Shown here: one piece after another, positions 1 to 64,000 of the stretch
Layout: each line of letters opens with the position of its first letter
Position numbering within the stretch: position 1 is the first letter of the stretch
Source: Apium graveolens
Taxonomy: Eukaryota > Streptophyta > Magnoliopsida > Apiales > Apiaceae
Reading direction: 5' to 3'
DNA length: 64,000 nt
Assembly: GCF_009905375.1 (NCBI RefSeq)
Contig: NC_133652.1
Location: 120,611,797-120,675,796, forward strand
Position numbers and translations under genes: made by a program
The notes under the pieces: model-generated
What the model saw: only the letters and a program-made list of their open reading frames with translations
What the model was told of the DNA's origin: nothing
The model's database searches: none

Positions 1-75
1 ACATAACAACACTTAGCAAATATTCGATTTCATTTCAAAACACTATATGAATCGGGTCTTTATTCATAAGTGGCT

Positions 76-542
76 CCCACTAGTTTTCCTAATTTATTCA
101 ACCCCTACATGAAAAATTAAGCATTCATAATGCTAGTGGGAATAGGGATCCTACATTCCATTACACAACCCCGGCTGTGGCACGAAACGCCATGTAATGT
201 TCAATAGGCAGACAACTCTTGTCAATTACATCTAATGTTATTCCCTAATCAAACTTTAGCCTCTTGAATAATTGAGTCACGGCTGTGGCACGACAAACTC
301 AATATTCTAAGTCAAGTCTAACCCAACATTCCGTACAATTGAATCAGTCCCCAAAGGCCCACGGCTGTGGCATGTAACGACCTTTAGATTCTTATTCAAT
401 GTACACATCTCTATGTAATAGACAAGTATTTCTTATTTCGAAATCAAAGCCCTCGGCTGTGGCACGAAACGACAATGATTCAAAAATAAGAACTACTTTC
501 TACCATGTTGGAAGGCTATGACCGACACAAGCCCGTTGTGTC
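76..542 (-). repeat. Array of long hairpins with a conserved loop motif (element X leader)
   Basis: Four copies of CGGCTGTGGCAC (or CGGCTGTGGCAT) lie at 172, 280, 362 and 454 on the plus strand. Each sits between inverted-repeat arms unrelated to those of the other copies: 150-165/193-208, 266-277/297-307 (with outer AATGTT/AACATT at 234-239/325-330), 333-357/381-404 and 430-446/476-492. The last pair matches at 14 of 17 positions. Two more hairpins without the motif flank the array: CCCACTAG/CTAGTGGG at 76-83/133-140, and GACACAA/TTGTGTC at 524-530/536-542. The sense strand of the element is minus, so the RNA loop reads GTGCCACAGCCG. The motif is constant while the stems differ, which is the pattern of a selected structure rather than a simple tandem repeat. 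Confidence 0.8.
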
Positions 543-1220
543 ATTGGCCAATTACTACTTGATATTATTTAAGAGGGATTATATTACGTTACAATCATAA
601 TCATATTATAAAGAGATTCTTCCTTTTAAATTAAATATTTTAAATCAATAATCAATAATCAGATGATTCCCAGATCGGGTGGAGCATTGTCAAGAGGCGT
701 CACTTAATAACCCTTTCTTACAGATAGAAATCTGTTGTTGACAGAATCATCCTTTCTCTCATATCGAAAATTCATATTCAATTACGTGTTTCATAAACAT
801 AAGAATCTCATGATTGTATTCATAATATTATTCTTAAGGTTATGAAACAATTTCACTATACTAGGTTTTCTAACAAATGCCTTATGTTCATTTAAGTTCA
901 CCTAAATCTATCATCGCATGATAAACTAAGCATATATCACATATATCAACATGAATAAACATCAAGGTAGGCATTTTATATCATCTAGTACATTAGTCTA
1001 AGCATTATACATCTCTATGTATCACATGAAGCATTTAAAAGCAGTTAAAAACAGCTTTAAAACACTTCATGGAAATATAAACAGTTCAAAACTTTTATAT
1101 AAACTAAAATTGATCACTCCATTAGATCCATCTCCGAAAAATGAATCCAACGGTATATTGCACGCCTAAAACGGAGTTACGAAACTCCCAGAAAATCAAT
1201 TTTAAAATCAACAGAGGGGC

Positions 1221-1359
1221 TGTAACGCATTACAGGAACGCGTTACAGGACCTGTAACGCATTCCGGTGATGCGCTACACCCCATTTCAGCCATTAAAGG
1301 GTGTAACGCATTTCGTGAATGCGCCACAGGTGTGTAACTAATTCCCGGAATGCGTTACA
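1221..1359 (-). repeat. Four short hairpins with 10-11-bp TGTAACGCATT stems (element X leader)
   Basis: Arms TGTAACGCATT and AATGCGTTACA (with variants) recur four times: 1221-1231/1237-1247, 1253-1262/1270-1279, 1302-1312/1318-1328 and 1333-1343/1349-1359. Loops are 5-7 nt (acagg, tccggtg, tcgtg, cccgg). Each pair of arms matches at 9 or 10 positions out of 10 or 11. The mismatches include TAACG facing TAGCG or TGGCG. The array is close to the primer site in the sense direction and next to a run of 18 T (plus strand, ending at 1380). Confidence 0.85.
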
Positions 1360-1500
1360 CTCCTATTTTTTTTTTTTTTTGCTTTTAGCAGCCGTCAACA
1401 GCTTCCTCGATCGCCGTGCAGCCGTCCTTCTCTGTCCTTTAACCGTGCAGCAGCAGTACAGCAAAAGCAGACAAGCAACAGAGATGTGCAGATGTACAGA

Positions 1501-1548
1501 TATATACAAACATATATATATATATATAATTTATATACATATATTTAT
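1501..1548. repeat. AT-rich microsatellite
   Basis: An imperfect (TA)n tract interrupted by short ACA and AAT units lies in the non-coding leader of element X. The small overlapping reading frames around 1319-1722 are chance frames through this low-complexity DNA. Confidence 0.8.
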
Positions 1549-1802
1549 ACTAATTTAATTACGAATTTAATTACAAGAACTTTAAAAATTCATAATAAAA
1601 AATCTATACATCATAAAATTATGAAAAAAATACCCAGACGATCTACAACACTTGAAGAACCCAGATCAACATTCAAAATTATTCTGAGAAACGATTTCTC
1701 ATCAGACAAAATTAATCCATGATATGACTTGTAAAAATCATAATTAATTCATACAAGCACATAAAATTCTGAAATTTTTACCACAGATCTATATGCATAC
1801 AA

Positions 1803-1818
1803 CCTGGCTCTGATACCA
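1803..1818 (-). other. Primer-binding site of element X
   Basis: The minus strand reads TGGTATCAGAGCCAGG, complementary to the 3' end of plant initiator methionine tRNA. It lies a few bases inside the LTR end and fixes the element's orientation. Confidence 0.9.
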
Positions 1819-1820
1819 TT

Positions 1821-3491
1821 TTAGGATTTTAATCGCAGCGGGGGCATGGTAAAATACTTTTACACATATAAAATCCAAACAAAAGCATACAGATCATGAA
1901 TAAAAATTCGAGGGATAGAATCTAACCTTTAAAAATAAGTCGGAGACAACGATCAGAGATCCTTAGCAGTTGCTCCTCAAGTGTGAAGCACTCCACCGGT
2001 ATCCACCAAGAAAACGATGTTAAGGAGGAGGAAGGAGGTGGAGAGAATTGGGTTTTCCAAACTTTTTGGGTTTTCGGGTTTGATGTGGGTTAGAATAAAA
2101 TAGGGTCTATAATAGTATATTTATAGGCAAAATTTTCAGCTGAAATTTTCCCATAAATAATATTATTATTATCCCATTTATTATTCTCATTAATAATTAA
2201 AACACCTTTTAATTATTAATCCTTTTTCTAAACACTATAGAAATAATTCTCTCTCTTGATTTAATTTCCAAAAATTAAATCCTTAATTAATAATATTAAG
2301 AACTTTTCTTAATTAATTTATAATCAATTAAATCTCATTTAATCAATTATTAAATTTGCCAATTAATTATTTATTTCATAAATAAATAATTATTAGCCAT
2401 TATTAATTAATTCCTCCACCATTAAATCATTCTCTTTTTATGGTGTGACCCTGTAGGTTCAATATTAAGCCGGTAGTAGAAATAAATAATAATAAAACTA
2501 TTTTATCATTATTTATATAAATTCTCTAATTTATTAAATATGATTAATTAATTAATCACATTTATTCTACATCGTGAGGGATACTTCTCAGCATATCGCG
2601 ACTATCCGGATAATATGAATTCACTGCTTAGAATACCAAGAACCTATTTAGTGAATAGTTACCGTACAATAAACTCCTTCTACCCTACAATGTCCCGATT
2701 AAATACAAGGCATGGATCTCATGTCAAGCCTATCTAATTCAATCACTTTGCTTACCATTTACTATGCGTAGTTCTATGCAAATTAGAAACTCCTTTCTAA
2801 TTTCATTTACTCTGGCCAGAGATTCCTGAACTAGCATAAGTGGATCAGCCTAGAACATTCGCTTCCTTCACTGGAAGGGGTAGATCCTTTATTGATCATA
2901 CACTATCTTCGTGTACAAATTCCTATACCCAGAAGAGCCCTAATAATTGTCCCTGGAGACTAAGAACTAAACCAAAGCATAGTTCAGTGTACACAAGATG
3001 ACTATGATGACCTCAAGTCTAAGGATACTTGTACAACTATCACTATGTGAACAACTGCTGACACGTGAGTGAACTCCATCAGTTGTTCAGCTGTGCGAGT
3101 CATGTTCAGTGAACTTATTCCATAATAAGCACCTACATACTAGCTATAGTGTCACCACACAAATGTCTATGAGAACAGACATCCTTCATAATGAAGCAAG
3201 CATAGTATGTACCGATCTTTGCGGATTATTAATTACCAGTTAGTAATCCTATGACCAGGAACTATTTAAGTTTAGAGTTATCATCTTTTTAGGTCTCACT
3301 ATTATGATCTCATCATAATCCATAAAAAGCTATACTCTAAACTATGGTATATCTTATTTAAACACTTAAATAGATAAAGCCCGTAATAAAAAAAAACAAG
3401 TCTTTATTAATATCAATGAAATCAAAACAGATTACATAAAAGTTATTCCTAAATCCTAATGCATGATTGGACTTAGGACATATTCCTTTCA
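1821..3491 (-). repeat. 5' LTR of element X, about 1.67 kb
   Basis: The minus-strand start TGAAAGG is at 3491. The end is at about 1821, just before the primer site; the exact last bases are uncertain because no clean terminal CA is visible (the end reads CCTAAAA). A TATA box (2118-2125) is followed by a pyrimidine-rich leader, so U3 is roughly 3491-2150 and R-U5 the rest. An AT-rich block around 2150-2560 has many short TTAATTAA-type palindromes. No partner LTR is in the window. Confidence 0.75.
2118..2125 (-). promoter_or_regulatory. TATA box in the LTR of element X
   Basis: TATAAATA on the minus strand lies about 300 bp before the LTR end and is followed by a C/T-rich leader (CTCTCCACCTCCTTCCTCC). 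It lies within the imperfect inverted repeat CTATAA/TTATAG. Confidence 0.55.
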
Positions 3492-4362
3492 GGATGTTGT
3501 TGACAAGGAATTGGAAGATCAATTTCTAAAGGAATCCACTCAAGCTGAAACTCAAGCATCAAATCCCTTTGTGGTGTTTGAAGACATAAGGGTGGTGGAC
3601 CCCTACAGGAACATACATGGAGAGCCTATTGTCCCAAAGGATGAGCCAATAGAGTGGGATAAATTACCAATTCCTGACTTCAACTTGCCAATTCTTACTA
3701 AGCCAAGAAGGACAAAATCAAGGGCAGTCAAGAAAGTGAAGCTGTCACCTCTCAAATCCAAGTCAGTAGTCAAAGCTCAACCCAAGGTCAACAGGGGAAA
3801 CTACTTGTACTTGTGTGACATCAAAGAATTCTCAGATCTAAACCTTTATCTGGAGGAGCTGGATGAGGTAAGGACAATTGATGCATACAGAAACCTACCT
3901 GAAAGGTTGGTGTTCAAGTACAAAGGGGGAAGGGAGATTCAGTGGCCTCTTCACAGGATACTTCAAGAAAGCCAAGCTGTGTTGATCAAAGTCTATTCAT
4001 CCTTCAAGAAAAACTTTGGGTTCAATGTAACTGCAAGAAGATTAGTATTGAAGAAGATTGAAGAGCTAAGGAGTGTTAGAGCCAAACATGCACTACCCAA
4101 AACTCTTATCATCCCATACACAGGGAGAAGAGTGCATCTAAGGCCCTACTGGCTGATGGAATTCATGGATGACAAGGGTGTGAGAAGATTCTTCAGATTA
4201 GAAGACCAATTGAGTATCTCTAGCAATGAGACTCTCTTGGAAATGCAAGAAATGTTAGATCTCTCAGAATCTGATGAATTAGAATTCCACAGACAGCTCC
4301 AGAATCAAATTGAAGAAAGCAACAGAAAGCTTCGAAGAAGATTCAGACCTTCAAGAAACTAG
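3492..4362 (+). pseudogene. C-terminal fragment of the family-1 accessory protein
   Basis: An open frame of about 290 codons from VVDKELEDQ to RPSRN is nearly the same as the C-terminal part of the E1b accessory frame (44993-43959). It is basic in the first third (PRRTKSRAVKKVK) and then forms a compact domain with FKYKGGREIQWPLHRILQ and IPYTGRRVHLRPYW. No catalytic motif is recognised. The apparent start codon at 3463 belongs to the inserted LTR of X, so this is a 5'-truncated gene and not an independent protein. The fragment itself carries no internal stop, unlike the E1b copy, which has a stop at 44097. Confidence 0.8.
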
Positions 4363-4540
4363 AAAAATCTGCTCAGACTAGAGGAGCATCTTGAACTGAC
4401 TGTGAGCCAAACCTTGTACATTTTTGTTTAAATTGAAGCACTTTCAGTTCTATCTACTTATCTTTAAAAATATATGTTTAGGATGTTTTGTTATCATCAA
4501 GTATCTCTTAATTTATGGCTACAATTCCAGTAGACATAAA
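4363..4540 (+). other. Untranslated stretch between accessory gene and polypurine tract (E1a)
   Basis: About 180 bp of non-coding sequence. The same layout and much of the same sequence occur in E1b (43781-43958). Confidence 0.6.
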
Positions 4541-4551
4541 TTGGGGGAGAT
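4541..4551 (+). other. Polypurine tract of E1a
   Basis: TTGGGGGAGAT directly precedes the LTR start, the usual site of plus-strand priming. The same tract is seen in E1b (43769-43780, minus) and in E2 (42086-42097). Confidence 0.85.
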
Positions 4552-4632
4552 TGTTGTGAATATGTTGAGTACTTGATGATTACCTAAACAAAACATCTAA
4601 GTAGATTTTACTTAGTGAAATAATGTAGCACT

Positions 4633-5008
4633 CGACGGATAAGAATTATAGTCCCGACGGATAACTCATTATAGTCTCGACGGATGATTAACTTATTATC
4701 CATCGAGTGAGTAGCTTATGTAATAATAAGTTTGTAGTACAGTGTTGTATGCACCTTTGTATAGAATCTGGAGTAGCATATAAGTCATGTTGACTTTAAC
4801 TAGATATGCAGAATAGGTTGATTAATTGTACATAAACGATGTCTTGTAATTCTGCATAAGTGAAATAGAGTCAAGTGCCAAAATAGCTACCGACGGATGA
4901 TTAACAAAGCCATCGACAGATGATCAAATGACTATCAACGGATGTTTAACATAGCAGTCGACGGATGATCAATTAAGTCATCGACGGATGATCTGAAAGT
5001 CGACAAAT
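4633..5008 (+). repeat. CGACGGAT motif array in the E1a LTR
   Basis: Exact CGACGGAT occurs at 4633, 4655, 4678, 4891, 4959 and 4982. One-base variants occur at 4914 and 4936, a looser one at 5001, and an inverted variant (ATCCATCG) at about 4698. Steps within clusters are 22-23 bp, close to two helical turns. All lie upstream of the TATA box. Confidence 0.85.
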
Positions 5009-5176
5009 GATCATATCAAGATTCAAACATCAATTGAACAGTGAAAGCTGACACACAGCCGTTGAGTTGGATACAAGTACACTGTGGAAGCCCATTAACT
5101 GGGTAATAGAGGACAAAAAGCAGAAAAGATCAAGACTGTTAGAATTTATATTTGTTCAGTTCTTTTGACTTTGTAA

Positions 5177-5199
5177 TCTTGGTAATATATAAACCAAGA
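5177..5199 (+). promoter_or_regulatory. TATA box in a hairpin loop (E1a LTR)
   Basis: TCTTGGT (5177-5183) and ACCAAGA (5193-5199) are perfect inverted arms around the TATA box, which begins in the loop. E1b has the same arrangement at 43118-43138. Confidence 0.7.
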
Positions 5200-5575
5200 G
5201 AGTAGCAAATAGAAAAATAACTGAGATAGCTAAGAAACAACAACAAAGAAATCTTTGTAAGCATTATCTTTAGCATTTCCTGTGTTTTTAGCAGTTCTAT
5301 TTGTGTAAGCAGCTGTGAGCATTTCTGCACATAGAGTCCTCTCGATATATTAAATATATCTCTGGTGGAATTGTTTAAATCCACCAGAAAGTTTTTTAAA
5401 GACTCTTGTTTTTAATTACTTATGTTTTGATTCATTCAAGTTTACATTCCGCATTGTGCTAATCAAAACAAATATATCCATAATCGAGTTAAACATTTTT
5501 ATTTCAAGAAAAAGGTTCAAGAATTCCATTCAACCCCCCTTCTGTAATTCTTGCTATATTGTTAAGGGACTAACA

Positions 5576-6067
5576 TGGGTATATTGGACACTATCTCTGG
5601 TGAATTCATGATTAGTACGATGTTCACATCCTCAATGGTAAAATGACACCTTCAACTAGTTTGGGTCAATAATCTCAATTGTATATTAATAATTAGACTT
5701 CATGGTTCTCACATGTGATACCCCCCTCATGGGAAACCTATAAAGAACTACGAGTAACAAGGCTCATGTTATCAAAATTAACATATGGTGTTGGTAATAT
5801 CGTCTTTACCCCAAATGTCCTGGAGACTCAGCTCCGAGTTCTACATCCACATCCTTGACAGATCATATATAATTCCTAATTTTTCTTCTCATCATTCTGA
5901 TAATCTCTAATGGTCCTATTATTCATACTTTAATACCTCAAATATACACTTATCCTAACCTACACATTGGGGCTACATCCGGTAGTCCAATGATGAACTC
6001 TATATGAGCTCTTATGTAATCTCACATCTAGACAAATTCCTAACACTCTCGTCTCTAAGTACTATAA
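5576..6067 (-). other. Non-coding internal leader of element C
   Basis: It lies downstream (sense direction) of the primer site and upstream of any gag. I see no reading frame or repeat of note; the segment ends abruptly at the E1a LTR. Confidence 0.55.
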
Positions 6068-6083
6068 CCTGGCTCTGATACCA
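6068..6083 (-). other. Primer-binding site of element C
   Basis: The minus strand reads TGGTATCAGAGCCAGG, four bases inside the LTR terminus (GTTACA then GAAA). It is complementary to initiator methionine tRNA. Confidence 0.9.
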
Positions 6084-6468
6084 TTTCTGTAACGCCCCAA
6101 ATTCGGGGTCAGGAATCTGGGTCGCCACACAATCCTTCAATCATGTATAACCTGTATTAACTCAATAATCCAACAATTCCATATCACAGACCCCCAACCT
6201 CACACACTCACAAGTTATAGCCTTAGAAACGACGTACAACAAGTATCATCTATTATTAAAACTCAAATGTACTTTACAGGATCTCAAACAATTATTCGTA
6301 ACCTCTACATGAAGTTACAATAATTACGATTGATATCTTATACCTATCTGATACTCTGGCCCACCTGAGACAAAGCTGCCAGGGATTCTCCCATGGCTGC
6401 AACCGACTAAGTCCCACACTGGCATACTGGTTATCTGTTGTGTTGTGACATTTAAAAGAAAGCAAGAG

Positions 6469-6484
6469 TGAGCAATAATGCTCA
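6469..6484 (-). repeat. TGAGCA/TGCTCA hairpin (C LTR)
   Basis: Perfect 6-bp arms around a 4-nt loop, about 380 bp before the LTR end. It belongs to the TGAGC hairpin class found in every Gypsy LTR here. Confidence 0.75.
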
Positions 6485-6715
6485 GCCATAATAATAAACA
6501 ATATGAAAAGGCTGTTAAAGAAATTATATTAATCCGTATAAGGATATGTATTTATTCAAAGTAGTTTTCTTGGTGATACACACCTCTTTTCAAAACAATT
6601 ATTTGATTTGACTTTTTATCCTGCAAATACTTTAATGGTAAACCCAACACCTAGGCTTGGGTTACGGTATTGCATCTCAATTCTAATTGAAAGAATAGGA
6701 CATACTCTGGAGCTA

Positions 6716-6743
6716 CCGCATACGATGATCAGTCGTACTACGG
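6716..6743 (-). repeat. CTGATCA-loop hairpin (C LTR)
   Basis: TACGA/TCGTA arms (6721-6725/6733-6737) close a loop that reads CTGATCA on the sense strand. Beyond a small internal loop, CCG/CGG (6716-6718/6741-6743) pairs again. Confidence 0.7.
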
Positions 6744-6775
6744 ACAATCAGTAATCTTTTCTACTAGTAGAAGGA

Positions 6776-6780
6776 CGACA
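6776..6780 (+). repeat. Target-site duplication of element A, left copy (CGACA)
   Basis: CGACA here and at 19481-19485 flank element A exactly, showing that A inserted into the LTR of C as one unit. Confidence 0.95.
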
Positions 6781-9682
6781 TGTAATATCCGGGATATATC
6801 GTGTAATTATTTTTGCTAATAAATAATTATTATATGTGTTCAGTATCTATTCTGTGAATTATTTGTTAAGTGTTAAATGTGTTTGGATGTTTAAAAATAT
6901 TATTAATTGAGTATTTTAATTTTTATATGTCTAAAATAAAATATAGATAATTGTCATATCTTCCTAATTATTTTTATGATTGATTTATGTATTTATAAGG
7001 ATCATATGAAATTTATAAAATCTTTTTCCGGGTATTTAAAATCTATTTTATAAAAACGGGAACCAACCGACGTCATCCGTTGTTACGTTTTTGGAACCCG
7101 AAACTCATCCGAGAACTCCTTCTTAACCTAATTGTAATATTCCGAGCATATTCCATGTTTCGACTTTTTCGATCCGGCGTACGGTTTGTCTTGCGCGGGT
7201 CTGGGCGCAACATTTTCGATACAATATTCGTTTCGGTAAATCAATAAAACTCGTATTTTTGATAAATGAGAGCTTTTTATTAAACTATCCCAATTATCAC
7301 CTCGTAGTACGTGTAACCAGGCGCTGAGACCAAGACCGCAGTACAAATTATACTGGTTTCGATAACTGTACCGAAAACCGATACCGTTTGGATCAAGTTT
7401 TACAATTAAACGTACCGTTTTATATTCGGAATGATCCAACGGGATATTAATTTTCCGTAATTATAAATAGCCTTTACCGTATTTTATTTCGTATCAAAAA
7501 TCATTTGCAGTCAGTAATTATATAAATTTCCAGAGAAAATTCATATATTCATAAACCTTTCTGAGAATCAAATTAACAATAGGAGGTGTTACCGGAGTCC
7601 GTTTGGAAAGCTCGAGTACTCAATCCAAAGGTCTTGAGGTGTTCTATCAGATTCTGTGTTCCAAATCGCTGTAGAAATCAAGGTTTATTTTTTGAAAAAT
7701 TATTTATTTTCGAATTAATTTTATTAAAAATATGAATTTTTGTTCGGATGATTGTTCTTATGATTTGATGCTTGCATGTTGTAGAGCTTGTTTTCCTGAT
7801 GATTTTCATATGTCATACGTCTGATTTGGAGTTCAATAACATGCTCAAAAGTGGGTTTAATTCTCGAATTTTAAAATTAGGGTTTATAGCCCGTATGAAT
7901 ATTTTCAATTGGAATTTGAGGCTTTTTGATTTAGGGGTTATTAACTGTTGATTTATAGTGAATTATGTTCCTTATGAAATTTGCAATCGATTGGTATATA
8001 GCTCGTTAACAGAGGATGTCTGAATCGAAGGGAGTTGTGTTTTGAAAATTTTCGAAGTTCGCCGGAAACCGGCTATGTTCTTGGCCAATTTTCGGCCAAG
8101 TCTGGGGTTATTTGAATGATTTGATTGCATGAATAAGTTCCTGGTTGTCTGTAGATGTGATCTGGAGCTTGTGGTGAGGTGAGAGTTCCGGAATCGTGTT
8201 CTCCGGCCACCCATTTATTTTCCGGCGACGGGGGTTGTAAAATTGCAGTTTGATACCTTATCTTTTGGGGGAGAAACAGTTTAGTCCCTGAGGTTTCCAG
8301 AACTTGCAAATTTTGGATTCCTGTTTTAAAAATATTTAAAAATAATATTTCCTATTTATTTTAATTATAAAAATTCGATTTTAATTTCTGAAAATTCCAA
8401 AAATTATTATTTTAATTCCGAAAATTATTTTTAATTCAAAAATAAATCTGAATTAATTAGTTATTTAATTTTAGTTAATTTTTAATTAATTAATTGGTCA
8501 ATTAATTCAAAAATTGATTGATTAATTGATTTAATTAATTATTAAATAATTATTAATTAATTATTTAATTAGATTTAATTATTTAAAAATGATTTAAAAA
8601 TTCCAAAAAATAGTTTTAAGCTTTAAAATATTATTTTAAATTGTTTTCAAGTCTCGATACTTATTATGAAATTGTTTTGAAGCCAGAATTAGCCAACCGA
8701 ACCCTATTTATTACTTCGAAATTGATTCAACGATCTGTTTTAATTCCGAAAAATGTTTCAAAAATCATTTTGAATATCCGAAAGCCTGTTTATAACCCGA
8801 GACTTCTTTATAAATGATATACCATTGATTATGTGACGTGTTATGTGTTATATGTGACTTGTTGGTTAACTGCCGGTCTGTATATTCGATGTTTACTTGT
8901 TTATTGCGTAACTTTCAACCCGTTAATCGGATTTGGGTGAAACGAAGGGTAGATAGAAGTATGTGTCAAATAGAATCATATGAGTTGAATATTGATAGAT
9001 GCTTATAATATGTGAGCAGAAGAGGCAAGGCGTAGGAAAGGGAAACAGATAGTCAAGGAGTAAGACAGTGGTGATTGAGAACAAGTGTAGTGTAGTAAGC
9101 TAGTACCAGGCAAGTGTTCTGAACTTTCTCGAGATATTGTAGTGATTGATATTCCTGTTTTATATTGCAAGTGCTTTGAAGCACTGAACCCTAAACCTTG
9201 ATTCTGGTTATTGATCTTGAGCCGTAAACCTGATTCTTTCCAGACTATTGATTGTTGTATACCTAAATACAAACCTCAAATATACGATACTACTCCACAA
9301 ATACATACAAACTAAATACTAAACACTGAACCAAATTGCTTACACATTCAAACCATTGTATCTTATGCTTTAAAAGACCAAATCTTTGGGAACCCTGAAA
9401 TGTTGATTCCTTTGTTATCCAATTTTTCATTACCTAACAGCCAATCTTTGATAATGCCATATTGATCTTTATACAGATTGAAACCATTTTCATTTATTAA
9501 ACGTCCAATGTTGTTAATGATCCTGTTTATTGTTTATTACTGCTTATTCTGTTATTATGGTAGAATTGGATTGTTTTTATTAAATTGTGGACTAGATTCG
9601 TGGTCAGACCATATAATGGTCAAGTTAGGCTAATGCGTGCCTTGGATCTAGTAGTTAGAGCAGTGCTGTGTGCTTTGCTCGG

Positions 9683-9713
9683 GGTTAGTGCGTGACTGAT
9701 CAACAGCCTAACC
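9683..9713 (+). repeat. CTGATCA-loop hairpin (A 5' LTR)
   Basis: GGTTAG (9683-9688) pairs with CTAACC (9708-9713). Inner GC/GC and TG/CA pairs lead up to CTGATCA at 9696-9702. The copy in the 3' LTR is at 18937-18967. Confidence 0.7.
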
Positions 9714-9830
9714 TTGGTTTTTAAAATGAAAATATAATATCCAATTCTAAATCATAATCCATTGTTCACTTGATATCATAATCATATTTCCCTGATGATC
9801 ATTATTCTCAGTTTTGTCATTGTGACTTGC

Positions 9831-9846
9831 TGAGCTAGTTAGCTCA
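9831..9846 (+). repeat. TGAGCTA/TAGCTCA hairpin (A 5' LTR)
   Basis: Perfect 7-bp arms around two bases. Also at 19085-19100 in the 3' LTR. Confidence 0.75.
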
Positions 9847-10230
9847 TTTGTGCGATGTTGTTATGTTCTTTTCCAGTTAAGAAGGAACCGGTTGGTACCG
9901 AGGATCCCCAGTCCAGCGCGAGAGCTAGGGGTTCAGGTTGATTGAGTTGAGCTAGTAGGCTTCTTTTGGAATAATTTAAGTTTGTAAAAAGTTTGGAATA
10001 ATGTTTAATACTCAGTTCTGAGTTGGATAGTTGGGATTTGAACGGTTTGTAATATAAGTAAGTGTGGTTGGCTTGTGTGCATACTTTAACCTGTTGCGAT
10101 CCGTGGTAGTTGTTAAGTAGGGTCACTGCATATTATTATTATCTTTATTATTGTTATAAGCAGGTTATAAATAAGGAGTATGTGTGTGGACCCCAAACTT
10201 CTGACCCGGGTTTGGAGGGCGCCATAGGTT

Positions 10231-10248
10231 TGGTATCAGAGCTACAGG
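10231..10248 (+). other. Primer-binding site of element A
   Basis: TGGTATCAGAGCTACAGG, four bases after the 5' LTR, matches the 3' end of initiator methionine tRNA over its first 12 bases. Confidence 0.92.
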
Positions 10249-10424
10249 TTATAAGTCACTAACATAAGCCTAGATTGACGGGAATGGGTAGAGGGTTAGG
10301 AATAGAAGTAAGGAATAAAAAGATAGAATGTCGAGAGGTTGAGTGCTATGGTATAACAGGTATTAGTGTAATTCGCGTCGTGGTTCGAGATTCTTATATT
10401 GCGATATGATTTCAGATAGCAGCG

Positions 10425-10943
10425 ATGGCCGACTCTTTTATCCCCGTATCAGTGGATCACTCAGAGCCTTCAGTTGGAGTACCATCTTCAGATCCACGTC
10501 CCGTTGTTCCACCAGTGTTGGCTATATTACCTCCACCTGTGTTGCAGCCCGTACCACTGCAGGCTATTCCACCCCCAGGCATGAGGCCACCTATCAGAGG
10601 ACCCCCACCAGCTGATTCAGATTCCACTGGGCATTCAATTGCGAGTGCCCCATTCCAGTCTACATTGCCCCCAGTTCCCTACTACCGGTATGAGGCTCTT
10701 CTATTGGAGTGTGATTCCTTGTTGGCCCAGATCAGAGAACTACAGCATATCATTAGGACTACTGATGTTGATCGTGGTGTGAGGGAGCTTTGAGAGGAGA
10801 TTCATGTGACACGGAGGGTTCTTGAGGCTAGGCTACATGGAGCTACACTACCTGGCAGAGGCCCTGATGCACTGATGGGCTGGGCTACTGAGGTGATGGA
10901 GGACTTTGAGAGGCTGGCAGGACCAGAGTTTTCTTGGAGTTGA
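10425..10943 (+). pseudogene. Short proline-rich frame upstream of gag (element A)
   Basis: A 173-codon frame begins 194 bp after the primer site and is broken by one TGA at 10791-10793. The N-terminal half is rich in Pro, Ser and Val. The second half (YYRYEALLLECDSLLAQIRELQ) looks helical and possibly coiled-coil, and the tail after the stop continues in frame. I do not recognise a family. Element F has an unrelated acidic frame at nearly the same distance from its primer site (55516), so a small frame at this position may be a shared feature. No function is claimed. Confidence 0.5.
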
Positions 10944-11358
10944 GTCAGAGATCCAGAGATAGAAATGCTGAGCAGTGTTGTTATGGATGTGTATTATGTA
11001 CAGTAGTGTGTAGTGTGTATCAGTAGACTTTTGGGTTGTATTTATAGACTAGCTATGTTGACTAGTGAGTAGGTTGTTGTACCCTTTTGCTTTTACTTCT
11101 GAAGCGTCTTTACGCTTGTACTACCCAAAACTTTTGATTTATATATATCAGCACCTTTCCTTTTCAGTATTTACTTTACCTTATTTATTGCTCCAGTTAT
11201 ACCCCTGTGATACCATGTACCATGTTTTTCATAACTGTTTATATTCTGTAAAGAAGCATGCAATTTACTTAGTTATAACTGTTTTAAAAAAAAAGAAATA
11301 TTTCTGTTTTACAAAACTTTTCTTTTATGCAAAGAATTTGATTTAAAAGCTAAATAAG
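10944..11358 (+). other. Spacer between upstream frame and gag (element A)
   Basis: About 415 bp of T-rich, non-coding sequence. A small frame at 11065-11346 lacks any recognisable feature. Confidence 0.5.
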
Positions 11359-12540
11359 TTGTTTGATTCTTTACAGAAAATACCTCCCAGAAGCAATACC
11401 CGCACCAACACCCAGAATGAAGAAACCAACAACAACAATAATAAAAACCAAGATGATACAAACCAGAATGCAAACCTAGGACCTATAAACCCAGCAATAG
11501 CCCAGATTCTTCAAATCTTGGCCCAACAAACAGTTCACCTGGCACAACAACAACAAAGACATACCAATCCCCAGGTAACTTTCAAAACTTTTCAGGCAGT
11601 AAACCCACCAGAATTTAAGGGTTTCTTAGAACCGATCGAAGCAAATGTTTGGTTAAAGGAGATAGAGAAGGCATTTGCCTTAGTAAAAGTAAAGGACGAA
11701 CAGAAGGTTGAGTTTGCAAGTTACTATTTGAAGAATGAGGCCACCTATTGGTGGGAGATGGTGAAGACATTGGAAGGTACAGTTGTTATTACTTGGGAAA
11801 GGTTTAAGGAATTGTTTTTAGAAAAGTATTTTCCTCAGTTTGTCCAGGATCAGATGGGGTTGAAGTTTTTAGAACTAAAGCAAGGAAACATGTCGGTGAC
11901 AGATTATGAGAGTAAGTTTGAGGAATTGTCAAGGTATGTGCCGTCGCATGTGGATACTGACTGGAAGAAGGGTAAAAGATTCCAGCAAGGTTTGAAACCA
12001 TGGATCAGAGGGAAGGTAGCCATTTTTGAATTAGATACTTACGCAGGAGTTGTACAGAAGGCTATGATCGTAGAGACAGAGAGTGAGATGTCACAGAAGG
12101 AGAAAGAAAGCAAGAAAAGGAAATTTGAAGGGAATGAAGGTCAGTCATAAACAGGGAAGTTTCCAAATTTTAAGAAGGGCAAGTTTCAGCCAGGAAGAAA
12201 TTTTAATTTCAAGAGACAAAATGCAGGCGATGGAAGCCAGGGCAACCGTCTAGTTAATGCGAATCAACCGAATCAGTTGAGGTTAACATTTCCAGATTGT
12301 CAAGTATGTGGGAAGAAGCATGCGGGAGTTTGTAATAAGTTGAATGTAGTTTGTTTCAAGTGCAATTAGAAAGGGCACTATTCAAGGGAGTGCCGATATC
12401 AGCCAGCAAGAGAGCCAGCAAATAAGGATCAGCCTATCCGGAATCCAGTAGTGAAGGTTCCAGCCATTGGATTTATGTGCTATAAATGTGGGAAACCAGG
12501 ACATATAGCCAGGGATTGTAAGACACCAGCCCCAGTCAGT
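11359..12540 (+). pseudogene. gag: gag of element A (capsid and two zinc-knuckle regions)
   Basis: The first frame (11359-12150) has a Gln/Asn-rich N-terminus and then a Retrotrans_gag domain: FKTFQAVNPPEFKGF, ATYWWEM, WERFKELFLEKYFP, SVTDYESKFEELSRYVP and FQQGLKPWIR. It forms the particle shell and binds genomic RNA. After an in-frame TAA the same frame continues into a Cys/His region (CQVCGKKHAGVCNK, then CFKCN, a TAG, KGHYSREC) and a clean CCHC knuckle CYKCGKPGHIARDC near 12480. The start at 11359 is the first Met of the frame; a slightly later start is possible. Confidence 0.9.
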
Positions 12541-13065
12541 AATGCATTGAGGATTATGGGATCTACCCTAGCAGTGAATGAGACTTCAATGGATAGAGTT
12601 TTTGACATGTTTGTGAAGGATGCTATCCAGGATACGGATGTCATGGCAGGTACGCTTAATGTGAATTCTTTATGTGCCAGAGTGTTAATAGATTCGGGAG
12701 CAACTCGATCGTTTGTTTCACAAGATTTTGTTAGTAAGTTAAATTGTCCAATTGAGTATTTAAATGAAATAATGACTGTGGAATTGGCAAATCAAGAACG
12801 TGTATATGTTAATCAAGTTTGTGGGAATTGTGAGATTGAGATTTCTGGTAGTAAGTTTTGTGTAGATTTGATACCATTTAAGTTAGGAGAATTTGACGTT
12901 GTCTTAGGAATGGATTGGTTATCTAAGCACGATGCCCAAATAGATTGTCGAAATAATAAGGTAATGGTGAAAACGCCAGACGAAAGAATAGTAACGTTCA
13001 AGGGCCAGAAACAAGTAAAGAAGTTCTTAACGATGATTCAAGCCAAGAAATTACTACGGCAATGA
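12541..13065 (+). pseudogene. Protease region of element A
   Basis: In the same frame as gag, VLIDSGATRSFVS has the catalytic DSGA of retroviral-type aspartic proteases, and DVVLGMDWLSKH is the conserved second half of the fold. The enzyme would cut the gag-pol precursor inside the particle. The region is intact until a TGA at 13063-13065 ahead of the reverse transcriptase. Confidence 0.9.
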
Positions 13066-14455
13066 TGTGAGCATTTCGTGGCATATGTGATTGACAGAAG
13101 TCAGGAGCCAGCAAGACTTGAAGATATTCCAGTAGTGAATGAATTTCCAGACGTGTTTCCCGATGAGTTACCAGGACTTCCTCCAGATAGAGAAATTGAG
13201 TTTGCAATCGACTTGGCACCTGAAACAGAACCGGTATCCAAGGCCCCGCATAGAATGGCGCCCGTTGAGATGAGAGAGCTAGCGAAGTAATTACAAGAGC
13301 TGTTAGAAAAAGGAGTAATCAGACCTAGTGTATCCCCGTGGGGAGCCCCGTTATTATTTGTCAAGAAGAAAGATGGAAGTATGAGACTGTGCATTGACTA
13401 TAGGGAACTCAACAAGCTTACAATCAAGAACAAGTATCTGTTACCCAAAATTGATGATTTGTTTGATCAACTGAAGAGAACCAAGTACTTCTCCAAGATT
13501 GATTTAAGATCGGGATATCATCAACTGAAGATTAAGCTAGAAGATATACCGAAGACAACTTTCAGAACAAGGTATGGACATTACGAATTTTTAGTGATGT
13601 CTTTTGGATTGACCAATGCCCCGACAACATTATGGACCTGATGAACAGAATTTTCAAGGAATACTTGGACAAGTTCGTTATTGTGTTTATAGATGATATT
13701 TTGATTTATTCAAAGGCGGAAGAGGATCATGCGGAACATCTGAGAACAACTTTGGAGATTTTAAGGAAAAAGAAATTATATGCAAAATTCTCGAAGTGTG
13801 AGTTTTGGCTACAGGAAGTTCAGTTCTTAGGACACATAATCAGTAATGAAGGGATCAAAGTGGACCCAACAAAGATCGAGGCAATTACAAACTGGGAAAG
13901 ACCGAGAACACCCACCGAGGTAAGAAGTTTCTTGGGATTAGCGGGATATTATCGTCGATTCGTTCAAAATTTTTCAAAGATCGCAATACCATTGAAAAAG
14001 CTTACACGGAAGATTGAAAAATTTATATGGAACGACAAGTGCGAAGGAAGTTTTCAGGAATTGAAGCAACGATTAATCACAGCACCTGTTTTGTCACTTC
14101 CAGATGATTAAGGGAATTTTGTAATTTATAGCGATGCTTCTCATAAAGGACTATGATGTGTTCTAATGCAGCACGATAAGGTGATTGCGTATGCGTTAAG
14201 ACAATTGAAACCACAAGAACAGAAATATCCTACTCATGATTTAGAGCTAGAAGCCATAGTTTTTGCTTTGAAAATTTGGAGACATTATCTGTATGGAGAA
14301 AAGTGTGAGATTTTCACGAATCACAAAAGTTTGAAGTACATATTTACACAGAAGGAGCTTAATATGAGGCAAAGGAGATGGTTAGAATTGATCAAGGATT
14401 ACGACTGCTCGATTAATTATCATCCCGGTAAAGAAACGTTGTAGCAGACGCGTTG
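13066..14455 (+). pseudogene. Reverse transcriptase and RNase H of element A
   Basis: The linker PDELPGLPPDREIEFAIDL is typical of plant Gypsy pol. It is followed by fingers and palm ([47 protein letters not shown]), the active site FIDD (13686-13697) and the thumb ([19 protein letters not shown]). RNase H shows [16 protein letters not shown] and TNHKSLKYI. Breaks: TAA at 13288-13290, a frameshift near 13620-13640, a TAA at 14109-14111 and a TGA shortly after, and a frameshift near 14445. These enzymes copy genomic RNA to DNA and remove the RNA strand. Confidence 0.92.
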
Positions 14456-16005
14456 AGTCGGAAAGAAAAGTTAAATGTGTTATCAGTACCTGAAGAGATA
14501 TATAAGGAATTTCAGAAACTGGAATTGGAGATTAAAGTTTGCAGGCCTAATGAAGCAAAAGTGTACAGTATGACTTTTCAGCCGGAGTTGCTAGGGAAAA
14601 TAAAGAAGTGTCAGGAAGATGTAATGGATCAAGATATAAATCATTTGGTAGGTGAGGAATTGTGCACGCAGAAGGATGATCAAGGTATTCTTAGGTTTTC
14701 TTCAAGAATTTGGATTCCCCCGGTGGCAGAGCTGAAGAATGAAATTTTACAGGAAGCACATAATTCAAGGTATTCAATCCATCCAGGGAGTACCAAAATG
14801 TACAGAGATTTAAAGGAGAATTATTGGTGGCCAGACATGAAGAGGGAAATTGCGGAATGGGTTAGCATATGTTATACATGTCAAAGAGTTAAAGCAGAGC
14901 ATTAGAGACCAAGTGGATTGCTACAACCATTGGAGATTCCAGAGTGGAAGTGGGAACATATTTCCATGGATTTCATCGTTGGATTACCAAGGACAAGGGC
15001 TAATCATGATGACATTTGGGTAAAATGGATAGACTTACCAAGTCAGCTCATTTTCTGCCTATAAATGAAAGATTTTCGCTCGACAAGTTAGTCCATATGT
15101 ACCTGAAGGAAATCGTAATTCGTCATGGAGTTCTTGTGTCTATTGTATCTGATCGAGATCCAAGATTTAATTCAAGATTTTGGAAGAGTTTTCAGGAATG
15201 TTAGGGAATAAGACTGAATATGAGTACGGCTTACCACCCATAGACGGACGACCAGAGTGAAAGAACGATCCAGATGATTGAAGATATGTTGCGTGTTTGT
15301 GCTATTGATTTTGAAGGAAGTTGGGACGAGCATTTACCTCTGGTAGAATTTGCTTATAATAACAGTTATCACGCAAGTATTGGGATGCCACCTTATGAAG
15401 CACTTTATGGACGCAAATGCGAATCTCCAGTATATTGGGACGAAGTAGGAGAACGCAAAATACTTGGACCTAAACTAGTGCAACAGACAAAAGAAGTGGT
15501 TGAAATTATCCAGAAGAGATTGATAGCCGCACAGGACCATCAAAGGAAATATACAGACCAGTCAAGAAAAGACATGGAATTCGAAGAAGGAAGCTCGGTA
15601 TTACTGAAAGTATAACCGTGGAAGGGATTAATGAGGTTTAGAAAGAAAGGAAAGCTGAGCCCAAGATATGTCGGGCCTTTTGAGATTCTAAAGCGCGTTG
15701 GCAAAGTAGCTTACGAATTGGCGTTACCTCCGCACATGGAGCACATTCACAATGTTTTTCACGTATTAATGCTTAAGAAGTATAATCCAGATTCCAGGCA
15801 TGTAATAGAATATGAGCCAATAGAGCTTCAGGCAGATTTATCATATGTAAAGAGTCTGATACAGATTTTAGAGAAAAGAGAGAAGGTATTGAGAAATAAA
15901 GTGGTGAAGCTAGTAAGAGTGTTATGGAGAAACCCAAAGGTTGAAGAGTCAACTTGGGAGTTAGAAAGTGATATGAGAGAAAAGTACCCTCGTTTATTTT
16001 CTTAG
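14456..16005 (+). pseudogene. Integrase with C-terminal chromodomain-like tail of element A
   Basis: A zinc-binding HHCC region (HNSRYSIHPGSTKMYRDL, CYTCQRVKAEH) is followed by the catalytic core with [18 protein letters not shown] and the glutamate in QSERTIQM, then LVEFAYNNSYHASIGMPPYEALYG. The C-terminus has LSPRYVGPFEILKRVGKVAYEL and a tail ending VLWRNPKVEESTWELE, which resembles the Tekay-type chromodomain that biases insertion to heterochromatin. Stops occur at 14905, 15202-15204, about 15242 and 15615, with one frameshift near 15010. Three of the stops fall where Gln is expected. Confidence 0.92.
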
Positions 16006-16027
16006 GAGATTCTGAGGACAAAATCCT

Positions 16028-16042
16028 TTTAAGGGGGAAGGA
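16028..16042 (+). other. Polypurine tract of element A
   Basis: TTTTAAGGGGGAAGGA immediately precedes the 3' LTR start TGTAATATCC at 16043. Confidence 0.85.
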
Positions 16043-19000
16043 TGTAATATCCAGGATATATCGTGTAATTTTTTTTGCTAATAAATAATTATTATATGTG
16101 TTCAGTATCTATTCTGTGAATTATTTGTTAAGTGTTAAATGTGTTTGGATGTTTAAAAATATTATTAATTGATTATTTTAATTTTTATATGTCCAAAATA
16201 AAATATAGATAATTGTCATATCTTCCTAATTATTTTTATGTTGATTTATGGATTTATAAGAATCATATGAAATTTATAAAATCTTTTTCCGGGTATTTAA
16301 AATCTATTTTATAAAAACGGGAACCAACCGACGTCATCCATTGTTACGTTTTTGGAACTCGAAACTCTTCCGAGAACTCCTTCCTAACCTAATTGTAATA
16401 TTCCGAGCATATTTCATGTTTCGACTTTTTCGATCCAGCGTACGGTTTGTCCTGCGCGGGTCCCGGCGCAACATTTTCGATACAATATTCATTTCGGTAA
16501 ATCAATAAAACTCGTATTTTCGATAAACGGGAGCTTTTTATTAAATTATCCCAATTATCACCTCGTAGTACGTGTAACCAGGCGCTGAGACCAAGACCGC
16601 AGTACAAATTGTACATGTTTGGATAACTGTCCCGAAAACCGATACCGTTTGGATCAGTTTTTACAAATAAACGTACCTTTTTATATTCGGAATGATCCAA
16701 CGGGATATTAATTTTCCGTAATTATAAATAGCCTTTACCGTATTTTATTTCGTATCAAAAATCATTTGCAGTCAGTAATTATATAAATTTCCAGAGAAAA
16801 TACATATATTCATAAACCTTTCTGAGAATCAAATTAACAATAGGAGGTGTTACCGGAGTCCGTTTGGAAAGCTCGAGTCGAGTACTCAATCCAAAGGTCT
16901 TGAGGTGTTCTATCAGATTCTGTGTTCCAAATCACTGCAGAAATCAAGGTTTTTTTTCTGGAAAATTATTTATTTTCGAATTAATTTTATTAAAAATATG
17001 AATTTTTGTTCAGATGATTGTTCGTATGATTTGATGCTTGCATGTTGTAGAGTTTGTTTTCCTGATGATTTTCATATGACATACGTCTGATTTGGAGTTC
17101 AATAACATGCTCAAAAGTGGGTTTAATTCTCGAATTTTAAAATTAGGGTTTATAGCCCGTATGAATGTTGTCAATTGGAATTTGGGGCTTTTTGATTTAG
17201 GGGTTATTAACTGTTGATTTATAGTGGATTATGTTCCTTATGAAATTTGCAATCGATTGGTATATAGCTCGTTAACAGAGGATGTCTAAATCGAAGGGAG
17301 TTGTGTTTTGAAAATTTCCGAAGTTCGCCGGAAACCGGCTATGTTCTTGGCCAATTTCCGGCCAAGTCTGGGGTTATTTGAATGATTTGATTGCATGAAT
17401 AAGTTCCTGGTTGTCTGTAGATGTGATCTGGAGCTTGTGGTGAGGTGAGGGTGCCAAAATTGTGTTCTCCGGCCACCCATTTATTTTCCGGCGACGGGGG
17501 TTGTAAAATTGCAGTTTGATACCTTATCTTTTGGGGGAGAAACAGTTAGGTCCCTGAGGTTTCCAGAACTTGCAAATTTTGGATTCCTGTTTTAAAAATA
17601 TTTAAAAATAATATTTCCTATTTATTTTAATTATAAAAATTCGATTTTAATTTCTGAAAATTCCAAAAATTATTATTTTAATTCCGAAAATTATTTTTAA
17701 TTCAAAAATAAATCTGAATTAATTAGTTAATTAATTTCAGTTAATTTTTAATTAATTAATTGGTCAATTAATTTGAAAATTGATTGATTAATTGATTTAA
17801 TTAATTTTAATTAATTATTTAATTAGATTTAATTATTTAAAAATGATTTAAAAATTCCGAAAAATAGTTTCGAGCTTTAAAATATTATTTTAAATTATTT
17901 TCAAGGCTCGATAATTATTATGAAATTGTTTTAAAGCCAGAATTAGCCAACCGAACCCTATTTATTACTTCGAAATTGATTCAACGATCTGTTTTAATTC
18001 CGAAAAATGTTTAAAAATCATTTTGAATATCCGAAAGCCTATTTATAACTGGAGACTTCTTTATAAATGATATACCATTGATTATGTGACGTGTTATGTG
18101 TTAAATGTGGCTTGTTGGTTAACTGTCGGTCTGTATATTCGATGTTTACTTGTTTATTGCGTAACTTTCAATCCGTTAATCGGATTTGGGTAAAACGAAA
18201 GGTAGATAGAAGTATGTGACAAATAGAATCGTATGAGTTGAATATTGATAGATGCTTATGATATGTGAGCAGAAGAGGCAAGGCGTAGGAAAGGGAAACA
18301 GATAGTCAAGGAGTAAGACAGTGGTGATTGAGAGCAAGTGCAGTGTAGTAAGCTAGTACCAGGCAAGTGTTCTGAACTTTCTCGAGATATTGTAGTGATT
18401 GATATTCCTGTTTTATATTGCAAGTGCTTTGAAGCACTGAACCCTAAACCTTGATTCCGGTTATTGATCTTGAGCCGTAAACCTGATTCTTTCCAGACTA
18501 TTGATTGTTGTATACCCAAATACAAACCTCAAATATACGATACTACTCCACAAATACATACAAACTAAATACTAAACACTGAACCAAATTGCTTACACAT
18601 TCAAACCATTGTATCTTATGCTTTGAAAGACCAAATATTTGGGAACCCTGAAATGTTGATTCCTTTGTTATCCAATTCTTTCATTACCTAATAGCCAAGC
18701 TTTGAAAATGCCATATTGATCTTTATACAGATTGAAACCATTTTCATTTATTGAACGTCCAATGTTGTTAATGATCCCGTTTATTGTTTATTACTGCTTA
18801 TTCTGTTATTATGGTAGAATTGAATTGTTTTTATAAAATTGTGGACCAGATTCGTGGTCAGACCATATAATGGTCAAGTTAGGCCAATGCGTGCCTTGGA
18901 TCCAGTAGTTAGAGCAGTGCTGTGTGCTTTGCTCGGGGTTAGTGCGTGACTGATCAGCAGCCTAACCTTGGTTTTTAAAATGAAAATATAATATTCAATT

Positions 19001-19480
19001 CTAAATCATAATTCATTGTTCACTTGATATCATAACCCTTTTCACTTGATGATCATTATTCTCAGTGTTGTCATTGTGACTTGCTGAGCTAGTTAGCTCA
19101 TTTGTGTGATGTTGTTACGTTCTTTTCCAGTTAAGAAGGAACCGGTTGGTACCGAGGATCCCCTGTCTAGCGCGAGAGCTAGGGGTTCAGGTTGATTGAG
19201 TTGAGCTAGTAGGCTTCTTTTGGAATAATTTAAGTTTGTAAAAAGTTTGTAATAATGTTTAATACTCAGTTCTGAGTTGGATAGTTGGGATTTGAACGGT
19301 TTTTAATATAAGTAAGTGTGGTTGGCTTGTGTGCATACTTTAACCTGTTGCGATCCGTGGTAGTTGATAAGTAGGGTCACTGCATATTATTATTATCTTT
19401 ATTATTGTTATAAGCAGGTTATAAATAAGCAGTATGTGTGTGGACCCCAAACTTCTGACCCGGGTTTGGAGGGCGCCACA
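16043..19480 (+). repeat. 3' LTR of element A, 3,438 bp
   Basis: It aligns over its whole length with the 5' LTR and ends GGCGCCACA before the CGACA duplication at 19481-19485. It carries the CTGATCA hairpin (18937-18967) and the TGAGCTA hairpin (19085-19100). The first 700 bp differ far more from the 5' LTR than the rest, which could reflect gene conversion or uneven decay. Confidence 0.93.
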
Positions 19481-19485
19481 CGACA
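19481..19485 (+). repeat. Target-site duplication of element A, right copy (CGACA)
   Basis: It matches 6776-6780 exactly. Confidence 0.95.
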
Positions 19486-22278
19486 CCTTCGTATTCCGGT
19501 TATCACACTTGCCGCATACGAGCTATGTATCCTCATTTCGGGTAGACACACACTTCGTAGGTCCTAAGGTACATATAGTATCATCTCCTACGGTACCGGC
19601 AGTCTACCCAATACACGAAGTACTTGAATCTCTACCCCTCCTTTCTCCTTTAGGAAATCCTATCATATATTTGGAATCATCGAACTACATCGAAGTTCCC
19701 CAAACGTTTTGCTCGTTGATAGGAACAACTCGTCTCATATGTATATATATATGTACTTCCGAAATTTTTTGGAAGAAGTACTAGGATAGTGTGAGTTGAC
19801 CGTTGTCAACAGATAAATAAATGAGGGGGAGTTTCTTTTGAAACTATATTCAAAATATTTAAAAGTATGTCGAGATAATATTATTCGATGATCTGGAATT
19901 ATTCGAATGATTTTCTGAAATTTAGAAAGTATTTTAAATCAGGTTTCATGATTTTTAAATCATATTAAATCATTTAATTAATAATTAATAATTAAATAAT
20001 AATCCTTAAATAATTAAACCTCGAATAAATATACTTTAAAAGAATATTTGAAATAATATTCCTCAACTAACTATGTTTAAGTAATTTAAAGTAATCTTAA
20101 ATAATTAATCGAGTTTGAAATAAATAATCGCTGGAGAATAATTTTCCTATATTAAATAAATAAATGAAATAATATCCATTATTCGATTAATTAAATATAG
20201 TTGAGGGAATACGATCTTTGGAAATCGTTTTAATAAAAGTTCGAGGTATTTTATGTTTCGCAAGTGGACATTGAGTCCCTTAGAATAAAATACGTACGAA
20301 CTTTAATCGTCCAAAACATCTCCGGAATACTTCTGGGGTTTTAAATAATTTATACCGACCCATTCTCAGTATATAATATATTCTCCACGCTATTTGCTAG
20401 AGTTTAACATTCTCAAATATAACTCCTCCTGAATACTTCCGTGTTTTTATAAACTTACACCGACCGACTCTCGGTCTAAATATAAAATTTCAAACTCGGT
20501 ATGAACATATACCAAAAATTATCAACAATTGAGTAATATAATATATCTAAAACTTCGTAAAACAAATTAAAGCAATCTCATGCATATATCACGGTTTTGG
20601 AAAATATTCACAACACAACAGTTCTTAAAATGTAGGGTTTGAAAACTTGCTTGGAGTCCAAGATACATTTTCTGACTTGCTCTCGTTCCGGGTTTTCTAA
20701 TCAACAAATATCATAATCTTAATAAGTATTCCTCATCCTATCACTGAGTTATATATCTAATAAGTTCAATACTTCATAATTTTCAATATTCGACCTACTC
20801 GAAATAAGTATCGATCCTTGGTCGAAACGGACGGTCAAAGTGGTCTTCTAGAGTTGACTTTACCAAATGTAACTATTACGCGACTCGCACTCTAACATTT
20901 TTAATAAATCATAAGATTAATATTTTAATACGAAAACAACTCGAGGAGCTTCTTTAGTGCTTTTAATATTTATCATAAAAGTTTCATTTTGATAAAATGA
21001 ATTTAATTAGGTGAAAAGCATTTCAAAAAATTTTGGTCAACTACAGAGTTTTACTATTCAAACCGCTTTCACTAAAACGACGATATCTCTCAAACCGTTA
21101 ACTCAATTGAAGTATCGTTTTTGCGTGCACGATCTAAACAAAATTTAAAACACATCATTTGAAAAAAAATTCTGGTAACAGGGGTGAAAATTCAGAAGTG
21201 GCAGTTTTCTAGCAGGGGGTTGTTTTTGGCGTTCGTACTCCACCCGACCTCGGCTCTGACATTTTTATAAAATTAAAAAATCAACATTTTTACTTGAAAT
21301 TTTTATGGAAGTTAATAAACTATATTTCTTACTCTCTGGAAAAATTTCGTAATTTTTAAATATTTTTAAGTCGATCATTTATATTTACAAAGTTCGTAAT
21401 TTATAGTAGTTTTGTTGCGTAAATCCCTTTTAATAAATGGTCATAACTTTTGATCCGTAAATTGAAATCAAGCGATTCAAGAGCCAAAACGATCCTCATA
21501 ACATTGTCTATCATAATAAAGTCTCACTTTTTAAGAAACTATAGTTTATATATTCAGGAACCTCTACAGAAACTTAAGTTGAGTTTTGTTCATTTTAACG
21601 AGATTACGATTACGATCCGAGTTTTGTTTATGTTTTAAATCATTATACCACCATCAACAATCATCAAATCATTATCTCAAAACTAAATTCTCTCAAGAAC
21701 ATCATGTTATTGAGGCAACAATAATCAACGTTAAAACTAATTAAGTAAACATCAAGATAATATCAAATCAATCATCAAAACCATACTTATATCCAAGATC
21801 CTTACTTTTCTTGAAACTTAAAATTTAAACAAAATTTGGATGAAGGTTTATACCTTTCTTGGTATCTTAGGAGGTCCTCTTCTTTATGGTTGAACCTTGG
21901 GAGGGATTGGTTATGCTTAAGGGTCCTAAATTATGCTATGAAAATCAAGAAAACAAAAAGAGATTTTCAGAATTACTATTCACTACCAATTTTGAGCAAG
22001 GATTTGACTATGCTATACTAATCTAATGGCCATGAAATTTTGAAAGTACCTTGTACATGATATGAGGAATCTTTTGTTAAAATTTGGTGATTTTTGAATG
22101 AGTAGATTATGAGATATGAATTTTTCTTCCCATGGTGTTCTTGGAAATCAGCATTGAGTTTTTGAGAGAGAGAGAGAGAGTTTGTTGCTTCTTGTTTGTT
22201 TCTCTTGAAAGATTATTTAATTGTTTATTTTTATATTATTTAAATGTGTAAATATTAAATAATTAAATAAATAAAATA
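19486..22278 (-). repeat. LTR of element C, U3-R part
   Basis: It continues the C LTR after element A. Sense (minus strand) reading places a (CT)n-rich leader at about 22185-22150 (seen as GAGAGAGAGA on plus), typical of the start of an LTR transcript, with AT-rich promoter sequence beyond it. No coding frame is credible. The extreme 5' end of the LTR seems to be missing, displaced by element B. Confidence 0.6.
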
Positions 22279-24639
22279 TGTGATCATTGGTGTTTGAGGA
22301 TCATTTGCGTAATCAGTTGTTAAGCTGTGTTGTTTTGTTTTTATATTTAAATGTGGTTTTATTAAAGATTTATTTCCACAAATATTTGGATTATCTCTAA
22401 AATTATTTTTTTATTGCTTCATAATTTTATCTATAATTATTAGGAGTTTATAAATTTAGAAATCAATATTTTATTGATTATTTATTTTTAAATGATTTTC
22501 GGATTGCATTGAATTGTAAAATCCGTATTTAATTCCGGATTTTTTCAAAAATTACGAAACTTATATTTTGTGAAGTTTATAATATTCTGAGAATTTTAAA
22601 ATTATTTTGGGAATTTTTTGGATTAATTTCACCCGTGCGTCGATTCGTTTAATTGATAAAAGCGGATATAAATTGTATTTTAGAAATTATTTTAAAATTA
22701 TGAAATTTACGCTTTAATGAACTTCAAGATATTTACAACATTTTAAGACTATTATCGTGATTTTCGGGATTTGTTTTAAGTGCAGCTCGGTTCGTTAATT
22801 GTGAATGCGGGTATGTTAGTGCGACTTAAAAATTGATTTAAAAATTTACGAAAATTTTATTTTGTTAGTTTTATTTGATTCGGGAATTTTGAAGTTTATT
22901 TGGAATTATTTCAATTTATTTTATCCGCGTATTGTATCGTTAAAATATTAAAAGTCGGTGTCAGATTCAGGTTTAAGTAAATGTGCCCTGTTTTATTCCT
23001 CCACCGCCCTGTTTTCTTTCCCTGTTTTCACACGCGCCCTCACTTTCTCTCTCTATGTGCTCATCTCTATCCCCTTCTTCTCTCTTATTCTCTCCCTCTG
23101 CCCTTTCTTTTCCGGCACGGTCGCCGTTCCTCCCATCTCCGGTGAGTAGTCGCCGCCCCTTTCCTCCTCTCCTTTCTTGTTGCTATTGTCTGCTTCGTCG
23201 CCGCCCTCTCCGTTTTGTTTCCCGGAGAGGGAGTTGTGGCGCATTTCATATGCATCTGTATGTGGTGTTGTGTGTATAGCGCATGTGTGCGTGGGTTTTG
23301 TGTGTGTTGTGTACATGCGTGTGTTACTGTGTGTGACATGTATGTGCTCTGTGATTTAATTACTCCGATTGCCGTTGGCCTAAGTCCGGAGAGGCGACCC
23401 CCCCGGTACCGCAGAGCGTAGGCGCATAGCTATTTGCGTTGGTTGCCTGCTTTGGGTTGTTTAATTCGAATTGATTCGAATTGAATTGTTGGTTTTAAAA
23501 ATAATATTGATTTTAATTATTTTATTTTCTGCAAGAAAATAATTTTTTTGAAACACACGAAAAAAATAGACATATTTGTGCGAGAAATACCAATTTAATT
23601 GGTAAAATTTTCGTAGGATGTCCGATATACGGAAACCCGGGAATTTTACCGCCGTTGACGACGAACCTCGGCGAGCCGACGATGGACGGTGATGATATAA
23701 TCTGAGTCCTACGAGTTAAAATTTAAAAAATTATAAAAATATGAATTAAAACATAAAAACATGAATAATAATTAATAACTGTATTTAATTGGTGTTTGGG
23801 AATTTGTGGATTGTTGTTGTTGTTGTGGTTTGAATCGGTGGTTAAGAATTGTGATTAGGTTGTCGTTGTGAATTGGTTTGACGTAGAATTGTTCGACGGG
23901 ATAGTGTGATAAATAAATGAGGTGCTGCCCGATTTCCGGAAAATCAAATTACGGAAATGGTGGAGTGTATCCAGTAATTATCAAGACGTCGAGCAAGTAT
24001 ATATAAATATGTACATATGTTTTATACGAAACCTGATTGTGTGTCGTGGTGAAATGTTTTGCCAAAACCAATAACCCTAATTTCATAGAATGACGAGTAT
24101 ACGTATTTTTTGAAAGCGAACACCGTACCGACTTTTGAGAATGTGAACCCTAATTGATACGCGTGTTATAATATTGAGTATGTTACCAGTCGGGTCTTGT
24201 TATCATATGGGTAGATTGTTAGCAAGGATATGTCAAGCATATTCGGACGTCTAATTTAGGGTATTTCGGTTATATAGGTTCCAATCGAACTCCCGAGCAT
24301 CCCGGTCGGTACCAAAGCTAGCCCGTAATAGTTGTTAAAGCGTATTGAGGCAAGTACCCCTGACCATATCTTTATGGTTCAGTAATATATGAATAATTGT
24401 TGATTTAAATTACGTACTGGAACAGAACGTTTTAAGTTACGTATCCCCTGTGTTCAAATTGTTTTGTTAACTTGTGTTTTGGGGGAAAAGTAACTTCTGA
24501 AAATTCCCATCTCTAAGTTTTGAATAAAATGAAAATGTTTTGGAAAGTGTGTTGTGATAGAATTGTTTTGAAAAGAGATAGGTAATTGGTTTGGAAAATA
24601 GGATAAAGTTGATTAGATAATTGGATGAGCGTGCGCAAG

Positions 24640-24989
24640 GGCCCGTAACGGCCAGGAAGATGGCGTAAGAGGCGAAGTGGTTGCGCACCCTATTATAACC
24701 ACCAACCCAGCGTGATAGGGACCTAGCTAGTCTCTGAGTTATGGAACAAGTTTCATGGGATGGCAATGGAGATAGCCTGATCAGCTGTCTCACCAGGAAT
24801 CATCCAATACATTTATATGTGAGCGAGATTTTGTGGTTCCTGTAGAATTGATGGTTTTGGGTCCCCGTAACGGGACAAATGGTTTATGGTTCCCGTAACA
24901 GAACTGATGATTTTGGGTCTCCGTAACAGGATAAAAGGTTTATGATTCCCGTAATGGAATAAATGGTTTTATGGTTCCTATAATGGAAC
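24640..24989 (+). repeat. CGTAAC-loop hairpin array (B LTR)
   Basis: GGCC/GGCC at 24640-24653 closes the loop CGTAAC. A 28-29-bp tandem repeat from 24861 then gives GTCCC/GGGAC (24861-24876), GTTC/GAAC (24889-24904), a weak third unit, ATTCC/GGAAT (24945-24960) and GTTCC/GGAAC (24974-24989). Loops are CGTAAC, CCGTAACA, CGTAAT and TATAAT. Confidence 0.75.
24769..24791 (+). repeat. CTGATCA-loop hairpin (B LTR)
   Basis: GAGATAGC (24769-24776) and GCTGTCTC (24784-24791) form eight pairs including one G-U in RNA, closing exactly on CTGATCA (24777-24783). Confidence 0.75.
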
Positions 24990-25203
24990 GAAAGATTTGG
25001 AAATGAAAGTAGCATGCTAAAATTTAACTCTGATATTTAAACAGCACAGCTAATGATATGTTTTATAGAGCATGCTAGTTATTGACATCCAGTTTTCATC
25101 TGTTTTCACCTGTTTTACTTATTTTTATAAACGAGTTATGATTTCCGTTCCTACAGTTGTTTATCATAAACTGTTTCATTTATTATTCATATAGTGGTAC
25201 TGC

Positions 25204-25221
25204 TGAGCGATTGGTCGCTCA
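25204..25221 (+). repeat. TGAGCGA/TCGCTCA hairpin (B LTR)
   Basis: Perfect 7-bp arms around TTGG, about 340 bp before the LTR end. Confidence 0.75.
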
Positions 25222-25566
25222 CACTTGCAAATATTTTGTATATTCTCACATTGCAGATGCCTAGGAGATTGTGTTGTCTTAGAAAGGGCCAGTTTCTAGT
25301 TCCTTCCGTGTTGAGCTCCTCTGTGTGTAGTGTGTCAGACCATGTGTGGTGTGGCCTGTGAGTTGCTGTAGAAAACTAGATATGTTAGTTTGTTTTAAAT
25401 AAGTTGGTTTGTAATAAGTATGTAACCTAAATTATACTTGAACCTGGAAAAGATCTTGTGAAGGGGTTGTTATATCTAAATAAAAGTGAGTTGATTGTAT
25501 TAAATTTGTAGTTTGATGTTGATAGTGACGTCAACTCCTGACCCCGGGGTTGAGGCTATCACAGGT

Positions 25567-25584
25567 TGGTATCAGAGCTATAGG
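25567..25584 (+). other. Primer-binding site of element B
   Basis: TGGTATCAGAGCTATAGG, three bases after the LTR terminus, complementary to initiator methionine tRNA. Confidence 0.92.
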
Positions 25585-26288
25585 TTTGAGTCCCTGATCT
25601 AGGTTAGGAATAGAGTTGGAAAGGTGTAGATTGGTTTATATGATGTGAGTCAGCAACTCAATCAGAGGAGCGAGTCTAGGAGTTCAGTTTAGGGTTCGAG
25701 AGTGTAACCCTGACACCTATTGAGGATTGGCTGGAACTGCCCTAGCTTTTAGTAAGTCTCCCTTGTATATAGCTATCATTGGCAATGTCTGGTAGAGGAT
25801 TCTAGTTTCCTTTCTCGAGGAAGCGAGTCTGACTGTGAAAGTCCAGATGAAATAGAAAAAATTGTCAGAGGCTGCTATGACAGTCGAGTCTTATAATCAA
25901 TATGATCAGTACTGTGGTTTATATCTTGAACCCTATATTTCTTTCCTCGGAGGTTCTATCGGTTGATTGGGACAAACAATGCATATGATTTGACTATTTG
26001 TCTGTATGACAAATAGGTGTGGTGGGACGCCACCGAATTATGTGTTGTAAACTATACGATGCTAAGACTGGCCCTCTTACATACTTGTACAGTTGCTCTC
26101 AATTATACCTACACCTTCTTCACTGTTCCTTCTTATTCGATTCCCTTGATTTTGAAATTTCATTTGGTATTCTATGATAATGAATTTCTTCAGTGATCTC
26201 CGCAATTAGACAGTCCTAGTTATTGAAAGCAAAAAAAAGTTGACTGTCAAGAAGAAATGAAAGTCTTATATCAGAAGGTTATTTAAGA
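25585..26288 (+). other. Internal leader of element B, left part
   Basis: Degenerate leader sequence with no continuous frame and no domain I can recognise. It ends at the ATAAG target site of solo LTR D. Confidence 0.5.
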
Positions 26289-26603
26289 ATAAGTGTGGCG
26301 CCCTCCAAACCCGGGGTCTAGATTTGGGGGTCACTAGCCAATAAACCAAAATAAAATAATCACAGCGGAATAATATAATGAATATGACCCCTCTACCTGC
26401 ACTGGATCGATCACAGGTTATAGTATGGAACAGGCACTAATACAAACCATAAGTCTAATTAGTTTTACAATTTATTCAAATTTTATTACAAACCTTTATA
26501 CTATTCAAGCGTCCCAAACTGTTTACAAGCACTCGACTTCTGATCAAACTTGGGACTCAAGCCTGCTCTGGCTTAACTAAAAGATTAGAATAATAAACAA
26601 GTA

Positions 26604-26622
26604 TGAGCGAAAGAAATGCTCA
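26604..26622 (-). repeat. TGAGC/GCTCA hairpin (D LTR)
   Basis: 5-bp arms with a 9-nt loop on the minus strand, about 310 bp before the LTR end. Confidence 0.65.
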
Positions 26623-26741
26623 GCAAGCAGTATATAGTTTGTAAGTGAACAAAAATAACAATATTTGAGTAAAATCAGAAGTTGATATAAACTTTAAAGT
26701 TTAAGCGACGGTTTAATAAAACACATTTATGCACTCTGCTG

Positions 26742-26831
26742 TTCCTGATGATCAGTCATGAAACAACACCGGTATCCCACAGCCATACCGTAAATATAGG
26801 TATCGATATCCCGCAGCCATATCGTACCTAT
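26742..26831 (-). repeat. Three adjacent hairpins in the D LTR (one CTGATCA loop, two GGCTGYGGG loops)
   Basis: TTCCTGA/TCATGAA arms (26742-26748/26756-26762; 6 of 7 pair) enclose CTGATCA in the sense direction. CGGTAT/ATACCG (26770-26775/26785-26790) encloses CCCACAGCC. ATAGGTA plus CGATAT pairs with ATATCG plus TACCTAT (26796-26809/26819-26831), 13 pairs with one bulge, around CCCGCAGCC. The last two share a loop on different stems. Confidence 0.78.
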
Positions 26832-29611
26832 TGGATATCCATGAAGAAGGCATATATTCGCCTAGTAAGATATTACACTTTCGTATAATAACTCACGTTG
26901 GACCGGTGCCTTGGTCTCTTATGCTAACCGATAAACAATTCACAAAACAATTTTTGATTAAAGGAGTCGAATCAATGACATCCTTATCTATTCAACTCCC
27001 CATGTCACATGGTCCGGAGTTATCTTAACAACTAATGGCGAAATAACTAGAACAATTATTATTCGCTAATCTCAATTCAAAGTTTCACTGTATAGAGTAT
27101 ATCTAAATAGTATAGTTATTCACTATCTATCAAATCAAAAGATTGGTTCTAGCAGAATGATTGCTAGAATACGAGAATGTCAATAAATATAGGAGTATTG
27201 ATATTCAATATGCTAACAGAGTATTTATAAACAGTTCTTATATTTGAATAGGTAAAATAATAAACTATTCTGAATTTAGAATAGGGAAGAATACTTACCT
27301 GGTATGCTCAATAACCTCTTACTATAACTCTGCTTATAGCTGCTGGCTACTATCTCCGTCTAACACTTGACTGCACTCCTTGTTACTTGATTCTATAAAC
27401 AAAAGGATTATCTTAATTGGCAAAACCAAACTCAATCGACGTAACTATACGTCTTGACATCTACCCGATCGTTTATAACTAAGCATGACATTTTAAACTG
27501 TAGCAGATAGCATGCATATCATGTAACACATAATCATGGCATTCGTATAACACGTAATCACATATTTCATGTAATACATAAGTCAGATCATTAAAAGATA
27601 CGTCTCGGTGCATTCAGAATGAAAATCAGGTCAATATTAGCATTTACCGATCAAATACCGACTCAAACTGATACACAAATCAAATTACATTGCAATACAA
27701 AATAAATTAGGGCTTAAAAGTATTTTTATTGAAAGCGCAATATTTTTCTGAGTCTGTACGTGTTCGTTTCGTATTAAACGGACGAACGGTTTAATTATTA
27801 TGAATAAAATAAGAAATAAATAGATTTAAATCAATTAATAATAATACTAATTGATTTTTTGAATACCAAAATATAATTTTTAAAACCTTAAAATAATTTT
27901 TAGAGATTATTTGAATTAATTATAAATAATTTATATTTATTTAACTATTTATAACTAAAATTAATTGGTTAATTGATTTTTAATCAATTAATTAAATTCA
28001 TAAATAATTAACTAAAATGAATTATAAATAATTAAATCAAATTGTATTTTTAAAAATAATTAAAGAAAATAATTTTTTTAGTATTTAAAATAATAATTAA
28101 ATGATTTTAGAAATAAATAAAATGATTTTTGAAAATAAGAAAAAGGATTTTTTTTTTGTTGAAATATTTTTAAAATCAAAACTGAGAAACAGAATTGGGG
28201 ATTGGAGGTTGAGGTTTCAGGGATCAAACCCGGGTTGGAATTAAAACCAACCGGGTCGGGTTAGGGGACAGTCGGGTCCTGCCAAGAACTGGCCGGACCA
28301 AGTGCAGAAACCGGTGACCGACACCATTTCCGGCCAAGCTCCGGTGACGGCCAAAACAGTCCGATTTGATCGGGTTTTCAGTGCAATATTCAATAACACG
28401 AGCCCAGAAATCCAGAAACCACACCAACATCATCAACCGAACAATAGGGTTCATTAACTGGTCAAAATCAAGAAATTTTCCGGCGACAACACCGGAAAAT
28501 CGCGGAACACGCAACTGTACACCAAATTCAACGATCTATTCAGGACAATAGAGCTCTGGACTCATAGAATCAGTTCATATAGCCACCATCAATCGAACTA
28601 ACATTAACAGTACATAAATCGAAAATAAAACTATCCAAAAACCAAGAACATGGTTCAAAAATCCCAGCAATAAAACGAGTATAATTTTGAAATGAATTGA
28701 TTACTCTAATCATGGCAAAGCAATTATAATCATCAGAAACACTCAACAATACCCAGAATTCAAACCCAAAAATTCTTGATTAAGAACCCTAAAAACAAAA
28801 TTTTAAATTTGCGAATCTTGAACTATTTTTGATGATTAAAACAGGTAGATAATCAAAATCCCATCGTTTTGGTTACCCATACTTACAGTTTGGAGTTCGG
28901 AATCACTTCCAAAATTGAGATTCAATCCCCTAGCTAAAGAACACCCCCAAGAACAAGTTTCTTGATTTTCTTATTATCTGAAATTTTTAATAAAAATAAA
29001 TAAAATAAGTAAATCTGCAGCTATTTATATTAAACATAAAATTATATCCCCAAAATTAATTAAGGGTGTTTTTATCCCCTAATTATAATAATTAGGGCCC
29101 CAAAATAATAATTACGGGGAATAATTTTAAAAATGATAAAATACAAAATTAATGTCGAAATTTCCCAAAATTGCGAATAATTCGAAAATACAAAAATAAA
29201 GGGTTTTTGAAATACGAATAATTTTATAAAAATAAAAACATAGATTTTGTGGGGTTTGTCGTCCCGGTGGGGTCCCGGTCCATTGATTTTTTTAAAAAAG
29301 CAGGAACGATCCCTAAATTACCAAAAAAGCCCGATAACTCATAAAATGCATTGAAACACGCGTAAAATGAAATAAAACTAGTACCTTAATAAATATGCAA
29401 ATAAATACGAGTTCGAATTGCATATCGATTCATTTAATTGCAGTTTAAACACATTTTAATCAATCGAAAAATTTTCTGGCCCGTACAGAAATACACATAA
29501 CAGCTATGACATCTAATATTATGGCAATAATTACTTTAAATTTATAAAACACATAATATTTATTTATTTAACATATAATATTCACATTATTTTCCCGGTT
29601 ATTACAATAAG

Positions 29612-30159
29612 GGTAGCAACGGGGGTTCAGGATCTAACGGTGGAGTTATAGCCTCGGGAAAGGTAATCCAGTGGTTGGTAAATTACTTGTAGGTGATAAG
29701 AAATCATCCTTAGAGGAATGGTTGGCTGAAATTTGGACTAGAATGCCTAGTAGAGTCAGTATACCTTAAGTTTGACTTGATCTACCAGTTTATTGTATAT
29801 TGCTTATGGCTGATATAGCCAGCCAACTTTTGTTGTATATCAGATCAGTTTAGCTGTCGTACTTGAGTAGTGAGGGGAAGTTAGTCAATTTCTGTTATAT
29901 TGAGGAGTCATGCTATGGTGTTTAGCTTCTTTATATTTTAGTATTCCTGTATTGTTGTGATTCTGCTGTTGTTATTGTTGCTATTGTTGCTGATGTTTTT
30001 ACTCTAGATATCTTTTATAAATGGATCCTGATAATAAAGACATGATAACTAGGGTTGGGCAGCATTTTCCTGATTCGGGTGCACCGTTTGAACGGTGATA
30101 TTTTCTATTACGCATTCACATTATGTTTTTGAATAAATCCACTGTTATATTTCAGGAAA
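29612..30159 (+). other. Internal leader of element B, right part
   Basis: Continuation of the B leader after solo LTR D. It is T-rich towards the gag start; no frame is supported. Confidence 0.5.
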
Positions 30160-30731
30160 ATGTCACCCAAGAAAGCTACCCATTCTAAACAAGAGAGCAT
30201 TGGTCGTGCTGAGAATCCAGTTATCAATGACATTTTAGGTTTGTTATGCCAGCAGCAGCAACAACAACTGCAGTTAATCCAACTAATTCAGGAACAACAA
30301 CTTCTGTTGCGACAGCAACATCAAGGAGGAAACCGTTCTGTTAATTTTGAAACCTTCCAGAAATTAACCTCAGAGAAAAAGAAAGTAAGAAACGGAAATT
30401 GGGTGTTGTGAAATAAAAACAAAAACAAGAAACATCTAGTCAAAAGTTTTAGAAAAAGTTTGGAAGGAAGAAGGATAAGGGTTTTAGACGACAAAACCTT
30501 TCTCGAAATAAGCTTATTAACGCTCCGGTCAGTTCTAACCAAGTTAGGACAGTCAGGTCATCAGTAGCGGAGTGTAATTAATGTGGTAAAAGACATAGTG
30601 GAAGATGCAAGAATGATGTTCAATGCTTCAGATGTGGTCATAAAGGTCATTATGCATCGGAGTGCAAGATAGAAGATTTAGGAGTTACTTGTTTCAATTA
30701 TGGAAAAGTTGGGTATATTGCGAGGATCTAA
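30160..30731 (+). pseudogene. gag: gag remnant of element B with internal deletion
   Basis: The frame starts MSPKKATHSKQES and has a Gln-rich helix (QQQQQQLQLIQLIQEQQLLL). It reaches FETFQKL, the usual entry to the Gypsy capsid, and then jumps to a Lys-rich segment; the capsid core is missing. Further on, in another frame, come zinc-knuckle remains: CGKRHSGRC, CFRCGHKGHYASEC and CFNYGKVGYIAR. The sequence stops there at the junction with E2. Compared with the gag of A, only the ends survive. Confidence 0.8.
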
Positions 30732-30740
30732 AACTTTCAA

Positions 30741-31257
30741 AGTACTTATGGAAGTCAGGACTTAAGGATATCAGTACTTATGTTATCAGGAGATAATCAT
30801 CAGAAGATAGATATCAGAACTTAAGTGCTGAAGGACGATCAGATAAGGACAGTAGATGATTAAAGGAAAGAAGATCAAGATAAACATAAGAAGAGATATG
30901 CATGAAGAAGGAATTCTGTAAAGAATGGAATACTTGGAAGAAAAGATATCTGATTGATATATTTTAGGAAGCAGAATTATATTCCATATCAATTAGCGAT
31001 TATCTTGTAACTGTGTAGTATATAAACACAGACATAGGGTTTACACTATAAGTGTTATCATTATTAGAGAAGATTATTCATTGTAACCCTAGCAGCTCTC
31101 GTGATACTTGTTCATCACTGAGAGGTAACAGTTCCATACTATAACAGAGTTTATTGTTTCAATATAGTTTGTTTTCTGTTACTTAAGTTCTTAAAGTTCG
31201 ATTTGAGTGTACTATACACTGTATTCACCCCCTCTACAGTGTGTGTGTGACCTAACA
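30741..31257 (+). repeat. 5' LTR of E2, truncated (517 bp)
   Basis: It matches 42193-42712 of the 3' LTR; the first 95 bp are missing and replaced by the gag remnant of B. It ends GACCTAACA and includes TATCAGAACTT (30812-30822) and the TATA hairpin. Confidence 0.9.
31011..31031 (+). promoter_or_regulatory. TATA box in a hairpin loop (E2 5' LTR)
   Basis: CTGTGT (31011-31016) and ACACAG (31026-31031) are perfect arms around agTATATAA. In the 3' LTR (42466-42486) the first arm is TTGTGT, still pairing in RNA through G-U. Confidence 0.7.
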
Positions 31258-31259
31258 AT

Positions 31260-31277
31260 TGGTATCAGAGCCTATCT
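31260..31277 (+). other. Primer-binding site of E2
   Basis: TGGTATCAGAGCCTATCT, two bases after the LTR, complementary at its 5' part to initiator methionine tRNA. Confidence 0.92.
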
Positions 31278-31313
31278 GTTAACATACATACAGTTAAAGA
31301 TCCAAACACAATC

Positions 31314-33542
31314 ATGTCAGACACAGAAACTCCAACTAAGCCTACCAAAACTGAGGAATCACCAAAGACACAAATTCAGAGTCGGTATGAGACTATCAGA
31401 GTTCCCATACTGAGACCATCTGAATATCCCATATGGAAGGTAAGGATGACCATGTTCCTGGAAGCAACAGATCCAGAATACCTTGATAGAATCAAGGAAG
31501 GCCCTCACAAACCAACCAAGCTCGCTGTTGCAATTGCAGGTGAAGCAGCAAAGACCGTACCAAAAGAGAAGAGTGATTATACTGCTGAAGACATAACATC
31601 AATTGCTAAGGATGCTAAGGTACGACACTTACTGCATAGTGCCATTGATAATGTAATGTCAAACAGGGTAATCAACTGCAAGACTGCTAAGGAGATATGG
31701 GATGCTCTGGAAACAAGGTGTCAAGGAACTGACACAATTAAGAAGAACAGGAAGATAATACTCACTCAAGAGTATGAACACTTTGACTCAAAGACTAATG
31801 AGTCATTGAATGATTTATATGATAGATTTGTCAAACTTTTGAATGATTTGTCATTGGTTGATAAAGAGTATTATCTTGAAGATTCAAACCTTAAGTTCCT
31901 GTTAGCTCTTCCTGAATGCTGGGATTTGAAGGCAACGACAATAAGAGACAACTACAATCTTGATGAAACAACTCTTGACGAAATCTATGGAATGCTCAAG
32001 ACTCATGAGCTGGAGATGGAACAAAGAAGCAAGAGGAAAGGAGGAAAGTCAAGGACAGTTGCTCTTAAGGCTGAAGAAGAATTCCCCAAAGCAGCTTCCT
32101 CAAAGAAAGACAAGGGTAAAGCTCTTTTTATAAAGTCTGATACTGATTCATCAAGTTCTGAGAGTGATGATGACTCAGATTCTGAAAGCTTGCCTGAGAC
32201 TGATGCTGATGAGGAGATGATGAAGCTGTGTGCTCTTATGGTGAAAGGAATCACAAAGATTGCATACAGGAAGTTCAGGAAGGGAAAGAAGTTTTCAAGG
32301 AAAGGCATAAGTTCTGATAAGAAGAATTTCAGAAGATCTGAAGGCAGAGGAGGAAAGTCTGACAGAGGAGATTACACCAATGTTAAATGCTATAACTGTG
32401 GTGAGAAAGGCCACATATCTCCTGACTGCAAGAAGGTAAAGGGTGATAAAGGAAAGGCTCTTGTCACAAAGCAGAAAAGCTGGACAGACACCTCAGACTC
32501 TGAAAGTGAGGAAAACTATGCATTGATGGCAAATGCTGATAAAGAAAGTGCTGAGAGCAGTTCTGAAGCTGCTGAAACAAAGGGCAACAAGAAAAATATT
32601 CTAGTTCTGGACAGTGGATGTTCAGGACATATGATTGGAAATAAGGCCCTACTATCAGACTTTGTGGAGAAAGCTGGCCCAAGTGTTTCTTATGGAGGTG
32701 GCAACATTGGAAAAACATTGGGATATGGCAATATCAATCTTGGAAATGTCATAATTAAACAAGTAGCTCTGGTCTCAGGACTTAAACACAACCTACTGAG
32801 TATAAGTCAAATCTGTGACAGAGGTTATCATGTTGATTTCTTTGAAGAACACTGTGAAATTGTGAGTAAATCTAAAGGTAAAGTTGTTCTGAAAGGATAC
32901 AGGCGTGGTAACATTTATGAAGCTAAGCTTTCAACAAGTACTGATGGTTCTGCAATCTGTCTGATGAGTAGAGCATCAATTGAAGAAAGCTGGAATTGGC
33001 ATAAGAAACTCTCTCATTTAAATTTCAACAATATAAATGAACTGGTCAAGAAAGATCTTGTGAGAGGATTGCCAAACACAGTATTTGCTCCTGATGGTCT
33101 TTGTGATTCATGTCAGAAAGCCAAACAAAGGAAATCTTCATTCAAGAGCAAGACTGAATCATCAATTCTTGAGCCTTATCATCTACTACATGTTGATCTA
33201 TTTGGTCCAGTAAATGTCATGTCTATTGCAAAGAAGAAGTATGCGTTGGTCATAGTGGATGAGTTCACCAGATACACATGGGTGTATTTCTTGCATACAA
33301 AAAGTGAAATTGCATCAACCTTGATTGATCATATCAAACATCTGGATAAAATGGTCAATGATTCTGTGAAAGTTTTAAGGAGTGATAATGGCACTGAGTT
33401 CAAGAATTTGATAATGGAAGAGTTCTGCAAAAGCCATGGAATAAAGCAGGAATTTTCTGCTCCTGGAACTCCACGGCAAAATGGAGTTGTTGAAAGGAAG
33501 AATAGAACTCTCATTGAAGCTGCACGTACAATAAGATGGTGA
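31314..33542 (+). pseudogene. gag, protease and integrase of E2 (742 codons, 3' end deleted)
   Basis: One open frame. The gag part resembles the Copia UBN2 family (KEIWDALETRCQG, LNDLYDRFVKLLNDL), followed by a Lys/Ser/Asp-rich stretch and a CCHC knuckle CYNCGEKGHISPDC from residue 359. Protease: VLDSGCSGHM with Asp433. Pre-integrase zinc region: WHKKLSHLN (His563) to CDSCQKAK. Integrase core: Asp628 in LHVDLFGP, Asp691 in RSDNGTEF and Glu727 in GVVERKNRT, the DD35E spacing. The frame breaks after EAARTI, where a stretch of about 40 codons found in E1b is deleted, shifting the frame. Start chosen 37 bp after the primer site. Confidence 0.93.
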
Positions 33543-34334
33543 AGAAAAAGAAGCCAAATCTGAAATATTTTCATGTATTTGGATGCAAGTGTTTTGTTCT
33601 CAAGACTCATCCTGAACAGCTATCAAAGTTTGATCTAAAAGCTGATGAAGGAATCTTTGTTGGATATCCACTTTCCACAAAAGCCTTCAGAGTCTATAAT
33701 TTGAGAACAAAAGTGGTCATGGAATCTATCAATGTCTCTTTTGATGACAAAAAGATTACTGGTCTTGAAGATTTCATTGACCATCAGCTGAGATTTGAAA
33801 ATGAAGACTCAAATTCTGATACTGAAAATCCTGACAGTCTAAGTCCTGATACTGTAAACTCTGATGGATTAAACTCTGATGTTATTGAAACTGTGGTGAC
33901 TACGTCAAAGCAAGATGCACCTATACAGGGGGAGCATAATCAAGATCCTACCACATCTCAAGAGACATCAGAACATGCATCTGGCTCTTCAAGTTCTGAT
34001 TCGTCAAGTTCTGATAAGCCAAGTTCTGATAGTGCTGAAAATCTAAATACTGAAGAATCCAACTCAGAGCATAGTTTCAGGGGGAGCATCAGAAAATGAA
34101 AATGAAGATAGCATGGATCATGGGGGAGCATCCAGTTCTAGAGAAAACCTTCCATCTGCAAGGAAGTGGACAAAATCACATACACCTGATTTGATAATTG
34201 GAAATCCTGATGCAGGTGTCAGAACTAAAACAAGTACTTCAAATGAATGTCTTTACAATTCTTTTCTCTCTCAGACTGAGCCAAAGAAAGTGGAAGAAGC
34301 TCTTCAAGATGCTGATTGGGTGCAAGCAATGTAG
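33543..34334 (+). pseudogene. Integrase C-terminus and pol linker of E2
   Basis: It resumes at KKPNLKYFHVFGCKCFVLK and GIFVGYPLSTKAFRVYNL, typical of the Copia integrase tail. A Ser/Asp-rich linker follows, with repeated SSD units encoded by the AAGTTCTGAT motif (33991, 34006, 34021). A frameshift lies near 34085. The segment NECLYNSFLSQTEPKKVEEAL leads to the reverse transcriptase and ends at a TAG (34332-34334) that falls where E1b has a glutamine codon. Confidence 0.88.
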
Positions 34335-35806
34335 GAAGAGTTGAATGAATTTGAAAGAAATAAAGTCTGGACCCTAGTGCCAAGACCAAAGAATAGATCT
34401 GTTGTTGGTACAAAGTGGGTATTCAGAAACAAAACTGACAGTGATGGCATAATTGCAAGGAATAAGGCAAGGATGGTTGCAAAAGGATATTCTCAACAGG
34501 AGGGAATTGATTATGATGAAACATTTGCACCAGTTGCTAGGTTAGAAGCCATAAGGATATTCTTGGCTTATGCTGCTCACAAAAAGTTTACTGTCTGTGA
34601 AAAGTGCTTTTCTCAATGGAGAATTGGAGGAGGAGGTATATGTTGAACAACCTCCAGGTTTTGTAGATACCAAACATCCAGATTTATGTCTACAGGCTTG
34701 ATAAAGCACTTTATGGACTTAAGCAAGCTCCTAGAGCATGGTATGAGACTTTAGCTCAGTTTCTTCTGGAAAGTGGATTCACCAGAGGGACAATAGACAA
34801 AACACTGTTCTACCTCAACCATGGAAAGGACTTACTTCTGGTCCAGATTTATGTTGATGATATCATTTTTGGATCTACAAATGACAAACTTTGCAAGAAG
34901 TTTGCCAAACTAATGCAGTCAAGATATCAGATGAGTATGATGGGGGAACTTAGCTATTTTCTGGGCCTTCAAGTTAAGCAGAATGAGGAAGGCACTTTTA
35001 TTTGTCAAACCAAGTACACCAGAAACTTGCTGAAGAAATTTGGAATGCAAGATTGTTCAAGTGCATCCACTACAATGGCCACTGCAACAAAACTGGATAA
35101 GGATACCGTTAAATCAGTAGATATTACTGACTACAGAGGTATGATTGGCTCTCTACTCTATCTAACTGCTAGTAGACCTGATATCATGTATGCTACCTGT
35201 CTTTGTGCAAGATTTCAAGCAGATCCAAGAGAACCTCACTTAACAGCTATAAAAAGAATCTTTAAGTATCTTAAAGGAACAGCTGCTCTGGGATTATGGT
35301 ATCCTAGGGAATCAGATTTTAAACTAATAGGTTACTCAGATGCAGATTTTGCAGGTTACAAAATTGACAGGAAAAGCACAAGTGGAAGCTGCCAATTTCT
35401 TGGAGGCAGATTGGTTTCTTGGTACAGCAAGAAACAAAAGTCAATTTCCACATCAACTGCAGAAGCAGAGTATATTGCTGCAGGAAGCTGTTGTGCACAG
35501 ATTCTTTGGATGAAGAATCAGTTACTGGATTATGGGTTAACATATTTCAAAATCCCTATTTACTGTGATAATCAAAGTGCTATTGATATGACAGGTAATC
35601 CAGTTCAACACTCTATGACAAAGCACATCAGCATCAGGTACCACTTCATCAGGGAACATGTGGATGAAGGTACAGTGGAATTGCATTTTATTCCCACAGA
35701 TCAACAACTAGCAGATATCTTCACAAAACCACTGTGTGAAGCTACTTTTACAAGATTGGTAAATGAACTTGGAATGGTTTCAGGTTCTTTCTCTAAATCT
35801 GCTTAG
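34335..35806 (+). pseudogene. Reverse transcriptase and RNase H of E2
   Basis: The RVT_2 family is clear: [53 protein letters not shown], active site YVDD (34850-34861) and MGELSYFLGLQV. RNase H follows: YSDADFAGYKIDRKSTSG, STAEAEYIAAGSC, YCDNQSAI, KHISIRYHFIREHV and LADIFTKPL. A short deletion near 34595 removes residues around the first catalytic Asp region and shifts frame; another shift lies near 34698. The last 297 codons (34913-35806) are open. Confidence 0.92.
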
Positions 35807-37155
35807 TCTTGTTCTGTGTTATCAGACTTTATGCTCAGTATTTACAGAATTAATCTCATTGTGTATTCTGTGCTTAATTGATAAATGTCTTTAAGTACTG
35901 ACTGTTGTCTGATATATGTTTCTAAACTCTGATAAGTGATATGTCTGTTCTAGTACCTATTCAATCCTATGAGGATAACTGTGCTAGATACTGACCTAGT
36001 AGTCTTAAATAAACAAATGATTCCATGTAAGAAGTAATTATTTCAGTGGAAATCTTATGACACTAGCAAATTCTGATAATTGAGCTTAGTTAAGTTTACT
36101 TTGTATATCTTATTACTAAGTCACAAATTAGAATAATGCTACTCATCTGTTAAGTTCTGATACTAGTAAAACTGCTGACAGTACTAAGTGCTGATAAACC
36201 TCACTTATCAAAAGAAAAAAGCAAAAAGATCAAAGAATAAAATCAGGCACTCCTTTGAGATCTAGAGTAAAAATGTGGAAGGGACGACCCAAGTGCATTG
36301 CTGGTATTAAGTAAATATGCATTAGAAAAGCAAAATATTTTCTTGGTGACTTTTCACACTCTATGATTACTGGAGAAATACTCTGATAATAGCATAAATT
36401 CTGATAAGCAGTCGTGACTCACTTACACTGAGAAGCCACTGTAAAATAGAATTTCAAAAGATGCATAAAATTAGCACAAAACAGTTGAGGTGGACTCAAG
36501 CATGAACTCATTCATCAGTAGGTTTCAGGACAATGACAGCTCTTTAGCAAAATTTTAGTTATGCCTTATTTCTAAGATGTACTGAAGTGAATCAGACTTT
36601 ACTATTTGTCTGTTATTTAGCTTAATGCACACACTAATCACTCCATCTGAATGATGAAAATTTCTGTGGAGGTCTATGTTATTTTAGATAAACAGTCATT
36701 GTGTCATTATGCACAAACTCTGAGGACAAGTTCTAGTTACACGTTCTAATGATTAATTTCTGAAGTCTATAACTCAGAACTTGTATGAGAATTTACTAGG
36801 ATGGGCATTCCTTTTTCGAGTTAAGAAATTATATTCTGATGACTGTTAAGTTCTGATATAAGTCTAAGTTCTGATATTACAGTCTAATCCTTTACTTGGC
36901 TTATCTGTGAATAAAATTTGGTAACAGTCTCAGTTCGAACTTGAATATGTTGAAGTGGAAGATTAATAGTCACTATGGTTAGGGTTAATGGTATTTGTAC
37001 CTGAACAGTCCAATGTTACTTGTTTCTTGTGCACTTTAAACCATGTTTCCTCTTTCCAATGAATGTTATTCTTTTTCACAGTCTAGGGAGACGAGGTAGA
37101 ATTAATTCTACCTGTCAGCATTCAATTTCTTTGCGTCTTCTGGTATTCTCTTGCC
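35807..37155 (+). other. Spacer after pol in E2, rich in AAGTTCTGATA motifs
   Basis: No coding frame is evident. AAGTTCTGATA occurs exactly at 36152, 36848 and 36866, with many shorter TTCTGATA or CTGATAA forms between 35900 and 36900. It precedes a TATA box, so an upstream regulatory role is possible. Confidence 0.65.
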
Positions 37156-37162
37156 TATATAT
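37156..37162 (+). promoter_or_regulatory. Candidate internal TATA box before the 81-codon gene
   Basis: CTATATATGC lies 75 bp upstream of an ATG. From about 30 bp downstream of the TATA to the ATG the leader is rich in C and T and contains no other ATG. Confidence 0.5.
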
Positions 37163-37236
37163 GCAACCACTTCACATCAGCCTTCCCATCACACTTTTAT
37201 CACAAACTCACTCTCGTTTTTCATTTATCATCACAA

Positions 37237-37482
37237 ATGGCTGAATTTGGTTGGTTCTACAATTATGGTGATGAGACTGTTCATGTCTTTTTGAATGGAA
37301 TTCCAACTCCATACCCTATCACCAACATTCCTCACAATCTCTGGATTCAATTTCCAGAGGTTATCAAACATGATCTGGTGGCCGTTCGAAGAGAACTTCA
37401 TCTTCATCGTCTTCGCCAGCAAGAGCGAATCATCCGACTCGCCATTCTGTTTGTCGAGAGTAGGAAGAAGAAGATGACTTAA
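37237..37482 (+). CDS. Small basic protein of unknown function in E2 (81 residues)
   Basis: MAEFGWFYNYGDETVHVFL begins in a good plant start context (CACAAATGGC). The N-terminal half is hydrophobic-aromatic (LNGIPTPYPITNIP, LWIQFP); the C-terminal half is strongly basic and likely helical (VRRELHLHRLRQQERIIR), ending SRKKKMT. No signal peptide, membrane helix or known motif is seen. It lies between pol and the accessory frame, in about 1.9 kb that has no counterpart in E1b. It has its own TATA-like box, and unlike every larger frame in E2 it has no stop. A nucleic-acid-binding role would fit the basic tail but is only a guess. Confidence 0.5.
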   Translation: MAEFGWFYNYGDETVHVFLNGIPTPYPITNIPHNLWIQFPEVIKHDLVAVRRELHLHRLRQQERIIRLAILFVESRKKKMT

Positions 37483-38016
37483 TCTTGTCTTCTTCCTATT
37501 TTTCTTCATCATCAGCTTTGTCAGGCTTCTTAGCTAGGACTAAGGCTGTTGATGTTAGGTTTAGAAGCTTAGGGAAAATCTTGTATAAGTATTGATGTAA
37601 TTTCCATTTCATGAATGTATTGTTTTGATATATTAATGAAAGTTGTTTTTACTTCAAGATTTTGTCTCTGAGTTCTTTTATCTTGTGTTGATAAATCCTG
37701 ATTGATATTCTGATGACCATATAAATTTTGTTTTATATTAAGTTCTGATTCGTTTTCAGCACTTACTTATCTAATTTATCTTGGTCATTTTCATGTGATG
37801 TATTTTCAGAATATTAATGATGCAGTGAAAAATAATTCAATCAGTGATAACGGTTTAAATTTTGAATTAAAATTGTTTCTCTTGATAAATGGAACGGTTT
37901 TTTTTCTTGAAACTAGGCAAATGGGTAAGTAATGATTCCTGTTTTCTCGAGCCCAGTAACTGTCCGTTATTACTGCATGTCTGACAGGTGTCCAACGGTA
38001 ACATTTTTGTTCAGAG
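37483..38016 (+). other. Spacer between small gene and accessory gene (E2)
   Basis: A 3' untranslated-like stretch (TGATATATTAATGAAAG) is followed by more TTCTGAT motifs (about 37690-37760) and then the promoter region at 38017. No frame is supported. Confidence 0.5.
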
Positions 38017-38022
38017 TATAAG
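38017..38022 (+). promoter_or_regulatory. Candidate internal TATA box before the E2 accessory gene
   Basis: GTATAAGTAC lies 158 bp upstream of the accessory ATG at 38180. The leader between them is pyrimidine-rich (TCTCTCTCCTTACTTTTAC) and free of ATG. E1b has the same layout at 48630. Confidence 0.5.
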
Positions 38023-38179
38023 TACAACAGAGAGAAGATTTCTTTAATCTTTTATTTTCTTCATATTTTATCTCTCTCCTTACTTTTACTCTCTTTCTCT
38101 TTATTTCTCACGTTGGTTTTTCATATAGACATTATATCAAACACCTAACAGGCATACTTGAATCTCAATTTTTTTTCAC

Positions 38180-41100
38180 ATGCCACCAAAGGATTTAATC
38201 ATTGATGAAGCTAAGTTTGTCCCCAACAACTATGCTGCAGTTCTTGATCACACTGAAGCTCCATCTGAATTGCACTTTGTGCAAGATCTTCTTGCTCATA
38301 GTGAGGTTGGGTATGCATTAACACAGCCTGAATTCTTTTCAAGCCAACAAGTTCTGAGGTTTTGGAGGACTGGACTTTTTGATGATGGTGGTCAACGTGG
38401 AACTCCCAGTATTATCTTCCAAGTGGGTGATTCATCCTTTGTAGTCACTCCTGGTACAGTACGCAGGGGTTTACATCTTCCAGAAGATTGTACTTTCTCA
38501 ATTTCAGAGGACTCAGCCCTTCGGGAGTTAATGGCTGAATTGGGATATGAAAAGAGTCTGACGAAACTTGGACAGTTGAAACGGGCTAATATCAGAAGAG
38601 AATGGAGTTTCTTCTTTGATTGCATCACCAAAGCTTTTGGGAACAAATGTTCGAATTTTGATGCTATTCCAATTCTGAGTCAGCACATAGGGTATGCTAT
38701 TATTCATCAAACTCATTTTGATTTTGCAACTGGAATAATTGGTTTTATTGGGGATAGGATGACAGAGGATTGATATGTTGTTTATTTTGCTAGATTCTGT
38801 CAACTTATTTACACTTATTGTACTGATGAACCTCATTTAGTCAGCACCAAAACCCCACCTTTTAAGGTTGCAAAATGATACTTTAATGACCTGGTAAATG
38901 CTGATACTAAGAAAAAAGTGCTTAGACCATTATAGATTCCTAAGTCTGTAAAACAGATCCTGGTAAATGCTGATCCTGATACTTATAGATCTGTTTACTC
39001 TGATGTCCAACCAACTCCAAACACCCAAAATCCATCAACCTCAGTACCTACCTCTCATTCTACTCAACCTACCCTCAGAACATATCTCAAATCCTATCTC
39101 TCCACTTCACAGACTGCTCAACCTTCATCTTCAGCACCTACTGTGAAATCTTCATCTTCTAAGCCAAAGAGGACAAAGAATGTTCCTCAAACACCTCAAA
39201 AGAGAAGGAGGATTGCATTGAGAGATGAATCTGATTCTAAGGAACCGGTTCCTGCTAGAGAACCTGTTGTAGCTGCAGCTGAGAAAGAGATTTCTCAGAA
39301 GGATTCTGAAATTGGGGGTTCTAGGCTTCTCAAGAGGCTTAGACGAATGACAGTTCCTGAAACTCCCTAGGAATCCAAATCAACAAGAAAGTACAAGAAA
39401 CAGAGGGCACAGAGGCCAGTTTCAGATGATGAAGAGGAAGCAACTAAGGAAGGGGATCAGGAATCTCTGATCTCACAAGACAAGGAATTTGCTCCAGTCA
39501 CTTCTTCTCCATCAACTCCATCTCAGGAAGCTGTATCTGACAAGGCTAACTCACCATTTGTGTCTCTTGTTGATCCAGGCACAAGTGCTGATATTGATGT
39601 TCAACACTTGGTTGTGTCTGAAGTATTTCTCTTAGAAGCTCCAACAGCAAATAATCCTTCCACAACACCTGTTCCTGATGCTGTTCAAACTCCAGAGTTA
39701 TCAACAACACCTTCTCTGCATTAAGATGCTGATGATCAGACTTTAGGTGAGCATCAGGATATGGCTATTGATCAGAACTTAGTATCAGTTCAGCAATTAG
39801 AGGATGCTGAAGCCTCCATTGCTACTCACACTGTTGTCTTATCAGAAGATACTGATTCTTTAAGTTCTGATGCTGCAAATGCTGGAGATACTGGTGATGA
39901 TGCTCCAACTGTAGATGCTGATGAAGCAGGTCCTTCAGGACATACTCCTCAACAGACTCTTCCTAAGTCTGAACTGGTAAAGAAGTTTGTTACTGGGGAA
40001 GCACCAGTACCTTGGAGTGAAACTCCTGCAGGTCAGGAGTGGACTAAGGAATGGAACTCAGTTTCATGTGTTCCAACTGACAAACATTTTGCTGAGCACT
40101 TGACTAAAGCTGATGAAATGTTAAATTCTGATGATTTTAAAACCCAGCTTAGAGTCACTGCATTGAGTACTAAGTATCTACAAGGTTTTCATTCAACTAC
40201 TCATGCAGAGCTACACAAGATCAGGAGAACTTTATCAAACAGGAACAAGTTTGGAAAATTGATAAGAAAAAGTTCTTTCAACCTACCATTGACAAGATTG
40301 CTTATATTGAGCAAACTCAAGAGAAACAACAAGCTCAGATTGATGAAATTCTGACAAATCAAGCTTCTCAGCAATCTCAACTTACTGAAATCCAATCCTC
40401 AGTGGAATTACTTATCTCTCTTTTACTACCTGCTGATGCCAAAAAGGGGGAGAAGGTAATTAAGTCTAAATGCAAAACTAACAAGACACTGCAAGGAAAG
40501 GATGATGGAAATGATGATCAAGGATACTCTGGAATGGGTAGCGGTCATAGTCAAGGTAGAAGGTTTACATCAAGACAAGCTAGTCACAGGACAAGTTCTA
40601 ATACTGGGAAAATAATAAGTTATGTTGCTGGTAAAATGATAAGTTCTGATGAACTTCTAGATCTTGATGAGGAAATGTCAAGACAGTTTTTTCTTCAAGA
40701 AAATCTAGGAATGGACTTGGAAAGTTTAAAGGAAGAAGAAGCCAGACTTAAATCAGAGAAAGTCACATCTAAATCTGAAGCTTCTGGTAAAAAGTCACTT
40801 CCAAAACTCAAAGGCATTGTGATCAAAGAAAGGACACATACTGAAGCAACATTGGCTAGATCACAACCACAGATAGATCCAAGATCCAAGGGTAAAGAAA
40901 AGGTTGGTGAACCTATCAAGGTTTATGTACCTCCTGAGGAAGAAGAAATTACTGATGAAAAGGATGATCTTGCTCTGACTTCAAGAAAAGTTCTTAAAAC
41001 AACCTCTGACATGGCTCAAGTTGTTCAGAGTCAAGAAATTGTAAGTTCTGATATTCAGAAGAAGCAAGTAACCTCTGACATAGCTCAAGTTAACTTGATA

Positions 41101-41889
41101 TCAGAAAATAGATCAAAGACACTCCTACCAGGATTCACTAAAGCAAAACAGACTCAATCTTTGAAGACTACTGCAAGTGGTTTTGAAGCAAGAGTAGTTA
41201 CTGGAAAGGAAGCTAGAGATAAAACTGGATTGGGAAGTGCTGATGAAAGAAGAGTACACAACACTACCAATGATCCAACTTCCTTGAGTGAACCAGGTAT
41301 TGGAGCAACTCCTGAGAGATTGAATCAACTGGAATCTGTACAGATGGTTTACCATACCTACTTGAAAGAATACATCATGTTGTATTTCATGACAGATGGT
41401 AGGGTTTATCATATAAGACAAAATGCCATTCCATTGAAGTATTTTGAAGAATTGGAACATGTACTTTTCTTACTTCAAGTGGATGACAGAATAACAGAGA
41501 CTGCTGCAAACTACTTAAAAGAACAGATTCAGAGACAGAAAAGGCTTTATTCTGTTAAGTCTGACAGCATATATGTTCCAAAGTACAGAGATCACAATGG
41601 TGATATTGTTGATATGAAGCCTAATACTGCACAGATCAGAACATATCTTGGTATTAAGGGACTTGAATTCAATCTAGAGTCTGACAAAGCTTATGTCATA
41701 AGACTAGATCAGGAGTTGAGAAAAGCAAAGATCAATGATCTCAGAGCTGTAATCTTTCAAACTGGTGAAGATACTGCAGAGCTTAAAGATGTCAAAAGGA
41801 GAATGATTGATGAACTCAGATATGCTGAGAAATGTTTGTTGAAGAACTATCTCAGAACAACTCCTGACATCAGAGAGATCAGAAAATGA
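38180..41889 (+). pseudogene. Large accessory protein downstream of pol (E2)
   Basis: About 1,235 codons in two frames. The first part (38180 to about 40250) has stops at 38771, 38876, 38933, 39368 and 39722; after one frameshift near 40250 the rest is open to 41889. The N-terminal domain (about residues 1-200: RRGLHLPED, ANIRREWSFFFDCITKAFG, SNFDAIPILSQHIGYAII) resembles the family I know as putative plant transposon protein, often found beside retroelements. A long Ser/Thr/Lys/Glu-rich linker with likely coiled coil follows. The C-terminal domain spans VYHTYLKEYIMLYFMTDGR to LKNYLRTTP. This is the position usually called env-like in SIRE elements, but I see no signal peptide or membrane helix. 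Confidence 0.82.
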
Positions 41890-42085
41890 TGAAGCCAAGT
41901 CGAAGATCTACAACTGCTTAAATTCTGATATTTATACAGACTGAAGTTGTTATCAGAAGTTGAAATTGGTAAAAGCTTTAAGGACTGTAAGTTGTAGTTA
42001 TCTAGTCTAATTCTCATGCATTTGTACTTAATGTTTTTGACATCATCAAATATCTGTTAAACTTGTATATTATGTTAATTTACAA

Positions 42086-42097
42086 GTTGGGGGAGAT
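42086..42097 (+). other. Polypurine tract of E2
   Basis: GTTGGGGGAGAT directly before the 3' LTR. Confidence 0.88.
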
Positions 42098-42712
42098 TGT
42101 TAGATATATTTGATAATGTCATGGCTAATATGTTTTATGTTTAGCTTTCAGATCTTACTTGAACAAGATTAATCAGTACTTAACTGTTGATCAGTACTTA
42201 TACTGGAAGTCAGGACTTAAGGATATCAGTACTTATGTTATCAGGAGATAATCATCAGAAGATAGATATCAGAACTTAAGTACTGAAGGACGATCAGATA
42301 AGGACAGTAGCTGATTAAAGGAAAGAAGATCAAGATAAACATAAGAAGAGATATGCATGAAGAAGGAATTCTGTAAAGAATGGAATACTTGGAAGAAAAG
42401 ATATCTGATTGATATATTTTAGGAAGCAGAATTATATTCCATATCAATTAACGATTATCTTGTAATTGTGTAGTATATAAACACAGACATAGGGTTTACA
42501 CTATAAGTGTTATCATTATTAGAGAAGATTATTCATTGTAACCCTAGCAGCTCTCGTGATATTTGTTCATCACTGAGAGGTAACAGTTCCATACTGTAAC
42601 AGAGTTTATTATTTCAATATAGTTTGTTTTCTGTTAGTTAAGTTCTTAAAGTTCGATTTGAGTGTACTATACACTGTATTCACCCCCTCTATAGTGTGTG
42701 TGTGACGTAACA
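42098..42712 (+). repeat. 3' LTR of E2, 615 bp
   Basis: It starts TGTTAGATATATTTG and ends GTGACGTAACA. It is complete and carries TATCAGAACTT (42267-42277) and a TATA box in a hairpin loop (42466-42486). Confidence 0.92.
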
Positions 42713-42747
42713 GGGACTATTAGAGCAAGAATGTAAGGTATATCTAG
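42713..42747. other. 35-bp remnant between E2 and E1b
   Basis: Unassigned sequence between two oppositely oriented LTRs, probably the last trace of the site into which one of them inserted. Confidence 0.5.
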
Positions 42748-43768
42748 TGTTAGTCCCTTAACAATATGACAAGAATTACAGAAGGGGGGTTGAATGGAAT
42801 TCTTGGAACTTTTTCTTGAAATAAAATGTTCTAACTCAAATACAAATATAAATGTATTGATTAGCACAATGCGGAATAAGAACTTAAGTGAATCAAGACA
42901 CAAGTAATTAAAAACAAGAGTCTTTAAAAACTTTCTGGTGGATTTGAATGATTCCACCAGAGATATATATTATATATCAAGAGAACCCTGTGTGCAGAAA
43001 TGCTCACAGCTGCTTACAATAATTGAACTTCTAAGACTATAGAGAAATGCTAAGAATCCTGCTTACAAATGTTTCTCTGCTTTCTTGCTTAGATCGATAG
43101 TGTCTTAGTTGCTACTACTTGGTTTATATATCACCAAGATTATAAAGTAATGAGACAAGATAATGAAACAAAAACTATCTAGTCTATTACAATGCTACTT
43201 CATTACTCTATTCCAGCATCTTTGAAAATCTTCATAATAGCATGGAAATGGCAATGCTTCTTGGTTCTCGAAAACCTAGTTGAATAGGCTACAATATTCC
43301 ATTTGCATCCACTCGACGCATGTGACTGTGTTATCACTGTCAACGGATATTTGAATTCTTTATCCGTCGGGTTCATGATCATTCGTCGATTTATTGATCA
43401 TCTGTCGGGTTGTCTATTTGATCATCCGTCGACTTCATTGTAGGTTATCCGTCGGGTAGCAAACTGGCACTTGACTTTATTTCATTTATGCAGAATTACA
43501 AGACATCATCTATGTACAATTAATTAACCTATTCTGCATATCTAGTTAAAGTCAACATGACTTGAATACTACTTACAGAATCTATACAATGGTGAATGCA
43601 GAAATGTGCTACAGACTTATTGTTACATAAGCTACTCACTCGATGGATAATAAATCATCATCCGTCGGGACTATAATGAGTCATCCGTCAGGACTATAAA
43701 TCTTACTAAGTAAAATTTACTAAGGTGTTTTGTTCATGAATCATCAAGTACACAACATATACACAACA
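42748..43768 (-). repeat. 3' LTR of E1b, 1,021 bp
   Basis: Sense strand starts TGTTGTGTATATG and ends GGGACTAACA, matching the E1a LTR throughout. It contains many ATCCGTCG/CGACGGAT motifs (43340-43460 and 43630-43690) and a TATA hairpin at 43118-43138 (CTTGGT/ACCAAG around ttatatatc on plus). Confidence 0.92.
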
Positions 43769-43780
43769 ATCTCCCCCAAT
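43769..43780 (-). other. Polypurine tract of E1b
   Basis: The minus strand reads ATTGGGGGAGAT immediately before the LTR start, the same as in E1a. Confidence 0.85.
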
Positions 43781-43958
43781 TTATGTCTACTGGAATTGTA
43801 GCCATAAATTAAGAGATACTTGATGATAACAAAACACCCTAAGCATATAACTTTAAGGGAAGGTAGATATTACTGAAAAGTGTTTCAATAAAAAAAAAAG
43901 TACAAAGTTTTGCTCACAGTCATTTTTTAAGATGCTCCTCTAGCCTGAGCAGATTTTT

Positions 43959-46900
43959 CTAGTTTCTTGAAGGTCTGGATCTCTTTCTAAGCTTTCTGTT
44001 ATTTTCCTCAATCTGCTTTCTGTTATTTTCCTCAATCTGATTTTGGAGCTGCCCGTGGAATTCCAGTTCATCATATTCTGAGAGATTTAGCTTTCCTTAT
44101 ATTTCCAAAAGAGTCTCATTGCTAGAGATGCTCAATTGGTCTTCTAATCTGAAGAATCTTCTCACAACTTTGTCATCTATGAACTCCATCAGCCAGTAGG
44201 GCCTTAAATGCACTCTTCTCCCTGTGTAAGGGATGATTAGAGTCTTTGGGAGTGCATCTTTAGCTCTAACACTCCTTAGTTCTTCAATCTTCTTCAATAC
44301 CAATCTTCTTGCAGTAATGTTGAACCCAAAGTTCTTCTTGAAGGATGAATAAACTTTAATCAGTACAGCTTGGCTTTCTTGAAGAATCCTGTGAAGAGGC
44401 CACTGAATCTCCTTCCCTCCTTTGTACTTGAACACTAACCTTTTAGGTAGGTTTCTGTATGCATCAATTCCTCTCACTTCATCTAGTTCATCCAGATAGA
44501 GGTTTAGGTCAGAAAATTCTTTGATGTCACACAAGTACAGATAGTCTCCCTTACTGACTTTAGATTGAGCTTTAACTTGAGACTTGGATTTGAGAGGTGA
44601 CAACTTCACTTTCTTGACTGCTCTTGACTTTGTTCTTTTTGGCTTGCTAAGGATTGGTAGATTGAAGTCAGGAATTGGTATGTTCTCCCATTCTATTGGC
44701 TCATCCTTGGGCACAATAGGTTCACCATGAATATTCCTGTAAGGATCCACCACCCTAATATCTTCAAATACCACAGAGGGCTTTGATGCTTGAGTTGTAG
44801 ATGGTGTGGATTCCTTAGGAAATTGATCTTCCAATTCCTTGTCAACAATATCCAGTTTCCTTTTAGTTCTTTTAGCCAATTCCTTCTTTCTTGGAGATTT
44901 CTTCTGTTGTCCAACTTGCTTCTTTGATTCAATAGCTTCAGATGGTTGAGAAGGAATTTGTTGTGATGAATTTACAGCATGTAGCTTGGCCAAGATAACA
45001 ATCTGCTCTTTCTTTTGTTTAGTCTTTTTAGCATCCAGAGCAGCTTGCTTCTTTTCCTACTTCAATCTAGCCTTTTCTTCTCTCTTTGCTTAAGCAAATT
45101 GAGGATGTCCAGCCACCACACAAATTTCTTTCCCATTTTTGAAAATCTTGGCAATTCTCCTTTTGGAAGCTAAATCAGCTGGATCTTTGTATAAAGCAAT
45201 TGATCTTGACAGAAGCTTCTTCTCATCAGGCTTAGGTGTCTCATACACAGTGTCCAAAGGATTTTTCAATGATGATTTTGAGTAGTTTACCCTTGGTTTA
45301 AGAATTGTTTCAGCCTTTGGAGATTTGATGCAGGAAGACTGTCCTCTTTCCAGATATTTCATGCTCATCTCATTCATACTAATTTGCTTGACTTGAGAGT
45401 GATGGATGGCTGACTTAACTGGCTCCTTGACAAGTTCAAACTTCTTCTGTATTTCCTCATCAATCTTCTCCCAGTTGACTAAACTTAACTTTTCCTTATC
45501 AGCTGCTGCTGCATTGATCAGATCTATACTATCTGTAACTGATGGCTTTGAGATAGTAATTAAAGGTACAATTACTTTAGTGATTTGAATTTGAAGCCTC
45601 TCCCCCTCACTTGATCCTTTCTCCCCCTTTTTGTTATCATCAAGTTGAGCAGAGGAGGTGGTTTGAGCAGCCACCAGTTTTTGAAGTAGATCAGTCTGTT
45701 GGACTTGATGGAGATGAATGGCAGTTAAAGATGCTTCCATGGCTGACATTCTTGTGTCCAAGGCATCTATCTTGGTTGATAGATCAGAATTTTTCCTTAA
45801 TTGCCTCTTGATGTCAAGCATTGTAGCTTCTGGAAGTTTAGAATCTATCCTGTCTAAAATAGCCTTTTTCATCTCCTCAATATCATTCTTCATAGTATTC
45901 ACATCTCTAGCATGCTGGAAGCCCTGGATTTGTTGAAGTTTCAGGGAGGCTAGATGTGCCTGAAGGAGCTTCTTGGTGCTAGCATTGGTAGTGGTTTGAA
46001 GAGCAGTATTGGTCTGATTGATTAATTGGATCAGGGTTGTCTTGAAGTAATGCTCATCACAGTGCTTTGAGAATGCCCATGATGGCATACCTGACCTTGA
46101 ACTTGAGCCTAATTCTCCCCCTATGTCCATTACTTTATCTTCACTATCCCCACTCCCATCTCCAAAGAAATCAGCTGAAACACCAGTCTCATAGTCCACA
46201 TCACCAGCTGTAGAAGGCAAAGCTGTGATGGCATCCTTAGCTCTCATTAGAGACCGTGTGGTATGCACCAAATTCAGCATCCTTTCTGCATTGTCATTGC
46301 CCTGTTCAGCTAGAAGTGGATAAGCTGGAACAGGGTGAGTAAATGCCTCAGCATCAAGGGAAGTGGAATCTATAACAGCTTTAGGGTGCTGAGATAGTCC
46401 TTCCCTGTCTGTATCCTGGACATTCATTGACTCACTAGCAATGACATCCATCCTTATTGCTCCAGTACCTGCATTTCTCTCATTTTCTCTCTTTTGTTGC
46501 ATCAGGGTCTCACCCTGGCTCCCCACCCTCACACCCTTACCTTCACCTACTAAGGTGGGACTCCTCTCACTCTCTTTTGCCAATCCTGAAGAAATGGATT
46601 ACAGATTTTCACTCATTTCCTCTCCTTTTTCCTGGGAGCAAGCCAGACTCTAACTCAAAACACTCTTCTCTCTCAATCCTAAGAGTGACTGTACAACCAC
46701 TAAATCTTCTGTACTTGAAATAATTAAAGTTTGAAGTTGTGCAGAGATACTCGACGGATGAGTGATATCCATCGAGTGAGTGGTTTTGCTATCCGACGGA
46801 TAACTGCTGTTAGGCTTATCCGTCGGGATACAATCACTACTCGATGAATGAGAAATATCTGTCGAGAGAGTAGAAATGAATGAGCTCGGAATAGAAACTA

Positions 46901-48518
46901 TTGTTGACTCTGTGCTGATTGGAGATATTTTAGGCACAGATGACACAACAGTTCCTGAAAGAATTGGAAAGTGAGCCAACAAATCATCTAAAAGGTGATG
47001 CTCACTTACACTTGATTTTGGCTTCCCCAACAGAGTTAAAGAAGGGGAATCAGGAATTGATGTGTTTATCATATTCACATCCAGAGAATTTGTTGGTGAG
47101 TTTGGTGTTAGAGGTGCTTCTATAACTAGAGATTTTGGATGTGACTCCACATTTATTGGAACCACATCAAACTAAATTTGTGAAGGTGTAGTGACTGTGT
47201 CTTTAGCACCAGTTTGTATAGTGTGTGTACCCTGTGCATCCCCAAAGGTTTTTGATTTCTTCTTTCTGGTATAAGTTTGAGGTGAGCTTGTGTCCCTAAC
47301 CCTCTTTGTCTGTGCTCTTGGTTGAGAGCTTTGTTCAATAGCTGCATCCTTTTGGGAGGATGCAGCTAGAAATGAGCTTTTGTCCTTTTTAAGCACTACA
47401 GTTTGTTGAGAAACTGCAGTGTGGCTAGGCTGGGATTCACTCAACTCTCCAACCTTATTCTTGGGGTTTCTTTTATGTTCACCCCTTCCCTCACCTAACT
47501 TACCCTCCTTCACACTCCCCTCTTTGGCTTTAGTGGATTTTTAAACTGGCATCTTTTGGGAGATACCAGAGGGGGCTTTCTTTGATTTGGATTTTAAAAT
47601 AATTGTAGGTTTGGCAGCTTTGGTAGGCAACTGTTTGATCATTGACACAGTTGCCATAACCACATTTGAACTCAAAGAGATTGTGGAGGTTGGAATAGTT
47701 GTAGGGATAGGTGAACTTACCTCACTTACCTGAGGTGTTTGCATTACAGGAAAATAGAACATTGGCACATCCTTGTGATGATTGGCCCTGTTCAAATCTG
47801 CAATGGGCCTTCTCTCTTGAACCCAACAATCTAGTTTGTTGTTAGGGTTCTCAAGCACAATCTCTTCACAGAGGTGGTTAGCTAATAATATAAAAAATCT
47901 AGCATAATACACATTCTTACCTCTTTTATTTAACTCTCCTAATTTAAAACCTAACTCAAACAAGACAAGGTCACTGAAATTATAGAATTTATCTGTAACT
48001 AGCATGTAGAGCATGTTAAGCATGGAAATATTTACTGAATCAAAATTACTGACCTTTCCTGAGAAAACCTTTGTAACTACATCACACAAGTAACTCCACT
48101 CTTTCCTAAGACCTATTCTCCTAATATCACTCAGTTTAGAAGTAGAGAGTGCATAATGCATGGAATTAAGCATATTGATTATATCAGTGTCAGTGTGTGG
48201 TGAAGTCACATTGTTATCAGGAATTTTGAAACATGCTTTTATCACATCACTATTGATACAGAATTCTTTACCTTTAATGGTTAGAGTGATGGTCTTATCT
48301 GTAGAGTTGTAGGTAGCAGTGGTCCACATCTCTTCAACAACTTCACAGAAGATTGTGGGTGATTCCAGCATGGCATAGATGAGCTTGCAACTCTTCACAA
48401 AGTCCATCATCTTGTGATAGTCTCCAGATTGTTGAATACCCTTGTTCACTAGTGCAGTGAAATTGTTCTTCTCATAAATGAACCCAGTTTGAGATATAAT
48501 CTTTACAATAGGTGCCAT
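43959..48518 (-). pseudogene. Large accessory protein downstream of pol (E1b), 1,519 codons
   Basis: A single frame runs 4,560 nt without any frameshift but with seven in-frame stops (47541, 47172, 46650, 46599, 45090, 45057, 44097). N-terminal domain: MAPIVKIISQTGFIYEKNN to LANHLCEE, including LRKEWSYLCDVVTKVFSGKVS, alignable with the E2 accessory protein. A very long Ser/Thr/Pro/Lys-rich linker has a helical stretch around SLTAIHLHQVQQTDLLQKL. The C-terminal domain is nearly the same as E1a 3492-4362. A 24-bp tandem duplication near 44010 repeats QIEENNRK. The start is preceded by AACAATGGC, an ideal plant context. No transmembrane segment or known enzymatic motif is visible. Confidence 0.85.
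46752..46864 (-). repeat. CGACGGAT motif cluster inside the E1b accessory frame
   Basis: Motifs in both orientations start at 46752, 46767, 46794, 46818, 46842 and 46857 (some one-base variants), with steps of 15, 27, 24, 24 and 15 bp. They sit in the disordered linker of the protein. Confidence 0.75.
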
Positions 48519-48629
48519 TGTTAGAGAATAAGAGCTTGAAGAGAAAGAGAGTAAGTGCTTTGGGAGAGAATGAAATTAGAGCAGTTGAATTGAGAATAAT
48601 AAAAGAAAAACAATTGTAATGAAATAAGC

Positions 48630-48636
48630 TTTTATA
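48630..48636 (-). promoter_or_regulatory. Candidate internal TATA box before the E1b accessory gene
   Basis: The minus strand reads AGTATAAAAGC about 112 bp before the ATG at 48518. The leader is pyrimidine-rich and has no ATG. An array of CGACGGAT motifs lies just upstream, as in the LTR promoter. Confidence 0.55.
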
Positions 48637-48737
48637 CTATCTAAAAAATAACTGATAAAAATAATAAAGTAAAATAAAGTAACCAATAGAAATTGCCTAA
48701 AATAGCCGTTTAAAAATAAACTGTAAAAGTTCCACCC

Positions 48738-48946
48738 ATTATCCGTCGTGTTATGCTTACAAACTGTAAGTATACTCGATAGATAATGTACAGGGAATTA
48801 ACGGCTGAGATTAAGACAATTCGATGGATGAGGATAAACTGTTATGCGTCGAGACATAAAATAATCCAGAAACATAATTGATTTTTGTTAGAAAATAATT
48901 TATCGACGGATGATCAAACTCGATGGATAAGGATCATCCGTCGAGA
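48738..48946 (-). repeat. CGACGGAT motif cluster upstream of the internal promoter (E1b)
   Basis: ATCCGTCG at 48741 and 48936, CGACGGAT near 48904, and variants (ACTCGATAGATAA, TTCGATGGATGAGG, TTATGCGTCGAG, CTCGATGGATAAGG) lie 100-310 bp before the TATA box on the minus strand. Confidence 0.75.
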
Positions 48947-49039
48947 TGTAAATTTCGACTAAGCCAAAATATCATCTATGACTGAAAAATCAATTAAATT
49001 TCTGGTTGCATTTCAACTTGCAAATTAACTCAGATAGAT

Positions 49040-50967
49040 TTAAGAGTAATTAAGCATACCTAACTCACTTACCAACCTTAAAAAGGTGGATTCATCCAGT
49101 GGCTTGGTAAAGATATCTGCAAGTTGCTTCTCACTTGGAACAAAATGTAGTTCCACAATACCATTCATTACATGTTCCCTTATGAAGTGGTACTTGATAT
49201 CTATGTGCTTTGTCCTTGAATGTTGTACTGGATTTTCAGTTATGGAAATTGCACTTGTGTTATCACAGAAAATAGGAATCCTTTCAACTTGCAAACCATA
49301 GTCTAGCAATTGATTTTTCATCCATAAGATCTGTGCACAACAACTACCAGCAGCAATATATTTAGCTTCAGCTGTAGAAGTAGAAACTAAATTTTGCTTT
49401 TTACTGAACCAGGACACAAGCTTGTTTCCTAGAAATTGACAGGTTTCTGTTGTACTTTTTCTATCAATTCTACAACCTGCATAATCTGCATCTGAATAAC
49501 CAGTTAGATCAAAACCAGAATCTCTAGGGTACCAAATGCCAAGATTTGGTGTTCCCTTGAGATATCTGAAAATTCTCTTAATAGCTATTAAGTGAGATTC
49601 TCTAGGATCAGCTTGAAATCTAGCACATAAACATGTAGCAAACATTATATCTGGCCTACTGGCTGTTAAGTACAGAAGTGAGCCAACCATGCCTCTATAG
49701 CTTGAAATATCCACAGACTTTTCAGTAGTGTTCATTTCAAACTTAGTTGCAGTGGCCATGGGAGTTTTGCAGATGTGCAATCCATTAGATCAAACTTCTT
49801 TAAAAGATAAAAAATATATTTAGTTTGACTAATGAATATTCCATCACTAACTTGCTTAACTTTTAAGCCAAGAAAGTAAGTTAGTTCTCCCATCATACTC
49901 ATTTCATACTTACTTTGCATCAATTTGGCAAACTTTTTGCAAAGTTTCTCATCTGCAGAGCCAAAAATAATATCATCTACATAAATTTGAACAAGTATAC
50001 TAGAGCCATCAACATTTCTGAAAAATAAAGTTTTATCTACAGTACCTCTTATGAAGTGATTTTCCAAAAGAAACTTTGATAAAGTGTCATACCAGGCTCT
50101 AGGTGCTTGCTTCAGTCCATAAAGTGCTTTCAAGAGATAATAGACATGTTCTGGAAAATTTGGATCTTCAAAGCCAGGAGGTTGACTGACATAGACTTCT
50201 TCCTCCAAATCTCCATTTAGAAAGGCACTTTTAACATCCATTTGATAGACCTTGAAATTGGCATGGGCTGCATAGGCTAAGAAGATTCTGATGGCTTCAA
50301 GTCTTGCAACAAGAGCAAATGTTTCATCAAAATCTATTCCTTCTTGCTGACAATAGCCCTTAGCAACCAATCTAGCTTTTTTCCTGACTACTATGCCATT
50401 TTCATCCATCTTGTTTCTGAATACCCATTTGGTATCTATTAGATTCTTTCCTTTAGGCTTGTGCACCAGCTTCCATATATTATTCCTTTCAAATTGGTTT
50501 AGCTCCTCCTGCATAGCTAAAATCCAATCAGGATCCAACAAAACTTCTTCTACCTTCTTTGGTTCTTCCTTGGAAAGAAAGCTGCTGTATAGACATTCTT
50601 CCCGAGTTGATCTTCTTATTTTAACTCTAGAAGACACATCACCAATGATAAGCTCAAAGGGGTGATCTTTTGTCCATTTCCTTTGTTGAGGTAGTTAGCT
50701 CTAGATGAAGAAACCTCATTGTTGTCTTGATGTGTGATTGAGTTTTAATTGTTAGAAACTCCCCCTGAGTTTGTGGATCTTTGATTTGAGAATGGGGAAT
50801 TTTCTATAGGTGATCTATCTTGACTTCCTGCTCCTTTTAATAACCCGACGGATGGTGAATTTTGAGTACCGACGGATGAAGCTGGTTGTCTCCCGACGGA
50901 TAACGCAGATTGCCTTCCGACAGATGAAGCATTATGCAACTCGACAGATGTTGAGTTTTGTGCTTCA
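49040..50967 (-). pseudogene. Reverse transcriptase, RNase H and pol linker of E1b
   Basis: From right to left: a linker with repeated SVG-containing units, then RVT_2 ([64 protein letters not shown]), active site YVDD (49972-49983) and [13 protein letters not shown] single-base loss near 49760 shifts the frame into RNase H (YSDADYAGCRIDRKSTTE, STAEAKYIAAGSC, FCDNTSAI, LADIFTKPL), which ends at 49040. A further frameshift and stop lie between 50640 and 50745. The frame is interrupted at 50967 by the target site of F. Confidence 0.92.
50846..50949 (-). repeat. 24-bp tandem repeat carrying CGACGGAT in the pol linker (E1b)
   Basis: CGACGGAT or CGACAGAT starts at 50846, 50870, 50894, 50918 and 50942, exactly 24 bp apart, encoding an eight-residue repeat containing SVG. 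Confidence 0.9.
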
Positions 50968-50972
50968 TTGGT
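50968..50972 (+). repeat. Target-site duplication of element F, left copy (TTGGT)
   Basis: TTGGT here and at 63509-63513 flank element F. Confidence 0.93.
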
Positions 50973-53164
50973 TGTAATAACCCCAATTTTTGAGAAATTT
51001 TGAAACCCTTATGAATAGTGTTTTTGCTGAACGAGAAAACTTTTCATGCCACGCTATGTAGGGGTTTTGTTATTGATCTTATGGGATATTATTAGTACTC
51101 TATGTGGTATATAAGTGTATGTAAAGATCGTCCGAATCCAATTCCGAACACTTTGATTTTTCCCGGAAATCCACAAGATACGGAGAGAATTGAGTATAAG
51201 GTAACAGGATAAAAAGGATTTAAATTAAAGGATTATAGGAGAGGATCATAAAAGGAATATAATATATTGAGAAAGGTTAAGGGAACCTAAGTAATAAGAT
51301 CCCGGGTATGATCCCTCAAACGATAAACGAGAACGAAAGATAAGCGAACCGTAAAACAAATAAGTGACCAAGAGACAAGCTTGTACAAGAAGCCAGGGAT
51401 TGTGACATCATCAAACCACAAGGTGTGGACAAGTGGGAGCATTGTGACATGTGCAAGGTGACACAAGCATGACATGGGAAGGAAGGAGGTGTGGTGACTT
51501 TTTAACCACACAAAACCAAGGGCAACTAGGTAATTCACTAAAGCAAACAACAAAAATCAACCAACCAAGCAAATCATTTCATTTCACCAAACAAAACACA
51601 AAAATCTCTCTTCTTCTTCTTCATGCTCTCGGGTGCATTTCTTAAAAAATGAAAGTCCAAGCTCCTCCACTTACTATTTAGCAAGGTAATTATCTAAGCT
51701 TCCCCATGGATAGTTACATACTTCCTATAAGTTTAAGCTTCTAATTCCAAGCCAATCTTTTTCTATAAATCATGAAAGAAGATGGTGAATAGTGTTTTCA
51801 AGAACTAAAATTTGTGTTCTTGAAGTTTTGTTTAGATTAAGCTTGGATAAGGGCTTTAAAGGTGATTCCAAGCCATTCTCTTGATTCTCTACTCTCCAAG
51901 GAAGGTATAAACTACAAACCCTAGCTTTAGTTTTGAGTAATTAGGATTGAATGTGTTTGATATAGCATATGTGAAGCATGATGCTTGAATGGTTGAAGTT
52001 TGGTTGAGTTTGTAGAGATTAGTTGGTTTTGTTGCATTGTTGGAGTTGTAAATCTTGGTAATTAGTTAAAGAACCTAAGTAAAGCTTTTAGTTCATGTGA
52101 GGAATAAGTATAAATGGTTAATGTGGATTTGTTGGGGCTGTTATGATGTGGATTGGAGGGATATTGGTTGTATGATTGATTTGGGGTTGATTTGTGGTTG
52201 GTATTGAATGGTTTAAAATTGGGAAAACGCGTAAACATAGCCGTCGTAACGTCCGATTTTCTTTAGACTGTTTTTGTGCATAACATTAGGACCCGAGAAC
52301 CCCCTGCTAGATTATGACCACTGCCATGTTTAGATAGTTCATATTACGAGCTTCGTTTTGATATGAAGTTCGTTCGATTCCGATGCACGGTTTAGGAGAA
52401 ACGACCGTTTCAAGTAACGGCGTTTCGCGAACGAAACTTTTCCCCTCGCCTTACTTTGAAACACAGGTTAAAGACCAAAAAGGGTTAATTAATGTATGAA
52501 ACATTTATGGTAAGTGTGTTAGGCAGTTGGGAAGACACTCGCAAAGGAATCGCTTTAAAACTCGTAAAGGTTAAATTATTAAAAATGGTGGAGCCGAGGG
52601 TACCCGAGTGACTTAAGCAAATCAGTGAGCGCAAAACAAGCGTTAGAGTCTAAGTTAGTTAAAGTATAGATTTACAAGTGATTTTGGTTTAATTCCAACT
52701 TACTTGTTGTTTATAGGTTACCAGACTCGTCCCGAGCCTTTTATCACCCCAAGTCGCTCAGGCAAGTTTTCTACCCGTTATACTGCTGTTGTGATGTAAA
52801 TATATGTATATGCATTATCTTGTGATAAGTGCATGATTGTTATTAGCAAATTTTGCGATATATTGGAGCATGCTGATATGGTATATATGCATGTCTGTTT
52901 CGTAATCTTGATATATATCTGTTGATTCAATTGATTCAGTTGATAATACCTATGCTAGAGGATAGCGGTAACTTGCATATACCCTTAGTATAGGGACCCA
53001 AAGGTGAAAATATTTTCTAAAACCGGGAGTCGAGGAGCCCGAGTAGGTTTTGTATATTTGGATATAAATATATATATATATATACTTATATATATATATG
53101 GTCATAGTTTTCAAAACTATTAATCGAATAAGGTTTATTCGATAACTTTAGCTTTATTTTATTA

Positions 53165-53367
53165 TTGAATATTATTTCGAATATTATTCGAAGGCGTATG
53201 ACTCCTTTATATTAAATGAATATTATTTTGAATATTCATTCGAGGACTTATGACTCCTTTTATTTTATTATCTGAATATTATTTGAATATTCATTCGAAG
53301 GCTTATGACTCAGCTTATTTTATTTATTGAATATTATTTGAATATTCATTTGAGGATCTATGACTCC
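53165..53367 (+). repeat. Four-unit tandem repeat in the F 5' LTR
   Basis: Four units of roughly 50-60 bp, each with GAATATTATTTGAATATTC, then TTCGAAGGCTTATGACTC or a variant. The copy in the 3' LTR is at 61370-61572. Confidence 0.85.
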
Positions 53368-54179
53368 GATTATTTGCTGAGAGATATTCTTTATTTTATT
53401 AAAGAATAAGGTGTCGATAATCAAACTTATTTTTGATTATTCAAATAAAGATAGTACTTTCATATAAGTATATCTTTGGTTATTTGATATCCATTTCAAG
53501 TATAAGTTTTAATACTTCTACTTCAATTATTTTTATAAAGATTATTCTTTATGGGAATATTATTTAAATAATAATATTCAGTCATTTTCTAAATATTCTG
53601 GGGACTGATTTACTTCATTAAATCAGCTTTACTCCAAACACTCTATAAAGTGTTTTCGAGTCTTCAAAATGATTTTTAAAAGTTAGAGCGGATCCCAAAA
53701 CTCATTTTTATATTTAAGATCTTCCTTTTTAAGGGGATTTAAATACTCGCTCAAAACCTGGGGAATCCGGCTCTGTGGTGTATTTTATATTCGCAACAAG
53801 GTTGCTGTTTTGTTAAATGAATCGATTACTTACCCAACACTCGGGAAGTAAAATTCTTGGAACAAGTTAATCCATTAACAGGCATCGCCTGGGAAATATC
53901 GGTGAGTTCTCCTTTCCAACTAGATACGACTTCTTGGTGAAGCCGTATCAACAAGTTTCTACTTGGGGAAAGTGGGGACGAGCTTTACGTTTCAGAGTCA
54001 TGGATTTCATCTGAACTAGGAGTGGCGTAAGTGGCCGAGTAGCGCCGGCCCAGCCTTATTATATTGGCCCAAATGGCCTGGAAGTTCCGCTAAGGCGGTC
54101 CATTCCTTAGGAGTTCAGTGTTCGGTTGACAAGTAAATCCGACAGGTTCTCCTCTACATGTAGAAAATGGTGGGGTTGC

Positions 54180-54239
54180 ACTACTACGACTGATCATCGT
54201 AAGTGGTCTTCCTGGCGCGGCAAACTCCCGTAATGAGTT
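54180..54239 (+). repeat. CTGATCA-loop and CCGTAAT-loop hairpins (F 5' LTR)
   Basis: ACTACTACGA (54180-54189 region) pairs with TCGTAAGTGGT (54197-54207) with one bulge, closing on CTGATCA (54190-54196). AACTC/GAGTT (54223-54227/54235-54239) closes CCGTAAT. Copies in the 3' LTR: CTGATCA at 62395-62401, AACTC/GAGTT at 62428-62444. Confidence 0.72.
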
Positions 54240-54848
54240 CATCATCCAATTGGATATTTCTGCAACACTACCCAGAGCACTTCGATAGAAAGGCTACGGT
54301 TGGGCGATTGTTGAGTGTTGGCAGGGTCAAGTTTTCAAAATGATGTTTGCATCAAATGAAGTATCTCATAACTTCATTTTATTTTGATGATATTTTAAAG
54401 GTTGAATCTATTCAAGTATTATCTTGTAGTCTCATCTATGTGATGAACTTTTGAACTAATTATAGCTTGAACGGTGGTAGTTCAAGTAGTATTTGGAAAG
54501 GATATAAGTATATTGGAGTATCTTGTAACTTCATCTTTTAAACTTATATCTAGTAAATGATTATCTTATTCATGGCAAAGATTTTCAGAAAAACGTTGAT
54601 ACAAGGTTAGATATATGAGATCACCTTGCAACGATATTTTTTTTATATACAGTTATACACTGGGACTTTGTGTATATTATGCATGGAAGAGGACTTCCAA
54701 TATTTTGAAAAGTATATATGTATATATACTGAATATTTTGCGACTTCATCGCATTAAGATATCAAACTTGGTTCATTTCTTTTGACCAAGACTTTCATGA
54801 GTACTATGAGAAGGCTCATATATTGTTAATCATTATACATATTATTTT

Positions 54849-54867
54849 GGTGGGCTTGCTGCTCACC
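54849..54867 (+). repeat. GGTGGGC/GCTCACC hairpin (F 5' LTR)
   Basis: GGTGGGC and GCTCACC pair over seven positions (one G-U in RNA) around TTGCT. It is the F version of the TGAGC hairpin. Confidence 0.65.
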
Positions 54868-55307
54868 CTTGCTTTCTTCTTTCATCACACAACATCAGAT
54901 AGACAAGATGAACCGGACCAAGCTCCCGATTCGCAAGAGGTTAGGAGACGTTCCGCAGTTTTCTAGAAGCACTGATGCCGCCATAGCTGAGGTAGGAACT
55001 ACCAATAGGCTAGGCTTTCAACTTTTGATGTATCAGATTATGTATATTTATGAATTGTAATAATGGCAAAGAAATGTAAATTTATTCAGAAACCTGTTTA
55101 AGGTGTATTGGCATATAATTGTGGAATAAAACGACTTGTGATTATTTTTGGATATTCATCTCTGAGACTATAACTTGTGGTGTGTGTGTTTATTGTGGGG
55201 TCACAGTACAGAGTAGTTGATTATTTATTAAGATTGGGTGTTATTAAGGGAAATGGAACTCGTGACAACCCGGATCCCCGACCCCGGATTTGGGGGTGTT
55301 ACAGAAA

Positions 55308-55320
55308 TGGTATCAGAGCT
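55308..55320 (+). other. Primer-binding site of element F
   Basis: TGGTATCAGAGCT, four bases after the LTR, complementary to initiator methionine tRNA. Confidence 0.92.
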
Positions 55321-55515
55321 AAGCGTTATAAACCTCAGAGATGATGCGACGATATAATAATAAACTCACAAAGATAATAAGAACTCTTGCCAAGTTCATG
55401 GTCGGACTACTTAAAGTAGTGCTGACAGTTAAAACCCTTACGGGAACCCTTATAAGTATCATGATAGTAACTTAGCTCGTTTAATGTGTAGGCGCCTGAG
55501 ATAGAGGACCCAGAG

Positions 55516-55755
55516 ATGTTCGAGCGTGAGCATGATGAGGCATTGCTAGATGTTGAGGATCAGGAGGAGCCTGAGATGGAGGAGGATGAGGAGGACCCCT
55601 CAGAGGAGCCTGAGACGGAGGTCATTGCTGTTTCAGATGAGGAGGACCCCTCAGAGGAGTCAGAGACAGAGGTTATTGCTATTCCAGATGAGGAGGACCC
55701 GGATGAGGTCCCAGTAGCTGAGGAGTGTGTTGGATTTGAGGGTGATTCACCATGA
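55516..55755 (+). CDS. Acidic repeat protein upstream of the gag position (element F), 79 residues
   Basis: The frame is strongly acidic (MFEREHDEALLDVEDQEEPE) and is largely built from a 51-bp tandem repeat starting at 55588, 55639 and 55690 (DEEDPSEE, then TEVIA). It starts about 208 bp after the primer site, matching the place of the upstream frame of A (194 bp) although the sequences are unrelated. Function unknown; it may be a remnant. The 179-codon antisense frame over it is a shadow of the repeat. Confidence 0.4.
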   Translation: MFEREHDEALLDVEDQEEPEMEEDEEDPSEEPETEVIAVSDEEDPSEESETEVIAIPDEEDPDEVPVAEECVGFEGDSP

Positions 55756-58414
55756 GTTAAAATTGATGGTTGAAGGCATAAGAGATACATATATTGTACC
55801 CCCTTTAAGTTGGGAGGATTTGAGGAAACCTTGAAATAGTTCGAGGGATAAATAATGAGACGCGGATAGACTGAGGAGACAAGAAAGTAAGAAAATTGGA
55901 TGAAGGAAGTGACCTTCAAGAATGTGAAGTGTAAGACCGGTGGCTTAATACCCGGGAAGGGAGACGCCAGGTATGAAAGATATCCCAACATTGAGATGAC
56001 TGTTGAGATAAACAACAAAAGTAAATAAAGATTTATTAAGAAGAAGTTCACGTTGAACACGACCAATATCTTCCAGATCATCCATGTGATCATTACCAAA
56101 TCAGGAAAGAAAAGCGGATAACCATTTTTATCTTTTGAAGGCCATGTGGATTGACCTTAACTTGAATAAGGATGCTATTGTGAAATTCGATATAGACTAT
56201 CGAGGTGGAAATGATTGAATAAGATACCCTTATCAGGGATATATGACTTTATTTATCCATGGAAGGATGCTTGTACATTTTTAAAGGTGGAATTAAGGAT
56301 AGAACATCGGTAACTTAAAACGAATCCTAGGGGAATGCATAAAGGTTGGCATTTCACCCTTAATAGGGATAGTATGAGTTTTGACAGTATGAATTGGAAA
56401 GGATTAAGGTAATAATAACCTTTAAGGATCAGTGGAGAAATTTTTCAGAAGTATATAGACAATGGTTCTAGTATTAGTAAATGGTATTTTGATATGCCCT
56501 GTATATAGGGAATACAGGAGGAACGATTGAACGATAACCTTAGAGGTTTTACAAGGAGAAAGGAAATATTCGAAATTCTCAAGAATAAAATTGTTGATAA
56601 AGGAAATATGACATAATTATAATGATGCCAAGTGGGGCACGTGTTAAACCACGAGAAAGTATGGATCGAACCAGTAAAGGTTGAAATTGTTCAGGGCAAT
56701 TAGGACCTAAGATAAAAGATGTTCTAAGTATGATTGAGAGTCAGTCGTGACAGTGATTAACCTCTAAAGATTGAGGCAATAACTTATGGAAAAATGGTGA
56801 TATTTTTTCCCATCTGATTTTAAGGAAAACATCTTCACTCAAGCAGTGATCGGAAATAAGGTAGAAAATTTATTTGGAGGTGGTTAAAATGACATTGACT
56901 GTAAGGAAATTTTACTATCAGGAAAGGCCAAAGAGGTGGCCGACACTTTAAGGGTAAGTGGATAATTATAGGCGCGTGTGCCAAAAGAATACAGTGATGA
57001 TGGTTAAAACTGTGAAGGTTGTATTATGGTTTGGAAGATTGACATTCCTTCTGATGACTGTGCAATACCCAACCGTAATAGTAGTTGGTAAAGGTTTAAT
57101 TCGTGTAATCGCCATGAACGGGCTATCTATCTTAGAAGGTCCTATCTTGAGAATAATCCAGGACCATGTTTCAAAAAGGACTAGATGAACCCTTGAGTTA
57201 ATTCTTCTATTTAGGGCGTATGATTAAGAATGGTATTAACCTGCTATCGTTGCTTTGATTGAAACTCTTCTGCACTTTTATTTACTTCATGTCATGTATG
57301 TATGTCAGGATCAGGAGTGTTCTTCATGAATTGTGATTGGTGGTTATGTTAACTCCTTAGGGGAATTAGATACGAGATGTATGGACTCCGTATGGTTAGC
57401 TATTAAGACTTCATGGAAAATGAATGACTACAGTAGGTCAGTGGTGGACCATAGTAAGGCAGCAATGATTCTGCGAGTAGTGAGCTGATTACAACCATGA
57501 GAGTTGTATTGGAATGGGTGTTGAGATTGAGTACCACTAATCGGGTCGTGGTAGTGTATAAGTTATCATTGATAGACTAATTAAGTAGAGTATCTACATA
57601 GTGATTTATTATTCTTTCTTATCAATAGAGAGTCGTATTATTATACGAGGAAGGTTGCGGTGCAAGCATAGAATTCAAGTAACGATGATGTCTAGAATGA
57701 GATCCCAGATTCGATTTTCGATGTCGAGGGAGTTTCAAAGGTAATTGTGTATAAGCTCGAGGAGCATGGGTCCATAGAATGATGGACGGGATAGCGAAAA
57801 TATTTAGGCACGTGAAATGCGAGGCTATAATGCTTGATGCTGATATAAATACGTATATGTTTTGTTCTCCTATGACAAACCTCTATAGTTCAGAGGTAGG
57901 TTCCAAGCCAGATATTTTGTGGCAGTATATTTTTTTCATATATACAATTCTCTTCAGTTCGTTCTTTTCTCTTCTTTTCATTTCATGTAAGCTGAGAAGA
58001 ACAACCCTTCCAGAAGGGGAGGTATTGCCGAATGACTATCTATCTGTGTGATAGAAGCCGAGTAGGATACCAGCTATTGTTTAATTGCTTGTCAAGTACT
58101 AAAGGCTGGCCACCTTCTGTACTAACTATGCGATATAACAAGTGTTCATGATCATAGTGATCTCTCAACAAATTCCTTTACTTCTATATGATTAATCAAA
58201 CTTTGGAAAATAGAAATAACTAAAAAAGGAGTAATAAAGTGGTGGTAGTATGCGGAATGGAAACACATTCGTGATACTAAGGTTGACGTGGTTATTAAAA
58301 GGTTATAGAACGCTAACGAGCAAAAGTATAACCCGTATAATATTAGGAACGGAAGGTAGTAGCGATTACGAACTGGAAAAGAATGGGTATTGAGAAGCAG
58401 AAGCTCTAATGCTA
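55756..58414 (+). other. Degenerate gag-pol remains of element F
   Basis: About 2.7 kb without a long frame. Isolated pieces suggest pol, for example integrase-like sequence near 57540-57600. By length about 2 kb has been lost relative to A. I cannot place gag, protease or reverse transcriptase with confidence. Confidence 0.5.
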
Positions 58415-59160
58415 AAAGCAATAATGAGAGTCTGTGCAATAGACTTGAAAGAATTTGGAATGATCATTTAACGCGGATTAAGTTATCTTACGACAATAGA
58501 TCATATGTTAGTATTGAGGTATCGCCTTATGAGATCCTTGAGGGAAGACAATGTCGATCTCCCTTATGTTAGGATGAAGTTGTAGAGCGCAAGATGCTCG
58601 GACCCGCAGTAGTCCAAAGGACCAAGGATATGATAGATCTAATCAGAGGATGGCTGGTAGTAGCCCAAGATGGTAATGATAAGTATGTTGATTTGACATG
58701 AAAGGACAAAGAATAGGAAGTAGGGGACCTAGTGTTGTTATAGGTATTCCCTTGGAAAGGAAGGATGAGGTTCGGAAAGAAATGAAAGCTAAGTCCACGA
58801 ATTGTTGGACCCTTGGATATATTAAGACATATTGGGAAGTTATCATATGAGCTAGCCCTAACCCCGAACATGTAACAAGTTCGTAACGTGTTTCACGTAT
58901 CAATGTTAAGGAAGTGTAATTCAGATGCCAGATAAATAGGGGCATATGAGTGCATAGACATGCAACCCGACGTAACCTATATGGAGCAACCAGGAAGGGT
59001 TATAGAGTGAAAAGGAACAAGTGCTTAGGGGAAGGATTATCAAACTAGGCAGAGTTTGGTGGCAGGACCACAATGTGGGAAAATTGACTTAAGAGTTAGA
59101 AAGTGCAATATTAAGAAGGTATCCCTATTCATTTCTATCTGATTCCGGGACGGAATCTTT
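58415..59160 (+). pseudogene. Integrase and chromodomain-like tail remnant of element F
   Basis: Recognisable against A: YVSIEVSPYEILEGRQCRSPLC corresponds to the conserved PPYEALYGRKC region, followed by DEVVERKMLGPAVVQRTKD, LSPRIVGPLDILRHIGKLSYEL, VFHVSMLRK and a tail ending LESAILRRYPYSFLS. At least seven in-frame stops interrupt it. It cannot encode a working integrase. Confidence 0.82.
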
Positions 59161-59162
59161 TT

Positions 59163-59174
59163 AAGGAGGGGAGA
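59163..59174 (+). other. Polypurine tract of element F
   Basis: AAGGAGGGGAGA lies directly before the 3' LTR start at 59176. Confidence 0.85.
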
Positions 59175-59175
59175 C

Positions 59176-62100
59176 TGTAATAACCCCAATTTTTGAGAAA
59201 TTTTGAAACCCTTATGAATAGTGTTTTTGCTGAACGAGAAAACTTTTCATGCCACGCTATGTAGGGGTTCTGTTATTGATCTTATGGGATATTATTAGTA
59301 CTCTATGTGGTATATAAGTGTATGTAAAGATCGTCAGAATCCAATTCCGAACACTTTGATTTTTCCCGGAAATCCACAAGATACGGAGAGAATTGAGTAT
59401 AAGGTAACATGATAAAAAGGATTTAAATTAAAGGATTATAGGAGAGGATCATAAAAGGAATATAATATATTGAGAAAGGTTAAGGGAACCTAAGTAATAA
59501 GATCCCGGGTATGATCCCTCAAACGATAAACGAGAACGAAAGATAAGCGAACCGTAAAACAAATAAGTGACCAAGAGACAAGCTTGTACAAGAAGCCAGG
59601 GATTGTGACATCATCAAACCACAAGGTATGGACAAGTGGGAGCATTGTGACATGTGCAAGGTGACACAAGCATGACATGGGAAGGAAGGAGGTGTGGTGA
59701 CTTTTTAACCACACAAAACCAAGGGCAACTAGGTAATTCACTAAAGCAAACAACAAAAATCAACCAACCAAGCAAATCATTTCATTTCACCAAACAAAAC
59801 ACAAAAATCTCTCTTCTTCTTCTTCATGCTCTCAGGTGCATTTCTTAAAAAATGAAAGTCCAAGCTCCTCCACTTACTATTTAGCAAGGTAATTATCTAA
59901 GCTTCCCCATGGATAGTTACATACTTCCTATAAGTTTAAGCTTCTAATTCCAAGCCAATCTTTTTCTATAAATCATGAAAGAAGATGGTGAATAGTGTTT
60001 TCAAGAACTAAAATTTGTGTTCTTGAAGTTTTGTTTAGATTAAGCTTGGATAAGGGCTTTAAAGGTGATTCCAAGCCATTCTCTTGATTCTCCACTCTCC
60101 AAGGAAGGTATAAACTACAAACCCTAGCTTTAGTTTTGAGTAATTAGGATTGAATGTGTTTGATATAGCATATGTGAAGCATGATGCTTGAATGGTTGAA
60201 GTTTGGTTGAGTTTGTAGAGATTAGTTGGTTTTGTTGCATTGTTGGAGTTGTAAATCTTGGTAATTAGTTAAAGAACCTAAGTAAAGCTTTTAGTTCATG
60301 TGAGGAATAAGTATAAATGGTTAATGTGGATTTGTTGGGGCTGTTATGATGTGGATTGGAGGGATATTGGTTGTATGATTGATTTGGGGTTGATTTGTGG
60401 TTGGTATTGAATGGTTTAAAATTGGGAAAACGCGTAAACATAGCCGTCGTAACGTCCGATTTTCTTTAGACTGTTTTTGTGCATAACATTAGGACCCGAG
60501 AACCCCCTGCTAGATTATGACCACTGCCATGTTTAGATAGTTCATATTACGAGCTTCGTTTTGATATGAAGTTCGTTCGATTCCGATGCACGGTTTAGGA
60601 GAAACGACCGTTTCAAGTAACGGCGTTTCGCGAACGAAACTTTTCCCCTCGCCTTACTTTGAAACATAGGTTAAAGACCAAAAAGGGTTAATTAATGTAT
60701 GAAACATTTATGGTAAGTGTGTTAGGCAGTTGGGAAGACACTCGCGAAGGAATCGCTTTAAAACTCGTAAAGGTTAAATTATTAAAAATGGTGGAGCCGA
60801 GGGTACCCGAGTGACTTAAGCAAATCAGTGAGCGCAAAACAAGCGTTAGAGTCTAAGTTAGTTAAAGTATAGATTTACAAGTGATTTTGGTTTAATTCCA
60901 ACTTACTTGTTGTTTATAGGTTACCAGACTCGTCCCGAGCCTTTTATCACCCCAAGTCGCTCAGGCAAGTTTTCTACCCGTTATACTGCTGTTGTGATGT
61001 AAATATATGTATATGCATTATCTTGTGATAAGTGCATGATTGTTATTAGCAAATTTTGCGATATATTGGAGCATGCTGATATGGTATATATGCATGTCTG
61101 TTTCGTAATCTTGATATATATCTGTTGATTCAATTGATTCAGTTGATAATACCTATGCTAGAGGATAGCGGTAACTTGCATATACCCTTAGTATAGGGAC
61201 CCAAAGGTGAAAATATTTTCTAAAACCGGGAGTCGAGGAGCCCGAGTAGGTTTTGTATATTTGGATATAAATATATATATATATATACTTATATATATAT
61301 ATATGGTCATAGTTTTCAAAACTATTAATCGAATAAGGTTTATTCGATAACTTTAGCTTTATTTTATTATTGAATATTATTTCGAATATTATTCGAAGGC
61401 GTATGACTCCTTTATATTAAATGAATATTATTTTGAATATTCATTCGAGGACTTATGACTCCTTTTATTTTATTATCTGAATATTATTTGAATATTCATT
61501 CGAAGGCTTATGACTCAGCTTATTTTATTTATTGAATATTATTTGAATATTCATTTGAGGATCTATGACTCCGATTATTTGCTGAGAGATATTCTTTATT
61601 TTATTAAAGAATAAGGTGTCGATAATCAAACTTATTTTTGATTATTCAAATAAAGATAGTACTTTCATATAAGTATATCTTTGGTTATTTGATATCCATT
61701 TCAAGTATAAGTTTTAATACTTCTACTTCAATTATTTTTATAAAGATTATTCTTTATGGGAATATTATTTAAATAATAATATTCAGTCATTTTCTAAATA
61801 TTCTGGGGACTGATTTACTTCATTAAATCAGCTTTACTCCAAACACTCTATAAAGTGTTTTCGAGTCTTCAAAATGATTTTTAAAAGTTAGAGCGGATCC
61901 CAAAACTCATTTTTATATTTAAGATCTTCCTTTTTAAGGGGATTTAAATACTCGCTCAAAACCTGGGGAATCCGGCTCTGTGGTGTATTTTATATTCGCA
62001 ACAAGGTTGCTGTTTTGTTAAATGAATCGATTACTTACCCAACACTCGGGAAGTAAAATTCTTGGAACAAGTTAATCCATTAACAGGCATCGCCTGGGAA

Positions 62101-63508
62101 ATATCGGTGAGTTCTCCTTTCCAACTAGATACGACTTCTTGGTGAAGCCGTATCAACAAGTTTCTACTTGGGGAAAGTGGGGACGAGCTTTACGTTTCAG
62201 AGTCATGGATTTCATCTGAACTAGGAGTGGCGTAAGTGGCCGAGTAGCGCCGGCCCAGCCTTATTATATTGGCCCAAATGGCCTGGAAGTTCCGCTAAGG
62301 CGGTCCATTCCTTAGGAGTTCAGTGTTCGGTTGACAAGTAAATCCGACAGGTTCTCCTCTACATGTAGAAAATGGTGGGGTTGCACTACTACGACTGATC
62401 ATCGTAAGTGGTTTTCCTGGCGCGGCAAACTCCCGTAATGAGTTCATCATCCAATTGGATATTTCTGCAACACTACCCAGAGCACTTCGATAGAAAGGCT
62501 ACGGTTGGGCGATTGTTGAGTGTTGGCAGGGTCAAGTTTTCAAAATGATGTTTGCATCAAATGAAGTATCTCATAACTTCATTTTATTTTGATGATATTT
62601 TAAAGGTTGAATCTATTCAAGTATTATCTTGTAGTCTCATCTATGTGATGAACTTTTGAACTAATTATAACTTGAACGGTGGTAGTTCAAGTAGTATTTG
62701 GAAAGGATATAAGTATATTGGAGTATCTTGTAACTTCATCTTTTAAACTTATATCTAGTAAATGATTATCTTATTCATGGCAAAGATTTTCAGAAAAACG
62801 TTGAGACAAGGTTAGATATATGAGATCACCTTGCAACGATATTTTTTTTATATACAGTTATACACTGGGACTTTGTGTATATTATGCATGGAAGAGGACT
62901 TCCAATATTTTGAAAAGTATATATGTATATATACTGAATATTTTGCGACTTCATCACATTAAGATATCAAACTTGGTTCATTTCTTTTGACCAAGACTTT
63001 CATGAGTACTATGAGAAGGCTCATATATTGTTAATCATTATACATATTATTTTGGTGGGCTTGCTGCTCACCCTTGCTTTCTTCTTTCATCACACAACAT
63101 CAGATAGACAAGATGAACCGGACCAAGCTCCCGATTCGCAAGAGGTTAGGAGACGTTCCGCAGTTTTCTAGAAGCACTGATGCCGCCATAGCTGAGGTAG
63201 GAACTACCAATAGGCTAGTCTTTCAACTTTTGATGTATCAGATTATGTATATTTATGAATTGTAATAATGGCAAAGAAATGTAAATTTATTCAGAAACCT
63301 GTTTAAGGTGTATTGGCATATAATTGTGGAATAAAACGACTTGTGATTATTTTTGGATATTCATCTCTGAGACTATAACTTGTGGTGTGTGTGTTTATTG
63401 TGGGGTCACAGTACAGAGTAGTTGATTATTTATTAAGATTGGGTGTTATTAAGGGAAATGGAACTCGTGACAACCCGGATCCCCGACCCCGGATTTGGGG
63501 GTGTTACA
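59176..63508 (+). repeat. 3' LTR of element F, 4,333 bp
   Basis: Near-identical to 50973-55303, including the (TA)n tract (61271-61303, one unit longer), the four-unit repeat (61370-61572) and all hairpins. It ends GTGTTACA before TTGGT. Confidence 0.94.
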
Positions 63509-63513
63509 TTGGT
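63509..63513 (+). repeat. Target-site duplication of element F, right copy (TTGGT)
   Basis: It matches 50968-50972. Confidence 0.93.
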
Positions 63514-64000
63514 AGTAGATTTATCTGCATTATCCTTAGATACTGTTTCTTGATCACTTTCATCATCACTGTCATCACTAACCATCTCCACATTATCGAA
63601 TTTGAGGCTCTCATGGTAAACTCCATCTTTCAGTCCTTCAATCTTTTTATCATCAAACACAACATGTATTGATTCCACAACAATGTTGGTTCTTAGATGG
63701 TAGACTCTATATGCTTTACCAACAGCATACCCAACAAAAATTCCTTCATCTGCTTTAGCATCAAACTTCCCATTTTGATCAGATTGATTTCTCAGAATAT
63801 AGCACTTGCAGCCAAAGACATGAAGAAAATTTAGAGTGGCTTCTTGTTCTTGAACAATTGATAGGGAGTCATGCATCTGGCTTGATTAACCAAAGAAATA
63901 TTCTGAGTGTAACATGCAGTATTTACAGCTTCAGCCCAGAAATATGTTGGCAGTTTAGATTCTTCAAGCATTGTCCTTGCAGCTTCAATAAGTGATATGT
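63514..64000 (-). pseudogene. Integrase C-terminal part of E1b (enters from the right edge)
   Basis: The minus strand reads LIEAARTMLEESKLPTYFW, then a proline/lysine motif PYQLFKNKK, a one-base loss near 63850, then LNFLHVFGCKCYILRNQ and GIFVGYAVGKAYRVYHL. This is the Copia integrase core end and tail. It then enters an Asp/Ser-rich linker (SDDSDDESDQETVSKD) that stops at the insertion site of F and resumes at 50967. Confidence 0.92.

Follow-up and report, generated by a model that had tools for sequence, protein, structure and literature searches.

Near the left end of the window, by which we mean the whole 64 kb stretch of celery (Apium graveolens) DNA analysed here, stand four predicted RNA hairpins that carry one and the same loop on differing stems. 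Do they form a working RNA structure of the retrotransposon in whose leader they lie, or are they a by-product of the way in which its family has spread? The array lies between the primer binding site (PBS) and gag, is repeated fourfold, and is retained in thousands of genomic copies and in both of two defective subfamilies. We tentatively propose that it is a cis-acting RNA structure, putatively a multivalent Gag-binding or packaging signal.

The host retrotransposon

The array belongs to an LTR retrotransposon, here called element X, which runs along the minus strand of the window in the order LTR, primer site, leader of about 1.8 kb with the array, and then gag. The limits of the 5' LTR (1819..3491, minus strand, about 1.67 kb) were set with the help of the paired LTRs in three further X copies. 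The LTR is adjoined by the primer binding site TGGTATCAGAGCC (1806..1818, minus strand), presumably a match of the initiator-tRNA type, and the part of the untranslated leader that is in the window, about 1.8 kb, follows at 1..1805 (minus strand). The coding part starts just outside the window, the ATG of gag being 32 bases past window base 1. An earlier, sequence-only reading had assigned the array to an untranslated retroelement leader, and this was borne out. Not far past this start the copy of X in the window is interrupted: its alignment to other X copies breaks off some 715 bases beyond the left window edge, where the other copies run on. LTR pairs are present in all seven copies that were fetched. 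The LTR starts with TG and has the PBS next to it, and at the 3' end of the window copy AAAA is found instead of CA.

The coding part was characterized in related loci. One frame (L080) matches Retrotran_gag_2 (5.2e-15) and zf-CCHC (1.4e-5), as in a copia-type gag with a CCHC knuckle, and the nearest named matches of gag are celery proteins, with more distant relatives in other plants. On the minus strand of another locus (L086) the domains follow in the order Pol_BBD, gag_pre-integrs, SH3_retrovirus and RVT_2; the rve core domain was absent from the domain matches of the frames scanned. We class the host element as Ty1/copia type with a non-canonical LTR end.

Elsewhere in the window, at 30741-42712, there is another copia element with end repeats of 0.52 kb, 97.5% identical, and with gag-integrase and RT frames. 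The intervals 50973-55303 and 59176-63508 repeat each other in direct orientation over 4.3 kb at 99.6% identity; a young element with very long LTRs possibly accounts for them.

The four predicted hairpins

The loop motif, CGGCTGTGGCAC/T, occurs as exactly four exact 12-mers in the window, at 172-183, 280-291, 362-373 and 454-465; when up to two mismatches were allowed, the 64 kb yielded two extra places, both with two mismatches. In the element RNA, that is on the minus strand, the motif reads GUGCCACAGCCG, just as had been stated before. All four hairpins are on the minus strand. Hairpin A (150..208, loop motif 172-183) is the last in the RNA and the closest to gag; hairpin B (262..311, loop motif 280-291) was delimited by motif search, local fold and RNAalifold pairs; hairpin C (325..412) has its loop motif at 362-373; and hairpin D (424..498, loop motif 454-465) is the first in the RNA. 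The array as a whole lies about 205-500 nt ahead of the gag start. Inverted arms around the four motifs had been reported at 150-165/193-208, 266-277/297-307, 333-357/381-404 and 430-446/476-492. They are indeed there, although imperfect. That their sequences differ wholly between copies goes too far: the stems do differ, but the units are partly related outside the motif, with hairpins C and D 86% alike over 28-nt stretches and A 71% like C.

The family is very abundant. In the 3.33 Gb genome, 8087 places match an 18-mer of the motif exactly and none matches the reversed control; the 56 distinct loci sampled by this 18-mer on contig C1 all carry at least part of the array. Genome searches with two loops returned 11 matches at a wider spacing, which are family members with indels, and none with an altered core base. 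A gag query from Theobroma led to a further lineage: 135 of the 33398 first-look candidates were scored, all 54-57% identical, and a leader piece from these matches (L134) also carries the array. Because the copies were chosen by the exact loop 18-mer, the constancy of the loop in our samples is biased. Among the loci L048-L077, 15 of 16 elements were aligned, the L051/L052 element being left out though it matches the array block. Partial alignments were also set aside, L098 in the X-Y comparison of arrays described below and L133 in the branch-wise tree tests and the decoy control; L111 and L119 are almost identical neighbours in the sample. The arrays of 36 aligned copies have a mean column identity of 95%.

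Two defective subfamilies

Full copies belong to two subfamilies, X (the kind in the window) and Y. In three X copies the two LTRs are 98.4-98.9% identical to each other, and the internal region of X measures 4.4-4.6 kb. When searched with a gag query taken from an X copy and an RT query taken from a Y copy, the three full X copies all show gag similarity unbroken over residues 1-270 and have a common RT deletion. The four full Y copies all have a common central gag deletion with pol similarity present; their RT is largely kept in three and deleted as in X in one. The array is kept in all seven. Since X is without most of RT and Y without the centre of gag, full X and full Y copies likely depend on proteins supplied in trans, through partial deletion, as far as these few copies tell. 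The description of the element as non-autonomous is thus likely correct with respect to dependence in trans, but X is not simply coding-less, for a gag frame follows the leader. LARDs are high-copy plant LTR elements with a long non-coding stretch. The array family shares the high copy number and the long non-coding stretch with them; it differs in having internal coding, namely gag in all three full X copies and similarity to pol domains in all four full Y copies.

Two copies (L049 and one at L090:1-4600) have a Y-type leader and keep gag, and hence gag loss is not universal in Y-type copies; they are either mosaics or intermediates of X and Y. Hairpin D has lost 9 bases in one Y copy (L048). 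In subfamily Y the loop carries a C to U change at the same single residue in hairpins C and D, and both visible loops of L134 are changed at this residue too. Therefore the earlier claim of an invariant loop, true of the four exact copies in the window, does not extend to Y.

Between the two subfamilies, identity is about 91-93% in the LTR and the array block and 77-95% over the gag-pol segments that could be aligned, and no alignment with Y was obtained for 961-1956 of the window (the LTR end and the first part of the leader). The possibility that X and Y share the array block only was ruled out, the LTR being common to both as well. Likewise, the array cannot be regarded as conserved in sequence, as it changes as fast as the LTR: fixed differences between X and Y number 16 in 349 positions of the array and 54 in 1517 positions of the LTR (p=0.35). 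The fewest fixed differences are seen in the leader block directly 5' of the array in the RNA (499..800, minus strand), with 2 in 302 positions (p=0.005 versus the LTR). This block includes a 7-bp hairpin, GACACAA/TTGTGTC, at 524-542. The X leader also holds a second array at 1218-1361, composed of four near-palindromes of about 30 bp (TGTAACGCATT...AATGCGTTACA). It folds far more strongly than the four-hairpin array (z to about -7.5, on both strands) and is within the stretch not alignable to Y.

Pairing and covariation

In the best ungapped register, Watson-Crick pairs are formed at 11 of 16 arm positions in hairpin A, 8 of 11 in B, 15 of 24 in C and 14 of 17 in D. Six further arm positions are C.A on the plus strand, which corresponds to G.U in the element RNA, and none is G.T on the plus strand (6/6, p=0.016). 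Local folds of the minus strand reach -21.2, -15.7, -26.0 and -27.3 kcal/mol for A to D, compared with -12.5, -11.8, -17.3 and -16.2 kcal/mol for the plus strand, so that the minus strand folds better at all four units. Compared with 3000 random positions of the window, arm pairing has p = 0.28, 0.033, 0.002 and 0.001 for A to D, and p=0.0001 for the mean of the four units. The excess is smaller against the element's own leader (p = 0.47, 0.13, 0.055 and 0.018), a background that is itself structure-rich. By the arm-pairing score hairpins C and D are clear, B is moderate and A is weak. The fold z score is -4.3 for 401-520, around hairpin D, and nothing out of the ordinary was seen by this score for A and B.

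Comparison of copies provides some possible signals of selection on the stems. RNAalifold, which had been proposed in the sequence-only reading together with alignment of the copies, gave 148 pairs on the 36 arrays, two of them with a double change. One, at 162/196 in hairpin A, is a double compensatory change from U-A to C-G that separates X from Y (19 versus 15 of the 36 copies). One pair of hairpin A could be read in at least 6029 copies of the genome, as U-A in 3615 cases, C-G in 1849, U-G in 326 and C-A in 239; the excess of U-G over C-A (p=0.0003) fits RNA pairing, though it is not a clean value because the copies include tandem and related ones. Hairpin A of L134 shows two stem changes, A-U to G-U and G-U to G-C, and neither breaks its pair. 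With a structure predicted from the window sequence alone, pairs are kept against not kept 9 to 4 among shared variants and 21 to 37 among singletons (p=0.03). In a tree of 56 copies, 11 pairs are kept, 5 broken and 3 gained on internal branches, compared with 52 kept and 62 broken on terminal ones (p=0.07). Pairs predicted within the loop motif itself fail on the internal branches (2 kept, 6 broken), and for this reason the motif itself is better taken to be unpaired, as one large open loop.

The contrast was sharper on deep branches, defined as those with at least 4 tips on either side in a tree of 57 sequences to which L134 had been added: 8 stem changes are kept, 3 gained and none broken, versus 50 kept and 61 broken on terminal branches. 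With the stem columns excluded from tree building, the deep changes are 8 kept, 4 gained and 1 broken; read as plus-strand RNA, the same deep changes are 2 kept, 7 broken and 2 gained. The unguarded deep count (11/11) gives p=0.0002, but it repeats pairs. When each pair is counted once and an ambiguous change at 355 is scored as a break, 7 of 8 are kept, compared with 51 of 112 on terminal branches (p=0.02). The change at 355 is an X-Y difference in hairpin C that leaves the pair unformed in Y, and in 18 of the 36 copies.

However, controls remove much of this contrast. In decoys made by sliding the pairing partners 1 to 6 columns, the deep branches have 42 pairs kept and 14 broken, and the terminal ones 344 kept and 253 broken; the decoys shift in the same direction, and therefore a large part of the deep-branch shift can arise without any structure. 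Against this rate, 7 of 8 kept pairs are not unusual. Changes from Watson-Crick to G.U versus A.C number 8 versus 2 on deep and 50 versus 28 on terminal branches (p=0.27), with no significant difference either when the stem columns are excluded from the tree (8 versus 4, p=0.61). The double-changed pairs number two, a count reached by 320 of 500 shuffles, compared with 1.6 in shuffles, and further pair types show no excess. The fraction of paired cells (98.0 versus 97.8%) and the covariation score (0.054 versus 0.050) are above all 500 shuffles, both being inflated by relatedness; slid versions score 0.009-0.033 against the real 0.054. As proof of structure, the deep-branch test is thus ruled out by the slid-decoy and shuffle controls, and covariation cannot be established because the copies are 95% alike. 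The earlier claim of selection on structure retains in its favour the double compensatory change and the run of pair-keeping changes, and did not pass the decoy and shuffle controls; the comparison of copies is no more than suggestive of selection on the RNA structure of the stems.

Comparison with known motifs and systems

No match to Rfam 15 was found in the 64 kb window at the gathering score, and no description of the motif was met in the literature searched, where its loop letters occur in an unrelated paper. The 18-mer has one match in each of 36 viral contigs, all of 58-67% GC, which we judged to be chance; searches of viral contigs with the two-loop pattern and with the LTR-end pattern gave none. 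The two-loop pattern has 11 matches in genome contigs, all bacterial, and the flanks of three of these (L040, L043 and L047) are unlike the array. In the last of them, from a Lachnospiraceae MAG, TGCCACAGCCG followed by CTGTGGCAT is seen in three places at 6264-6560, as possible tandem hairpins; the likeness to the loop motif is probably due to chance.

In retroviruses, packaging signals stand between the PBS and gag, and psi comprises hairpins with like loops in this interval that are bound by nucleocapsid. The celery array, a putative signal, occupies the same interval and differs from psi in having another loop and sequence, four copies and differing stems. Packaging signals of small RNA viruses can likewise be hairpins. 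For one such virus, which has a coat protein, short degenerate repeated signals have been proposed to act in packaging, according to an excerpt of PMC6475782; the array, in comparison, is clustered in one leader, and its role is putative. The nearest system appears to be the barley Ty1/copia pair BARE1/BARE2, in which the gag-lacking BARE2 is packaged in trans and is said to keep the dimerization and packaging signals (excerpt of PMC3735527). A leader before gag and a gag-lacking partner are common to both systems, as described there; this likeness is one of description, and the excerpt mentions no repeated constant-loop hairpin array. Moreover, the deletions in the celery family are complementary, X being without RT and Y without the centre of gag.

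Possible function and alternatives

In the proposed mechanism, the four hairpins would present the same loop, GUGC[C/U]ACAGCCG, on stems of little sequence importance. A protein would recognize the loops, most likely Gag of the element itself via its zinc-knuckle part, and the four copies would give avidity. Gag from gag-bearing members may then package the RNA of gag-bearing and gag-deleted members alike. Gag would be the natural candidate reader, since the array is common to both kinds of members and is at the position of a packaging signal. We regard the array as a candidate for, and not a member of, the packaging signals. Among packaging, dimerisation and protein binding, the three roles put forward in the sequence-only reading, dimerisation is the least likely because the loop, by inspection, is not self-complementary. 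A bolder version, in which the loop code is a shared ticket by which an RT-less gag-bearer and a capsid-less pol-bearer are co-packaged and keep each other moving, in a multipartite-like retrotransposon partnership, is in our opinion unlikely.

It is also quite possible, if doubtful, that the array has no RNA function: an old duplication of a hairpin-like unit would have been followed by drift, the motif would be a DNA or small-RNA target or a matter of recent descent, and the recent spread of the family would explain the likeness of its copies. The close identity of the LTR pairs in three X copies (98.4-98.9%) and of the 36 arrays (95%) agrees with this, as do the shared flanks of the units, the rate of change of the array, no lower than that of the LTR, and the failed decoy and shuffle controls. 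Such drift does not readily account for six non-Watson-Crick arm positions that are all G.U in the element RNA, with none on the other strand, for a double compensatory change fixed between X and Y, or for minus-strand folds that beat the plus strand at all four units. At the level of DNA, the palindromic arms could act as a cruciform or as a binding place for protein, for instance during integration or silencing, and the arms of all four hairpins are inverted repeats in DNA too. We consider this very improbable, as strict Watson-Crick symmetry has been lost: on a plus-strand reading of the RNA, 7 of the 11 deep changes disrupt pairs, a count that shares the weakness exposed by the decoys.

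A role in the control of gag translation appears rather unlikely. A structured leader with many AUGs would need shunting or internal entry, and the hairpins could serve ribosomes or host RNA-binding proteins. The part of the leader in the window indeed contains 59 ATGs in 1.8 kb, seven of them inside the array just ahead of gag. Shunt leaders, though, are not known to call for four like loops, and all four full Y copies keep the array without the centre of gag, although pol could need it. In a plant pararetrovirus the leader is highly structured and known to function in nuclear export, according to a 2025 review (PMC12786077), which is in line with such a function. The same review uses 'packaging' 8 times and none of the terms 'hairpin', 'secondary structure' and 'dimerization'; going by these term counts, little seems to be known about the choice of RNA by plant Gag proteins. 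If the array is a Gag-binding or packaging signal as we propose, it would be a candidate that is short, repeated and clearly delimited and that belongs to a very abundant family, making the choice of RNA by Gag directly testable. Its presence in complementary defective subfamilies may be viewed as a natural experiment on packaging in trans.
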